A model generated the notes under the pieces. It did not search any database. It saw only the letters and a program-made list of their open reading frames with translations, and was not told the DNA's origin. Made by a program: the position numbers and the translations under genes. A DNA stretch of 64,000 bases, taken from assembly GCA_947462335.1 (NCBI GenBank), contig OX381717.1, positions 19,707,166 through 19,771,165 on the forward strand, read 5' to 3'. Below, in pieces: positions 1 to 64,000 of the stretch (positions are counted from its first letter, which is position 1; every line of letters begins with the position of its first letter). Source of the stretch: Harmothoe impar. Lineage: Eukaryota > Annelida > Polychaeta > Phyllodocida > Polynoidae.

Positions 1-324
1 ATGTCATATTACCAATTCAGCAAACCAACATACACATAAATGTACATTTTAAACATGTATTGCACGCTTAAATTGTGTCTCTAAACATTTACAAAGTAGT
101 TATACAGGGATTTTTAAAGTTCCTGTATAGTGACCACCACAGCACCACAAATAATACCGTCAACATCAACATAATAGCATCTGACTAGCACAATAGTCAG
201 GCAGAGAACCCCCCAAAAATCAAAGTGCCCGATATAGTTTTTTTCGCTCTTGATTCTGAAAGATATGGTATCAGGCAACTTGTATCAGCTCAGTGGGGTG
301 TTCCCACTGTTGAGCAATTTTAAC
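1..324. other. Non-coding, nothing recognised
   Basis: AT-rich sequence without a supportable ORF, RNA gene or clear repeat. Confidence 0.6.
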
Positions 325-795
325 TATTCATGGTTGCTTAGCAACCAGTGAAATGCAACATTAATTGCTTAGTTACATCCATTTATGTTCTCCATAGAGT
401 ATTTTTAGCTTTCCCTACCCCCCTAAATAGGCCTCAGGGAAACCAATGATGTAATCATTCTGTTGCTATGGTAAGTGGTTGCCTAGCAACAGCAGTTTTT
501 TAATGAAATTCCTTAGCAACCTATATAAATATCAACAATGGAAAGGTTCTAACCTTACCTACCCCCCCTATATTGACACCAGGCATTCTGATGATATTAT
601 CATTGTGTTGCTAGGGTGAGTGGTTGCCTAGCAACAGCAATTTTATAATGAAATTCCTTAGCAACCTATGTAAATATCAACCATGGAAAGGTTCTAACCT
701 TACCTACCCCTCCTATATTGACACCAGGCATTCTGCTGATATTATCATCGTGTTGCTAGGGTGAGTGGTTGCCTAGCAACAACAGTTTTATAATG
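325..795. repeat. 145-bp tandem repeat with palindromic X-box motifs
   Basis: Repeat units start at 461, 606 and 751 (spacing exactly 145 bp), the last one truncated, with a more degenerate unit upstream from about 325. Each unit carries the palindrome GTTGCCTAGCAAC (478-490, 623-635, 768-780) and a second half-palindrome, TTAGCAACCT. The degenerate unit carries GGTTGCTTAGCAACC at 332-346. The palindrome fits the RFX X-box consensus (GTNRCC, short spacer, RGYAAC). Whether it is bound is not known; it could simply be a minisatellite. Confidence 0.85.
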
Positions 796-2060
796 ACAAT
801 TTTACTGGATTATATCACTATTTCTTGGTTTGTATTCTTGAGGTTTTTCGGCTTTTTCTTAGAGGATGGCATGTAAACATGGTCTTTGTTCGTTGATATG
901 AATCAGAAAACTGTAGTATGTTCCCTGCTTAACTTGAGAATAACACCAAATTGTTAACCAGTGCACTTCTTTGGAAAAGCACAAACGGTATACACAAAAT
1001 AGACACGGATGGCTCAAGGGAATAGAAAACGTTCCTAGCGACATGTCCAATGGTGATGGGAATACGACACAAGTTAATCTCTTGTGTATTTATTGGGAAA
1101 AACTATTTTTGTTCCAGAACCCTTCCCTAATGTGATATCACATCACCTGTATAAAACCCATCCACCCGCTAATGACTGCTCTGTGGTCAATCATTGCCAG
1201 TTCCTACTGTCTTCATTGTATAGATGTAATTAAGTAATAAAATAGTATGATATCATCCATGGTGCAAATGGAATTTCCATTGCCCATTATACTATGTATT
1301 GGTATATAATACTACTTATTATAAAGTATATTCATGCATATCTGCCAACTGTGCCTGGTCAATCCATTATACCTGTTGCTGCCATACTCCCATTCTATGC
1401 CTAGACATCTTCATATGGGCCCAGGTGGCAGAACGGCCAGCCGAACCTGGTGAATAAATATGTAATTCGTACAATTTGCCCAAATAAAACCTTATCAAAA
1501 AAAAAAAAATTCTTGTAGGCATCACGAATCATGACACAAGAACTGCACCAGTTCCACTAGACATCTTGTTTTCTGGGGATGGGGTGGGGAGGAGGGGGGG
1601 GGGGGGGTGGCGATAGAATGCAGGTCCAAGCGTGAGGTGGGTGACCTAAAGAAAAGGAAAAAAACGCTCTCTCCATTTCATAGCTTTAGTGATATCCTAA
1701 GAGACAATTAGACTGGCAATGGCCTAAAATGCTTAAACATCCGGAAAAGACAGCAGAGAGACCGTAGATGAAACAGAGTCTGGCATCAGTCTAATGAACA
1801 CGGAACAGCCCTGGATAGTTTATCAACCCTCTAAGGTCAGCTTAGCACATTCATGCATTATTGCCTAGGTCATCATGATGCATAAATGCGGCCCTACAGT
1901 GTAACTCGCCAGGGCTCTGTTCAAGCTGGGACTGTATTGATGATTCTAATGACACTTGCAATCTTTTGTCGTCTTTAAATGTTACTAGGGACATTGACTC
2001 AGGTAATGATGAGGACTGATGTCTAGCCATCTCCCTTGTGAGAGTCAGAAGAATATCATC
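796..2060. other. Non-coding, simple tracts only
   Basis: No gene is supported. The stretch contains an A-run near 1500, a G-run at about 1590-1608 and a stray copy of the dispersed 'gcatcatgatgcat...gcagccct' repeat near 1850-1920. The short ORF at 859-1050 (-) has no coding character. Confidence 0.55.
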
Positions 2061-2338
2061 TACACTGAAAAAGTAAACTTGTCTCCAGACTCGTCAAAGT
2101 GACTGTCATAAAATAAACAAGTCAAAAGTTGTCTAACATATCAGGATATATCAGGTTACCATCCCACAAATAGAATCTGGAGCTGGCACATGTCGGGTTT
2201 TAGGCTGGCACATGCCAAGCAGGTCTTCTATCTCCAGCTAAAAGACCCGCTTCCTTGTCACTTAGACACGTTTTTGACTCGTTTATTTTATGATCATCAA
2301 TTTGAAGAGTCTGGAGACAAGTTTATTTTTTGAGTGTA
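2061..2338. mobile_element. MITE with about 70-bp imperfect TIRs, TA target site (Tc1/mariner-like)
   Basis: The left arm begins TACACTGAAAAAGTAAACTT and the right end is its inverted counterpart (TACACTCAAAAAATAAACTT read from the - strand). Both arms continue through CTCCAGACTC and a TAAAATAAAC block. Flanking TA dinucleotides fit the TA target duplication of Tc1/mariner-derived non-autonomous elements. It has no coding capacity. Confidence 0.8.
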
Positions 2339-5300
2339 AATGCATATAGTATGGAAAATAATATAGAAAAAACACAGATGCACGGAAAAGATGTCCACTT
2401 AACAGAATTCCAATTATTCTGTTAATGTAGATATCTTAGCCAGTATAAATTTACACGGATTTGTTAAAAACGGACACTTTTCTGTTGATCTAAAAAAATC
2501 GTGAATGAAGAATTTGGTACTCGTATATACGGTATATTTGTCAAATATTTGCAAAAATGATAAATTTGCAATTCCATGAAATTGACGGAAATATGTGCAG
2601 TATCCAATAGAAAACGCTTACTGTACATGAATAGTTCCTAAGCATTGTGGACATGGTAGAGCTTGCTCCACCACATGGCTACATAAACCATTTTTCATGA
2701 GAACAAAAGATAGTGCATGGCCGGCAGACCCCATCCCCCTCCACCAGCACCAGCACCCAGCTAACAAAGAAATCTAACAAAAACGTGCCTTCACCCTGAA
2801 CCCAGGTCACGTACCCCGACTCATGTTCCCAGCCAAGATATTACATCCAGGAAGATGTGACTGGGGTAGTAAGAAGTTATGTTCCATGTCCCCCATGTCT
2901 TCTTGTCAAGGGTTTACTGGAACTGGATAAAACTCTGACTTATGAATATTATATTCTACCCTGGGATTTGAATCGCATTTGGATCTTAGACCAGAGGAGG
3001 GAAATGTGAAGCAGCCAGTTTTTCTCTTTAAAAAAATAATTATACTTTGTCTACTATATATCTACTGGGTACTAGATAGAGATACATGTGGATTGTCTGA
3101 AAACACTGTGTATATTTTAAGTTCAATTTATAGATAGTCATGTTACATAAATGTAGCTATGTTTAGTGACATACTAAGCTGCATTCATATATCATGCAGA
3201 CTTAACATGGTCAATACATTCTCAAAGGAAAGACACAAAACACAAACTAAAATAAAAAGTGCAGCAAGACTGTGAGAATATGATACGCATGATGCAAAGG
3301 GAACGTTGAGGTACCATGCAACCATGACTGAATAGAGCCGAGAAACATGACGAGAGACAGACAGACAGACAGAAACATACACACGGACAGAAACAGTGAC
3401 TGAGAGATGGGGACGGAGAGAAAGAAAGCTACCTTCTCATTCCAGAGTATCTCATTACAGCATCAGGAAGAGGGCGAGTAGAGAGAGTAGATATGCATAC
3501 TTACAGACGGACTGAAGAAAGAGGGCCCATCGTCCCATAGTTATCTTACTGTAGGGTCCAGTTCGTGAAGAAACCAATAACAGAATTTTGTGAGATTTTC
3601 TGTCTCTCATTGCTAGATCCTCTGTGTCAGAGTATTTTTTTTTATCATTTATGTTGCTTTCACGTTGTTTTCATTTAAAATACACTGGAATTCTGAGAAG
3701 AAGTGAGACAGAGAGTAGGATTTCCAGATGTAACGGACTCAAAATGTTAATGGAAAGAAAATTAAGAAGAAAAATAGAGTTAACTTTGAAAATCTAATTA
3801 TTTTCATCTAGACTCTTTTTGTTCATCAGTTGCTTTCAAGCACCGCCAACCTAACACAATGGAGTGGGCATCAGCAGTCAACAAAAGCTCATTTATATAT
3901 ATCTATAGTGGGATGAAAGCCCTGTGGGGCCCTAAGGGGTGGTCTTTTTTTTACTACTGCATAGCTAAATGGGAGTTTTTTTAAAGGCTCTTTACATAAT
4001 GAAGGGGAAAGGGGTACCTTTTCAACATCTGTGGTCCAGGATATAGGAAGCAGTTTTGATATATTTTATGTGCCAAGTAAGTTTTCCCAGAATTTAAGAT
4101 TCAGTACCCTTTACATATTTCTGAAGATTCCCTGTATTAAAGGGAAAGGGAGTTGTCTTTGCTGAACCTTGGCCCTCTTTATCTAAGGCAACTAAATCAA
4201 GGTGGGAAGTGATGTATGCACATGTATGGTTACTTTAGCAACCATAGGGACAGGGGGCATAGTACAGTGGGGACATGCATACACCGGTCCAAGAAGGGGA
4301 GTAGGTGTGGGAGGGGAGGGGGAATACTAAGACACAGACAAACACAGAACAATGACATCAACTACCAGCTCCGACAATACCTACTATTCCCACAGCCTCC
4401 CTTTACGGGCCGCATAGTGATTTAATACACTCTGCCTTTCTTTGTCGGGATACATGAATGCAGCCCTGCTCATGTGCACTCATGTATCGGGCCGACGCTG
4501 TAGGTTACATTTTCACAGGTCAGCGATTTGATGGTATGAGCACCATTTGACGTTTAATAATGGCGAATACAGCCTTAAAGTTGATCGCTACTCATTGAAT
4601 ATGGACCACTGCGCAGGTCTCTGCGCATATATCTTAAATGTATCAGATGGGGCTTATATTATGAAATTAGATACATATACATGCTTATGAAGCCATATTA
4701 AAAGATGAGCAGATTCCGAGGAAAATTGAGCATTTTATTGGACTTTGAATATATGATATCTTTAAAGCCAATAATATTTGCTATTTTTAATGTAAGTTAG
4801 CATCTTGGACTCATTAATCAATGAATTATTATCTTGATAGATATAAATCTCATCACGTTCTTTGAAATAACCAATGGTGGGAAATAAAACCATTTTACAC
4901 CCTGATTTTTGCCATTTTACCCATTATTTTAGGCTTCAAATATGAAATTTAGTCCATTTTTGCATTATTTTCTAACCTCAAAGCCCCAAAACCAAAAAAA
5001 TATGTCCGGGACCACCTAACAAAATTCCTTTAAAATGTTAGCTATTGATCTGAACAATTTTTTGAAAAAAAAAAAAAAGTTCATGGATTTCTTTCAGTGA
5101 TATTTAGATATTGCTGGAGAATTATGCATTAGATTTGAATAATCGTCATAAAACCATCACACTTTTTCATACAAAGGTACATTTTCGGACCATAATTTTA
5201 TTTTTCCCATTAAAGGACAAAACCTAAGATTTTTTATGTGCTATACCAAATTAATGTGGGCATTGGTTCACTAAGAAAAAAAATCATGAAAATTTCCCCT

Positions 5301-5470
5301 TTTTTTGTATTTTTTGGCAAATATAGAGAATACTTTTTTTTTCAAAAATCTGAAATAAAAAAAGTAGCTGGGGACCCCCCTATCTTTTTACATTTTACAT
5401 TTCTAAATGATCTAAACTACCATGAGGCAAACAATTAGGAAATTCTATGGATGAAAAGTTAAGAGTAGTG
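2339..5470. other. Intergenic, no gene seen
   Basis: Contains a (CAGA)n microsatellite at about 3356-3373, poly-A/T tracts (around 3948, 5064, 5332) and scattered short repeats. ORFs here are short, AT-driven and not conserved-looking. Confidence 0.55.
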
Positions 5471-6840
5471 ATCAACCTTAACACAACTCCCCGGCTATAA
5501 AGGGTTAGCCCTTTAAAGGTTGCAGGGATGTAGTAATGATCCCATCCCTTGGTTCGCATAATTGATAAGTATCTCTTGGGTATTACCGACCGTTTAGATT
5601 TTATATTCTGTGAAGGGTCGGCATGATGAATGAATGTGGCACTTGCAAGTTACTTGCTAGGGCTGTATTCACTCATCATAGCGATAAAGGGAAATGATGT
5701 ATTAATGTTGTATGCAGCCTTTAAAGGGTTAACTTGGTGTCTCCCCCTGGTGTCAGCTCTATTACTCACCAAACACACTGTAAAGTACCATGAATGTTTG
5801 ATGTGGGATTACCTGAGTCCCAGTGAGCACCCTTGGGGGACTCCTCTCAAGTACCGTTAGCCATGGGTGTCTCAGGGCCACCTATAGCATTGTGAGTACC
5901 CTCCGTACGTCTGCCGAGTGCTCGGTAAAAAGTGATTGAGGACAATGGCCGGGCTACACGGGGACAGGCCCGGAGATGGGGCTAGAGACAATGGTTAAAA
6001 AGATAAAACCACAAAATGCTAAGACATGATGTTTGAATGTAGTACTGGTGAGTTAGTTGCCAGGGCTGCAGGCAATATGGTGACTGAGGGCAGAATGTAT
6101 CTAGTCATGTGGCCCGGACCTGGTTAACCGTTCTTCAAGCCTATAGTAAGTGGACACATCCTTATGTGATGAACCTCTAGGGAAAACATGGAAAATTAAT
6201 GTTTCATATGTATTGGTCAGCATTGTACACTGATACAGCGATTTCTTGTCCTTTTGATTGTGATCCAATAAGTTGTAGTACCTGTTCGAGGAGTTTGAAG
6301 ACTCCTGCAAAAACTGTACATAGCAAAAACATTGCAATCAGTAAAGCTGAGAGCCATTGTAATTTTCCATCTCATTATATAACTCTGCTCAGAAGCGGAA
6401 TGCAAACAATTAATATTTGTTGTCCTATTCACAATCCACAGCTACCAATCATTCATAGATAATAGAATACATTTTGAAGAAGCATTCAGTGCTATCAAAT
6501 TGACACATCTAGATTTAATTATCGCAAATAATCCATTTAAAAGTGTTAAAGGTACTTACCACAATCTAATAATTGTAGATTGACCAAACACTGTCCTCAA
6601 TTACTCTTCTGAATATTAGCCTGCTGCTTATGGAACACAAAGAGTGGGAAAAATCCTATGTCACAGGATTTAATTGCCTTTTGGAGGGTATTCTAATTTG
6701 AGTGCATTATTCCACACAGAGAAAATAGTTTCTAATCTATTTACAGTATAAGCCTGGGCATGGCTACTAATTACTAATTTAAAGTGTAATTACATCCATT
6801 AACATTTTCAGCCCATGTATATCGTCCTCTGCCCTGAATA
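5471..6840. repeat. Intergenic with degraded copies of the CCCTTTAAGG / GCATGATG repeat family
   Basis: Blocks such as the TTAGCCCTTTAAAGGTTG area (around 5505-5522) and 5615-5740 resemble the MITE family found more completely at 38183-38400 and 55440-55681 (inverted AACCCTTTAAGG ends and an inner 'gagttactcgccag' core). No gene is supported; the 76- to 87-codon ORFs here overlap on both strands and look random. Confidence 0.45.
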
Positions 6841-6846
6841 AAGCAT
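6841..6846. repeat. 6-bp target-site duplication, left copy (AAGCAT)
   Basis: AAGCAT directly precedes the left terminal AG of the element and is repeated directly after its right terminal CT at 16354-16359. A 6-bp duplication is the length made by Polinton/Maverick integrases. Confidence 0.88.
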
Positions 6847-7252
6847 AGTAGTATAGTATGTATCGGAACGGGACTATAGTTAAGTACTGTTTATTACTCA
6901 ATCGACATGCAGCCAATCAGAGGCCTCCATTTGGTCACGTGACCGGAAGTGACCTAGTTAGGGGATTAGTGGTGACGTCACGTGACCTAGTTAGCCAATC
7001 AGAGGCCGCCATTGGGTCACGTGACCGGAAGTGACCTACTTAGGGGATTAGCGGTGCATTCTGGGTAACCCTGCAGCCAATCAGAGGCCTCCATTGGGTG
7101 ACCGGAAGTGACCTACTTAGGGGATGGTGCATTCTGGGTAACCTACTGACCTACTTAGGGGACCGGAAGTGACGTCACATGACCTAATGGCCAACCGGAA
7201 GTGACCTCATTGAGGATCACGTGACCGGAAGTGACCTGATTGATCACGTGAC

Positions 7253-7264
7253 CGGAAGAAGAAG

Positions 7265-7295
<31 letters not shown>
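7253..7295 (+). repeat. (GAA)n microsatellite in left TIR
   Basis: An uninterrupted GAA run of about 13 units follows CACGTGACCG. The equivalent position of the right TIR has only about four units, so the arms differ in length here. Confidence 0.9.
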
Positions 7296-7509
7296 GACGT
7301 CACGCGACTTAATGAAGAGATGAGCGTCTTTAAGGGGTCACGGGCTTTAAAATGTGATATCTTTTTTTTTTGGAGGAGGAGGCGAGTCTCTTATTTTTTT
7401 TTGGTAAACTAATAAAAAACACCACGATATAAGTTTTTTTTTCATTTTTTATTGTTTTACGAGCGACTGGAAGTGACTTATTGAACTAGTTAGAAGCGTT
7501 CTTTAGAGT

Positions 7510-7675
7510 GTATAAGGGGGAAGGAGGGGAAGGAGGGGAGGGGAGGGGGGGAGGGGGGCCCTTTTAACATGCATGGGGAGGGGGGCGCTTTTAGGATGCA
7601 TGGGGCGAGTGGGGGAGGGGGGGAGGGGGGGGAGGGGGGCACTCTAGGGGGGGGCACTCTAAGGGGCGCGTTTGT
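7510..7675 (+). repeat. G-rich tract, G-quadruplex candidate
   Basis: Many runs of four to nine G separated by A, C or T on the + strand, interrupted by two 'gcgcttttaggatgcatgg'-like stretches. The run spacing could form quadruplexes. It is absent from the right TIR. Confidence 0.75.
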
Positions 7676-7706
7676 CTCTTTTAAGAAAGAAAAAGATTTT
7701 CAATCG

Positions 7707-7748
7707 AGAGACACGCTTCTTCCTCTCGAGAGGAAGAAGCGTGTCTCT
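7707..7748. repeat. Perfect 42-bp palindrome
   Basis: Two 21-base arms meet at the centre CTC|GAG with no spacer; each arm contains ACACGCTTCTTCC or its complement. It could extrude as a cruciform, or form a hairpin in the Death-gene 3' transcript. Present in the left arm only. Confidence 0.92.
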
Positions 7749-7916
7749 TCGTGTTTTTTTTTTGTTTATCACGTGCTGCGATGAGGCGATCAGCTGCGAC
7801 TGGAGGAAGTGACACTTTAAGAGATCGCGCGTCTTAATTGTTATGATATATATATATATATTTTTTTTTTTTTTACTTACTAATAAAGAAGACGTATGAA
7901 AATAAAACACAACAAT

Positions 7917-8666
7917 TCACATGTCCGTCGTTCTCGTTGTTTCTTGCTTGATAAAGTCAAGTAATATCGCGATGCCGAGGCCAAACTTTCCCATGTCCTC
8001 AGTCAACACTCGAAGGAGTTCAAAAGGCGTACCGCCGGCGCCGTCAGCTTCATCTTGCCACATTTTCAACACTCGGAAGGCCCACTCAGCGGGACTTCCT
8101 CCGTATTCGCATTCTTCAGCGATCTTATCTAACCTCTCAGGCGACAATTTTAAATGGTCCCCCACCTCTTTCCACCTGCTACCCAGACGTCTGCCGAGGG
8201 TGCCCAAGTGCTTATGCATCGCGCGCGAGTCGGGGTTTTCGAAATCCAACCCCTGTCTGTGGAGAAGGGCCATCCACTGAGCCAACAGTTCCATGCGTCT
8301 AATGCGGGTGAAGACGCGACCGAGCTCGCCCCATCTATGACGATGCGGGGTTTCACCCCACCACACTCGGAACATCGCCGTACACAGCTCCTCCGGTGTC
8401 TTGACACTGCGCTCTACTAGAGCATCCATACGGGCGGCGCTGACTTTTAAGCTACTGCCCAACTCTCTCCAACAGCCGCTCAACTCTTTACCTAGTTGAC
8501 GAAGCAAGGCGTCGCTATAGGCTAACCGCCGCTGTCCTACCTGTCGGGTCTCCCCATCATCGGTCTGCTGCCTCGCGCCCCGTCTCACGTCGTCAAGCCG
8601 CATTAACTTTTTTTCAGGCGCACCGGGCGGTGAAGGCGAGCTTGAAAGTGGAATAGCTTGAGCCAT
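7917..8666 (-). CDS. Tandem Death-domain protein
   Basis: A 249-residue intronless protein. After a Pro/Ser-rich start it shows two successive Death-fold domains, at about residues 51-128 and 148-228. Domain 1 has the signature core LGKELSGCWRELGSSLKVS followed by a conserved Trp (VWWGE); domain 2 has LGRRLGSRWKEVGDHLKLS followed by LKMWQDE. The 'G..W..LG..L.LS' helix 2-3 pattern plus a late Trp is typical of Death domains (FADD, TNFR, ankyrin, UNC5-type adaptors). Death domains act by homotypic assembly in apoptosis and NF-kB signalling, so a protein made of two and little else would plausibly act as a decoy or adaptor on host signalling; that role is inference. No signal peptide or membrane segment is seen. 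The ATG (context GAGATGG) follows a TATA box at 8807-8816. It is transcribed outward into the left TIR and was probably captured from a host. Confidence 0.85.
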   Translation of the reverse strand: MAQAIPLSSSPSPPGAPEKKLMRLDDVRRGARQQTDDGETRQVGQRRLAYSDALLRQLGKELSGCWRELGSSLKVSAARMDALVERSVKTPEELCTAMFRVWWGETPHRHRWGELGRVFTRIRRMELLAQWMALLHRQGLDFENPDSRAMHKHLGTLGRRLGSRWKEVGDHLKLSPERLDKIAEECEYGGSPAEWAFRVLKMWQDEADGAGGTPFELLRVLTEDMGKFGLGIAILLDFIKQETTRTTDM

Positions 8667-8679
8667 CTCGTCTCGTCTT

Positions 8680-8692
8680 GGCGGCGGCGGCA

Positions 8693-8723
<31 letters not shown>

Positions 8724-8757
8724 CGGTGGTGGTGGTGGCGGTGGTGGTGGTAGTAGC
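8680..8757 (-). repeat. GGN-repeat microsatellite in 5' leader of the Death-domain gene
   Basis: Long imperfect GGC/GGT repeat on the + strand (GCC/ACC on the transcribed strand), lying between the TATA box and the start codon, so probably within the 5' UTR. Confidence 0.8.
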
Positions 8758-8806
8758 CGTTACTGGGGTCAGAGGCGATATGTTTTTTTTCCAACAGAAA
8801 TGAGAG

Positions 8807-8816
8807 CTTTTTATAC
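8807..8816 (-). promoter_or_regulatory. TATA box of the Death-domain gene
   Basis: Read on the - strand, TGTATAAAAAGC lies about 145 bp upstream of the Death-protein ATG, giving a 5' leader of roughly 110 nt. Confidence 0.65.
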
Positions 8817-8841
8817 AGAGGGAGTTTAATCCCATTTCCAA

Positions 8842-9772
8842 CAGCGCTCCAGCTGTCTAGCGCCCTGTCCGCATGACGCTTTTTCAGCCGCTCCGCTCCT
8901 TAAGAGCTTAGATGACGAGGGGGTGTGGCATCGCTATCCGTGGAGACCAGCTGAAAACGGTGTTTTTTCCTCACTCATAGCCTTAATACCTCCTACCCCC
9001 TACCCAAGGACGTCTCCCTCCCTCTGACATTCATTGTAACAAACGTCAGAGGTCAGGTGAAAATCGGATTTTTTTTCATGCACAGCCTTAGGCAGCTGTC
9101 ACCCCTCCCTATTGAACTAGCCGGCCGCCCGCCCGCCTGGCCGGCCCGGTCTACTCACCACGGCAGGAGGTGGCGATTTTTGTCTTACACTTAAGTCGCT
9201 CACCACATGCACACGCCTCTACTCACAGACAGACACGTTCGTCTTAGGGGGGTCCTGCTTCACGCCACACGCCTCCTGTAGTTTTTTTTTGTATACACAC
9301 TGTAAGCTCATCACCGTTACCGTTAATCCTTTATACAGCTAACGCGCGCTGAATGGCTGAACAGGGTGGTAAGCGGCTTAGCTCACCACAGTGGATCCCT
9401 CAAAAAGGGATCCAGCTGAAAACGTCATACCTTATGTCTTTGTGAATGGCCGCCGCCGGTCAGTCGACGGCAGGCAGCAACCGCTTAACCCTTTATACAG
9501 CTAATGCGCGTTGAATTGCTGAACAGGGTGGTAAGCGGCTTAGCTCATCATCACAGTCGATCTCTCAAAAGAGGGGGGGGAAAGGGATCCAGCTGAAAAC
9601 GTCATGCCTTATGTCTTTTTGTTTCTCTTTGTGAATGGCCGCCGGCCAGCCGGCGGCAGCTGAACAGGGTCGGTAAGTAGCTTAGCTCTAGAAGCGAGAA
9701 GGCGTATATAAGGGGCTTGGAAACCTCCATTCACTCACTCATTCTTTTTTGCTGCTCTCTACAGTCACCACC
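8842..9772. promoter_or_regulatory. Divergent intergenic region with repeated promoter-like modules
   Basis: A 0.9-kb spacer between the divergent Death-domain and PC4-like genes. A 162-bp unit starting CCTTTATACAGCTAA begins at 9328 and again at 9490, with a third partial copy (CTGAACAGGG...TAGCTTAGCTC) at about 9660-9692. The module CAGCTGAAAAC followed by a T-rich stretch recurs near 8950, 9411 and 9590, and a weaker form at about 9055. A TATA box (GTATATAAGGGG, about 9704) lies some 70 bp before the PC4-gene ATG. This is probably the divergent promoter; the iterated units could also contain an internal control or replication element, which the sequence alone cannot show. Confidence 0.65.
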
Positions 9773-11356
9773 ATGAGCAAAAGACAACAGCTAGCGGCGT
9801 TCAAGAACAAGAAGACTACGCGGAACAGCGTTCGTTTAGCGTCAGTGCCTGCTCTTGCTACTGAACATGAGACTACCGCCGCAGCCGGTTGGTCTTATCA
9901 CCCTCCTGCTGTAGCGAGCGCTCGCGGCAGTAGTAGTAGTAGTAGTAGTAGCAGTAGCACTAGTAGTAGCAGTAGTAGTAGTAGTGGTAGTAGTACTAGT
10001 AGTACTACTGGTAGCAGTCGTCGTGCTAGCGACGTTGTTACACTCGCGACGGTACACGTTGCTGCTAAGCGCGCTGCCGCTGCTACCGCCGTCCCGCCTG
10101 CCGCTGCTGCTGCTGCTGCTGCTGCTGCTGCGCCTGCTACTGCTGCGCCTGCTACGGCTGCGCCTGCTGAGGCTGCTGCTGCGCCTGCTACTGTTGCGTC
10201 TGCTGCGGCTGCTGCTGCGGCTGCTTCTGCTGCACCTGCTGCTACTGCTACTACTACTGACGACAACGCTCCTGGCACAGCGCAGTACTGGCAACCGGGT
10301 TTTTACCTCCCCACTACTGTTGATGACTTTGATGACCTGCCGCACGTTGCACAGCCCCTCTCCTCCACCACTACATCGACGGACGCCCTCGACGCCGCTC
10401 GCGCTGAGAGTTACAGCTATTCGGACACTCAGCCCCTGAACCGAGAAGAAGAGGAGGAGGAGGAGCAGCAACAGGGTGAGACAGAGAACGACGCTGACGA
10501 CGAGGCGTACGAAGAACCCGAAGGGCAAGGGGTGAGCGGTACGTTTTTCGGCTTCCCTCTTCGACCTTTCGACCTCACTTCCTCCACTGCTAGCGCCCCC
10601 CCATCCGGTCCGTGGCGACTGCCCTCACCGCCACCTTACGAGGGCGGCGGCGGCGCTTCATCTTCTACCGCTACACACAGCACGGACGGCGTGTGGCTGC
10701 GCTGTTCCAACAACGAGACCTCCGATACCACCAGCGCTGACGCTGCTCCTGCTATCGGTTCTGCTGCTGATTCAGCTCACGCTGATGGTGTTACTCATCC
10801 TGCGGGTGTGAAACGTTCTAAGGTGAGTTCCAGAACAACAAGGCCCACTAAGAAGAGAAAAATACAAGAAAAAGAAGGAGATGGACGAGAAGAAGCAGAG
10901 AAAACACTCGGGTTAGAGTTCTGCTTAGACGGAGCTTTGACGCTGGAGATCTGGGAGGACGTGGCTAGACTGTCTAGGAGGCCGCGCTACACAAAAGACG
11001 GCCAGGTGAAAGAGGCGTCTCTGACCAGAAGCAAGCGAGTGCACTTCACGGCCGACGCGCTGCGCGAGCTCATAGCACGCATCGCCGATATCCACGCAGT
11101 GGTGCGCATACGCGACACAGCGGCCGCGCAAGGAAAACCTAATCACACCCCCTGGTTCGCAGTGCTGGATGAGGCGGGCGAAGTGTACGCAGCTGTGAGC
11201 TACTACAGCGGTAAGAACCTCGTCCACGTGCGCAAGTACGAAGGTCCTGACAAAAAACCCACACAGCAGGGGGTGACGCTGTCCGCCAGAGCGCTCAAAG
11301 AGTTGGATGACAAAACAGAGATCATTCTGAAATATCTCGGCATAGATTCGGAATGA
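9773..11356 (+). CDS. Protein with two PC4-like ssDNA-binding domains
   Basis: A 527-residue intronless protein starting at the ATG in the strong context CACCACCATGA; the open frame upstream has no earlier ATG. The N-terminal two thirds are low complexity: Ser-rich (about 45-85), Ala/Pro-rich (about 95-165) and an acidic Glu run (about 220-235). A basic nuclear-localisation-like cluster, TKKRKIQEK, lies at about 359-367. The C-terminus carries two repeats resembling PC4/p15 transcription coactivator domains. The clearer one is residues 461-522 (strand motif LVHVRKYEG, then KPTQQGVTLS and a final helix, matching the PC4 'hIReY...p.rkGIsL...W..L' pattern). A weaker one spans about 385-445 (TLEIWED ... 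RVHFTADALRELIARI). PC4 domains bind single-stranded DNA. Beside a protein-primed-type polymerase the likely role is the ssDNA-binding protein of replication, or transcriptional control; both are inference. Confidence 0.72.
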   Translation: MSKRQQLAAFKNKKTTRNSVRLASVPALATEHETTAAAGWSYHPPAVASARGSSSSSSSSSSTSSSSSSSSGSSTSSTTGSSRRASDVVTLATVHVAAKRAAAATAVPPAAAAAAAAAAAPATAAPATAAPAEAAAAPATVASAAAAAAAASAAPAATATTTDDNAPGTAQYWQPGFYLPTTVDDFDDLPHVAQPLSSTTTSTDALDAARAESYSYSDTQPLNREEEEEEEQQQGETENDADDEAYEEPEGQGVSGTFFGFPLRPFDLTSSTASAPPSGPWRLPSPPPYEGGGGASSSTATHSTDGVWLRCSNNETSDTTSADAAPAIGSAADSAHADGVTHPAGVKRSKVSSRTTRPTKKRKIQEKEGDGREEAEKTLGLEFCLDGALTLEIWEDVARLSRRPRYTKDGQVKEASLTRSKRVHFTADALRELIARIADIHAVVRIRDTAAAQGKPNHTPWFAVLDEAGEVYAAVSYYSGKNLVHVRKYEGPDKKPTQQGVTLSARALKELDDKTEIILKYLGIDSE

Positions 11357-11551
11357 GAGACGCTCAACGCTCACGCGCGCACACACACACAGCGTTTGAC
11401 GTACGCTGTATGAGACAGACAGACAGACAGACAGACGGATACACAGACAGCAGACAGAAAGATAGTTACATAGACGACAGATTGATAGATGGCTAGATAG
11501 ATAGATAGATAGTTAGACGGCTAAGTAGTTGGTAACCGAGTGAAAAAAAAC
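11357..11551 (+). repeat. GACA and GATA microsatellites between the PC4-like and PolB genes
   Basis: A CA-rich stretch, then (GACA)n around 11415-11436 and (GATA)n around 11493-11513, directly upstream of the polymerase ATG. It is the only spacer available for a polymerase promoter; no TATA box is evident. Confidence 0.8.
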
Positions 11552-14500
11552 ATGACACAGTACGTATGCGAAAAGTGTTTCAAAATGTTTAAAAGAGCGT
11601 ACAACCACGAGAGACACGTAGAAAATTGTAGAGTAGTAGCTAAGTTTTGCCCTCTATGCGGCGAAGGGGATTGCCGAAAGAGCGCTTGTCGACGCGAATC
11701 TCTGGACGGGGTGACCCTCCCTCCGCGCATATGTGCTGTACCGAACGGGGAGGAAACGTTCACGGCGAATTGGCCTGCGATACAAACGGGCGTCAGGATG
11801 CACGGGACTCGCGTGAGTGTAACAAACTTCAGGCTACCAACCGGCGAGTTGAGTGACGCTGTAGATACTATGCGTCGCATTCACTTGACACAAAGATTCA
11901 GATACAAAGTGGGTTTCTCGGTAGGCTTACTGTTACAACACAGAGAAGACAAGAGCAAACTGCGCTACTTCCACGCCTCCCAGAACAACGCAACTCTCAT
12001 ACAACCGCTCCCTACTGTAACTAATTCAGAAACTTTGGAAGAGCTCCTCTCAAAGATGCAAAACACCGTCGCTTGCGAGGAGGTACGGAAACTTTGCGAC
12101 GCTGACACCAAGTGGCACGTTCTTTTTCCTACCAATTTGAACATCTGCGTTTACATGGGACCGGGGGAATTCCCCATAGGCGGTAGGATCACTCAGGCCG
12201 GTCGAGTTGGAAAGAGAAGCGGCGTGTTAGATTTTCCCAACAAGGACAACCTCTGCATCTTCCGCTGCATTTCCTTTCACTTATACAACACCAGCAAGCG
12301 CGCTTCAGATTTGTTACGTCAGTTCTGTCCCGCTGCCACACCTGAATCCTTTCCGGGTCTGAACATCCGCGACTTACCCGCGTTAGAGAACTTGTTTGAC
12401 GTACAAATAGCGGTTTACACCGCGTCGCGTCAAGTGCCGGGGCGGAAGTTGAGAAGACGCGTTACTCTGATCAGACCGCCTTCCAGAACTGTGGCCGCCC
12501 GAGGTAAAGTCAACCTACACCTGACGGCGAAAGGCGGTTTGCACGTCTCTCTCGTCACGGACTTCAACGCGTACGCGGGCATATACGAATGTTGCAAGTG
12601 TAAGGCGGCGTTCACCACCGAGTTCTTGCTGAAGAGACACAGGAACCAGCTTTCCTCTTGCCGACAAGTCAAGTTGCGCTACGTAGGTGGCATCTACCAA
12701 AATTCGAGAACGATTTTCGAAGCGCTAGCAGACTTCTCCATTTTTCCCCCCGACGGACATTCCGGAATCTACCCTTACAAGATCGCCTTCGATTTCGAGG
12801 CTTTCTTCAGACCGTGCAAAGAACCGTCGACGGAGCACGTGTCCCTGCTGTGGGATCACGTCCCTTTGTCGGCTAGCGTCGCATCCGACTTTCCGGGGTG
12901 GGAGGGGCCCGTCTGCTTCGTCAGAGCGTCCGACGCAGATTCCGACCCCTTGTTGGACCGAGTTTTAAATCACATAAACGAGAACGCCAAAGCGATCGGG
13001 GAAGCTGTGCTAGAACTTTACCGACCGACGTTAGCGAAGTTAGATGCGGCGATAGGTGAAGCTCTCCTGCTGGAGGAGGCGACGTTCACCACCCCTTCTC
13101 CAGGCGGCTTCGCTGCGGCTCAGACCAGACACCCGTTAGTTCAACTGAAGAAGCGTCTTCTGAGATACATCCGTCAAGCTCCAGTGGTGGGCTTCAACTC
13201 GGGGCGTTACGACTTGAACCTGATCAAAATACGCCTTCACTCGTTCTTCGCCTCCGGAGACCGAAGAAACCAAGAATTCAGCGTCATAAAGAGAAGCAAT
13301 CAATACTTGGCGGTTTACACACAGCACACGGTTTTCTTGGACGTAGTCAACTATTTGGCACCCGGTTACAACTACGCGACCTATTTGCGAGCTTTCACCA
13401 GGAACGAAGAGAAAGGTCACTTTCCTTACGAATGGATGACGTCTACCAGGAAACTGGCAAACAGAACGCTGCCGCCGAGATCGGCTTTCGACAGCGAGCT
13501 GACGGGCGTCAAAATGTCCGAATCCGACTACGCCGCATGTCAGAAAGTTTGGTCCGACGAGAAGATGCAAACTATGGAAGACTACTTGATCCACTACAAC
13601 AACAAAGACGTGAAACCTTTCATAGAAGCTCTGAAAAATCACGCTAAATTTTTCCAAGATCGCGGCATCGACATGTTGAAAGACGGAGTTTCTCTCGCCG
13701 GTTTGACTTTACGCTTCCTCTTCCAAAACCTAGAAGACGCGTTCACAACGTTTCCCCAGTTCGACGCCGTCCTCCACGCTCTGATCAAAGAGAATCTAGT
13801 CGGCGGTCCTTCCATCATCTTCCATAGATTTCACGAGAAGGGCACCACGCGGATAAGGGAGCACAAGTACGGCGAAGAAGCGAGACCGTGCCAACACATC
13901 CTAGGACTAGACGCTAACTCTCTGTACTTGCGCTGCATGAGCGAAGCGCACTGCACGGGCTATTACGCGGTGAGACGGCCCGAGACCGAGTTCAAGCCCG
14001 AAATCAGGCAAAGAAACTCTCACAGCGCTTTGGAGTGGTTACGCTTCGTAGAGCACGACCGCGACGTGAAACTGCGCCACGCTCTGAACGGCGGCGAGAT
14101 GGCGGTAGGCTGTCGGAGAATTCGCGTGGACGGATTTCACGCGGCCTCTAATACGGTTTTCCAGTTTCACGGGTGTTGGTTCCACGCTCGCGAGTGCATA
14201 CCGTCGCACCGATATCAGTGCGCTTCACTGAGAGAGGAGAGACGCGACAGAACGACCAGAGTAAGCGCTTACTTGAAAGCGTTAGGTTACAAGCTGGTCG
14301 TCGTGTGGGAGTGCGAATGGCGAGAGATGAAGCGTCGAGATGAGCGGGTCAAGGCCTCCCAACAACGCTGGAAGGTTGACGCTTTGAAAGTGTCTGGAAA
14401 CGCGATGAGCGAGAGCGACATCCTTTCCGCTGTGAAAGAGGAGAAAATGTTCGGTTTAGTTCAAGTGAACATCACTACGCCGCCTCACCTACGAGAGTAC

Positions 14501-15679
14501 TTCGAAGAAATGACCCCCGTTTTCAAGAACGCGACCGTTTCAAAATCGGACATAGGCCCTCACATGTCAGACTTTGCGCAGGAAGAAAAGCTGTTGAACA
14601 CGCCTCAGAGATGTCTGATAGGGAGTTACCACGGAAAAAATATTCTCTTGGGAACGCCGCTTCTCAAGTGGTATTTAGAGCACGGTTTGATAGTCACCAA
14701 AGTGCAGCTGGTGGTAGAATACCTACCTAAACGCTCCTTTGCCGGTTTCGCGGACGAAGTGACGGCGGCGCGAAGACGTGGCGACGTGAACGAGAACGAG
14801 AAAATTCTGTCAGACTGTTACAAGTTAATGGGAAACGCTACGTACGGTAAAACAATCTGCAACAAAGAAAAACACACGGCGGTGAGATACACTGACAGTC
14901 GGAAGTTCGAACTATTGGCCAATTCGTGGCGCTTCAAAAAGGCGTCCGAGTTGACTTCCGATCTGTTTGAAGTCGAACTACAACCGAAAACGGTCAAGAA
15001 CAACCTCCCTATTCAGATAGGGTTCATGGTATACCAGTACGCGAAGTTGAAAATGTTAGAGTTCACATACGACTTCTTGGATAGATTCGTCGATCGGCGC
15101 GATTATGCCCTTTGTCAAATGGACACCGACAGTCTTTACATGGCTCTCAGCGGTGCCACGTTGGATGACCTAGTGAAACCTCGCCTGAGAGAGACGTACT
15201 TCAGAGAGAAACGAAAGTGGCTTCCGACAGCGGTGTGCGACGAGCACTTAGAGCTTTTCGTGAAGACAAAAACGGAAAGAGTGCGAGAATGGTGTGCGCC
15301 GCCCGGCGGATGTTGTGAGAGACGGTACCTTCACGATCTGAGAACTTCGGGGCTCATGAAAGCGGAGTGGGAAGGTGACGGGATCCTAAGTCTCAACCCT
15401 AAGACTTACATTTGCTACGATCGAGTCAGCGACACCGGTGAAAGAAAATCCAAAAAATGGAGTGCAAAAGGCGTACAGAAGAAACAAAACCCCCAGGAAC
15501 CAGACGCCTTCTTGGATGTTCTTCGCCAACGAAAAACTCTCATTGCTGTAAATAGAAATTTCAAAGTGGTGCGAAACAAAATGGTCACCTACACCATAGA
15601 GAAAGACGGCGTGCGCTACTTGTATTATAAGCGTCGCGTGCATTCTGACAGTGTGACAACGAGTCCTTTAGAGATATGA
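11552..15679 (+). CDS. Family B (protein-primed type) DNA polymerase with OTU-like and Vsr-like segments
   Basis: 1,375 residues, intronless and intact. Start set at the first ATG; the frame upstream offers only GTG. The exonuclease motifs are present: Exo I DFE (D414/E416), Exo II FNSGRYD (N549-D554), Exo III YNNKD (Y682-D686). So are the polymerase motifs: A, LDANSLY (D787); B, KLMGNATYG (K1091); C, MDTDS (D1191/D1193). The DNA_pol_B_2 type is used by Polintons, adenoviruses and linear plasmids, which prime from a terminal protein. The extra N-terminal part holds a C2HC finger (C6, C9, H22, C26), an OTU-like block (D232-N-L-C235 ... H331) and a second finger (C347, C350, H363, C370). Between motifs A and B lies a segment resembling Vsr/PD-(D/E)XK nucleases (FHGCWFH at 872-878, WECEW at 919-923). 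Its 3' end runs toward the right TIR. It replicates the element; a terminal protein is not separately visible. Confidence 0.93.
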   Translation: MTQYVCEKCFKMFKRAYNHERHVENCRVVAKFCPLCGEGDCRKSACRRESLDGVTLPPRICAVPNGEETFTANWPAIQTGVRMHGTRVSVTNFRLPTGELSDAVDTMRRIHLTQRFRYKVGFSVGLLLQHREDKSKLRYFHASQNNATLIQPLPTVTNSETLEELLSKMQNTVACEEVRKLCDADTKWHVLFPTNLNICVYMGPGEFPIGGRITQAGRVGKRSGVLDFPNKDNLCIFRCISFHLYNTSKRASDLLRQFCPAATPESFPGLNIRDLPALENLFDVQIAVYTASRQVPGRKLRRRVTLIRPPSRTVAARGKVNLHLTAKGGLHVSLVTDFNAYAGIYECCKCKAAFTTEFLLKRHRNQLSSCRQVKLRYVGGIYQNSRTIFEALADFSIFPPDGHSGIYPYKIAFDFEAFFRPCKEPSTEHVSLLWDHVPLSASVASDFPGWEGPVCFVRASDADSDPLLDRVLNHINENAKAIGEAVLELYRPTLAKLDAAIGEALLLEEATFTTPSPGGFAAAQTRHPLVQLKKRLLRYIRQAPVVGFNSGRYDLNLIKIRLHSFFASGDRRNQEFSVIKRSNQYLAVYTQHTVFLDVVNYLAPGYNYATYLRAFTRNEEKGHFPYEWMTSTRKLANRTLPPRSAFDSELTGVKMSESDYAACQKVWSDEKMQTMEDYLIHYNNKDVKPFIEALKNHAKFFQDRGIDMLKDGVSLAGLTLRFLFQNLEDAFTTFPQFDAVLHALIKENLVGGPSIIFHRFHEKGTTRIREHKYGEEARPCQHILGLDANSLYLRCMSEAHCTGYYAVRRPETEFKPEIRQRNSHSALEWLRFVEHDRDVKLRHALNGGEMAVGCRRIRVDGFHAASNTVFQFHGCWFHARECIPSHRYQCASLREERRDRTTRVSAYLKALGYKLVVVWECEWREMKRRDERVKASQQRWKVDALKVSGNAMSESDILSAVKEEKMFGLVQVNITTPPHLREYFEEMTPVFKNATVSKSDIGPHMSDFAQEEKLLNTPQRCLIGSYHGKNILLGTPLLKWYLEHGLIVTKVQLVVEYLPKRSFAGFADEVTAARRRGDVNENEKILSDCYKLMGNATYGKTICNKEKHTAVRYTDSRKFELLANSWRFKKASELTSDLFEVELQPKTVKNNLPIQIGFMVYQYAKLKMLEFTYDFLDRFVDRRDYALCQMDTDSLYMALSGATLDDLVKPRLRETYFREKRKWLPTAVCDEHLELFVKTKTERVREWCAPPGGCCERRYLHDLRTSGLMKAEWEGDGILSLNPKTYICYDRVSDTGERKSKKWSAKGVQKKQNPQEPDAFLDVLRQRKTLIAVNRNFKVVRNKMVTYTIEKDGVRYLYYKRRVHSDSVTTSPLEI

Positions 15680-15778
15680 AAAAAAAAAAAAAAAAAAAAA
15701 TAAGCGTGTGCATCTTTTCAAAAATAGAGTGTTTATCAAGATTGAAAAAAAAATAAATAAAAAAAAATTAAAAGAAAA
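15680..15778 (+). terminator. A-rich 3' region with AATAAA signals for PolB
   Basis: A 20-base A run follows the stop codon almost at once, and overlapping AATAAA motifs lie at about 15749-15760. Probably the polyadenylation region; the long A runs could also be slippage products. Confidence 0.6.
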
Positions 15779-16353
15779 TATTGTTGTGTTTTTATTATCA
15801 TACGGCTTCTTTTACTAGTAAGTCGCGCAGTCTCTTAAAGCGTCACTCATGTGACGACGTCGCTTCCAGTCACGGGATCCTAAACAAAAAAAAAACTTCT
15901 TCTTCTTCCGGTCACGTGATCAATCAGGTCGCTTCCGGTTGGCCATTAAGTCGTGTGACGTCACTTCCGGTCACGTGACTCATCAGGTCACTTCCGATCA
16001 CGTGATCCTAAATTAGGTCATATGACGTCACTTCCGGTCCCCTAAGTAGGTCAGTAGGTTACCCAGAATGCACCATCCCCTAAGTAGGTCACTTCCGGTC
16101 ACCCAATGGAGGCCTCTGATTGGCTGCAGGGTTACCCAGAATGCACCGCTAATCCCCTAAGTAGGTCACTTCCGGTCACGTGACCAAATGGAGGCCTCTG
16201 ATTGGCTAACTAGGTCACGTGACGTCACCACTAATCCCCTAAGTAGGTCACTTCCGGTCACGTGACCAAATGGAGGCCTCTGATTGGCTGCATGTCGATT
16301 GAGTAATAAACAGTACTTAACTATAGTCCCGTTCCGATACATACTATACTACT
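15779..16353. repeat. Right terminal inverted repeat
   Basis: Inverse of the left arm. It contains the same CCAAT, E-box, ETS-like, CRE and ZNF143-like modules and ends ...CTATACTACT. At about 575 bp it is shorter than the left arm because it lacks the G-rich tract and the 42-bp palindrome. Confidence 0.9.
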
Positions 16354-16359
16354 AAGCAT
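16354..16359. repeat. 6-bp target-site duplication, right copy (AAGCAT)
   Basis: Directly follows the terminal CT of the element and is identical to the left copy at 6841-6846. Confidence 0.88.
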
Positions 16360-17026
16360 TTTTCATCAAGCCGATCAAAGATGGCACCCAGTCAAAGACG
16401 TTCAAACTGGCGAGAGCTCATGAGACACCACATAAGCAAGGTTTTACGATAGGTCATCTTTTAGTGTCAACATGATAAAAGACAATGTATATCCTCAAAT
16501 ATATGTATATCAGCATGTTTGGTATTCTAGTCCTAGTGTCACTGACCAAACCTGTTCGCAGCCTCCCCATCCCCAACCTTGAACAAAAAGTATCAAGTCT
16601 GTGAAGAGTCCCCCCAATAAAAAGTATCAATCCTCTTAACCCTTTATGGGCAGTGTTACGTGTTAATGCACTGCCTTTCTGGCGCCGTCATGAAGCATGA
16701 ATTCAGTACCTCTGCTTAACTCGCTAAAACGCTTCAAAAGGGATTGGCAATTTACTTCGTTTTTCTCGCCAACACTGATCTGATTGTGACAAATTGACAA
16801 AAAGTATGAACCTAAAAGCATAAGGTTCTCCTCAAACCAGCTTCTTACGATGTATATACAAAGATGTATATATGTATATCCTACAGTCCTCTATTTCTGC
16901 TGGCATTGTCATTTTGTCTTTTACTTTTCTCCCTCTGTTTTAGATCTGAGACCCTCTATGAATATATAATGTGTGGAGACCATATACTGGATGTAAATGG
17001 TCATGTCATAGAGTAGACTCCATACT
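16360..17026. other. Intergenic, no gene seen
   Basis: AT-rich sequence with a weak copy of the 'ccctttatgggc' repeat near 16640. Nothing else recognised. Confidence 0.5.
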
Positions 17027-17347
17027 TAGGGAGTGTTCATTTATTACTTACAGGGGGGGTGAGATTTCACGCTGAGGGGTGACATTATTTTACGCCCCAC
17101 CCCCTTGAGAGCGTGTGGAATGTTTTGCGCCCCCCTTCGCGGAAAGCGCCAACATTTTTTCGCCCCCTTTGAACTATAGTAATGTGCAGGCCTTTAGCTA
17201 AAGAGGGGCTTAAATTTTTACGCCCACCCCCCCTCCTGAGGGGTCAGAATATTTTACGCCCCCCCCCCTCAGGAGGAGTTGGACATTTTTACGCCCCCCC
17301 CCCCAAACCCACCAACCTCCCTGTAACTAATAAATGAACATTTCCTT
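17027..17347. mobile_element. MITE with GTTCATTTATTA inverted ends
   Basis: The left end AGGGAGTGTTCATTTATTAC is matched by the inverted right end (GTAACTAATAAATGAACATT). The interior is C-rich with repeated TTTTACGCCCCCC blocks. No coding capacity. Confidence 0.72.
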
Positions 17348-18320
17348 AAATGAGCACCACGGTAGAGTACCATCGACATGAATAAATCTGCTGTAAGCTA
17401 TGTCATGAATAAGCCCTCATATTTATTATTATAGGAAAGAGCCCAGTTGAGATTGACATTAATGCGCATAGGAACATATAAGGGACAATACAATGTTCGC
17501 TATTTTGTCTGGCACTGTCCTCCATTTTTTCAATTCTTCTAGATCTATTCATGATCTGAACATATAATGTCATGGGTCAAACAATACAAGACAATTGTGC
17601 CATGTATACACATGTCAGTCCCTCCTCAGGTTTTGTCTGTCACTTTTTCATAGTTTGTAATACTCGGGGTGCTCTATTCATCTCTGATATTTTATCTCTT
17701 CCACTTAAGTTTTTCTGTCGGTCTTCTGCTCCTGGGGATCTCCCCATGAATACTGATGTGTGGGAACGAATAAATATACATTTTACATATCTTTCCTTTT
17801 TAGGAGCAATGTATTATGTAATACTTGGTATTCCGGCTTATGTCGGATGTTTTATCCATTTCACTTTGATTTCTTTTTACGTCTATGCTGCGTAAATAAA
17901 TGTATAGATAAATACATAAATGAATAGAGAAATAAATATATACATAAATAAATAATTGAATATATATTTGTATTACATGTATGGAGGGAAAGAAGGGAAA
18001 GGTGTTTTCATGTATGAATATATCGCATATATAGGTCATTTATACCCTTTTCTTTCATGTTTTTGCCCAAGCGTTCTGTTCAATTATTCATCCAATTATA
18101 AATGATGAAAATGATGAAAAAAAAGTACATCTATTCATCTGACATTCATCTCGTCTTTGCATAGGAGCTTAGTCCCCGCCGTCCTGCACTTGTAATAGCA
18201 CAGGTAAGTGCTATATGTAAAGCTAGGTCTAAGCGCTAGATAATAAGCATTTGCATTATACATATGCTAATACATACTCCACTAGCGCTACTGGTATTTT
18301 CTACATTTCTACAGATCATG
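17348..18320. other. Intergenic, no gene seen
   Basis: AT-rich, with an ATA/AAT-rich patch at 17895-17965. The 107-codon ORF at 17572-17895 has no recognisable domain and no splice context; I treat it as chance. Confidence 0.5.
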
Positions 18321-18329
18321 CATACGCCT

Positions 18330-18740
18330 TTAACCATTTAAGGACGGATGTCCCTAAAAGATGACATTTTTTGCCATGATGCATCAATGCAGCCCCCGCG
18401 AGTAACTAGCCAGTGCTGCATTGGTGCATCATGCCAACCCTTTGGCACTGTCTCAACCTCATAAGGTTGGCATGATGCTTGAATGCAGTACTGGCAAGTT
18501 ACTCGCTGGGGATGCATTCATACATCATGACGACCAAGGGCACGGTGCATTAAAGCATCATGCCGGGGTCAAGAATGGTACAATGCCTCTAGGCTTGGGT
18601 TTCATTTTTCATCATGATGCACTGAAACAGTGGTGGCGAGTAACCTGCCAGCCGAGCAAGGGTACACTAACCCTTGTGAATATTTGATGCGTTGGGGTGA
18701 AAAAATTGCACTGTTCAGTCAAGCACCATGCTGCCCCTAA
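18330..18740. repeat. Copies of the CCCTTTAAGG / GCATCATG repeat family
   Basis: Starts with a TTTAAGGACGGATGTCCC end and contains several inverted 'atgcagccc..gagtaactagccagtgctgcat' cores and GCATCATG words. Same family as 29340-29500, 38183-38400 and 55440-55681. Confidence 0.6.
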
Positions 18741-19084
18741 AGGGTTAGCATCAAACAACCGAGTGGTCTCTGGAGACGGTGGTGGGAACAGCTGAATATA
18801 AGTCCCAAATGATATAATTTGCATTACGCCTCTCAATGGGAATTTGTGAGGAAATAGTATGAAATAATTTCTGCGTAAAACGCTTAAGGTGCTTGGGAGA
18901 TATCTGGAATCATGCGGTGACTTTTCCACACTGTACTTAAGCCTTGGCCGTAGATCTGGTTGTTCTTTAAGGCCAAGGAACAGAGAAAAAGTATGTTTCA
19001 CCTACTTCAAACTTCCCAAATAAACTCGTTCTGTTTTGTTTTTCGCCACTTTTGATGAACAGGCAATTTATTATGAGTTTCTCA

Positions 19085-19502
19085 AGATTTTTCCAGGTCA
19101 CTGTCTTGCGGTCCTATGTTAACATTTATTTCCTATAAGTATGGTAAACTTGTCTAAATATATTCATGTATATGTCTTTATTGATATATGTGTAAAGGCA
19201 GCATACTGCTTTAATGCACTCAACTTTATCTCATCATAAACTTATTCATGATGCATTCATGCACCCTGTCGATACCCCATGTATTGCATCGAGAGATTTT
19301 TCCAGGTCACTGTCTTGCGGTCCTATGTTAACATTTATTTCCTATAAGTATGGTAAACTTGTCTAAATATATTCATGTATATGTCTTTATTGATATATGT
19401 GTAAAGGCAGCATACTGCTTTAATGCACTCAACTTTATCTCATCATAAACTTATTCATGATGCATTCATGCACCCTGTCGATACCCCATGTATTGCATCG
19501 AT
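19085..19502. repeat. Perfect 209-bp tandem duplication
   Basis: The unit beginning AGATTTTTCCAGGTCACTG at 19085 starts again at 19294 and runs to about 19502. I see no difference between the two copies apart from the final junction, which points to a recent event. Confidence 0.92.
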
Positions 19503-20470
19503 ACCGTTATATATCGCGCATCATGAGAAGAAATCGACATGAAGCCTTAAAGCATCATGTAATCATTTAAGTGTAAGATTCTCCCTTACCATATGCCAGA
19601 AGCACAGTTTTTATTAGTCAGCCTAACAGCGTGAGAGTTACAGTTATGTTATAGTCAAACCGCTTGGGGAGGGAGAGGTTTAAATCCATTGTCAAACATA
19701 GCCACCCTTATCCAATGCACTGTCAACATAGCTGTCAGCCCACTGACTGCCCTCCTTACAAAGGCCTCCATTGTGTGACACCTATGCCACAGCCCTGAGA
19801 TAAAACAAAGATCAACCAAAACAAAGAGAGATTTCATCACATCTTATAAAGCCATAACCTCTAGGCAAAGACCCCCCCCCCTCCTCAATGGTCCTCAGCA
19901 TACCAGGTTTTATATAAGATATGATAACCATAAAACTCTACACTTTTCTTATAATATCCTCCGATGAATGTAAATTTATCAAAAACCATGCATTCTAGTT
20001 CTGCATGGGAGGAATGGGAAAGGTCTAGTTCCAGTGGTTGGAACTTCCTCGGTATAATGTATAACATAAATGTACTAAAAAGGCTTTCAGGGAATTCCCG
20101 ACAGGAATTCCGGCAGTGGTGGTTTTTCTGGGTGAAGTCATATTTATCTCATCCTCCTCTGATCGCCTCTGGAGCACGTGACCAAGACCACTTGGTCACA
20201 TGATCTCTGATCCCACTGTCATGACACACCTCACGATACCCACAAATATGTCTTGCACCAACAAAATCAAACACCTGTCAAAATATCATACCTTTACTCA
20301 AAACTCAATAACCATACCTTTAATCAATAAAATATTTTTGGGTAATTTACTAGGATATATTTTCTAAGTAACCAGAAAATATCTAGGATATAGAGAGATT
20401 TTACACTTTAATAAATAGTGTTTTATGACAACAGAATTTAGATTAAAGTGAATATTAAAGCCTGCGGCTG
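19503..20470. other. Intergenic upstream of gene A
   Basis: No gene supported. The stretch around 20165-20280 (TTGGTCACATGATCTCTGAT, then a 'cacctgtc' block) resembles stretches upstream of genes B (30660-30780) and C (37810-37900), suggesting upstream DNA was copied with the genes. Confidence 0.5.
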
Positions 20471-20474
20471 GTTC

Positions 20475-20580
20475 CCAGGTGTGTTGCTATATAAGGAGGT
20501 GGTGGGAGCTGGAGGCCATCACTCCCACCAGACACCAGCAGAGTGGTCATCTCACCCCGACACGACACAACCCCCGCACC
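20475..20580 (+). promoter_or_regulatory. TATA promoter and 5' leader of Gly/His-rich gene A
   Basis: TATATAAG at 20488-20495 lies 86 bp before the ATG. The block from CCAGGTGTGTTGC to the ATG is almost identical to that of gene B, and its first 75 bp or so also to gene C. The predicted start site is near 20520 (CATCACTCCC). Confidence 0.85.
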
Positions 20581-23500
20581 ATGAAGCTGCTGCTCTGTAC
20601 AGCCCTCCTGGGGCTTGTAGGTAGGTGAACTGTTCCCTTGTTAAGTAACAGATAGACTATGGTTATGAAAAGGTATATATAATTAACCACAGCTTACTGG
20701 TTGGGCCAGATGAGGATGAAGCCAAAGTCGCCTACCCAGAATCCTGTTGTTAATTCTACTTACCTTTTCATAGCCTTTGTCCATCTAGCTTAAACGTCGG
20801 TATTCAATATATCCAAGGTGTAAAGCCTTTGTCTGAGGCGTCCACCGTGGGTTAAGTAGTGTAAATTCTCATGTATAACTGGCAGGTTATACGCAAACTG
20901 AACCCTTAGTGCCGGTTGTACAGTATTATCGTATTGTAGGTGAGGGTGATAAGAATCGTTTTTTTTCGGAGTATAGTACAGTAGTAGAATGGCAATTTTT
21001 AGAACCTGTGTGTAGGTTTTAGGCTAGTCACAAAGTCAAGGTGTGGGTTGTATGCGAGATACAGGTTATAGGTAGGATTTTTTGGTGGAATAATAATACA
21101 ATGTTGTGTTTAGCAGTTTCACGCTTTGACATTTGATTTAAATGCAGTCTTTCGACCTGCATGCTACATAAATGCAGCCTTGGTGAGCGATCAGCTACTA
21201 CTGAAGTCAAATATCATACAGACCTTACCCGGCTAATACACTACTTTGGTTTTGGTTTCTATCTGTTCAAGGGTCCATAGATCAAGCAGTCTTTAATTTA
21301 GCTCTTATTCTAAACACAAATTTCGCCCCCTCTCTCCTATTTTGTTCTTCTGCGCATCGAGGGATTCTGTATTTCATATTTTTTCATTTAATGTATATCC
21401 CATATATACATATAGGGTGTAGGGAAGAACTTCTAGTCGGAATGCACTTAACTTTATTCAACTTTAAAATGAGGGACAATTTGATATAGAATATGGCCGA
21501 GTAGTATTCTACATTATCTAAAAATGGAAGTGCCAAAGTGAACCTTTTCCCTTACAGCCCTGAACTACCTTGAGGCTGCTGCCATTTCCCCTCATGGTGG
21601 TTTCGGTGGCCACGGAGGATTCGGTCATGGTGGTGGTCATGGCGGTTTCGGACATGGCGGTCATGGAGGTTTCGGTGGACACGGAGGTCATGGCGGATTT
21701 GGACGTAGCGGTTTCGGACATGGCGGTTTTGGTCGGGGAGGCCATGGAGGTGGATATGGCAACAACAACCAAGGACACCATGGTGGTTTTGCCCACGGAC
21801 AAGATAGAGGATATGGTAAGTTTTATTTTGTGCTTTTGAAACTGGGCTGGTATTCTCCTGAAAGGATGTGATATTGTAAGTTCATTTAACACTGCCATTT
21901 CACACGTATTAAATGACTAAATGCAAATCAAGCTTAACAAATGCTTTATTTTCTAAATGCATTCAAAACACAGTTTATGGTTTCTATTGAAGGCGAATAT
22001 AGATATTCAAATCTTTAAAATGTAATGCAATCTTAACATGATCTGTTTTATATCTTGTGTAAAAGTTTTTGATCCCTTTGATGACAGGACACGATGGCCA
22101 TTCTGATCATGGTCATGGTGGTTCCCATGGCAACAAGGGTTACGGTCATGGTGCTCAAGGACATGGTAACGCCAAATATGGCAGTGACCACACACAAAAG
22201 GGCTACGGAGGTGGAGAGCACCACGGACATGGTCAGGCCTATGGCAACGACCACCAGAAGAAGGGATATGGAAACAAGGTATTGATATTTAGTAGCTATA
22301 AATATAAATGTCCCAGACTTGGTGGCATGTTCCGATGGAAACTAGAACTTTTTCCAATTTCTTAAGTATTATGTAAGGGTAATACTTTTGAGGCCTTGTA
22401 GAAGTGGAAGAAATGCTATGGAACAAAATCATTGTAAACAAAATGAAAGTTATATGAATCATTTAACTTTAAACAAATGGAAAATGAGGTGCTGTTTTTT
22501 TACAAATACAAAGGCATTTTCCAGTTTTGAGTTAAATGATATCATACTTGCTGTATACATATATGACAATACTACTTTCTCCCTTCTTTCTCCTATAGGA
22601 CTATGGCAGCAGCGGCCACCAGGACAAGAAGGCTTATGGTGCCCACGACCAGCAGAAGTATGGCCACTCTGACCATGGCAAGAAGTACGGAGACAGCGGA
22701 GAGAAGTATGCCGGCGGCCACAGCAAGGGCTACGGACTGGAGCATGGTACGTAATTGTAAACTCTTTATCAAACACCAAAAAGTCATTGATATCTCCTAC
22801 TGTCAATGGTAAAACCATTTCTCTCTACTATAATTTTCTGCTTGGACTATGGGCTGAGGCAGGGTACGTAACTGACCTATTCACCCATGGGCCACATAGG
22901 TCCAGAGGTCCAGAAATTGAAATTGAGATTGAAATTCATTTTAGATAATTTGTTGATACATTTCTGAAAAAATCATGCAATGTCATGGGGTTCTTAACAC
23001 CCTTTCAGCAAGTTTAATGGGACAAGGGCCCCCTTTAAATTCTTCATGGCCAATCATTTTTGTGGTATTAACCAAAGCATGTGTGTGGTTATACAGTAGG
23101 TTGTTGATCTCTTTGCAGGCTTTCAATGCTCTACTAACTGTTTTACCATATGTTAATATTTCAGGAAAGACCTATGGCACTGAGTACACCAAGAAGTATG
23201 GACATGATGATGCCTACTACTCAGGAGGTGCCCACCAGCAGCACGGTGCTGCCCACGGGTCTCAGAGCCACGGAGCCAGCGACTACGGAAAGCATGGAGC
23301 TCAGGTGAATATTCATCAATTACACTAACTGTCTAGATTTCAACTGTTATATATTTCTTATCACATTTCTATAGTTTAGGATACTATTAGCCTCTGACTC
23401 CCTCAGGATTCAGTTGTTGTAATTACATTTTTCATTTGGCAAAAGGTTCACAAACATAGGGTGCTTTTCAGCTTATGCCAAAATGAGAATAGATTGAGCG

Positions 23501-24014
23501 ATTATAATCTCATGAGTTTACTCCAGATCCTCAGAGGTGACTCTATGATGAAAGCTATGAGGATTTATTGTTTATCATAACTCGACTTACCACTATTTAT
23601 CCATTCAATTATTTCACCTTTTGGATTAAAATAAATTCTAACCTTGATTTGGCACCCTAAGAACATACACATATTTGAATAATTACAATTTGGTCAGTGC
23701 ATGAAATTAATGTATTCCTATTTTGAATGCAGGCCAACAAGGGCTATGGCTCCCACGGACATGCCAAACAGGGACACCAATCTGGTGGCCGCGACTATGG
23801 CAGCAAGCACGGTAACAGTGGTCACCATGGTTATGGCAAACAGGGACACGGACGTGGATACGGCAGTGAGAACCATGGTTACGGTCAGGGCGCCCACGGA
23901 CACAATGCTCACGGACAACAGCATGGACACGGACACTCCGCTGGGCATGGACACGGGCATGAGAGTGGTTTCGGACAGGGACACCATGGGGGATTCAATG
24001 GTGGAGGACACTAA
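20581..24014 (+). CDS. Secreted Gly/His-rich protein A (6 coding exons)
   Basis: Coding exons 20581-20620, 21558-21815, 22088-22278, 22599-22746, 23165-23304 and 23733-24014, all with GT-AG introns; the sum is 1,059 nt, giving 352 residues. Exon 1 encodes a signal peptide (MKLLLCTALLGLVA), followed by NYLEAAA and a (GFGHGG)-type array in exon 2. Exons 3-6 are rich in Gly, His, Tyr, Lys, Gln and Ser with recurring KGYG, HGHG and GYGxxxHG words. No cysteine remains in the mature part. Such compositions occur in secreted structural and metal-binding proteins of invertebrates (jaws, beaks, byssus, cuticles, shell matrix). I do not recognise a named family, so function is open. It is the first of three tandem paralogues (with B and C); its exon 2 is the longest (258 nt). 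Confidence 0.9.
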
Positions 24015-24528
24015 ACTTAGGCATTTAGGTAAATAGTGTTTTTCGGAGAAAATTTATATTAGTTGATGTAGGTGATAAAATTATCTTGAATGAGCTAACT
24101 ACCATTTCAGTAGAGGCACATTTTTTAAATCATATAGAGATGGCATTGTTATAAGTCTTCCCAGTACATGTGTAAGACATGAAACATATATGCTGAATGT
24201 AAAAAAAGTTCATACATCTGTTGTATTTAAATGTGTTTATCTTTCTTTGCAGGTTTTAGTGAATTAGTATTAGTGTAGATAGTTGTATGCATCACGTAGA
24301 ATGTTATTGGAATGCACCACGTTGGACGACTGGAACGTTCAGGACTTGCACCCCTCACGGTCAAATATCAATCACTCCAAGGTTATGAAGACGACAACCT
24401 TGACCTTGCTTAGGACAGTTGCCATGGCAACTTGATGATTGTATGTAGTGTTGTTAGAGTTGTAACCATGTGTATTTGTCATGTAGAGGGTGGGTAAAAC
24501 CCACAATAAACATGTTGTCATTATTATC
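24015..24528 (+). terminator. 3' UTR of gene A with intron, palindrome and AATAAA
   Basis: The exon continues 14 nt past the stop to 24028, an intron follows, and the last exon starts at 24253 (TTTGCAG acceptor). AATAAA lies at 24505-24510. A palindrome AGTTGCCATGGCAACT at 24417-24432 is kept at the same place in genes B and C. Confidence 0.82.
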
Positions 24529-27431
24529 ATCAACACAAGTCTTTGTTTACCTACTTCCCATTGAGTTATGTGAGTATAACTATCAGAAGTAACATGTCAG
24601 ATATGTCCAAGAGGACAATGATACATTCCCTATTACATCAGAACATACACATTTAGTGTCAGTCAAGACCATAAAATGTCACTCGGTCCAGCCAGAACTG
24701 GATACCCTAGAATACATTATATCGAAAAGGATTTGTGAACTGACTCGTTTCAATTTTTTTGAAATACAAGATTTGCAATGCTTAAGTATTGGAAGTTGCA
24801 TATTCAATGAACCCCAATTGAATATGATTTGGCCATATTCAATGGTCTAAGGAAAAGTTGTCTTTCTTTTTCATTAAATGGGTTCAAATAAAAAAATAAA
24901 CATAAATGCCAATTACATTGATACCGTCTCTGCGGCTCTAACTTGTGGTATATGGCAAGGGTGCACTCAGGGGACACGTTAGAGAAGGTATCGATGGGCT
25001 TTGGTATTTAAAATAAATTGTTGCTGAACAGGTCCGCTCACATACATCCAGATAAGTAGGTGTACCAGTAGACAGGTTTATAACAATGCATGAATTATCA
25101 AACTTTTTCACATATCAAATTTTCAAATTTAATTTCATAAACGATGCATTCCTACTGAAATTCGTTAGAGGATATAGCAATTCTTTGCACGATAATCATG
25201 ATAATCCAGACCTGGTTCAAATGTAGAATCCCATTACTTGTATCTGGGTTTGCTTTTGTCATGGAATTCAATAAAATTATGATGCAATTTTATCGCCTTA
25301 AAACACATGAAGTACATTCCAATCAAGGTCATTAACCCTTATTCCCACTTACCCAGAGGCACCGAACATTGAATAAACATTGATAATTGCTTCTCAATGT
25401 TGATTCAATGTTGATTCAACATTGATTCAATGTTGAACTGAATTTTGTGCCCACTGGTTCACGGGTGTAATAAAGCACGCCTCATCATACACTTGTCCCA
25501 TACACTATTCTGGAACCGAATGGCACTTGTTTACAAACACTTTGACCTTGAAGTTGGATTTTGCTGGGTTTTGGCAATACTAGTTGTTAGCATGGAACCA
25601 GCAAACAGGACTGGGAACTGCGACCAGAAAATATGACGGGAAAACTCAAATCATACATATTCTTTTTTTTCCCTCTTGTTCCAAGCTACCAGCAAGGATT
25701 GCCCAAAGATGTCAAATTTCAGTTTCAAGGTCAAATTGGTGATTAACTTCTTTAACCCTATTACCCACACGGGGGTTGTGATTGTAGCGATGATAATACT
25801 GCAATATACTGCAATATACAGGCATATTTGGTACCAATTTGAAGCTGAGTCTGACTTGGGTACAAATCACGGCTTCTACGATATGAACTAGGGCGACACC
25901 TTGAGGAAATAGCAGTTACTACAAGGCTCCTCCACACCACCCAGTCACACGCGCTGACTCTATAAATAGTAGAGTCTGAGGGCGCTCATCCATGCCGTCG
26001 CATGCACATTGCAGCGCTGTTACATAACCCTATGCCCAGTTCTTGGAGAGGGGTGACTGAAATAAAACAATTCCTATATATTATTTCGACATTTGCCTGT
26101 TCTTCCCAGTAGCATATCCTGAAACAACCTCAGTTCCTGTCCAGTTCCTATTACTTCTGGAGTAAGTTGGGTCCATCACGGTTTCCTCGGGATCCTGAAG
26201 ATCGGCTGGTTGCTGGTGACCTAACCATACAGCGATTATATATGAGTCTTTCCAGACAGTCTACTGAGCGTGCCGTCATTTAGAGTTGACTGGGTTCGAG
26301 ACTGCACACCACCCTTGCAATGCAATGGCATTGTACAACTTAAACTGCATAGTGCTTCATATTGAACATTATCCACAAGTCCGCATTTACACATTACAAT
26401 CATGTCATACAATGCAGCAGAGATGCAGTAATGCAGTGCATCATGACAACAAATGAAGATTTTGGATCATGGAGCGAAGTATTAAGTCTCAAAAACAATC
26501 AACATAATAATGCGTTACTTTTTCATGGTACATTGTTCAGTTCTAAGAAAACAAAATTCAAGCAACATATTTTGTCAGTAGCACAGGATACCTCTTTAGT
26601 ATAAGCTGATGGGAATCTCTCTCAGCTCTTTGGAAAACTAAATAGAGCGTCATAGTTGACGCAGAACTACAGGGGGAGCAATTCATATTATCATATAATG
26701 TTTGTTTATGTGAAATAAAAGCAAGTTCTAACACGAAAAGAAAATGATCAGCACGAAAATGGCACATAAAAGGCAAAGATTATTATACAATACTCGTTCT
26801 TGCAGACTTACACATGACTATGTCAGAAGCTAGAAATTGGAAAGGGACCAACTAAGTTTCCGTTACAGGCAGCTTTTACTAAGCAAAATATGGTTCGAAT
26901 CTCTTTTCCCAAACCAGATGATAATTATCTTTCTCAATAAATTACCGATGGGGGCTTCCATATGGTGAATACACATTTTTTCCAGAAAATAGAGCCCCCC
27001 TCCACACACACCCCGTGTTGCATTATGTATGCATTAGAGTGAACCCCCCACAAAGTGCATACCCATTTGAGGTACTGCCCCTCTCCTTTTTTTCACTGAA
27101 TATCACTGATATCACTGATGTACCCTGATTTCTCAAAAAAAAGAAAAAGCGTAGGCCTACATAAAGAGTATGCTAAAATGGCTTCGTATCCCCCGCCTGT
27201 TTTCATGTACGCTTTTGTATGCATTTACCATAATCCCCCCCCGCCGCATCCCCCGATCAGTACGCACATACTTTATGGAAGCCCCCTATGGAAAATCTTG
27301 AAAAATTATTTCGGTAAACAATATTAGAATAAAATGAGCAACATTATTAAACAATATTTGTCTCCTACATGGAGACAATTTCTTTTGTACTCTGACAAAT
27401 GCATGGTAAAGATTCAAAATTAATACATAGA
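24529..27431. other. Intergenic downstream of gene A
   Basis: No gene supported. It holds a short array of ATTCAATGTTGATTCAACATT at about 25390-25435, a palindromic TATA-like site GACTCTATAAATAGTAGAGTC at 25956-25976 with no gene after it, and a block at about 26400-26790 homologous to 35960-36300 downstream of gene B. Confidence 0.5.
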
Positions 27432-27580
27432 CAAAGGCCCATGACCAGAGGATATTTTGGTATCGTTCCCCCCAAGGTGGGGCTGGGGCAGTATCCCACG
27501 AAGCCGCAGGCTGAGTGGGATGCGCCCCAGCCCCACCGAGGGGGGAACGGTACCAAAAATCCTCTGGCCATGGGCCTTTG
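27432..27580. mobile_element. Foldback/MITE, near-complete inverted repeat
   Basis: Starts CAAAGGCCCATG, ends CATGGGCCTTTG. The arms run through CCAGAGGAT, GTTCCCCCC and GGTGGGGCTGGGGC, leaving a spacer of roughly 40 bp near 27505, so the element can fold into one long hairpin. Another small palindrome (CGTATCCCATG / CATGGGATACG) lies at 27687-27713. Confidence 0.78.
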
Positions 27581-28937
27581 CCTTTATTTCATGGTTTTTA
27601 TTCTTCAAAATATGTTTAATTGCATATAAATGGCCATAAAAATTTGAACAAATGATGATGTCATAGGCCATGTGATACAGGAGGACCGTATCCCATGGGG
27701 GGCATGGGATACGGGATTTCCAGTACTTAAGCATAGTGGTCATCGTATCCACCATGAAATAAAACATGAACCACAACAGGGCAGCATAAAACATAAACAG
27801 CAAGTCCAGATAAGTAAAGTGCAGTTGTCAATTATAACACTTTCAGTGCTGATATGTGTCCGGTGCTTCTTATTTACAAGCCACCTTACCCATCTTTGGG
27901 GTAACCAAAGACTTCTATTTATAAAACAACATACTATTGGGCATGAGGCCCCCAAATGACTCTCTTGGATTCTGAGTGATTTTCCTATCTAGATAGGACT
28001 AATCTAACTTATCCTCTCACTTCACACCAGAGATAATAAGGTAGTGAATAGGATAGGGTGGATAACAGGTTATTATCTGTCTTACCAATGGCCACTTTTT
28101 TGTGGTGTTACCTATAATTCTATTGCAAATTAAATATGGCCTATATGGGAGCCCTCATGGCTCAATATGTCTAAGCTATATACCACTTTTGGGTACCTCA
28201 TAAGATAAATCGTGATGGTCCGATTATTTTTCATATTTTGAATCCTGCTTAAATATACTTAAAATGTTAGTACAATATCATATTTGGATAAAAGGGCCCA
28301 ATGAAATGTGCCATGAGAGCCCAATAAGAGGTTCAGATGTGGCCCAAGTATAGTATTTTACAGTGCATTTTCAATGGGGGAATTATACTGTGCACTCCAA
28401 AAATTATGAGTAAATTGAATCATAATCCGATAATCAGTCAAATTGTAAGCTAAACTCTAGGGAATGAGATTAAATAAAATACCTAGCACATAAAATATGG
28501 TCATAGGGCACATTCTGGTTCATTTTTAACAGCATTGATCGTTGAGCCCTAATCATCCGACCGTGTCACTTCAAGTAAACCTTTATCTATGTATTTCTGT
28601 CATGACAAGTCATGTAAGGTGACTTCCCTGCAAACAAAATCTCAAGCGGAACTCTTAGCATTTTTGAGTCATGACTCAAAAATTTAAGAATGTTTCTGGA
28701 ATGTTTTCTGAACATCTTTTTGCGTCTCATTACCTGTAGTTTATTGTTTTTGAATGAATAAAACTCGAGGAATACATATCATCATTCTAGTTGTGGAATT
28801 TCTGGTTATTTGCACAAGTAAAACTCTGGAAATACACATCACCATTGCACATTGAATGTTCACTATTCACAAGAATCACCTCTGTCTGTGTATATACAGC
28901 TTGTGTGTTTCCGGAGAAATGCACACGTTTCTAACTT
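27581..28937. other. Intergenic, no gene seen
   Basis: AT-rich sequence. Apart from the small palindrome at 27687-27713 I see no feature. Confidence 0.5.
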
Positions 28938-29190
28938 CACAGAGAAAAGAAACAGCGTCAAAAGGGAGTCCAGGCTGCCTCCAGAATGACTCCCCTCTTT
29001 AGGGGAGCCTACGTCCTTATGTGACTCCCTTAGGTGAGTCAGGGAACTATGTGACTCCCCCAGGTGACTCCCCTAGATGTAGGCCAGAGAGTTACCTAGG
29101 GGAGTCACAGGCAGCCTGGGCTCCCCGTAAGAGGGGAGTCATTCTGGAGGCAACCTGAACTCCCTTTGGACGCTGTTTCTTCTTTCTGTG
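28938..29190. mobile_element. MITE with CACAG ends
   Basis: The left end CACAGAGAAAAGAAACAGCG is mirrored by the right end CGCTGTTTCTTCTTTCTGTG. The arms continue through GGGAGTCCAGG and CCAGAATGACTCCCCTCT for about 60 bp. The interior repeats TGACTCCCC / GGGGAGTCA. No coding capacity. Confidence 0.82.
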
Positions 29191-30119
29191 TTGTGTAACA
29201 TGATTCTCAAAATCTGGTAAAATCAGAAGGAGATTGCATTTAAAGCTCAACATGCAATGATCAATAATTCATCTTTCTCTAGCCATTTTATCCTCTCCGA
29301 GTAGTTTATGCCTACTCCCCCACTCCTTTTATCCCTTTAACTCTTTAGGGGCGGGTGTCGCTAAAAGGTGACATTTGTCATACAATGCAGCCCCTGCGAG
29401 TAACTCGGCAGGGATACATTGGTGCATCACACCGACCCTTCAGGAGTGTCCCGACCATATGACGACCAAGGCATGATGTATTAAAGAGGCCTAGCATGGA
29501 TAAGACTTACCTGTCTTAGCGAGTCATGTGACCCCAAAAGCTGTCTGTTTGGTCAATGAGTTGTGCTAGTTCCCGTCCTTTTTGCTGCAATCCTTTAATG
29601 GTTAAGGACAACAGAATGCTTTACAGCATTACTGTATTTGATTTAATAAGCATACAGTGCGCTTATAAACTTATTTCAAACTAAAATACCAAAACAAAAT
29701 TTCATTCTATTCAGCGCTCACCCCCTCACCCATTTTCCCCAATTTTTATGAGGTTGCAGTGTTGTATTTGATGTATAGAGCACACAATACACTTAACAAA
29801 CTATTCTATTACATATTTCTGATAGTTAATAGTCCATTTGGGCACAAGAATACATATTTTGGGGGTCTTACATGCTAAAATCAGCCCAAAAAGGGAGGTG
29901 TAGGCTTAGTAGTGATGTGCACTTATTAGGTTGAATGCGCTATATACTTTTGTCGCGGTGATTACTGACTGCAGCCTTGGCAGCATGAGTAAATTGATGT
30001 GAAGCTTCCATGTTTAATACAGATGCCCTGAGGTTGATACACTCCCAAGCACTCCAGTACCGTTTTGGTGTACCATGTTAGTGGTAATGATGTGTCCTGG
30101 TAAAGACAACATGACACTC
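29191..30119. repeat. Intergenic with one CCCTTTAAGG-family copy
   Basis: 29335-29500 is a copy of the dispersed repeat (TTTAGGGGCGGGTGTCGCTAAA end and a GCAGCCCCTGCGAGTAACTC core). The rest is AT-rich without recognised features. Confidence 0.5.
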
Positions 30120-30442
30120 AAGGCTCAGTCTCATGAGTTTGTAACAGTTGAAACGTCTTTGACCGGGTGTCGTCTTTGACCGGTGTAGTCTTTGACCGGG
30201 TGTCATCTTTGACCAGGTATCTTACTTCAACTTTAACCAGCTGCACTGTCCAAAGTATTATGCAATAAGAAGTCCCACCAAGTATATTACTTCATATACA
30301 TATATAATATCAAAACAAAATTGGAAAAAAAACTTTTCTAGATACCTGGTCAAAGACGACACCCGGTCAAAGACTACACCGGTCAAAGACGACACCCGGT
30401 CAAAGATGTTTCAACTGTTACAAACTCATGAGACTGAGCCTT
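30120..30442. mobile_element. MITE with iterated GTCTTTGACCGG motif, copy 1
   Basis: The left end AAGGCTCAGTCTCATGAGTT is mirrored by AACTCATGAGACTGAGCCTT at the right end. Each arm carries four iterations of a roughly 17-bp unit (GTCTTTGACCGGGTGTC) in inverted orientation around an AT-rich centre. No coding capacity. Confidence 0.85.
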
Positions 30443-30792
30443 AAGAGGTGCATATGTGGTCATGATTGTAACTCACCTGTGCTGCATTGGTGCATCATGC
30501 TGATCCTTCACGAGGGTCCGCATAATGCATGGATTCAGACCTGGTGAGTTTAAACTACTCAGCAGGGCTGCATTACTGCATCATGCCAACCGAGGGAGTA
30601 ATGTATTGTTGCCTTCCTTAAAGGGTTGAAGGCAGGGGTGATCCTATTAGGGAACACCTGTCTCTTGGTCACATGATATTTGATCTCAAAGTCGTGATAG
30701 ACCAAAAGAGTCACATAACTACAACCAAAAGAACAACACAAGAACATATCCCTTACAAAAAGCCACACCCAAATCTGACAGCATCTATGAGT
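30443..30792. repeat. Intergenic, CCCTTTAAGG-family fragments
   Basis: GCATCATG and CAGGGCTGCATT words at 30480-30620, then a block (30660-30780, CTTGGTCACATGATATTTGA) shared with upstream regions of genes A and C. Confidence 0.5.
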
Positions 30793-31163
30793 ATATGGCT
30801 GTGTCTCATGAGATTGTAACAATTTGATAGTCTTTGACCAGGTGACGTCTTTGACCGTGTGACTTCTTTGACCAGGTGACGTCTTTGACCGGGTGACATC
30901 TTTGACCAGGAAGATTAAAACAGTTGAAAAGGGGCCTATTTAGAAAGAAAAGGGGGGGGGGGGAAAGTTTATATATATTATACCACTATATATTAAACAT
31001 TTCCCGGGATTTTTGTGTACCACCAATTTAAGTTGTTTTAATCTTGCAGGTCAAAGACGTCACCTGGTCAAAGATGATACACGGTCAAAGACGTCACCCG
31101 GTCAAAGACGTCACCCGGTCAAAGACTATCCAATTGTTACAAAGTCGTGAGACTGAGCCATAT
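30793..31163. mobile_element. MITE with iterated GTCTTTGACCGG motif, copy 2
   Basis: Same family as 30120-30442: ends ATATGGCTGTGTCTCATGAG and (inverted) ATATGGCTCAGTCTCACGAC. The arms are arrays of GTCTTTGACC(A/G)GGTGAC. Flanking TA dinucleotides allow a TA target duplication. A G-run lies near 30952. Confidence 0.83.
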
Positions 31164-31513
31164 CCCGTTGTCTATATATCTAATACACTGTTTAAGTGGC
31201 ATAATCACCTAGCGTATCCCACTCAAAATTCTAGTACTGTTCTAGTCTGCTATGTGGTTAAGTGTGAGTGGTGAGATTGCCCCTTTAGTACACTGTCCAT
31301 TTTTGTTGTCCTGATGCATGAATGCAGCCCTGACATGTAAATAACCCCATCTGCAACATTGCCTCATGGTTATCAATCCTCTGGCACTTTGTCATTGCAT
31401 TATAAAAACAAGTTAACAGGAAATCCTGAGGCATTATGTGGTCCGAGTGCAAAGCGTAAGTGTCAGTAAACATAAAACATGTCTGTGTCGTGCCGAGGCG
31501 GGGGTGTGGTGTG
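31164..31513. other. Intergenic upstream of gene B
   Basis: No gene seen; it contains a degraded GCATGAATGCAGCCCTG copy around 31315-31340. Confidence 0.5.
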
Positions 31514-31616
31514 GGTGTGTTGCTATATAAGGAGGTGGTGGGAGCTGGAGGCCATCACTCCCACCAGACACCAGCAGAGTGGTCATCTCACCCCGACACG
31601 ACACAACCCCCGCACC
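31514..31616 (+). promoter_or_regulatory. TATA promoter and 5' leader of Gly/His-rich gene B
   Basis: TATATAAG at 31524-31531. From GTGTTGC to the ATG the sequence is essentially the same as for gene A, although the introns that follow have diverged. Confidence 0.85.
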
Positions 31617-34600
31617 ATGAAGCTGCTGCTCTGTACAGCCCTCCTGGGGCTTGTAGGTGAGTGGATTATATTTCATGGTTAATACAGACTGTCAAGGTTA
31701 AAGCAATGGGAGTATCGTATGTGAGTGAAGCGTGCAATAGCCCTCTGCCATATTGCACGCTGTATCCATATTCAACGCTCCCAGGGGTAACCATAGAGTA
31801 GCCATGGAGTTGCTACGGTACTTAGGGTCACGTGACCGGCGCGGAATTCAAAATGGCAGCACCATGGAAGTAAACAAACTCCACGGAAGTAGCCAAACAT
31901 CCCGGAAGTAACCAAACATGGACTGTAGATCTATTTTACACCAATAAACCCTGAAATGAATACAGAGCGTCACTTAAAAGTGACCTCTTCAGTGGTTATT
32001 GCACTCGTGGGAGTCCTCCCGTTCTGCACGAGGCCTGCGGCCAGCGTGCAGAACGGGAGGACTCCTACTCGTGCAATAACCACTGACTCCGTCACTTTAG
32101 CGTGCAGCTCTGTCTACATATTTGATTACAAATTATGACTTATAGTTTGAATGGGGACAGTCGGTTGCAGTCTTCAATGGGACTGAAAAACTACACACAG
32201 TAGGAGCCAAAAAACACATGCCAATGGGCACTATTTTCCATTATTTCACAGGTTTAGAAAAGCTACTATGGTTTGCAAGTATGCCAGAGTAAATATATAT
32301 ATTGCTTATGAGACTATATATCATTGTTTTATCATTAGTTATGATTGATCCAGCCAAGCCTTCATCAAGTTTAAGTAAAGAATACTAACCTTTTCAAAAT
32401 CAAACAAACGATGTACAGATATTTCTATAAGATGTCACTGGCTGATTCTTAATACAATATATTCCAAGCATTATTGTGTGTATAGTGATTGTAAATTAAT
32501 CTAAATTTGTTTCGTACAGCCCTTAATTACCTTGAGGCTGCTGCCATTGCTCCTCATGGTGGCTTTGGAGGTGGTTTCGGCCGTGGTGGGGGATATGGTA
32601 ACAACAATGGACATGGTGGTTCTGCCCATGGACAAGACAGAGGATACGGTAAGATTTCAACTACTCTTTACATTTTATCCAGGTCCTGTAGGAACTAGCT
32701 ACAGCTTCTAGTATCAATAGATATTCATACTTCATGGGTTCTCACTTCAGCCAATATCTTGTAGGCTGACATTGAATTGAGGAGTGTCAGAAATTTGCCT
32801 CAGGAATATTGTAGGGAAGCCAATATCTTCAATCAGAGTGGGGCTATTTTAGTCAAATCTTTCATGGATACTTAAATTTGTTACTCCATTAAACTAATGT
32901 TAACCCTTTCATGACAGGAAATGATGGCCGTACTGATCATGGTTATGGTGGATCCCATGGTAACCAGGGTTATGGTCAGGAGGCCCATGGTCATGGTAAT
33001 GCCAAATATGGCAGTGACCACACACAAAAGGGTTATGGAGGTGGGGAGCATCAGGGACATGGCCAGGCCTATGGTAACGACCACAAGCAGAAGGGATATG
33101 GAAACAAGGTAGGGGTGCATGTTCTACATTATTCTAGATCCTGATAATAGTATTGATGAGAGTGTTGGAATGTCTCTTTAATGGAAAAGAGGAATGTAGT
33201 TTCCCCTTAACAGCATAATTATGGTTGCACTATGTTTCATGCCTTGAATGCACATAAAATGGCAAGTCAAGTCTGAGTTGCTTCTTTTATAGTTCAATGT
33301 TGTAGATTAGTGTAGGGGATACAAAAAATGATCTGGGAAAAACCTAATTAAGTAGAAATACATAAAGATGTATTTGTTGAAGGCATTATTTTAATCATTG
33401 TCTAATTTCAGCTATTAATACGTTTATTTACCCCTCTTTTATCTTCAGGACTACGGCAGTAGCGGCCAACAGAACAAGAAAGCTTATGGTGCCCATGACC
33501 AGCAGAACTATGGCAACTCTGACCATGGCAAAAAGTACGGAAACAGTGGAAACAAGTACGCTGGTGGCCACAGCAAAGGGTACGGACTAGAGCATGGTAT
33601 GTGGTTATGAATTTTCTTAAAAGGCATTAACAATTCTCTAAATGTTTGCATTTAGATATTGCTGGATCTGTGACCAATTGATATTTGACCTTATTGTCCA
33701 GGAATTACCCCTCTAATCATTCAAACCCTCTGACTATTGAAAGTCTGTATACTTTCTTAAATACATACTTTTGATAATCTTCTCAGGCATTTTTCTCCGA
33801 AGTTCTGTGAAACAGTGATCTGCTATGATTTCCTTGTTTCCAGGAAAGACCTATGGCACTGAGTACACCAAGAAGTACGGACATGATGATGCCTACTACT
33901 CAGGAGGTGCCCACCAACAACATGGTGCTGCCCACGGCTCTCAGAGCCACGGAGCCAGCGACTATGGAAATCATGGATCAAAGGTGAGTATGTTTTACCC
34001 TATTAGGATACAAATACATCCAACTCTTTGGACAAGTTCAGCATAATGACAAAGGAAGAAGCTCATACATTTTTTTTTGGTTCTGTCATGTCTTTACAGA
34101 CAGATATGCTGTCATTAATAGGTAAATCAAAGCTTCATGTAAGTGCTAGATGCTAAGGAAAAATTCATGCACAGATAATACAAAAGTAATTCAGTAAGTT
34201 TATTCAGAATGCCGATATCCCGATTTACAAAGGAAGATTTTACAGTTATCAATGTAACATAGACAATGTATAATCCATCAAATATCCAACACTGTACCAT
34301 TGTAATTGAGTTTCCTGTCATGTATATAAACTCTGCACCATCAAACACAGGCCAACAAGGGCTATGGCTCCCATGGACATTCCAACCAGGGCCACCAATC
34401 TCATGGCCAGGACTATGGCAACAAGCATGGTAACAGCGGTCACCATGGTTACGGTACCAAGGCACAGGGCCGTGGATACGGCAGCCAGAACCAAGGTTAC
34501 GGCCAGGGTGCTCATGGACACAACGGTTATGGACAGCAGCATGGGCAGGGCCATTCTGCTGGGCATGGACATGGCCACCAGAGTGGGTTCGGACAGGGCC

Positions 34601-34632
34601 ACCATGGGGGATTCAATGGTGGGGGACACTAA
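31617..34632 (+). CDS. Secreted Gly/His-rich protein B (6 coding exons)
   Basis: Coding exons 31617-31656, 32520-32648, 32918-33108, 33449-33596, 33844-33983 and 34351-34632; total 930 nt, 309 residues. The signal peptide is identical to that of gene A. Exon 2 is the shortest of the three paralogues (129 nt): it keeps NYLEAAA and a short Gly-rich run but lacks most of the GFGHGG array. Exons 3-6 have exactly the same lengths as in A and C (191, 148, 140, 282 nt), and the splice phases (1, 1, 0, 1, 0) are the same. The composition is Gly/His/Tyr/Gln-rich without Cys after the signal peptide. Role as for gene A: a secreted structural or metal-binding protein by composition only. Intron 1 contains a foldback element (31962-32113). 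Confidence 0.9.
31962..32113. mobile_element. Foldback element inside intron 1 of gene B
   Basis: Inverted arms from ACAGAGCG...AAAGTGAC to its partner ending CTCTGT. The inner 31990-32085 is a near-perfect hairpin whose arms begin CAGTGGTTATTGCAC and continue through GGAGTCCTCCCGTTCTGCAC, closed by a roughly 14-nt spacer. Confidence 0.8.
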
Positions 34633-35285
34633 ACTTAGGCATTTAGGTAGGTTAATCCAGTAAAGATTACCAAGTATATCTCTTATAATTGTGTTTTTTA
34701 AATTTACTGGAAACATTATGTATGTCAATGTAATCAATGTAGCTATCATGGCAAAGGAGAAAGCAACCCTTTCAGAACAGTAAAACTTTGTAGATCAAAT
34801 AACAATGGTAGAGATCATTATGATGAGTTTTAGTAATACAAGTAGCCCAGTCATAATATGAATACGTCTTTTTTCAAATCTGGCCATGAATAAATGAAAA
34901 AGCTTTAGCACCTTCTGACTTTAAACAATAATAGTATCATTCACAAATATTAAAAAATCTTTTCCTGAGTTTACATCTTAATAATTGTATCTAATTGTCA
35001 TATTTTTTTAACTTGCAGGTTTCGGTGAATTAGCATTAGTGTAGATAGTTGTATGCATCACGCAGAATTTTGCTGGAATGATCCGCGCTGGACGACTGGA
35101 ACGTTCTGGACTTGCACCCCTCAAGGTTAAATACCTATCACTAAAAGGTTATGAGGATGATGACCTTGATTAGGACAGTTGCCATGGCAACTTGATTGTA
35201 TGTAGTGTTGTTAGAATTGTAACCATGTGTATTTGTCGTGTAGAGTGTGGGTAAAACCTGTAATAAACATGTTCCCTATATTCTG
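34633..35285 (+). terminator. 3' UTR of gene B with intron, palindrome and AATAAA
   Basis: The exon ends 14 nt after the stop (34646) and the last exon starts at 35019 (ACTTGCAG acceptor). The palindrome AGTTGCCATGGCAACT is at 35177-35192 and AATAAA at 35262-35267. Confidence 0.82.
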
Positions 35286-38182
35286 ATCAACACAAGAATC
35301 TGCTTTTCTATTTTCTTGATACCCACATTGAACATATTGCATCTATCCATCAACGTTTATATCTATAATACTTTTGACGGATTAAAAGTAGTTTAGAAAC
35401 TATCTTATAATTGTTCCTGTACCTCAAAACACATGATGACCCTGAATGGTGCCAGATCTTAAGACAATACACTGGATTTCGATATTTCCAAGCAATTTAA
35501 TTATATTATCGTTGGATTAAATGGGCTTTACAGCACTATTCCTAAAATACCTGGATTTTGACACTACTTGTATTATGCAAAAATAACAAGAAAAGCCTCT
35601 TCAAGTTTTTCCTTCAACGCTAAATACATAGTTCACACAATAGATCACATTTCATCGACATGATGGAAGACTGGTGTCCAATAAATATCCTGCTAGATTT
35701 ACACAGTCGCTGACCCTATGGAGATGTTCAAAATCTTTAGAAACTCACTAACCCCATAACTCACATCTTCCCCACTTCTAAAGATTAATTAATTCTTAAC
35801 CAATAAAATATGAATTTTGGCCAAAAAAAACCACGTAAATTGCCCTGTACATTTTGGCCTGCGACTAAAAAAATAAAAAATAAAATAAAAAGCCTCCCTC
35901 ATCAGATTTCTCAGTCCTTGGTGATGAGAAACCACTTTTTTTTTAGTGCCCTTACAGTTTGTACAGAGCAGGTGTGATGCACTAGCACAGAGCATCATGA
36001 CAATAAATGAATATAAAGATGTTGGATCATGGAGCAAAGCATTGAGTCAGAGCAAAGAACATTTCTTGGCACATAGTACAGTTGCAAAAACGATATTCAA
36101 GTAGATCCATCTTTTGTCAGTAGCTCTGGATAACTTTTTGATATAAGCGGATGAAGATCGCTCTCGGTTCATGTAGTATCTGAATTCAGCCATCAAATTT
36201 CACCTTTTATAGTTGATGCAGAACTAAAGAGAGACGGATTTACATAACCATAGCAAAATAAAATTACCCAAATGAAAACAGCTCCTAAAAGACAAAGATA
36301 ACTGAATAGCCTCCCTTGAAGACACTCAAACCATTACTTTGCCATGAGCTAGGTGATTGACTTGGCTATAGGGTACCATGAGAAGGGGTACTACCACATG
36401 TCCACGGTCATCTTTGTACCTTCTCAGGGGTAGAGACTAATGCTGGCCCGGGAGCCAATTGTCCTTTTTTGTGGGTCCGGTCATTTCAATAAGGCAGCAA
36501 TGAGTAGACTTTTGATACTAATATCTTGTTGATCTGTGTAAGACAAGAGATGCAGAGCTCTCAATTAAACATCGTACTGCCTCTTGATATTTCAGCGTAT
36601 TACAAATACGATATTGACATCACACTAAGCTAGGTTATAGATAAAGACCTGGACATGAAACATAGTTGTCAAGAATAGAATAAAGAGTTTAAACTTTGAG
36701 TATAGACTAATGTTGTCATGGCATTATGTCTCCTCGGTCCATGTGGTCAGTCTTGCTCTATTGCCTCTATAATAAATAGACCCAACCATCGTATATTATT
36801 TTTTTGAGCATACGAGGCATATCTTTTCTAATACTGCACAGTCTATTTTTATACATAATAAAGAGCTTAGCAAAGGTGTTGAACGGAGGAGAGGATTTCC
36901 AACACCCTCATTCGGGGGAATTAGGAAGGTTGACCTGCTCCCATGGCAATTCGCCCCCCCCCCCCCCACTGTTAATAATGCTAATAATGGACAACTATTT
37001 ACTTAAAGCTACACTCTCAGCACTAACAATTCCCTTCTTAGTTCTAAGGCAGAGTGGAAACGAGATGTCTCGAACACAACATACAGCAGGGTTTCATGAA
37101 TGTATTTATATCGTTAAAAGTGATGTACACTGTTAATAGTGAACCCATATGTCCTTTTATCCTATAGGCCAACGGTAGATTCTACTGCCCACATACACTA
37201 ACATCGTAGTATATATTGTAAGACTACTTCTGACAGTATACAGTAGCTTCTTCTGCTCAGCTACATTTACTTCTAACAGTGTATATAGACATGTAAGGTG
37301 ACTTGGCATTATTTTAGTGCCGAGTATATGTGTCGTGGGTTTTCACTAATAATACCTGTACCAGCCTTGTCTGCCTGCATCGTGATATGTAATCCATGGT
37401 TGAGGTATTGTAGCCGTTGTAACATGATCCCGCCCACCCTACAACGCAGTCAGGGGAGTTGGAGCATTAAAGGTTTATAACATTTAGCATTCAATCCCAG
37501 GAAATACATTTATCTCAAGCCATTCTATACTCCCTATGTAGACTATATCTACTCCTCCACTACTTTGATCCTCTTCACGCTTTAAGGGTTTCATAGTGAT
37601 CTAATGCCCTAAGTCCTATTACCTTCATGATGAATGACTTCAACAATGCCTATTAAATTGCCAGTGCATCTATGTATCACACCAACCCAATGGGGCTGAT
37701 ACACTCCCCAGTGCTGCATTGCTGTATCATGAAGACAAATGAACATGATACCTTCATGCATCATGTTGTCCTTAGAGGGTAGAGGTGTTGCTGATCCTCT
37801 TATAGAGGACGTGCCCCGAGTCACCTATTCACATGGTGTCTGATCTCAATGTCACAGACCAGACGGACAACTACACCCTGTCAAAATATAAACACACCAA
37901 AAATCTTCCTTTTATAATGTTTTCCCCACCCATATGTCTATATCTATAGTGTAACAGTATCCACAAAAAGAGAGACATGACATTTTATCATTTAAGAGAA
38001 ATGATTTCTTTAGCCCCGTAAGTGTTTGAATGCACTTAGCAACTTTGTCAGAATGATGCTTAGATGCCGGACTTGCAGTTACTCAGCTCAACTGTAAAAA
38101 TGTATCATAGTGATGCAGCACTTGCATCGCAGCATCAAGCGAAAAAAAGTGAACATGAAGCGATGAAGTATATTTGGCTTTA
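35286..38182. other. Intergenic between genes B and C
   Basis: No gene supported. 35785-35960 (an A-rich stretch then GAGAAACCACTTTTTTTT) resembles 59445-59580 in the Kelch-gene intron; 35960-36300 resembles 26400-26790 downstream of gene A. A C-run lies at 36953-36968, and repeat-family words at 37560-37760 and 38030-38160. Confidence 0.5.
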
Positions 38183-38400
38183 TACCCTTTAAGGACGGCA
38201 TAATACATTAATGCATCATGCCCATGGTTGTCATGATGCATGAATGCAGCCCTAGTCACTCGTCATCAGTGCTGCATTCAAGCATCATGATGACCCTAGG
38301 GTGTTGAGACACTCCCAAAGGGTGTAGCACCGGCTAGTTACTCGCCAGGGCTGCATGACGACAAACTTCATCATTTAGCTACATCTGTCCTTAAGGGTTA
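38183..38400. mobile_element. MITE of the CCCTTTAAGG family
   Basis: The left ACCCTTTAAGGACGGC and right CCTTAAGGGTTA ends are inverted. The interior holds the inverted cores GCATGAATGCAGCCCTAG and CGCCAGGGCTGCATG plus GCATCATG words. Non-coding. Confidence 0.7.
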
Positions 38401-38460
38401 AAGGGTGTAGACAGCAAAACTTACATATCAGTGAACATTAAAGTGACTATGTCTGGAGTG

Positions 38461-38579
38461 GCCCAGGTGTGTTGCTATATAAGGAGGTGGTGGGAGCTGG
38501 AGGCCATCACTCCCACCAGACACCAGCAGAGTGGTCAGACAACCGACGGACAACGGACGGACGACACAACTCCTGCACC
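38461..38579 (+). promoter_or_regulatory. TATA promoter and 5' leader of Gly/His-rich gene C
   Basis: TATATAAG at 38476-38483 within the same 75-bp block as genes A and B. The leader diverges nearer the ATG (a CGGACGACA-rich stretch). Confidence 0.85.
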
Positions 38580-41325
38580 ATGAATTCTCTACTGTGTACA
38601 GCCCTCCTTGGGCTTGTAGGTAGGTGACCTGTATTTGATATTACAGCCACAGTCCTAGTCAGTATTTCTACAGAGCTGATTAACTTTCAATTTACAATCA
38701 ACAGCCTTCAACTTTGGTGCTCCTGATGCCAATCCAAGAAGTAGCTGTCTTCAAGTGGATTATAGTCAGAGACCTTCTAAGCATACCTCCTCTACATTGC
38801 CATGTAGATTGAAGAATGGGATCGGCATTATGAGTTAACTAAGTATTGGCAAGTTACCCAACAGAGATTCATTCATGCAACATGCAAATGGAAAACTATC
38901 ATACTTTGAAAGCACTGTAATGCTGGTTGAGACTTTGAGACTATTTTGATAGAATTTTGTGGAAGGTGAGTGTTCCAGACACGTTATGGATGAGCGCAAT
39001 ACCCTTGTTTTGCTACCCCAAAAGCTGTGCTGTTGTTCCTGCCAGAATAGGAAGAGGGTATATTTGTTCATTCAAACATTACTGTGTATCTTTTCTAAAA
39101 TATCTTACATAAATTTCTTACAGCCTTGAACTACCTTGAGGCAGCTGCCCTCTCTCCTCATGGTGGCTTCGGTCATGGAGGATTCGGTCATGGCGGTGGT
39201 CATGGTGGCTTTGGACATGGTGGTGGCCATGGAGGTTTCGGTGCTGGGTTCGGACATGGCGGTTTCGGACATGGCGGTTTCGGCCACGGAGGTGGATTTG
39301 GGAACAACAAGGGACAACATGGTGGTTTTGCCCATGGACAAGACAGAGGATACGGTAAGAATTAGAGCAAGTATCTCTGAGTTGGTAAAGCTAGTAAAAA
39401 TACATCATTTAAAGTCAAATTTTGATATTATGATATTCATTTGGAATATATAGATAAATACTGGTATCTTAAGCTTATTGCAGCAAAGCCACATTTTGCA
39501 ATCAAAGTTTACCATTTTGTATTTCATTGATACTCGAATTTCTTAATCTTTTCCTCTTGAACTAATGTTAACTCTTTCAGGACATGGTGGCCATGCTGAT
39601 CATGGTTATGGTGGAGCCCATGGTAACCAGGGTTACGGTCAGCAGGCCCATGGTCATGGTAATGCCAAATATGGAAGTGACCACACACAAAAGGGTTATG
39701 GGGGTGGGGAGCACCAGGGACATGGTCAGGCCTACGGAAATGACCACCAACAGAAGGGATATGGAAACAAGGTAGGAATCTTAATCTTGAAGATGATTTC
39801 AGACACTAGTAATAATATTGCCAAATACATTGTGGGGAGGTTTATTGGTTCAAAGGATGACCCCTTTCCATCATAATGATTTTCGTTTCATCTTGATTTA
39901 TTTCTATAGTTCATTAGTAATTCATGCATTGAAGACATTTTTATAACTATTTTCATAATTTGGCAATGTGGTGTTGGTGTATACTACATACATTATCAGA
40001 CCATTCATGACATACCTTATGTTATTAGAAATGGAAAAAAGATACAATGGTATCTAGGAATAGTTGAGACCAAATAGAGTAGAAGTACATAGGAGAGGGA
40101 CATTTTCTTTTTGAAAGATCTGATTCTGAGACATTGTCCAATTTCAACTTTTGATAGGGCTGTTCCTTTTTTTCTCTAGGACTATGGAAACAGTGGCCAT
40201 CAGGACAAAAAGGCTTACGGTGCCCACGACCAGCAGAAGTATGGCAGCTCTGACCAAGGCAAGACATATGGAGACAGTGGAAAGAAGTATGCTGGTGGCC
40301 ACAGCAAGGGCTATGGACTAGAGCATGGTAAGTAATTGTGATGTGAACTGGGAAAAGGGGCACCCTGCACTAAGGGCCTTTTTCACAGATCATGACACAA
40401 ATTGTAAACTTACTCACAACGCTGTGGTCAGATGCAAATGCCTTTGACGTTTCCTTCTCTCGAAAGTAGAGTAAATAAAAAAATTAATTGTATTGGGGGA
40501 ACAAACAGTGGATATTTACCCTTAACACCAAAGAGGATATTATTTTATTATTAATCTTTTCAAAGTCTTGGGAGCTCAATGTGTAAAACTTTCAATATTC
40601 TATATTATTGAGAAAAATAAACTCTATATTAATTTAGCAAGATATTATTCTCTGAAGTTGTTACAAAAGTGATGATTTGATATGATATCCTTGTTTTCAG
40701 GAAAGACCTATGGTACTGAGCACACCAAGAAGTATGGACATGATGATGCTTACAACTCAGGCTCTTCCCATCAACAGCATGGAGCTGCCCATGGCTCCAA
40801 GAGCTCTGGAGCAAGCGACTACGGAAATCACGGAGCAAAGGTCAGTATTCGGAATGGTATAAATCCTGCAGGGAAGATTTGCTATGACAATGCTTCAGTA
40901 TGCTGCATTACATTGGTGTATCATCAACCCTTCTAGAAGTTTATCACTATGACTGAGATGTCAAAATTATAAAAAAGATAATGTAAATGTACCATTTTGG
41001 TTAAAAATACTCTATTTCATTATTTTCACTTACTCAAACACAGGCCAACAAGGGCTATGGCTCCCATGGACATGCCAACCAGGGACACCAATCTCATGGC
41101 CAGGACTATGGCAGCAAGCACGGTAACAGCGGTCACCATGGTTATGGCACTAAGGCAAAGGGACATGGATACGGCAGTGAGAATCATGGTTACGGTCAGG
41201 GGGCCCATGGACACAATGCTCACGGACAACAGCACGGACACGGTCACTCCGCTGGGCATGGCCATGGGCACGAGAGTGGTTTTGGCCAGGGACACCATGG
41301 GGGATTTATGAGTGGAGGACACTAA
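38580..41325 (+). CDS. Secreted Gly/His-rich protein C (6 coding exons)
   Basis: Coding exons 38580-38619, 39124-39354, 39581-39771, 40180-40327, 40701-40840 and 41044-41325; total 1,032 nt, 343 residues. The signal peptide is slightly different (MNSLLCTALLGLVA). Exon 2 (231 nt) carries a regular GFGHGGGHGG array; exons 3-6 match the lengths of A and B exactly. The last exon ends FMSGGH instead of the FNGGGH of A and B. Gly/His-rich, no Cys in the mature part, no recognised domain. Role presumed the same as for A and B; the spacing (about 11 kb A to B, 7 kb B to C) and shared flanks indicate tandem duplication. Confidence 0.9.
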
Positions 41326-41790
41326 ACTTAGGCATTTAGGTAACTAGGCTAATAATGTTAAGTATATACAGTTTTTATAAAATTATTTTGTAGTTAAACA
41401 TAAATGCCCTCAGAGGAAACAAAATATTGATCGGATAACTCCTTCTCTGATAGTAATTAAAGTGATAGCAATAAACAATGTTCATAGCACTTTTTATACC
41501 TAGTCTCTACTCTTCTCTTACTTGCAGATTGTAGTGAATCAGTATTAGTGTAGATTGGAATGCATCAAATACATTGTTGTTGGAATGCACCACGTTGGAT
41601 GACTGGAACGTTTGGACTTGCACTGTTCAAGGTCAAATAATCACTGGAAGCTCATGACCTTGGCCTTGCTTAGGACAGTTGCCATGGCAACTCGATGATT
41701 GTATGTAGTGTTGTTAGAGTTGTAACCATGTGTATTTGTCATGTAGAGGGTGGGTAAAACCCACAATAAATAGTTTGTCATTATTATAAA
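41326..41790 (+). terminator. 3' UTR of gene C with intron, palindrome and AATAAA
   Basis: The exon ends 14 nt after the stop (41339) and the last exon starts at 41528. The palindrome AGTTGCCATGGCAACT is at 41677-41692 and AATAAA at 41765-41770. Confidence 0.82.
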
Positions 41791-41921
41791 CACTTCTTCC
41801 TTCTTTTTTCATTATTCCTTCTTTTTTTTATTATCACACCGTGGTAGTAATCATCTGGGTGAAAACATTGTCAAACTGTTTAATTCTAAGTCGTCACATA
41901 GGCCAATATGATAGATAAGTG

Positions 41922-42203
41922 CATGTCTATGATAGCAGTCAAGTAAATAACTCACCCCATATCTCAGGGTTTATGATCGCATCAACCTCTAAAACTAAAA
42001 GGTGTTCTTTTGATATCTTTAGCCCATAATTGCATGACATTATTGCAATAGACACATTTTTATGTCCCATGTCTATGATAGCAGTCAAGTAAATAACCCA
42101 CCACATTATCTCAGGGTTAATATCGCATCAACCTCTATAACTAAAAGATGTTCGCCTGATTATTTAGCCCATAATTGCATGACATTATTACAATATACTC
42201 ATT
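41922..42203. repeat. 146-bp imperfect tandem duplication
   Basis: Units start CATGTCTATGATAGCAGTCA at 41922 and 42068 and share TAGCCCATAATTGCATGACA near their ends, with scattered substitutions. Confidence 0.85.
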
Positions 42204-42545
42204 GTTTATAATTGGGTATTATCTCACTCAGCCTATCATGAGATAACCCTCAGGTATTGACAATGTTATACGACCTTTGACTATTTATTAGTGTGAGAAT
42301 ATTTCCCTAGATGGCACCCTAGTATTGTGCAATCCTACCCACTACCACTCGCAGTGGCACCTAGTCCAGGTGGTGGCTATGCAACTGTGAACAACTGCAT
42401 TAGTCTTATCAATTGTAGAATTCACTTATAAATGGATGCAGTTCTTTATTCTAATCATCATCCTCTTCCATGGACTAGTTGGAGCAACGTAACCCTTTTA
42501 CCTAGGCATCCATGTACGCCGAGTTCATCAGATATTGTTCTGCCT
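42204..42545. other. Intergenic, no gene seen
   Basis: Unique-looking AT-rich sequence up to the LTR element insertion site. Confidence 0.5.
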
Positions 42546-42549
42546 GTCT
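42546..42549. repeat. 4-bp target duplication GTCT, left
   Basis: GTCT precedes the left LTR (TGAACTATTAG) and recurs at 52897-52900 after the right LTR (CAGCACA). Confidence 0.75.
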
Positions 42550-44516
42550 TGAACTATTAGTATGTTGATTGTTTGTTGTTCCCATATATTAGTTGTTGGA
42601 TATATAAGCCCATGTGTCATTATAATTGAAGTTGCAGTGTATTGATAATGTTGGGGATGCATTGGCTAACTGAGATGGTAGAGAACTCCTCGCTTGGCAG
42701 ATCTTTGAGACCCATAGTTCAGGATAGGTCCCAACAGATCAGTGAGAAGTCAGCAATATTGGACAGCCCTTTATTTCACTTGATTAAACAACAGTGATAA
42801 GCCCATGCAGTGAGGTTGACCAGTATCTCCAATTCAGTCCAACAATGTGATAAGAGCCAGTGTACATCAATCATACAATGCATATTCCATGTTCAGTCAA
42901 TCATGTCTCAGTCATTAGTCAGTTGTATACTGTCCACTATACACCCTGTCAGTTCTAGACTGCAATACAGTCACATAGCATCAATGTCATTGTATTAGAA
43001 TAAACGGGCAGGTAAGTTCAGAATGTTTGTTTGATAAACCCATAGATTGAATCTTAACTGACTTGGCCAGGATGAGGACCAAAACATCATTGATTAATAA
43101 AGTAAGAGTTACAATCAAAGTTTTGGCATCTACCTCATTGTGTGCATGCACATGGTAAGGTGATCAAAACCCCACAATAGGTCGAGCTTAACAGTATAAC
43201 AATGGCTCGATGCCAGCATAAGCAATAACGGTATCAGCAGTAATTTAGCTTCACTGAATCACAATATCAAGAAATATTAAGAGATCAAGAGTTCATTATA
43301 ACCACAATTTGGCTATGTGAGAAACCAAATATTATATGGCAAGATATAGTTCAAGAATGCATTGAAATTGCATATGTTCAGTTCAGTTCATCAAATCAAT
43401 GTTTATCGGTTCACGAGTGTAATGTAGAAAAGTCAAGATGGATACTACCGTAGGTTACACACTGTCCAGTGTACATGCTCCAGTACTGATCACAGGTTAA
43501 TCCATAACTGTGCACAAACAGTGCCTGCAAGGAACACAAGGCTGATGGTGATCCTTTCTAGCCTATATCCCCAACAGTCACTGTGGATAGTCTATCTTGT
43601 ACTGTTCTATGAGGTGCAAAGTTTGAGGTGGATTGCAGCCTTAACAGCAGTATAGTTGTACGGAGTAACTATGTCCGTTGAGTGATGTATAAGTAGTCCA
43701 ACTCCAATAGTGTCTTGACTGGAGTTAATGCCTGAGCCAAAACACCGACTACGCAAAGTTCCCATCACAACTGCTCAGTGCAGTAGATGATAGATCCACA
43801 TAGGCTATTCTGTTAGATCTTTAGCTTGTCTAAGCACAGCAGTCCGGCACAGCCAGGTCGAAATGTGGTTATTATATATAAATATCTCCAACTGCAGACT
43901 CTGCCGCAGTGCATAGAGATAGATATCCACAACCACCCGAAGCTCTACAGCTCCAACGCGAAAGTACCCATGTGTCTATGAGTGTGGTCTGTACCGTTCT
44001 GGCTATCTATATACCGCGCACTTGCATACATACTCCGCCCAGCGGGGTACGTCGTCCCTCGCTAGTGCGCAGGACGAGGACGCGTGTTGAGCTGCAGGTG
44101 CTTATTAGGCACGGCGTCCCTACTGCTGTACGGCGTCCCTGGATGGGCCTATTCTTGGTGGCCCGCCTTGGCCAGTTATCCGATCCACACCTCCACCGAT
44201 CCTAGTCTCTCACATGAACTCAGACTGGGCCCACACAGTATCCATGCACTGGCCCATCCTTCTATTCCTTTTTTAATGTCTTTTCCACCTTTCACATTTT
44301 GCCATATATTCAAATACCAAACATATCCACCTAGTAGCGTATTTCTACATTCCACCAGAACCCATTCATGCACCTGGTCCAGTTATTCATGGCTCTCATC
44401 ACAGTCACACGTATGCTTTACTAATAAACATGCCTACATTATTATTGACACAATATCATTCATTGCTCATATTATTTCTTTCTGTCCCAACCTATTCTGG
44501 TCACCCCATCAGCACA
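42550..44516. repeat. Left LTR (1,967 bp)
   Basis: TGAACTATTAG ... CCCATCAGCACA. Contains TATATAAG at 42601-42608 and TATATATAAATA at about 43874, and AATAAA at about 44422. Confidence 0.9.
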
Positions 44517-47360
44517 AGCTACCGGGTGGCCCTGATATGAATCCTACAGTCTGCTGTAGGCTTCATACTTAAGTGTTCGACAATGCTTTCAGTAATAATT
44601 TACTCTATCATTCTCTCCATTATGGTTGTTATATAATTTCACCGGTAGTACCGCAAGCTGCCCGTTCATTCAATTCCTAAATTAGCTTTCTTTCCTTATA
44701 TTTTCCTTCACTTGTTTACTCATGACGGGGTTTTAAAAACTCTTTTTTAAATGGTACATTATTCTTTTCATTTGTGGGCTTTGAAGGTAAAATTGTGAAA
44801 AATTGTCCTAAATGCCCGGGTTCGATTTCCCTCGTCGGGTATGCCCCTTTCTCCCGTCATGATAACATTGTTTCCCTTTCTTTCCAAGCATTTCATTCCA
44901 TAATTTATTTGCTTTATATCAACAGCAATTTCTTATAGTTATAATGGGATTCAATCTTTACTATATTATAATCACACTTATCTACATCTATGTACAGTCA
45001 TGTTTCCTTAGTCTCTGTCCGTTTCCAATTGCCCTGTCCAGTTTTCTGTCTCTGTCATTTGTTGTGTTTTTTGTTGTTTGTGGTTTACCTTATCTGTAGA
45101 GTAATTATACCTCCCAAGTGAGCATTGACATATTCCTGTGAGGTTCCACCAGTTGCTCCATCACCTTCACCTTCCTCTACTGCTGATGCATTTTGTAGTC
45201 TACTGTGGTTGCCCAGTACCTTCAGTGTTTGTATTCCACTAGGCCTATCTACGGGTGGCACGTTAGCTGTTTTTCTTCTATGTGTCACCATGTAGGTACC
45301 TTTCTCATTAGCTTGTCCTTCACCTGATCATTTCTAGTTATCTTGGGACTATAGGTAATGGCAAGAACATTTCAAATCCTTTGGGATTTTGTAAATAGTC
45401 AGAGTGCAAGTGGGGTAGTAATAATGTGAGCCAAGGATACCAAGGTCAGGTCCCCAGTTTGCCATATCTAACATAGTAAGTAAGACATGTCTCCAATATT
45501 GGAGTGATATTCAAAAAAATCATTTAAACTGCAATTACTCAGGGTTTCCTTGATAAATTGAGATTGGATAAATCACAGATTGTAGATATTGTTATGTATT
45601 CTCAGTTTCGTATGTGGAATAGGCATAACAGCTTTTGGTTGCCATTGCAATAAAAAAGAATTAACAAAATCACTACTTCTAGACTATCTGTTCCTATGGC
45701 AAAGGATATTTTCATCAAATTATTCAAAAACTAATGATAAATCTTAGTGCAATCCCTTTGTTTTAAGCAGATGGTGTGCAGATAATGTACCCATGTAAAC
45801 TGATGCTATTCAATATTTTTGCACCAATACATTCTCCTTACCTTCAAACAAAAGGGCTGTGTACACTACTATGAAATGTTATTTTTGAATAGTCTTTAGT
45901 CATAACATTTCCAACACCCACCAACAGTCCTCCAAGTGGTGTTTATGTGGTGTCTGTGGTTCTTTTTGTGGTAATAGACTGGGTGCTAATGGCTTTGGGC
46001 TCCCTGCCAGAAATCTGAGCTACCCCCTATGACCTATCTGAACCGGCATACTGCTACCATACACACACTGTCTAAATCCCTACAATGTTATGCAGTAAGA
46101 TCTCTACAGAAATCATTTCACACCAAGATGCATCTGTATACAATCAAACCGCTGTATAACACTTACTATTTGATGTATAAGTGCCAATAAAAACTTACTC
46201 CTGATGACCTGTAGGCCATAGCAGTATATAGATGTCCCAATCTTGCTCAGATGATATACCCATGGCTTACCGCCATTGCCTGATTGTTTCCCATATGTAA
46301 GGTATTGGCAGCTTCTTACATCTCTATATTGTCCCCACTGGTTCCTATAACCATGGTTATCTCTATGGTCGTTCTGTGTCTGGCTAACGCGGACCTGGTT
46401 GTAAGCACCCTTATAAAAACCATCTCCCGTGAGTTGCTCCTGCAGCAGGCTTCTTTTGTTATATGTTTGAATGAATACACAAAAGCCACAGCAATACCGC
46501 TACTGTGGTGCTGCATTCATTTTCTAAGGTTCTTTTGTGTCAGAACTAAAAGGTGTTTCCTTATTAAAAGTGTTTATGATAACATAGATCATTTTATTTC
46601 AAATAAATTTGTACTTTCTTGCGAAAATGATGACTTAATGACTTGGAAACTTGCAATTTGTTTCCAATTATTGGTCCTGTTGCCAATACATTCTTGGCTG
46701 TTTTTCCTTAAATTCATAGCCTTATGTAATGTGCCACCACTCCATAATATAGTATTTCCATGGTTCTCAATACCAATTTTCCTTGTTGGTAAGTTCCCTT
46801 TTTCTCACATGACTTTAAGTTGAACCAGGAACCCTTTTGAATAATTGATATCAGTCTCCCCATTCATATTCTACCAGTTTTCAGGCCAATCCCACCATCG
46901 ATTCTGCTGTACTGATGTTCTGAAAGACATTTAAATAGTGTTTCATTCCTAAATTTTCACATGTCCCATGATAGTCATTATCACTGGGCCATTGCCCCGC
47001 TACCAGTTTAAATTGGGGTCTGAGCTGTTTTATGGGCTACCATGCGGGACCAGCAGAGACTGCCTCTCTTACTCCAGACAGTTCAGTGTCTGAGTGGGCT
47101 GTTCACATCGATGTGAACTAGAGGGTATGAGTAGGTGTGAGTAACACATAGGGTATCTTCCCTTTTCTCCTAGAATTTATATGTGTTCTCACTGGTGTGG
47201 TGCAACTACCCTTGTATCTTATTTTGTATTTGAAATTGCTCCTCTAATTCATTTGTGGGTGGTGTTTAATTTCCCATCAACCTAATCTAACCGTGGTTGT
47301 AGAGATATTCCTGACATAGGTGCATTGGGTATTATGGGCGTCTCCACTTGAGTTGGGCGG

Positions 47361-47564
47361 ATGTGACGTCATGAATACGTCAGAGGGCGCGGAGGTGATG
47401 GGCACTGTCACTCAACCCAACTTTGCACTTGTCATGTGGCGTCAGAGGACGCTGAGGTGATGGGCAGTGTCACTCACCCCAACTGCGCACCTGTCATGTG
47501 ACGTCAGAGGACGCTGAGGTGACGGGCAGTGTCACTCACTCCAACCGTGCACCTGTCAGTACAG
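47361..47564. repeat. 62-bp tandem repeat with CRE-like motif
   Basis: GTCAGAGG recurs at 47379, 47441 and 47503. Each unit reads GTCAGAGGACGCTGAGGTGA and continues GGGCAGTGTCACTCA with few changes; TGACGTCA occurs just before the array and TGACGTCAGAG at the last unit. It lies within the LTR element interior. Confidence 0.88.
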
Positions 47565-50500
47565 CATCACTGACTGCCATGTCTCTCCTGAGCATCATGT
47601 CAGCAGCTCAGCAACCACTGTGTTGCCAAGCTCCCAGTGCTCTATCGTATTCACCCTTTTCCTGCTACTTTGAGTCACCTCTGATTGTGATGGCACTCAT
47701 TGGGCATTAAAAATCCCAATACACTAACATTTCAAATGTACCCCTTACAATGTATATATAAGTCCCAGGGTTCTAGTATAGGCACTTATCCCCATTGCTT
47801 GCCCATATCTAAGGTATTTGGATGCTGTTTATACAGTCTGTAGCTACTGCTGCTGTGGGTGGGGCTAGGTAATATCCTGCTTGCTATATAAATGCAAGGG
47901 GGCATATGGCTCATTTCAAAACCTCCACTACATGTTAATATCATTGTCAGTCGCCTGTGCACTCAAATCACTGCATTTCTGGTAATACATAAGCAATTGT
48001 CAATTAAGTATCATCATCACACCAGTTCAATAGCTCCTTTTGTCTATTTAAAACACATATTCTGCTCTACCATATTCTTTTCTCTGTTAAAACAGTTGGT
48101 ACAAGCATCCTATCATCTGAATATATGTGGCTTCCTGCTTTACTCTAACACAAGGCACGGGAGTTTGGCTCTGCCTACCAATTATAGGATGTGCAGAGCT
48201 GAATTATCTCCAATTCCTTGCCCGACAGAATTCAGGCTCTGCTGGCTGCAGTGTTGAGGCTCCCTGTCTACCGCAGTGTTGCTGTTCTAATTTTGTAACG
48301 CTCCCCAGCAGTATTCATGTCTTCAAGTCCCCAGGTACTCAAAGTCAGCCCTACTGGGTGCTGGGTGGGTGTGTTGGATGGTGGAGTAAGCAGGTGGGGG
48401 CCACCTGTCATCCCATCATCACCCAGCAATGGTATCTACATCTGTATGAGCATTGGGAGTTAGCATTCAGTAATTTCCTGGGTGTGCTCCCTCCATCTTT
48501 GCCTACTGTGTAGACACACACCCATGCAACAACACCAATACAGGCATTCTTTCTGTTCATAATTCAGTAATCACATTGCCTGTCATGATCCTCCCAGCCA
48601 GTTATACCACTTTGATATGTTAATATCCAGCAGCCCATAATTTCATTTTGATACTATTTCAGACACTACTTACTTAATTGTCCTATGTAATTTGACCTTC
48701 TATCCAAATGTAAATCTTCGTGTCACACCCTGATGTTTTATCTATGTATTGCATGTCCTATTCTTAAACTACAGTCCCTTATACCAGGTAGGCGGCCTGC
48801 CTGCCGTCCCTATTTTCCCCTTATATTTCTGTGTACTGTCACCCCATCAGCACAAAATGTCCCTGCCTCTAGCCCAGCAGCCTGCTTGTTGGGTGTGGCT
48901 CTGGTTTTTTATCACTGCTAAATGGAGGATGGGTGGCTACCATTCTGTAAACCTGTTTCTCTTAAGCCTCTATTCCACTTGTAGTTACTTTCTCACTTAT
49001 CGTATAAATGAGCTAATAGGTTTTGGTTGCTCATGTTGACTAATCATGGGTTAATTGGAGCATTTTTCTCGCTGCTTCTGACGAGTACTCCCCGTATTTG
49101 ACACGCCTCTGCCAATCCCAGAGGGTTCTGTCTTCCTATTCCCCATCCTTTTGAGGGTTACATTGATTGGAAGGTGGAGTTTGGAGTATATCTTCACCTT
49201 CCTGGTCAGGAACGGGTGGGTCAAGGAGACTGTCAGTAATCCCCTCCCCTATATCATCTTTACTTTTTTAGCCGGCTCAAAAATGTCCTTTTTTGGTAAT
49301 TGGTCTGCTATTCATTCGATCCCATTCCTCTTTATTTTCTATAGGCGACTTATTTTTCCGTTTTATTATTTTCAGTCATTTTTTTTTTTTTTTCTTGTTA
49401 GTTGCCTCCAGATTTCCTGACCCTTGGGTTTCCTCGTCATGCGTTGTTCCCCCCTTCCCCTTTGTGCGCCTGTATTTTCCATTTCACTATCAGATTCCTT
49501 GCTAATTTCACTTTGTTTTATAAGGGGACATCCAGCCTCTACTTCTGTCCTTTTTCCTATTATGTGGACAGTAGGCTGAATGTCGTCTGCTGAGTCCCAC
49601 TACAGCCTCCTGCTGCTGCTGTTTCTGGAGTAAGGCTACTCCACCACCAGTAAGCCACTACTCCAGCTCCCTAACACCTGAAGGCAGCCTCCTCCTATAG
49701 TAAATGCTACTGGAGTACTCCCTTCCAGCAGCCGGCTGCTGCTGGCCAGCTACCAGCATAGTAGTGTTTAGTGCACGCAGGGAGTAGCCCTTCGTGTGAA
49801 CGAAGTATCATTTATATAATTTGCCTTTGTTTCTTTGATGCATCATGTAAATTTCCCTCAGTATGACTGTCTGTCTGTTCAGCTGTCTAACCAAAGTTAC
49901 TTTTACCTGCTTCCTTTGTTACTTAAATACTCTGTTCATTTAGCCTTTGCCTTTTATTCCTTCAGTATTATTTTCTCCCTATGTGGGTTGTTTATATCAT
50001 CAAGTTCCCTTCTAATTTCCCTTTCTTCTCCACTGTTTTCCAATTGCAGAAAACATAGTTTCTTATTTATTCCTTTATTACTAGCGAGTGTTGTAGAGCG
50101 GTTGCCCGTCGGGGTATCTTCAGACTTCGGAGTAACAAGTTGCGTAACATGGGACCCTTTTTGTTGGTTTGATTAATCCCGTTACGGCCCTTGTGGCCTG
50201 CAGTTTCGCTTACATTTTGTTTTCCTGTTTATGGTAGTTTTCTTTTCTTATTTCCCCATTTGGGCTCTTGGTGGTCTCAGGCCTGACAACAGCCTCTCCG
50301 GTGGCTGCTTCCTGGTTTAGCTGATCTACACCTGCTTGTCTCAAAGTGCAGTCCTGCCCTGGAGTGATTGGTTCGGTCCTGATTGGTGTCGGACTCCCCA
50401 ATCTCCCCTGGTTGTCTACTGAGTGGTTCTATGCGCGCCAACCACTCCTTAGACTGACCGGGCAGTCAGAGGGATGTCTGTCTTTTCTCCGTCAGCTTTT

Positions 50501-50929
50501 ATTGTTCCTGGTGTTGCCTTTGCTGTGCTTACCTGTCTTCTTCTGCCTATGTAGTCTATCTGTATTTTTCTGTTAATCATTGTGACCTCAGTGTCCTGTC
50601 AGGTTGATCAGGCCTTCTAGTTGACTTTTGGTCTCATTTGTTAAATGTCTGGTCAGTTGTGTTCTGTCTTAATGTTACTACCGTCTCCTCACCTTTTCTA
50701 CTATAGTCAGCTCTTCTATGTCAACCCCTATAGAGTCCAATTGCATATTTGGCTCAGCCACATAATGGTCAACCCCACCGGTATTTACACCTGTGACGCT
50801 GATCTGATCTGCGTCCCCACTGCGGGCGTGCTGTCCATTGCTGGGTACCGGGGGCCTTGGAAGTCCGACTTACTCGACCAGCCTGATGCCCTCGGCTTGG
50901 CTCAACTACCCTTGATTCTCCAACCAGCC

Positions 50930-52896
50930 TGAACTATTAGTATGTTGATTGTTTGTTGTTCCCATATATTAGTTGTTGGATATATAAGCCCATGTGTCAT
51001 TATAATTGAAGTTGCAGTGTATTGATAATGTTGGGGATGCATTGGCTAACTGAGATGGTAGAGAACTCCTCGCTTGGCAGATCTTTGAGACCCATAGTTC
51101 AGGATAGGTCCCAACAGATCAGTGAGAAGTCAGCAATATTGGACAGCCCTTTATTTCACTTGATTAAACAACAGTGATAAGCCCATGCAGTGAGGTTGAC
51201 CAGTATCTCCAATTCAGTCCAACAATGTGATAAGAGCCAGTGTACATCAATCATACAATGCATATTCCATGTTCAGTCAATCATGTCTCAGTCATTAGTC
51301 AGTTGTATACTGTCCACTATACACCCTGTCAGTTCTAGACTGCAATACAGTCACATAGCATCAATGTCATTGTATTAGAATAAACGGGCAGGTAAGTTCA
51401 GAATGTTTGTTTGATAAACCCATAGATTGAATCTTAACTGACTTGGCCAGGATGAGGACCAAAACATCATTGATTAATAAAGTAAGAGTTACAATCAAAG
51501 TTTTGGCATCTACCTCATTGTGTGCATGCACATGGTAAGGTGATCAAAACCCCACAATAGGTCGAGCTTAACAGTATAACAATGGCTCGATGCCAGCATA
51601 AGCAATAACGGTATCAGCAGTAATTTAGCTTCACTGAATCACAATATCAAGAAATATTAAGAGATCAAGAGTTCATTATAACCACAATTTGGCTATGTGA
51701 GAAACCAAATATTATATGGCAAGATATAGTTCAAGAATGCATTGAAATTGCATATGTTCAGTTCAGTTCATCAAATCAATGTTTATCGGTTCACGAGTGT
51801 AATGTAGAAAAGTCAAGATGGATACTACCGTAGGTTACACACTGTCCAGTGTACATGCTCCAGTACTGATCACAGGTTAATCCATAACTGTGCACAAACA
51901 GTGCCTGCAAGGAACACAAGGCTGATGGTGATCCTTTCTAGCCTATATCCCCAACAGTCACTGTGGATAGTCTATCTTGTACTGTTCTATGAGGTGCAAA
52001 GTTTGAGGTGGATTGCAGCCTTAACAGCAGTATAGTTGTACGGAGTAACTATGTCCGTTGAGTGATGTATAAGTAGTCCAACTCCAATAGTGTCTTGACT
52101 GGAGTTAATGCCTGAGCCAAAACACCGACTACGCAAAGTTCCCATCACAACTGCTCAGTGCAGTAGATGATAGATCCACATAGGCTATTCTGTTAGATCT
52201 TTAGCTTGTCTAAGCACAGCAGTCCGGCACAGCCAGGTCGAAATGTGGTTATTATATATAAATATCTCCAACTGCAGACTCTGCCGCAGTGCATAGAGAT
52301 AGATATCCACAACCACCCGAAGCTCTACAGCTCCAACGCGAAAGTACCCATGTGTCTATGAGTGTGGTCTGTACCGTTCTGGCTATCTATATACCGCGCA
52401 CTTGCATACATACTCCGCCCAGCGGGGTACGTCGTCCCTCGCTAGTGCGCAGGACGAGGACGCGTGTTGAGCTGCAGGTGCTTATTAGGCACGGCGTCCC
52501 TACTGCTGTACGGCGTCCCTGGATGGGCCTATTCTTGGTGGCCCGCCTTGGCCAGTTATCCGATCCACACCTCCACCGATCCTAGTCTCTCACATGAACT
52601 CAGACTGGGCCCACACAGTATCCATGCACTGGCCCATCCTTCTATTCCTTTTTTAATGTCTTTTCCACCTTTCACATTTTGCCATATATTCAAATACCAA
52701 ACATATCCACCTAGTAGCGTATTTCTACATTCCACCAGAACCCATTCATGCACCTGGTCCAGTTATTCATGGCTCTCATCACAGTCACACGTATGCTTTA
52801 CTAATAAACATGCCTACATTATTATTGACACAATATCATTCATTGCTCATATTATTTCTTTCTGTCCCAACCTATTCTGGTCACCCCATCAGCACA
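50930..52896. repeat. Right LTR (1,967 bp)
   Basis: Same length and apparently the same sequence as 42550-44516, offset by exactly 8,380 bp throughout. Confidence 0.9.
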
Positions 52897-52900
52897 GTCT
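52897..52900. repeat. 4-bp target duplication GTCT, right
   Basis: Matches 42546-42549. Confidence 0.75.
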
Positions 52901-54516
52901 GAGAACTTTCATGCAAATCTAAAAGCATAGCACTTCAACTTATAAGGACCCACCTATCTAGATATGGCAACAATGTATGGGTTGACAAATTGTTACTATT
53001 CTCAGCAGATTGTGCTAATTGCACTTCATTCAACGAGTGTAGTCCCAATCCACTGTGTGACTGACTCTTAATCTGAATTTATGAGACTCCTTTAAAGTGG
53101 GTATCTAATTTTTACTATATTCTGAATCCTACATAAAGATGTTCCAAATACTGTAAAAGTAAATTATTTTTGGGTTTGGGGACATTAAAATGGTATCCAT
53201 GGCCGGAGGGAGAAAAAAATAACCAGCCAGAAAGTGGCTCCCATTGTGTTTAACTGTGGTATCTTACAGTGTATTTTCCATAGGGAGAATATGCACGATT
53301 TTCTTTCCCCAGTTATCATAATTGGTCATTAAAATCTAATCTAGCCGAAATTGTGGATCTATAGGTAATACACTTAAATAGGAAAGAAAGGACGTTTGCC
53401 ATTGCTCAACATCCTAGATAAACTTTAAGAAAATTTAATTTTGGGATCCAATTATCGGATATACTCAGAAAAAATTACTCGCCTGGCAGACTAATGACTA
53501 GGGAGCTTCAATAAGGTATGTACACATGTAGGCTTTGTATGCATTTGCCATCACCCCCACCCCAACCCTGCCTGGGTGTGTACATACTTTATGGGAACTC
53601 CACTAGTTTTAAGAAAAATTATTTAGCCCCTTCCACGCAGTAAGCCAATATATTGCACAAAATTGCATTGAGTTACAAGAAACCCTGTGGACATAAGGTT
53701 ATGATGAAGCAACTTGCGCTCCAAAACCGGTTGAGCTTAAAGCGGACGGTTAGCCAAACAAAGTTCTACAATGTCCATATTTGTGTTTATTCTTGTGATA
53801 GTAAGATAGCCGAGCCTATGCTAAATCCCATTGAGTTATGATGACTATAGTCGATGCTGGACCCCCCATGGCATCAACTATAGTTGATGCTCGGCCCTAA
53901 AGGGTTAAAGCAGACGGTTACCCAAACAAAGTTCTACATTGTCCATATTTCTGTTTATTCTTGTGATAGTGGTGGTCCTTTGGTATATGATATGCGTTAC
54001 TTGTAGGGTGTTCTTACGGCAAATAAAGCTGCCACCTGGTGGGTATTAGCGGAACCAGACACCAACAACACCACACCCAGCTATAGATCGCTGAGGCAAG
54101 AAAAGGTGATTTTTTTTTAGAAAAGTTGTGGATCAAATTTTTGGACATTCCTGAAGCCTGACCGATGAATACAGGAATATAACATCAAAATCCTGCATCC
54201 TAACATATATATCATATAAGAGATATTTGTCCGTTGAATCTCCTGATATAAGATGCTTGCAAATATATACTCATCACATTTTGCTAAAACCAATGTAAAT
54301 ACACCTTTATTAGAAAGTCACCCTTTCTTGCTGCAGCGGTCTATAACAATAGGGCGATACCGTACACTTTAAACAGTTTAAAGCCGCATAGTACTCTAAT
54401 GCAGTATGCCCTTTATTGTCATGATACATGACTACAGCCCTGGTGACGGACAAGTGCTGCATTCATGCATCATGTCCCATATGTAGTAGTTTAACTACTG
54501 CCAATGCCCTGTATGG
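52901..54516. repeat. Intergenic with a duplicated 60-bp segment
   Basis: AGCGGACGGTTAGCCAAACA at 53741 is repeated with changes at 53909 (both continue CAAAGTTCTACA and TTATTCTTGTGATAGT). A palindromic CATCAACTATAGTTGATG lies near 53870. No gene supported. Confidence 0.6.
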
Positions 54517-54590
54517 AGGATAATGCGACAGTCTAGGCTGATCACGAGTCGGCAGACCAGTGTGTTCAGCCATGACTGTCGCATTATCCT
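54517..54590. repeat. Inverted repeat, 17-bp perfect stem
   Basis: AGGATAATGCGACAGTC and its inverse GACTGTCGCATTATCCT are separated by 40 bp. Partial pairing continues inside (GGCTGA / TTCAGCC), so it can fold as one long hairpin. Confidence 0.85.
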
Positions 54591-55439
54591 TAGTGCAGGG
54601 GTCTGGAGTGGATTAACTAAATTATGCCTCACCACTCTGTCACCAGCGTTGATTGCTTTGTACGTAAGATACAGAGAGGCCGTTTTTCTTGTCTTTTCAC
54701 CCAGGTGTGGTATAAATGGGGTTAATGTACACTCTCGAAGGGTCCGCTTAATATGCAACCTTGCTAAGCTGACTCACCAGGGCTTCATTCATGCATACTT
54801 CCAACAAAGGACTGTAGCACAAAAACGTAATATATATGCGGCCTATAAGAGCCTAGCACTCTATTTATATAGTATAGGTGACAAAAACTTATCACATCCT
54901 TTTACCATTATACCTTTTAACAACAGGACGGGACCTATTGTGTCAAGTATACTTCACATAGTTAAATGCAAGACCCAGAGATGCAAGAACATTTCATAAA
55001 AATTATGTGAGCATACTCGAGCTTTTCTGTGTAGTAATTCTTTAAATCCCCCTTTTCCAATGCCATTGTATATCAAATCAAAAGATGAAAAAAAAAAAAG
55101 ATGTCCAACTTTTTTAATAATTAAATTAGATTAAGATAATTCTAAACTTGAAGGTACTTGATTTATGAACTGTTTATAAAATTTATGTTTACAGCTGGAC
55201 TGAAAGTGAATGGAGATTATTATTCAAAACAGTCTTAAACCCCCACCGACTCTATTTATTTCAAGCCCAGAGTTGCAGTCCTCGCCTGTTAAAGCAGGGG
55301 TAGCAACCGGTTTGCCTTTAGCCCCCCCTCCCTCCAAAAGAAATTGAGAGAGAAAAAAAAAAGCAATAACTGAATACATATGTGTGCCCCTGAAGCATCA
55401 TTCCTTCTTTAAAGAGCTGAGGGTATTTATAAAATGAGA
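54591..55439. other. Intergenic, no gene seen
   Basis: The 158-codon ORF at 54523-54999 starts inside the hairpin and shows no domain; treated as chance. Confidence 0.5.
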
Positions 55440-55681
55440 TAACCCTTTAAGGACGGCATAATGCATTAATTCATCATGCCCTTGGTTGTCACGATGCATG
55501 AATGCCGTCCTGGTGAGTAACTCGCCAGTGCTGCATTCAACCACCATGCCAACCCTATAGACATTCTCGAAGGGTCTGCCTGATGCAGCAATGCAGTTCC
55601 GGCGAATCACTCACTGGGGCTGCATTGGTGCATCATGCTGACAAATCTCATCTTTTAGCGACATCCATCCTTAAAGGGTTA
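55440..55681. mobile_element. MITE of the CCCTTTAAGG family (full copy)
   Basis: The ends TAACCCTTTAAGGACGG and CCATCCTTAAAGGGTTA are inverted. The interior has CATGAATGCCGTCCTGGTG, GAGTAACTCGCCAG and GCTGCATTGGTGCATCATG cores. Best-delimited copy of the family in this window. Confidence 0.8.
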
Positions 55682-57017
55682 CTCTATTTACAAAGTCAAG
55701 AGATGATATGGCTGTCCATATCAGCTCTTGACATGACACCTTATCTGACAAAGTGGGGGCTCTTGATGGGGGGGTCCCCATGTCGCATGTCGGATTTAAG
55801 AAATGACCATGTCGCATGTCTATGTCGCTTAAAATGCTCATGTCCCATGTCAATTTAAGAAATGCCCATGTCCCCTGTCACTAAGCCTCATGTCGCATAT
55901 CACTAGGGCTCATGTCGAATGTCGATTTTAAGAAATGCCCATGTCGCCGTGTCGAATTTAGGGGTCCATAAAGTGAGATACCTGGTCCAGAGTGCAGGGG
56001 GCGGTGCATCTTATCCACTCTCTCTCTCTCTCTCTCTCATGCGATGTACAGAGCTTAGGTAAGTAAGCTGTATCATAATACTAATAAGACACAAGTGGTC
56101 CATGACCTAATTCTTGGTGATTATAATAGACCAAGATGTAATTCGAACCAGTCGGCCCATGTCGCGGGAACATTATACCACACAAGACCCTGATACCGTC
56201 ATAATGTTTGTATACACAACTATTTCCTGAAAAGGAAAATATACATGTATTCATCCGGTGGACTGTGTAAATATCAGGGTCACCCCTCTCCTTATTCTCA
56301 AAATAAAGTAATACTCCAAATGAAGTGATACTAAAAGAGTATGTGAAAATAGCTGAAGACTGCCCCCCCCCTCCTCCCCAGTAGTTTTTGCCTTGACCGT
56401 CCTCCCCTGTGAATCCTTACGATAGACTCATACCATTGAGTACTGCAGTACTGGTAAATGGGTCACATTATGTATGTCACGATGCATGATACACTCTGAA
56501 ATGGTCTGCATGTTGCACAATTGCACTGAGAGCCTTTTTATAAGAGTCAGTTACAATATCGTTAAATATTTCATAAGGTGCTATCGTTTTTTTTTTGCCT
56601 ATTTAACTATATTGTTAAATGGGCTATCGTTAGAAGTGTTTAAACTAGTTAAAGAGTCAAAATGAGTTTCACGAGGAATAACAAGAGCGTTCTAAGAGAG
56701 CTGACTGACATTTAACGAGAGCGTTTTTAGTTTAACGAGAGCGTTCTTAGTCTTTCATACTTAAACCTATATTTATCTATACCTTGACCACTGCTGATGA
56801 AGGGGAAAATGTTTGATTTCTTAAACAAAAATCACTGGAGCACGCAATACATGTATCAATGATATTCTATATCAGATACTGTGGAAAGAAATTGAAAAGA
56901 AAACATTTTCTTCAAGTTTAAGATCGGTCTTATGCCATTCCCCATTTGCCATGCCCATAGACTCCTACAGTAAACGGTTGAAAAACTGTTTTGGTAAATT
57001 CAGGATGACATTGCTTT
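55682..57017. repeat. Intergenic with short tandem arrays
   Basis: 55780-55955 is an imperfect array of CATGTCGCATGTC and ATTTAAGAAATGCCCATGTC. (CT)n lies at 56019-56038. TTTAACGAGAGCGTTCTTAG-type units repeat at 56650-56755. No gene supported. Confidence 0.6.
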
Positions 57018-57434
57018 AGGCCAAAAAAAATAAAAGGTGTGTTTCAGGCAACCCGACCCTAGTTTCAGAAAAGGGTCGACCCTAGCATTTTTTTCCAATT
57101 TTGGGGATTTTTTTTCTTTTTTTTTTTCAAAATATTCATATTTTTCCGGAAATTTTAGCAATTTTTTGGTCAGGAAGAACAAATCACATGCCTAATTAAC
57201 TGTCCAGCCTCAGGAAATTGCTCTTTAACAAGAATGTCCATTAATTTCATGATATTCCTAGTTATAGGAATCGGTGAGTCGTTTTGATGACCCGTGAGTC
57301 GATGTGGTAGTTCGCGACTCATTCCAGGTACCTCCAACATTCAAAAAGAAAGAAAAAAAAAAAAAAGAATCTGAACTACCTACCCTAAATTTTTGGAGCA
57401 TGTTGCCTGAAACACACCTTTTTTTTTTTGGCCT
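57018..57434. mobile_element. MITE with GGCCAAAAAAAA ends, copy 1
   Basis: AGGTGTGTTTCAGGCAAC near the left end is matched by GTTGCCTGAAACACACCT near the right, each bordered by GGCC plus an A or T run. The family recurs at 62594-62851. Confidence 0.78.
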
Positions 57435-57835
57435 TATCAGTGACCTCCTATTGTGTGGAAAACTGTAGATAAATAGAGCCCTTATACCGTCACCAATAAG
57501 TACATAAATATAACCATGTAAGTACATACAATTTTAAACAGCAAAGGTAAAAATCTTTTTTTTTGAGAAATTGCATAAACGGCAAAGAAAAAGTGGGAAA
57601 AAATTCATTTCATATAGTGATTTTTTTTGGTGACCCTTGACGGCCACCGTAGATGTCAGATGTTTGCAAACATACCCTGTTGATGATGCACACAGTTTCT
57701 TTCAGTTATCTCACCTTAATCTTATTAAATTGCCTTTTTATTATATTTTCAGTATCCGTTTGACATTGTAGATGTACTCAACATAAAACAAAAAAAAATA
57801 GGCTTCTCATAGAATTCCATGTTAAACGTCAGACC
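57435..57835. other. 5' flank of the BTB-Kelch gene
   Basis: AT-rich; a polypyrimidine-AG (TATATTTTCAG, ending about 57751) could be an acceptor for a non-coding first exon upstream. No TATA box is evident. Confidence 0.4.
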
Positions 57836-60128
57836 ATGTCTGTGGGTGCTGCTATACTGACGGGTGTCAGGGACCTCTGGGAGCATGGCTACCTTCACGA
57901 CCTTACAATCCAGGTTCAAGACCGCAGCTTCAAAGTCCATAAGCTCATCATGGCTTCTGTTAGTAACTATTTCTGCTCGAAGCTTATCGGTCTGAAGAAA
58001 AAGACAGTTAAAGACATCATCAAGTTAGAAGGAGTGAGTGCACCAGTCATGGAAAAGCTCATTGATTTCATCTACAAAGGTGAGCTGGGTCTAGCGCAGG
58101 AAAATGTGGTGGAGATTCTTGATGGTGCCATGTTCTTACAAATGCAGACCGCCGTTAGCATATGCACTGAAAACATGATAACTGATGCAAGGTATGAAAC
58201 AAGGCAGTTTTACACTTTGCTCTCAATATTTAAAAAGTATGGTCTTACGAAGGAAATAAAGCGTGTAAGGGCCTACATAAAAGAATTTCAGGAAAACGTT
58301 TTTTCAATGAACGATGATGGTATATCAATGCCATATGATGAACTTTGTAGTCACATGGAAACCTGGCATTACGATGAATACTCCCTCTTTCAAAACGTGC
58401 TTCAATGGGTTAATGCTGACAAACCGATCAGGGAGAAGCATCTCAATGATCTTGCATCTCGGGTTCGCTTTTGTCTGATGACTCCAGAAGAACTTGGAGA
58501 ATTCCAAAAAATGGACATATACAAGAAAAGCTTTGAGTGGTGGCATCTTCTCCTAACCAAGGCTCTTGACTATCACAAACTCCCAACTCATCAGAAGATA
58601 CTGTACAATTCTGAGCAGAACACTGTCAGGGGTCCTCCATCCCTTTCCTGGATAACCTCAAGTTACGACACAAAATTAGCAAAGGTGCCTAACCGTCAAT
58701 GGCTGCACTTGGTCCATGATGACAAGTGGCGGTATTCACATACTGAAGTTAAAGCGCCAAGGAAGCTGTCCAAAGGTCACTCGATTGTCGTCAATAATTT
58801 CCTTATTGTTCATGTCAGTGCCGAGGAAGCACCAGAATGGTCGGTCTTCGACCCAAGGACAGTATCCTGGTCAACACTTGCACCGTCTGTGGAGAAGAAA
58901 AGCAAATTTTTTGCCTTGGTACATCATGGCTCCCATCTCTATGTTGTATGTGGTTGTAAGGGAAGCTCGTCAGACCCTGAGTATCACTACTCGACGGACA
59001 CAATAGAACGGTATGACTTCAAAACTGACAAGTGGTCTTCCTTTCTGGAGTTCCCTGAGCCGCTAATGGGGCATGCGGCTTGTGTTCTCAGAGACAATCT
59101 CTACGTTAGTGGTATGTAATGTGTATTTTTCTTTTTCACAAAAGGCTATGAAGCCCTGCCTCCTATATTGTTAAATCCCAGTATATTTTTTATATTAAAT
59201 AATTTGGCTGGATAGGAAGTAGTATATTCACCTGAGCAGTTTACTGGTGTCCAGGTAAATTATAATAATAAAGTGGTAACAGCACTTAAAAAACAAAATG
59301 GTTTCTCATCACTGCGCACATCATAGAAATCAGGTTTTGAAGAAAACTGAGGGCTACTTTTTGATGAATAACATGATAAAAATGGACAATTATTGGCATA
59401 TATGGTATCACACTAAAAGCTACAATTTCTCCACCTCAATCAGATCAAATAATTCTTAACTAATGAACTGTGAATTTCGGTCGACAAAAACATATATATT
59501 ACTTTACATTTAATCCTGCAGATTAAAAAAAAATCGTCATATTTTTCAGACCTTGGCAATAAGAAACCACTTTTTCCGAGTGGCCTTAGAGTGAAGATTT
59601 TTTTCAAATTCATTACCTATACTTACAGGTGGATATGAATATGAAGGTGAAAATGACAGAGTCTACTGTTACAATCTCATCAGTGGGGCCTGGAAAAAGG
59701 TGCCCGCGATGTTAGAACCATTGTGTTACCATAAGATGAGCGTCATGAGACTGAAAGGCGATGACGTCCTGACCGTCCTCAGCCCTAGCTTCCAGCTCAG
59801 CTACTCCTGCTCCTACGACCAGACATGGACTCGACTCACTGTCTCCACCCAACACAAGGAGCCCACCGATAAGGAGTGGACGGACAAGAAGATGGTTCTA
59901 GGTGGCCTGCCTGGCCTGGACACTGGGAATGTAGCAGTGAATGGCAACTCAGTCTTCTTCTGTGATGTCAAGGAGGGGGATGAGTGGAGAAATGGAGGGG
60001 TGTGCTTTGTGATGACCTTTGACGAGAGCGGCGAGGAGACGACCATAAAGTATCTGCCGAGTGCAGAAGAGGAAATGTTCCCCGTGATGATGTCTGTGTC
60101 GCGCCATCATTTCTGCCCTCACTTCTAG
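57836..60128 (+). CDS. BTB-BACK-Kelch (KLHL-like) protein
   Basis: Two coding exons, 57836-59111 and 59629-60128, joined at AGT G|GT (phase 1); total 1,776 nt, 591 residues, the usual KLHL length. A BTB domain spans about residues 15-120 (HDLTIQVQDRSFKVHKLIMA, then YFCSKL). A BACK domain spans about 130-250 (DEYSLFQNVLQWV, then HLNDLASRVRFCLM). Three or more divergent Kelch blades follow from about 300 (FDPRTVSWSTLAP; IERYDFKTDKWSS; LYVSGGYEYEG and CYNLISGAWKKVP). The exon junction falls inside the GG of a blade. Family members act mostly as substrate adaptors of Cullin-3 ubiquitin ligases; the substrate cannot be predicted. The start ATG is the first in frame, and an extra upstream exon cannot be excluded. 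Confidence 0.9.
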
Positions 60129-60595
60129 ATCAAATATTGCAGTGTATAACGGAAAAAAACCAAACAAGTGGTTGTATCATCGTCAGCGATGCAATCCTAT
60201 TCAGAGCATGCAGCGACAAAGCTAACCAAACTGAGTCATCCTGACACTGTTGTAATCTCATCCCCAAACATGTGGTCTGGGGCTCTAGACTAGGGGGAGG
60301 GTTGACATGCCCTCTTAGTTATAACAGCTGGTACTAATATGGGGGGAAGGTGAACAAACATGGTTCAGAGGATGAATTGGTGGCAAGAATGCATAAGGGG
60401 TAGACAGAGGGAGCCTCACCCCGGCCTTATCTTAATATCAAAACAATGGCTGCCGGCTGAGGGTTGTCGGTCCCTGCTCACTTTGTCACTGTACTGTATT
60501 TGAAAACAGTGGACCAATGCTGATGGTAATAGTAAAAGGATCTGCCCCATGCTGTGATGCCATCATTGCAATGACATGTTGTTTCATGTAAAAGC

Positions 60596-60601
60596 AATAA
60601 A
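60596..60601 (+). terminator. Polyadenylation signal of the BTB-Kelch gene
   Basis: AATAAA about 470 bp after the stop codon; another AATAAA at about 60917 could be an alternative. Confidence 0.6.
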
Positions 60602-61915
60602 TTAATAGCGCATATCTGAACACTGCAGATTAATACAGCTCAGAATGGATCATATAGCCTAGAAAATTGATGTAGTTCTGGAAGACTTATGTGTTCGCTT
60701 TAACACACATAATCTTACTGGTGTTAACAATGCTTACTAGATTTAGTTTTAATCATTTAAGTATCGGAAAAATGTCGATTATTTCAAGGAATTATGAACA
60801 GCTAGATGTATCGCAGACTTTTGAATGACATTTATATATTTCCTCAGTTTATAAGCTGCAAACTCGTTTACCCATGTGATAATGTTTGTTGTCTGTATGT
60901 TCACATTATTGACGCATAATAAAAGAGCTAATGATATTCAAAGTCGTGTTAGATTTACCATGAGAGTCTATACTCGTACATGACTTTCATATCCTTGATA
61001 TCATATAAAATCTGACAACATATGTATCATTAAAATGTGATCACTAACCTGATTACCTCTTGTAGTAGCTCATCCTGCGAACCATACATGAATCTTAAAC
61101 TATGATGATATATACGCAGTTATCTGCACAGTGGGTTTATTCCTACATATAGTGACCAACCTTAAAAGCTTACCCTATTTCATTCAACTAATAAGAGTTT
61201 TATAAACTTGACCTGTTTCACCAAAAAGTCACTTCATAGTAATTCGAATTTAAAGTAGTAAGGATTAGATGTTGATTATATTTTTCACCTCACTATACAT
61301 TCCCACGTTTGCTTAATATTTGTATTTGACTCACTTAAATTGCACAATATTACATGAAGCTTACCGGTAAGTGAAAATTACATCAATGTTATTACGTCAG
61401 TAAGTAACAAATACACCTAATACAGCAAACATATCATACTTATTCAGGATTATGCTCTTCTGTGTCATCAAAGTCGCTTGCTAGGAAGCTTCATTGTGCA
61501 GCATTCAGGTAGCATGATACAAACATAATCCCTGTGTAATCATGGGGATGGTCGCTATGGCAGACCACCTTCTTTATATCACTTTAACCCTTTAAGCGCA
61601 GCAGATCGCATATATACACTTTTTTGTAGTCATGATGCTTTTATACAGAACGTATTCATCAGCCCTATCCAATAGATTTGGCATAGTCTCATGGGTGGGT
61701 ATGATAAACCCCATATGATAAACCGCAAATTTTGCCAGTTGTTAACCAAATACCTGTGCTGCCTTGGTACATCATGACGACAAATGAACATGGACCTTGA
61801 GGCATCATCTGTTACTTAAAGAGTTATGTATACCAATTAAATTGACAATATCAACAATACTAAAGCTACTAATTCCCCTGGGAAGCATCCCTTGGTGTGG
61901 GAATAATGGAGTGGC
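60602..61915. other. Intergenic upstream of gene D
   Basis: No gene supported. Weak copies of the CCCTTTAAGC / GCATCATG repeat at 61475-61510 and 61585-61825. Confidence 0.5.
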
Positions 61916-61923
61916 AGTGTGGG

Positions 61924-61932
61924 TATATAAAA
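61924..61932 (+). promoter_or_regulatory. TATA box of gene D
   Basis: TATATAAAA lies 106 bp upstream of the gene D start codon, a distance like that in genes A-C. Confidence 0.7.
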
Positions 61933-62037
61933 TGAAGACATTGAATACCATGAGACATATTACATGACTCTCTAGTGCGGACAACTAGCGGGACTATAAT
62001 AGCCGACAACATAGACAATTCAACAAGCATTAGCGTG

Positions 62038-63506
62038 ATGAGGGTGCTTCTGTGCGTGCTACTTCTGCAGTGCTTTGGTAAGTACTAATACTCCTGTTTC
62101 TTTATATTCATAGTCAGATCATTATCTATAGCCAGAGATTGATAAAAACACATAAGACAACAGATATGGCGTTTATTTCAAGAGTTTGGTCCTAAGCCAT
62201 ACCCTGCAAGGCAAGTCAGAGGTCAAATCAGTTATTTTAATGAATATGTATAAGCAATTTGCATTCATTCCATGTGCTCTTGTAAACAACTCACAGAAGC
62301 AATACCTGGGTGAGTTCATACGAGTAGGGTCGAACTAAGGCTATCCTATTTGCAAGCTTCTTCAATTCCACATGGCAAAAGACCGGTAAATCAAGATACC
62401 TTGTGGAGGTATCTAATGATTACTTAGTCATAGAGTAGGAAAGATTCAGATGATTGATTTTTAAAAGGAATAACAATCAACCTTTAGCTTAATTCACAAA
62501 TAAAGAGCTTAAACGTTTGGATAACCACAAATCCAAGTGTCCCTCTCAAGGCATGTGTCCGACTCTAGGTGAATCTACCCTATGTTCTATATTAGGCCTA
62601 ATAAAAATAGGTTTGTTTCAGGTCACCCGACCAACCCCATCAAAATAGGGCCGACCCTACGTTTTTTTATACAATTTTGAAGAGATTTTCGTATTTTGAC
62701 CCTTTTTTTTGGTTAGTTTTAAGGTCTTCGGAGAGGCTGGGTAGTACTTTCATGTTTAAAAAAAAAAGGTTAAAAAAAAAGAAGTCCCACCTACCGACCG
62801 ACCCTACATTTTCTTGCCATGTTACCTGAAACAAACCTTTTTTTTTTGGCTTTAAATACATGCACATGCCCGGCTGCTAGAAAATCTTTGCATTTTATGT
62901 TTGGCAAGTTGTGTGAAAATGTAAGGTAAAGATGGTCCTGACTGAGAATATGGTTCGTATTTTTAGTATAGATAAAACCAATTATCCTAGTCAGTGCCAC
63001 TAAATTTGATATATACCGTATTCGACGTAATAAGCGCCCAGGGCGCATATAAAATTATTTTAATGACATTTTAGTACTTAAGAGTTTAATTTTCCCCGAA
63101 GTCGCGAATTTTGACCCTTTGTTCTAGTCTCAAAATGCCTCAAAAGGGGGGGGGGCGCTTATTAGGGGGAGGGCGCTTATTACATCGAATACAGTATATA
63201 TATATATGATAGAGGTCAGAAATAAGGTTCAGTTTCAAATGAAAATTTTGATTTGTCATCTCTATCCAGCGGCACATGCCAAAAAGACAGCAGCGAAGGC
63301 GGACCATTCAGTGTTCGGTCCTGGTAGGCTCGGGCTGGGTGGTTTCGGCAACCTTGGTCATGGATTCCAGCATGGTAGTTTGGGAACAGCCGGTCTGAGA
63401 CATGGTGCAGGAAGCATCGGGTATGGACCTGGACGGGGCTTTGGACACGGGGCTGCATATGGAAACAACAGGATCAGCTCTTTACATGGCCTCAGTAACA
63501 GTTATG
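62038..63506 (+). CDS. Secreted Gly/His-rich protein D, partial (runs off window)
   Basis: Exon 1, 62038-62077, is 40 nt ending in phase 1, exactly as in genes A-C, and encodes a signal peptide (MRVLLCVLLLQCF). Exon 2, 63270-63506, starts after TCTATCCAG and also ends in phase 1 before GTAAGTC; it encodes AAHAKKTAAKADH then Gly-rich sequence with GFGNLGHGFQHG and GYGPGRGFGHGAAYGNN. The shared exon size, phases, TATA position and Gly/His composition make it a divergent relative of A-C. It has more Leu/Arg and far fewer GFGHGG words. No third exon is recognisable before 64000, so the 3' part is missing. Confidence 0.75.
62594..62851. mobile_element. MITE with GGCC...A-run ends, copy 2 (in intron 1 of gene D)
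   Basis: AGGTTTGTTTCAGGTCACCC and the inverted ATGTTACCTGAAACAAACCT bound an interior with GGGCCGACCCTACG. Same family as 57018-57434. Confidence 0.75.
63014..63196. mobile_element. MITE with TACCGTATTCGACGTAATAA ends (intron 1 of gene D)
   Basis: The inverted right end reads TACTGTATTCGATGTAATAA. Both arms continue into GCGCCC; a G-run and a second GCGCTTATTA lie inside. Flanking TA fits a TA target duplication. Confidence 0.85.
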
Positions 63507-63567
63507 GTAAGTCTATAAACATGTACACTCTTATAATACTTCTGTGACAGTCGCGGAAAAATCATCT

Positions 63568-63639
63568 GGAGAAAGCGGGACTCAAACACATGACCTTCAG
63601 ATGCATAGACCAGCTGTTCTATTGCTGAGCTACTTCCCC
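63568..63639 (-). repeat. tRNA-derived sequence (SINE head or tRNA pseudogene)
   Basis: Read on the - strand, the 72 nt start GGGGAAGTAGCTCAGCAATA (A-box-like) and end GTTTGAGTCCCGCTTTCTCC (B-box-like, one mismatch). The acceptor arms pair over seven positions with two G-U pairs. The anticodon stem is poorly paired (loop CTATGCA), so it is probably a tRNA-derived SINE or pseudogene and not a working tRNA. Confidence 0.6.
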
Positions 63640-64000
63640 GTCTGACAAATTGATTGCCTTGTACGTTGTTGCGCTGATCATTTTTATTTTGGCAAAATAC
63701 TCTTAGTACAAATGAAGCTTTTCGATAAAATGCCAAGTAATTTTGAAAGCCTAAATTCTCAGAGAGACTAAGTACTTAGTTACTGGATCGTTATGGTACA
63801 GAAGGGACAAGGATTACCTGGGTGATATCCCCTTGCTGATTTACCACCAAGGCACTGGGAATCCAACCCCTACACTTCCATAAACTGCTCTTTTCTCATT
63901 TTCCTTATGCATTCATTCCATATTCCATTCCTTGAAGTCACTCTTTAAGCGAGATTTAATACAGCAAAGGTCATGTAAATGTCACGGAAAGGCCATTAAA
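63640..64000. other. Presumed intron 2 of gene D
   Basis: No exon recognised up to the window edge. The stretch at 63815-63870 has a second vaguely tRNA-3'-like patch (ATCCAACCCC). Confidence 0.4.

Follow-up and report, generated by a model that had tools for sequence, protein, structure and literature searches.

The locus described here raises the question of how an element with the ends and the polymerase of a Polinton (Maverick) comes to be integrated in an animal genome while having no room for an integrase, ATPase, protease or capsid gene, and whether it is a remnant of a larger element or a member of a lineage of its own. It was found in a 64-kb stretch of the genome of the polychaete Harmothoe impar, referred to below as the window.

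Boundaries, terminal repeats and gene content

The element starts with AGTAGT and finishes with ACTACT, i.e. it has (AGT)2//(ACT)2 ends, which the excerpted text of PMC8097293 gives as the commonest end motif of vertebrate Mavericks/Polintons, together with a 6-bp target-site duplication (TSD) as the usual Maverick signature. Both features that characterise Polintons/Mavericks, a 6-bp TSD and terminal inverted repeats (TIRs) with AG/AGT...CT/ACT ends, were found here, as a first-pass annotation of this DNA had claimed on the basis of AG...CT ends, matching TIRs and the hexamer AAGCAT. Moreover, 6-mers drawn from the flanks and paired at random match in 11 of 20,000 draws, so chance hardly accounts for a perfect duplication placed exactly at the two termini, and the earlier caveat that the AAGCAT repeat might be fortuitous has become unlikely. 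With up to three mismatches allowed, the terminal 20-mer matches the window twice, exactly in both cases and at the two ends in opposite orientation (mean of 0.00 matches in 100 shuffled sequences), and it has no exact match in the viral-contig collection. A paralogous empty site was sought inside the window with the joined flanks, which gave seven short matches (25-57 bp), all to the right flank and none across the junction. The interval first assigned to the element, 6841..16359, takes in both 6-bp duplications (see Table 1 for the element proper).

The TIRs are the only inverted pair of at least 150 bp reported in the window (354 nt at 98%), in a repeat search that can miss repeats with indels. 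The arms are identical over the first 110 bp, and local alignment of the outer arms gives 410 identities, 8 mismatches and 43 gap columns; since the arms are not identical, this copy may not be recent. The left arm carries approximately 0.5 kb of extra, largely G-rich and largely left-only sequence between the outer and inner matches. One inner match (7808-7841 versus 15814-15847) is identical at 28 of 34 positions, the best of 60 block-shuffles having 23, and the innermost match pairs 7875-7916 with 15780-15823. On the left the homology stops 1 bp from the stop codon of the Death-domain gene, a limit that was the same with the left sequence extended to 8700, and on the right it reaches to about 100 bp from the stop of the polymerase gene. 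The TIRs extend further inward than thought at first, up to both outer genes.

Short motifs were counted in the TIRs (6847-7360 and 15841-16353), the interior (8,480 bp) and the flank (54,481 bp). CGGAAGTGAC occurs six times per TIR and is absent from interior and flank, while none of the other three is present in the interior: TCACGTGA has five and six copies in the two TIRs and one in the flank, TGACGTCA three and three copies and two in the flank, and GCCAATCA three and three copies and one in the flank. We take these four to be ETS-, E-box-, CRE- and CCAAT-like sites, respectively, and they may act as promoter or regulatory sites.

The element contains three uninterrupted ORFs of 249, 527 and 1,375 aa, in keeping with the three intact intronless genes first described. 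Among the 11 ATG-started ORFs of at least 60 aa that overlap the element, the remaining eight reach at most 119 aa; a capsid gene or an integrase, which comprises 360 aa in the fuller relative L001 (see below), therefore has no place and is considered absent, as claimed at the first pass for integrase, ATPase, protease and capsid alike. An rve integrase was thus not found among uninterrupted ORFs beyond the three genes, nor were ATPase, protease, or major and minor capsid genes among the remaining ATG-started ORFs, and the small ORFs of at least 60 aa include, by eye and position, no recognisable piece of another gene. The tRNA and Rfam scans found nothing. The Death and PC4-like genes are divergent, and the region between them, which is overlapped by one ATG-started ORF of at least 60 aa (73 aa) and contains direct repeats (9323-9388/9485-9550 and 9404-9444/9581-9621), is probably a bidirectional promoter.

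Table 1. Features of the element, with positions in the window
Feature	Position	Strand	Remarks
Target-site duplication AAGCAT, left copy	6841..6846	.	
Whole element	6847..16353	.	9,507 bp; delimited by TSD, end motif and TIRs
Left TIR	6847..7916	+	Outer part 6847-7267 well matched; inner matches 7808-7836 and 7875-7916
82-bp tandem units in left TIR	6909..7125	.	
Death-domain protein	7917..8666	-	249 aa, two Death domains; Pfam Death E 9e-8
Intergenic region between divergent Death and PC4-like genes	8667..9772	.	About 1.1 kb
PC4-like protein	9773..11356	+	527 aa; long low-complexity N part; Pfam PC4 under cut-off
Probable tandem PC4/Pur-alpha-like region	10907-11353	+	C-terminal, about residues 379-527; low-confidence model, fold comparison
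Protein-primed-type family B DNA polymerase (PolB)	11552..15679	+	1,375 aa; exonuclease and polymerase motifs present
OTU-like segment of PolB	12254..12544	+	Invariant C235 to H331
Vsr-type endonuclease insert of PolB	14096..14386 (approximate limits)	+	About residues 849-945
Right TIR	15780..16353	-	
82-bp tandem units in right TIR	16075..16289	.	TIR motifs as in left TIR
Target-site duplication AAGCAT, right copy	16354..16359	.	

The polymerase and the two accessory proteins

Judged from its sequence and its structural model, the largest protein is a group-I Polinton polymerase of the protein-primed type. Pfam DNA_pol_B_2 matches it above the cut-off (E 4e-7), and residues of the exonuclease and polymerase motifs are invariant across 17 aligned PolBs. 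The model (residues 176-1375, mean pLDDT 86.9) has phi29 polymerase as its best match in the PDB (E 1e-10; TM 0.33 by query and 0.63 by target), followed at rank 2 by phi29 polymerase bound to terminal protein. Together, the family match, the phi29 fold and the invariant motifs bear out the polymerase type assigned at the first pass. Among viral models, densovirus-named and adintovirus polymerases match best, and a bidensovirus PolB comes at rank 8. The OTU-type residues C235 and H331 are invariant in the 17 aligned rows and their segment lies inside the modelled part; a terminal-protein domain and an OTU-like protease have been described for Polinton polymerases (PMC11071308, excerpt).

As to the Vsr-like segment, the PolB family profile matches E. 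coli Vsr structures (E 3e-7), and the window PolB alone matches the endonuclease phrog_13076 (E 1e-5, residues 866-942). Pfam Vsr matches five of the 17 family members, the window's own PolB not being one of them. Residues E849, D860, G874, C875, H878 and C882, which we take to be the Vsr catalytic and zinc residues, are invariant in all 17. A Vsr-like insertion is given as the mark of group I Mavericks in an excerpt of PMC10328495. A Glrx-like Pfam match in PolB was below cut-off and taken as spurious.

Pfam Death matches the 249-aa protein in two stretches (32.5 bits versus a curated cut-off of 22.6), so that the tandem Death domains reported at the first pass hold, and it matches all four aligned members of the protein family; no other domain was detected by Pfam at its cut-off. 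The two halves weakly resemble the Death domains of FADD and RIPK1. PHROGs gave no match and the viral-contig collection no relative for this protein. BTB-BACK-Kelch genes were recognised besides the Death-domain gene, and both kinds of gene suggest animal DNA. Because it has two Death domains and no recognised effector domain, the protein might be a decoy adaptor in signalling of the death or NF-kB type; roles in promoting death or in NF-kB signalling are just as open to test.

For the 527-aa protein, Pfam PC4 scores 21.8 bits versus a cut-off of 25 (E 1.3e-4, one stretch). The expected fold would have a four-strand-plus-helix repeat twice, and according to a low-confidence model and its fold comparison the PC4/Pur-alpha-like region is probably doubled. 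The earlier reading as a tandem PC4-like protein thus stands in its PC4-like part, with the Pfam match under cut-off, while the doubling is probable from that model. PHROGs had no match for this protein and phmmer against the PDB gave low-complexity matches only.

Relatives of the three genes and a fuller Polinton

The relative search detects sequences that share short exact words, so that other PolBs may have Death or PC4-like partners at greater distance. For PolB, 575 of 5,818 candidates pass E 1e-3 (the best 120 of the 575 are listed), and by local alignment over residues 380-1375 the best three have identities of 99, 77 and 67%; over the full alignments P0002 and P0003 are 76 and 65% identical. 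Three of 775 candidates are relatives of the Death protein (95, 75 and 57% identical by local alignment; 96, 76 and 49% over full alignments), and one of 1,347 is a relative of the PC4-like protein (76% by local alignment and 72% over the full alignment); the latter has 371 aa and is without about the first 150 residues. Hence each of the three genes has a relative at approximately 75% identity, and PolB and Death have a second, more distant one; between relatives, the PolBs P0002 and P0003 are 69% and the Death proteins P0122 and P0123 53% identical. As these relatives sit on different contigs, their pairing into elements is one that we infer from the sequences. The cluster of the 99%-identical PolB (P0001) comprises 31 sequences, the longest contig being 9,882 bp, and the 67% relative (P0003) lies on a contig of 9,859 bp. 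No PolB relative was found in the viral-contig collection.

A PolB tree, proposed at the first pass as a check, was computed with FastTree from 85 rows, i.e. 83 of the first 90 PolB matches (seven under 1,100 aa were dropped), the window PolB and that of L001, and was midpoint rooted. The window PolB forms one group with P0001, P0002 and P0003 (support 100), and this group adjoins P0004-P0006 and P0031 (support 100). The contigs of P0004 and P0006 measure 17,632 and 16,628 bp. All six of P0001-P0006 have the eight PolB motifs; P0031 is without one. Long branches or an odd composition mark part of the rows, and the window row belongs to those of odd composition.

A scan of the genome-contig collection gave one distant locus, L001, from 59 stretches. 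It is an 11,769-bp contig filed in a MAG of a tubeworm (Escarpia) symbiont and is probably host (tubeworm) DNA. Its PolB is 35% identical to that of the window and has the Vsr-like insert by alignment; after it, in the same orientation, come genes with matches to Adeno_IVa2 (ATPase-type) and to rve plus Chromo (integrase), and one with a weak, below cut-off Peptidase_C5/adenain-like match. Further ORFs match no family, including that of a 437-aa protein without a Pfam or PDB sequence match, which by its position we take to be a putative capsid protein. No TIR was found in L001, the contig of which begins near PolB. In the window element the two extra genes sit between a TIR and PolB, and the element therefore looks like that part of a Polinton which runs from a TIR through accessory genes to PolB, with a second TIR closing it.

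Origin of the element and comparison with known systems

On balance we favour, with modest conviction, the reading that the element is a Polinton (Maverick/adintovirus-type) derivative that is self-replicating and integration-dependent, i.e. a satellite or segment, in which the TIRs, the two extra genes and PolB were kept and the distal block was lost. That block would correspond to the region downstream of PolB in full Polintons, with ATPase, integrase, capsid proteins and protease; its loss is a likely origin of the element because the ATPase/integrase/protease block adjoins PolB in L001. DNA synthesis would be primed at the TIR ends by the terminal-protein part of PolB itself, displaced single strands would be coated by the PC4/Pur-like protein, and host factors at the ETS/E-box/CRE-like TIR motifs may drive or regulate the element. 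Integration with a 6-bp duplication would depend on a full Polinton that recognises the same AGT...ACT ends and provides its rve integrase in trans, so that the integrase is presumably borrowed, and interference with death signalling is likewise presumed. Packaging of the element in helper capsids is conceivable but unsupported.

Since all three genes have relatives at similar distances and the genes join the TIRs tidily, the element appears to be more than a dead deletion. We more tentatively entertain, as a possibility that we would not put at even chance, a long-lived animal lineage of such three-gene Polinton satellites or segments that have their own polymerase and ssDNA-binding protein, manipulate death signalling and need full Polintons for integration and perhaps spread; within an animal genome they would parasitise an integrating virus much as virophages do. 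Of the distinct minimal lineage proposed at the first pass, the relatives of all three genes and the PolB group at support 100 speak in favour, and the minimal gene set is seen in the window copy alone. Should the lineage prove real, the replication module has become separated from the integration and virion modules of Polintons, there is a natural test of the supply of integrase and capsid in trans, and a Death-domain protein as well as a probable Pur/PC4-like ssDNA-binding protein join the Polinton repertoire.

A simple internal deletion, as in ordinary non-autonomous transposon derivatives, would mean that the Death, PC4-like and PolB genes occur in full relatives together with integrase and capsid genes, and that the window copy alone lost the distal half. 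The missing block is indeed what comes after PolB in L001, and vertebrate Mavericks normally have accessory genes on the flanks of their core (PMC8097293, excerpt). We nevertheless regard this as unlikely, given how closely the TIR homology approaches both outer genes and that the small ORFs hold no recognised fragment of another gene; the longest contig of the 99% PolB cluster and that of the 67% relative are both near 9.5 kb, which is suggestive only. Still less probable is a multipartite virus-like element whose integrase and capsid genes reside on another segment with the same TIRs: the bidensovirus PolB is found among the viral fold matches and all three genes look replication- or host-directed, but no second segment was seen and the terminal 20-mer is without exact match in the viral-contig collection, a collection that also lacks a PolB relative. 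It is very improbable that the element is autonomous, with integration performed by the Vsr-type nuclease of PolB, the motif residues of which are invariant in the 17 PolBs, or by a host enzyme, as Vsr nicks at mismatches. Moreover, such an insert is general to group I Mavericks (PMC10328495, excerpt), L001 has it beside an rve integrase, and the TSD is that usual for Mavericks (PMC8097293, excerpt).

The ends of the element, its polymerase type and the idea of integration in trans are already known. Among the matches listed from open-licence PMC literature, the combination of PolB, a PC4/Pur-like protein and a tandem Death protein without virion or integration genes was not found, and neither "death domain" nor "PC4" occurred in a Polinton, Maverick or adintovirus paper. 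With full-length group I Mavericks/Polintons the element shares the (AGT)2//(ACT)2 ends, 6-bp TSD, TIRs, uninterrupted ORFs, a protein-primed-type PolB with Vsr-like insert and extra genes between TIR and PolB; it differs in its size of 9.5 kb, intact vertebrate Mavericks being 12.7-24.6 kb (PMC8097293, excerpt), and in having no room for integrase, ATPase, protease and capsid genes. Adintoviruses have an OTU-like domain in the N part of PolB, to which the invariant C235 and H331 of the window PolB may correspond, and a PolB that the window PolB matches in fold, and homologs of anti-apoptotic proteins and/or candidate oncogenes are reported for most mammal-associated ones; in contrast, the window element is without the hexon and the rve-chromodomain integrase that both enter their definition (PMC11071296, excerpt). 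The PolB fold is also shared with bidnaviruses, in that densovirus-named polymerases lead the viral matches and bidensovirus ranks eighth, whereas this element has no room for an NS1 helicase or a parvovirus VP and its PolB keeps the OTU Cys/His that are replaced in bidnavirids (PMC11071308, excerpt). Finally, integrated Polinton-like viruses are also integrated without an integration enzyme, and resident Polinton integrases have been proposed to act on them in trans (PMC4642659, excerpt); these viruses were found by their capsid genes and are mostly without pPolB (PMC11071308, excerpt), whereas the window element is the reverse.

Repeats and coding sequences in the window

Features annotated in the window, with window coordinates
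Feature	Position	Remarks
Largely G-rich, GC-skewed stretch	7268-7860	Within the left TIR of the three-gene Polinton relative; little counterpart in its right TIR
209-bp tandem duplication	19085-19501	Perfect
Unit with Gly/His-rich ORFs	about 20478-24403, 31514-35169, 38466-41340	Three diverged copies
17-bp GTCTTTGACC-type unit	30154-31126	Four arrays, both orientations
1,975-bp direct repeat	42550-44524, 50930-52904	Two copies, 99.7% identity
BTB-BACK-Kelch ORF	57764-59116	
Kelch ORF	59595-60125	Downstream of the BTB-BACK-Kelch ORF

The copies of the long direct repeat have sharp edges and a spacing of 8,380 bp, and may represent either a recent duplication or a long-terminal-repeat-like element. 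For the Gly/His-rich ORFs, no Pfam matches were obtained with the two that were tested, and the two ORFs with Kelch sequences are probably parts of a single gene.

A Polinton-type contig in a bacterial MAG

The contig encoding a PolB 35% identical to that of the three-gene element (QGON01000029.1, 1-11769) is recorded as part of a bacterial MAG obtained from Escarpia laminata, a tubeworm; its presence there probably reflects contamination by host DNA. Together with the PolB gene it carries ATPase-, rve+chromo- and adenain-like genes, i.e. most of a Polinton gene set.
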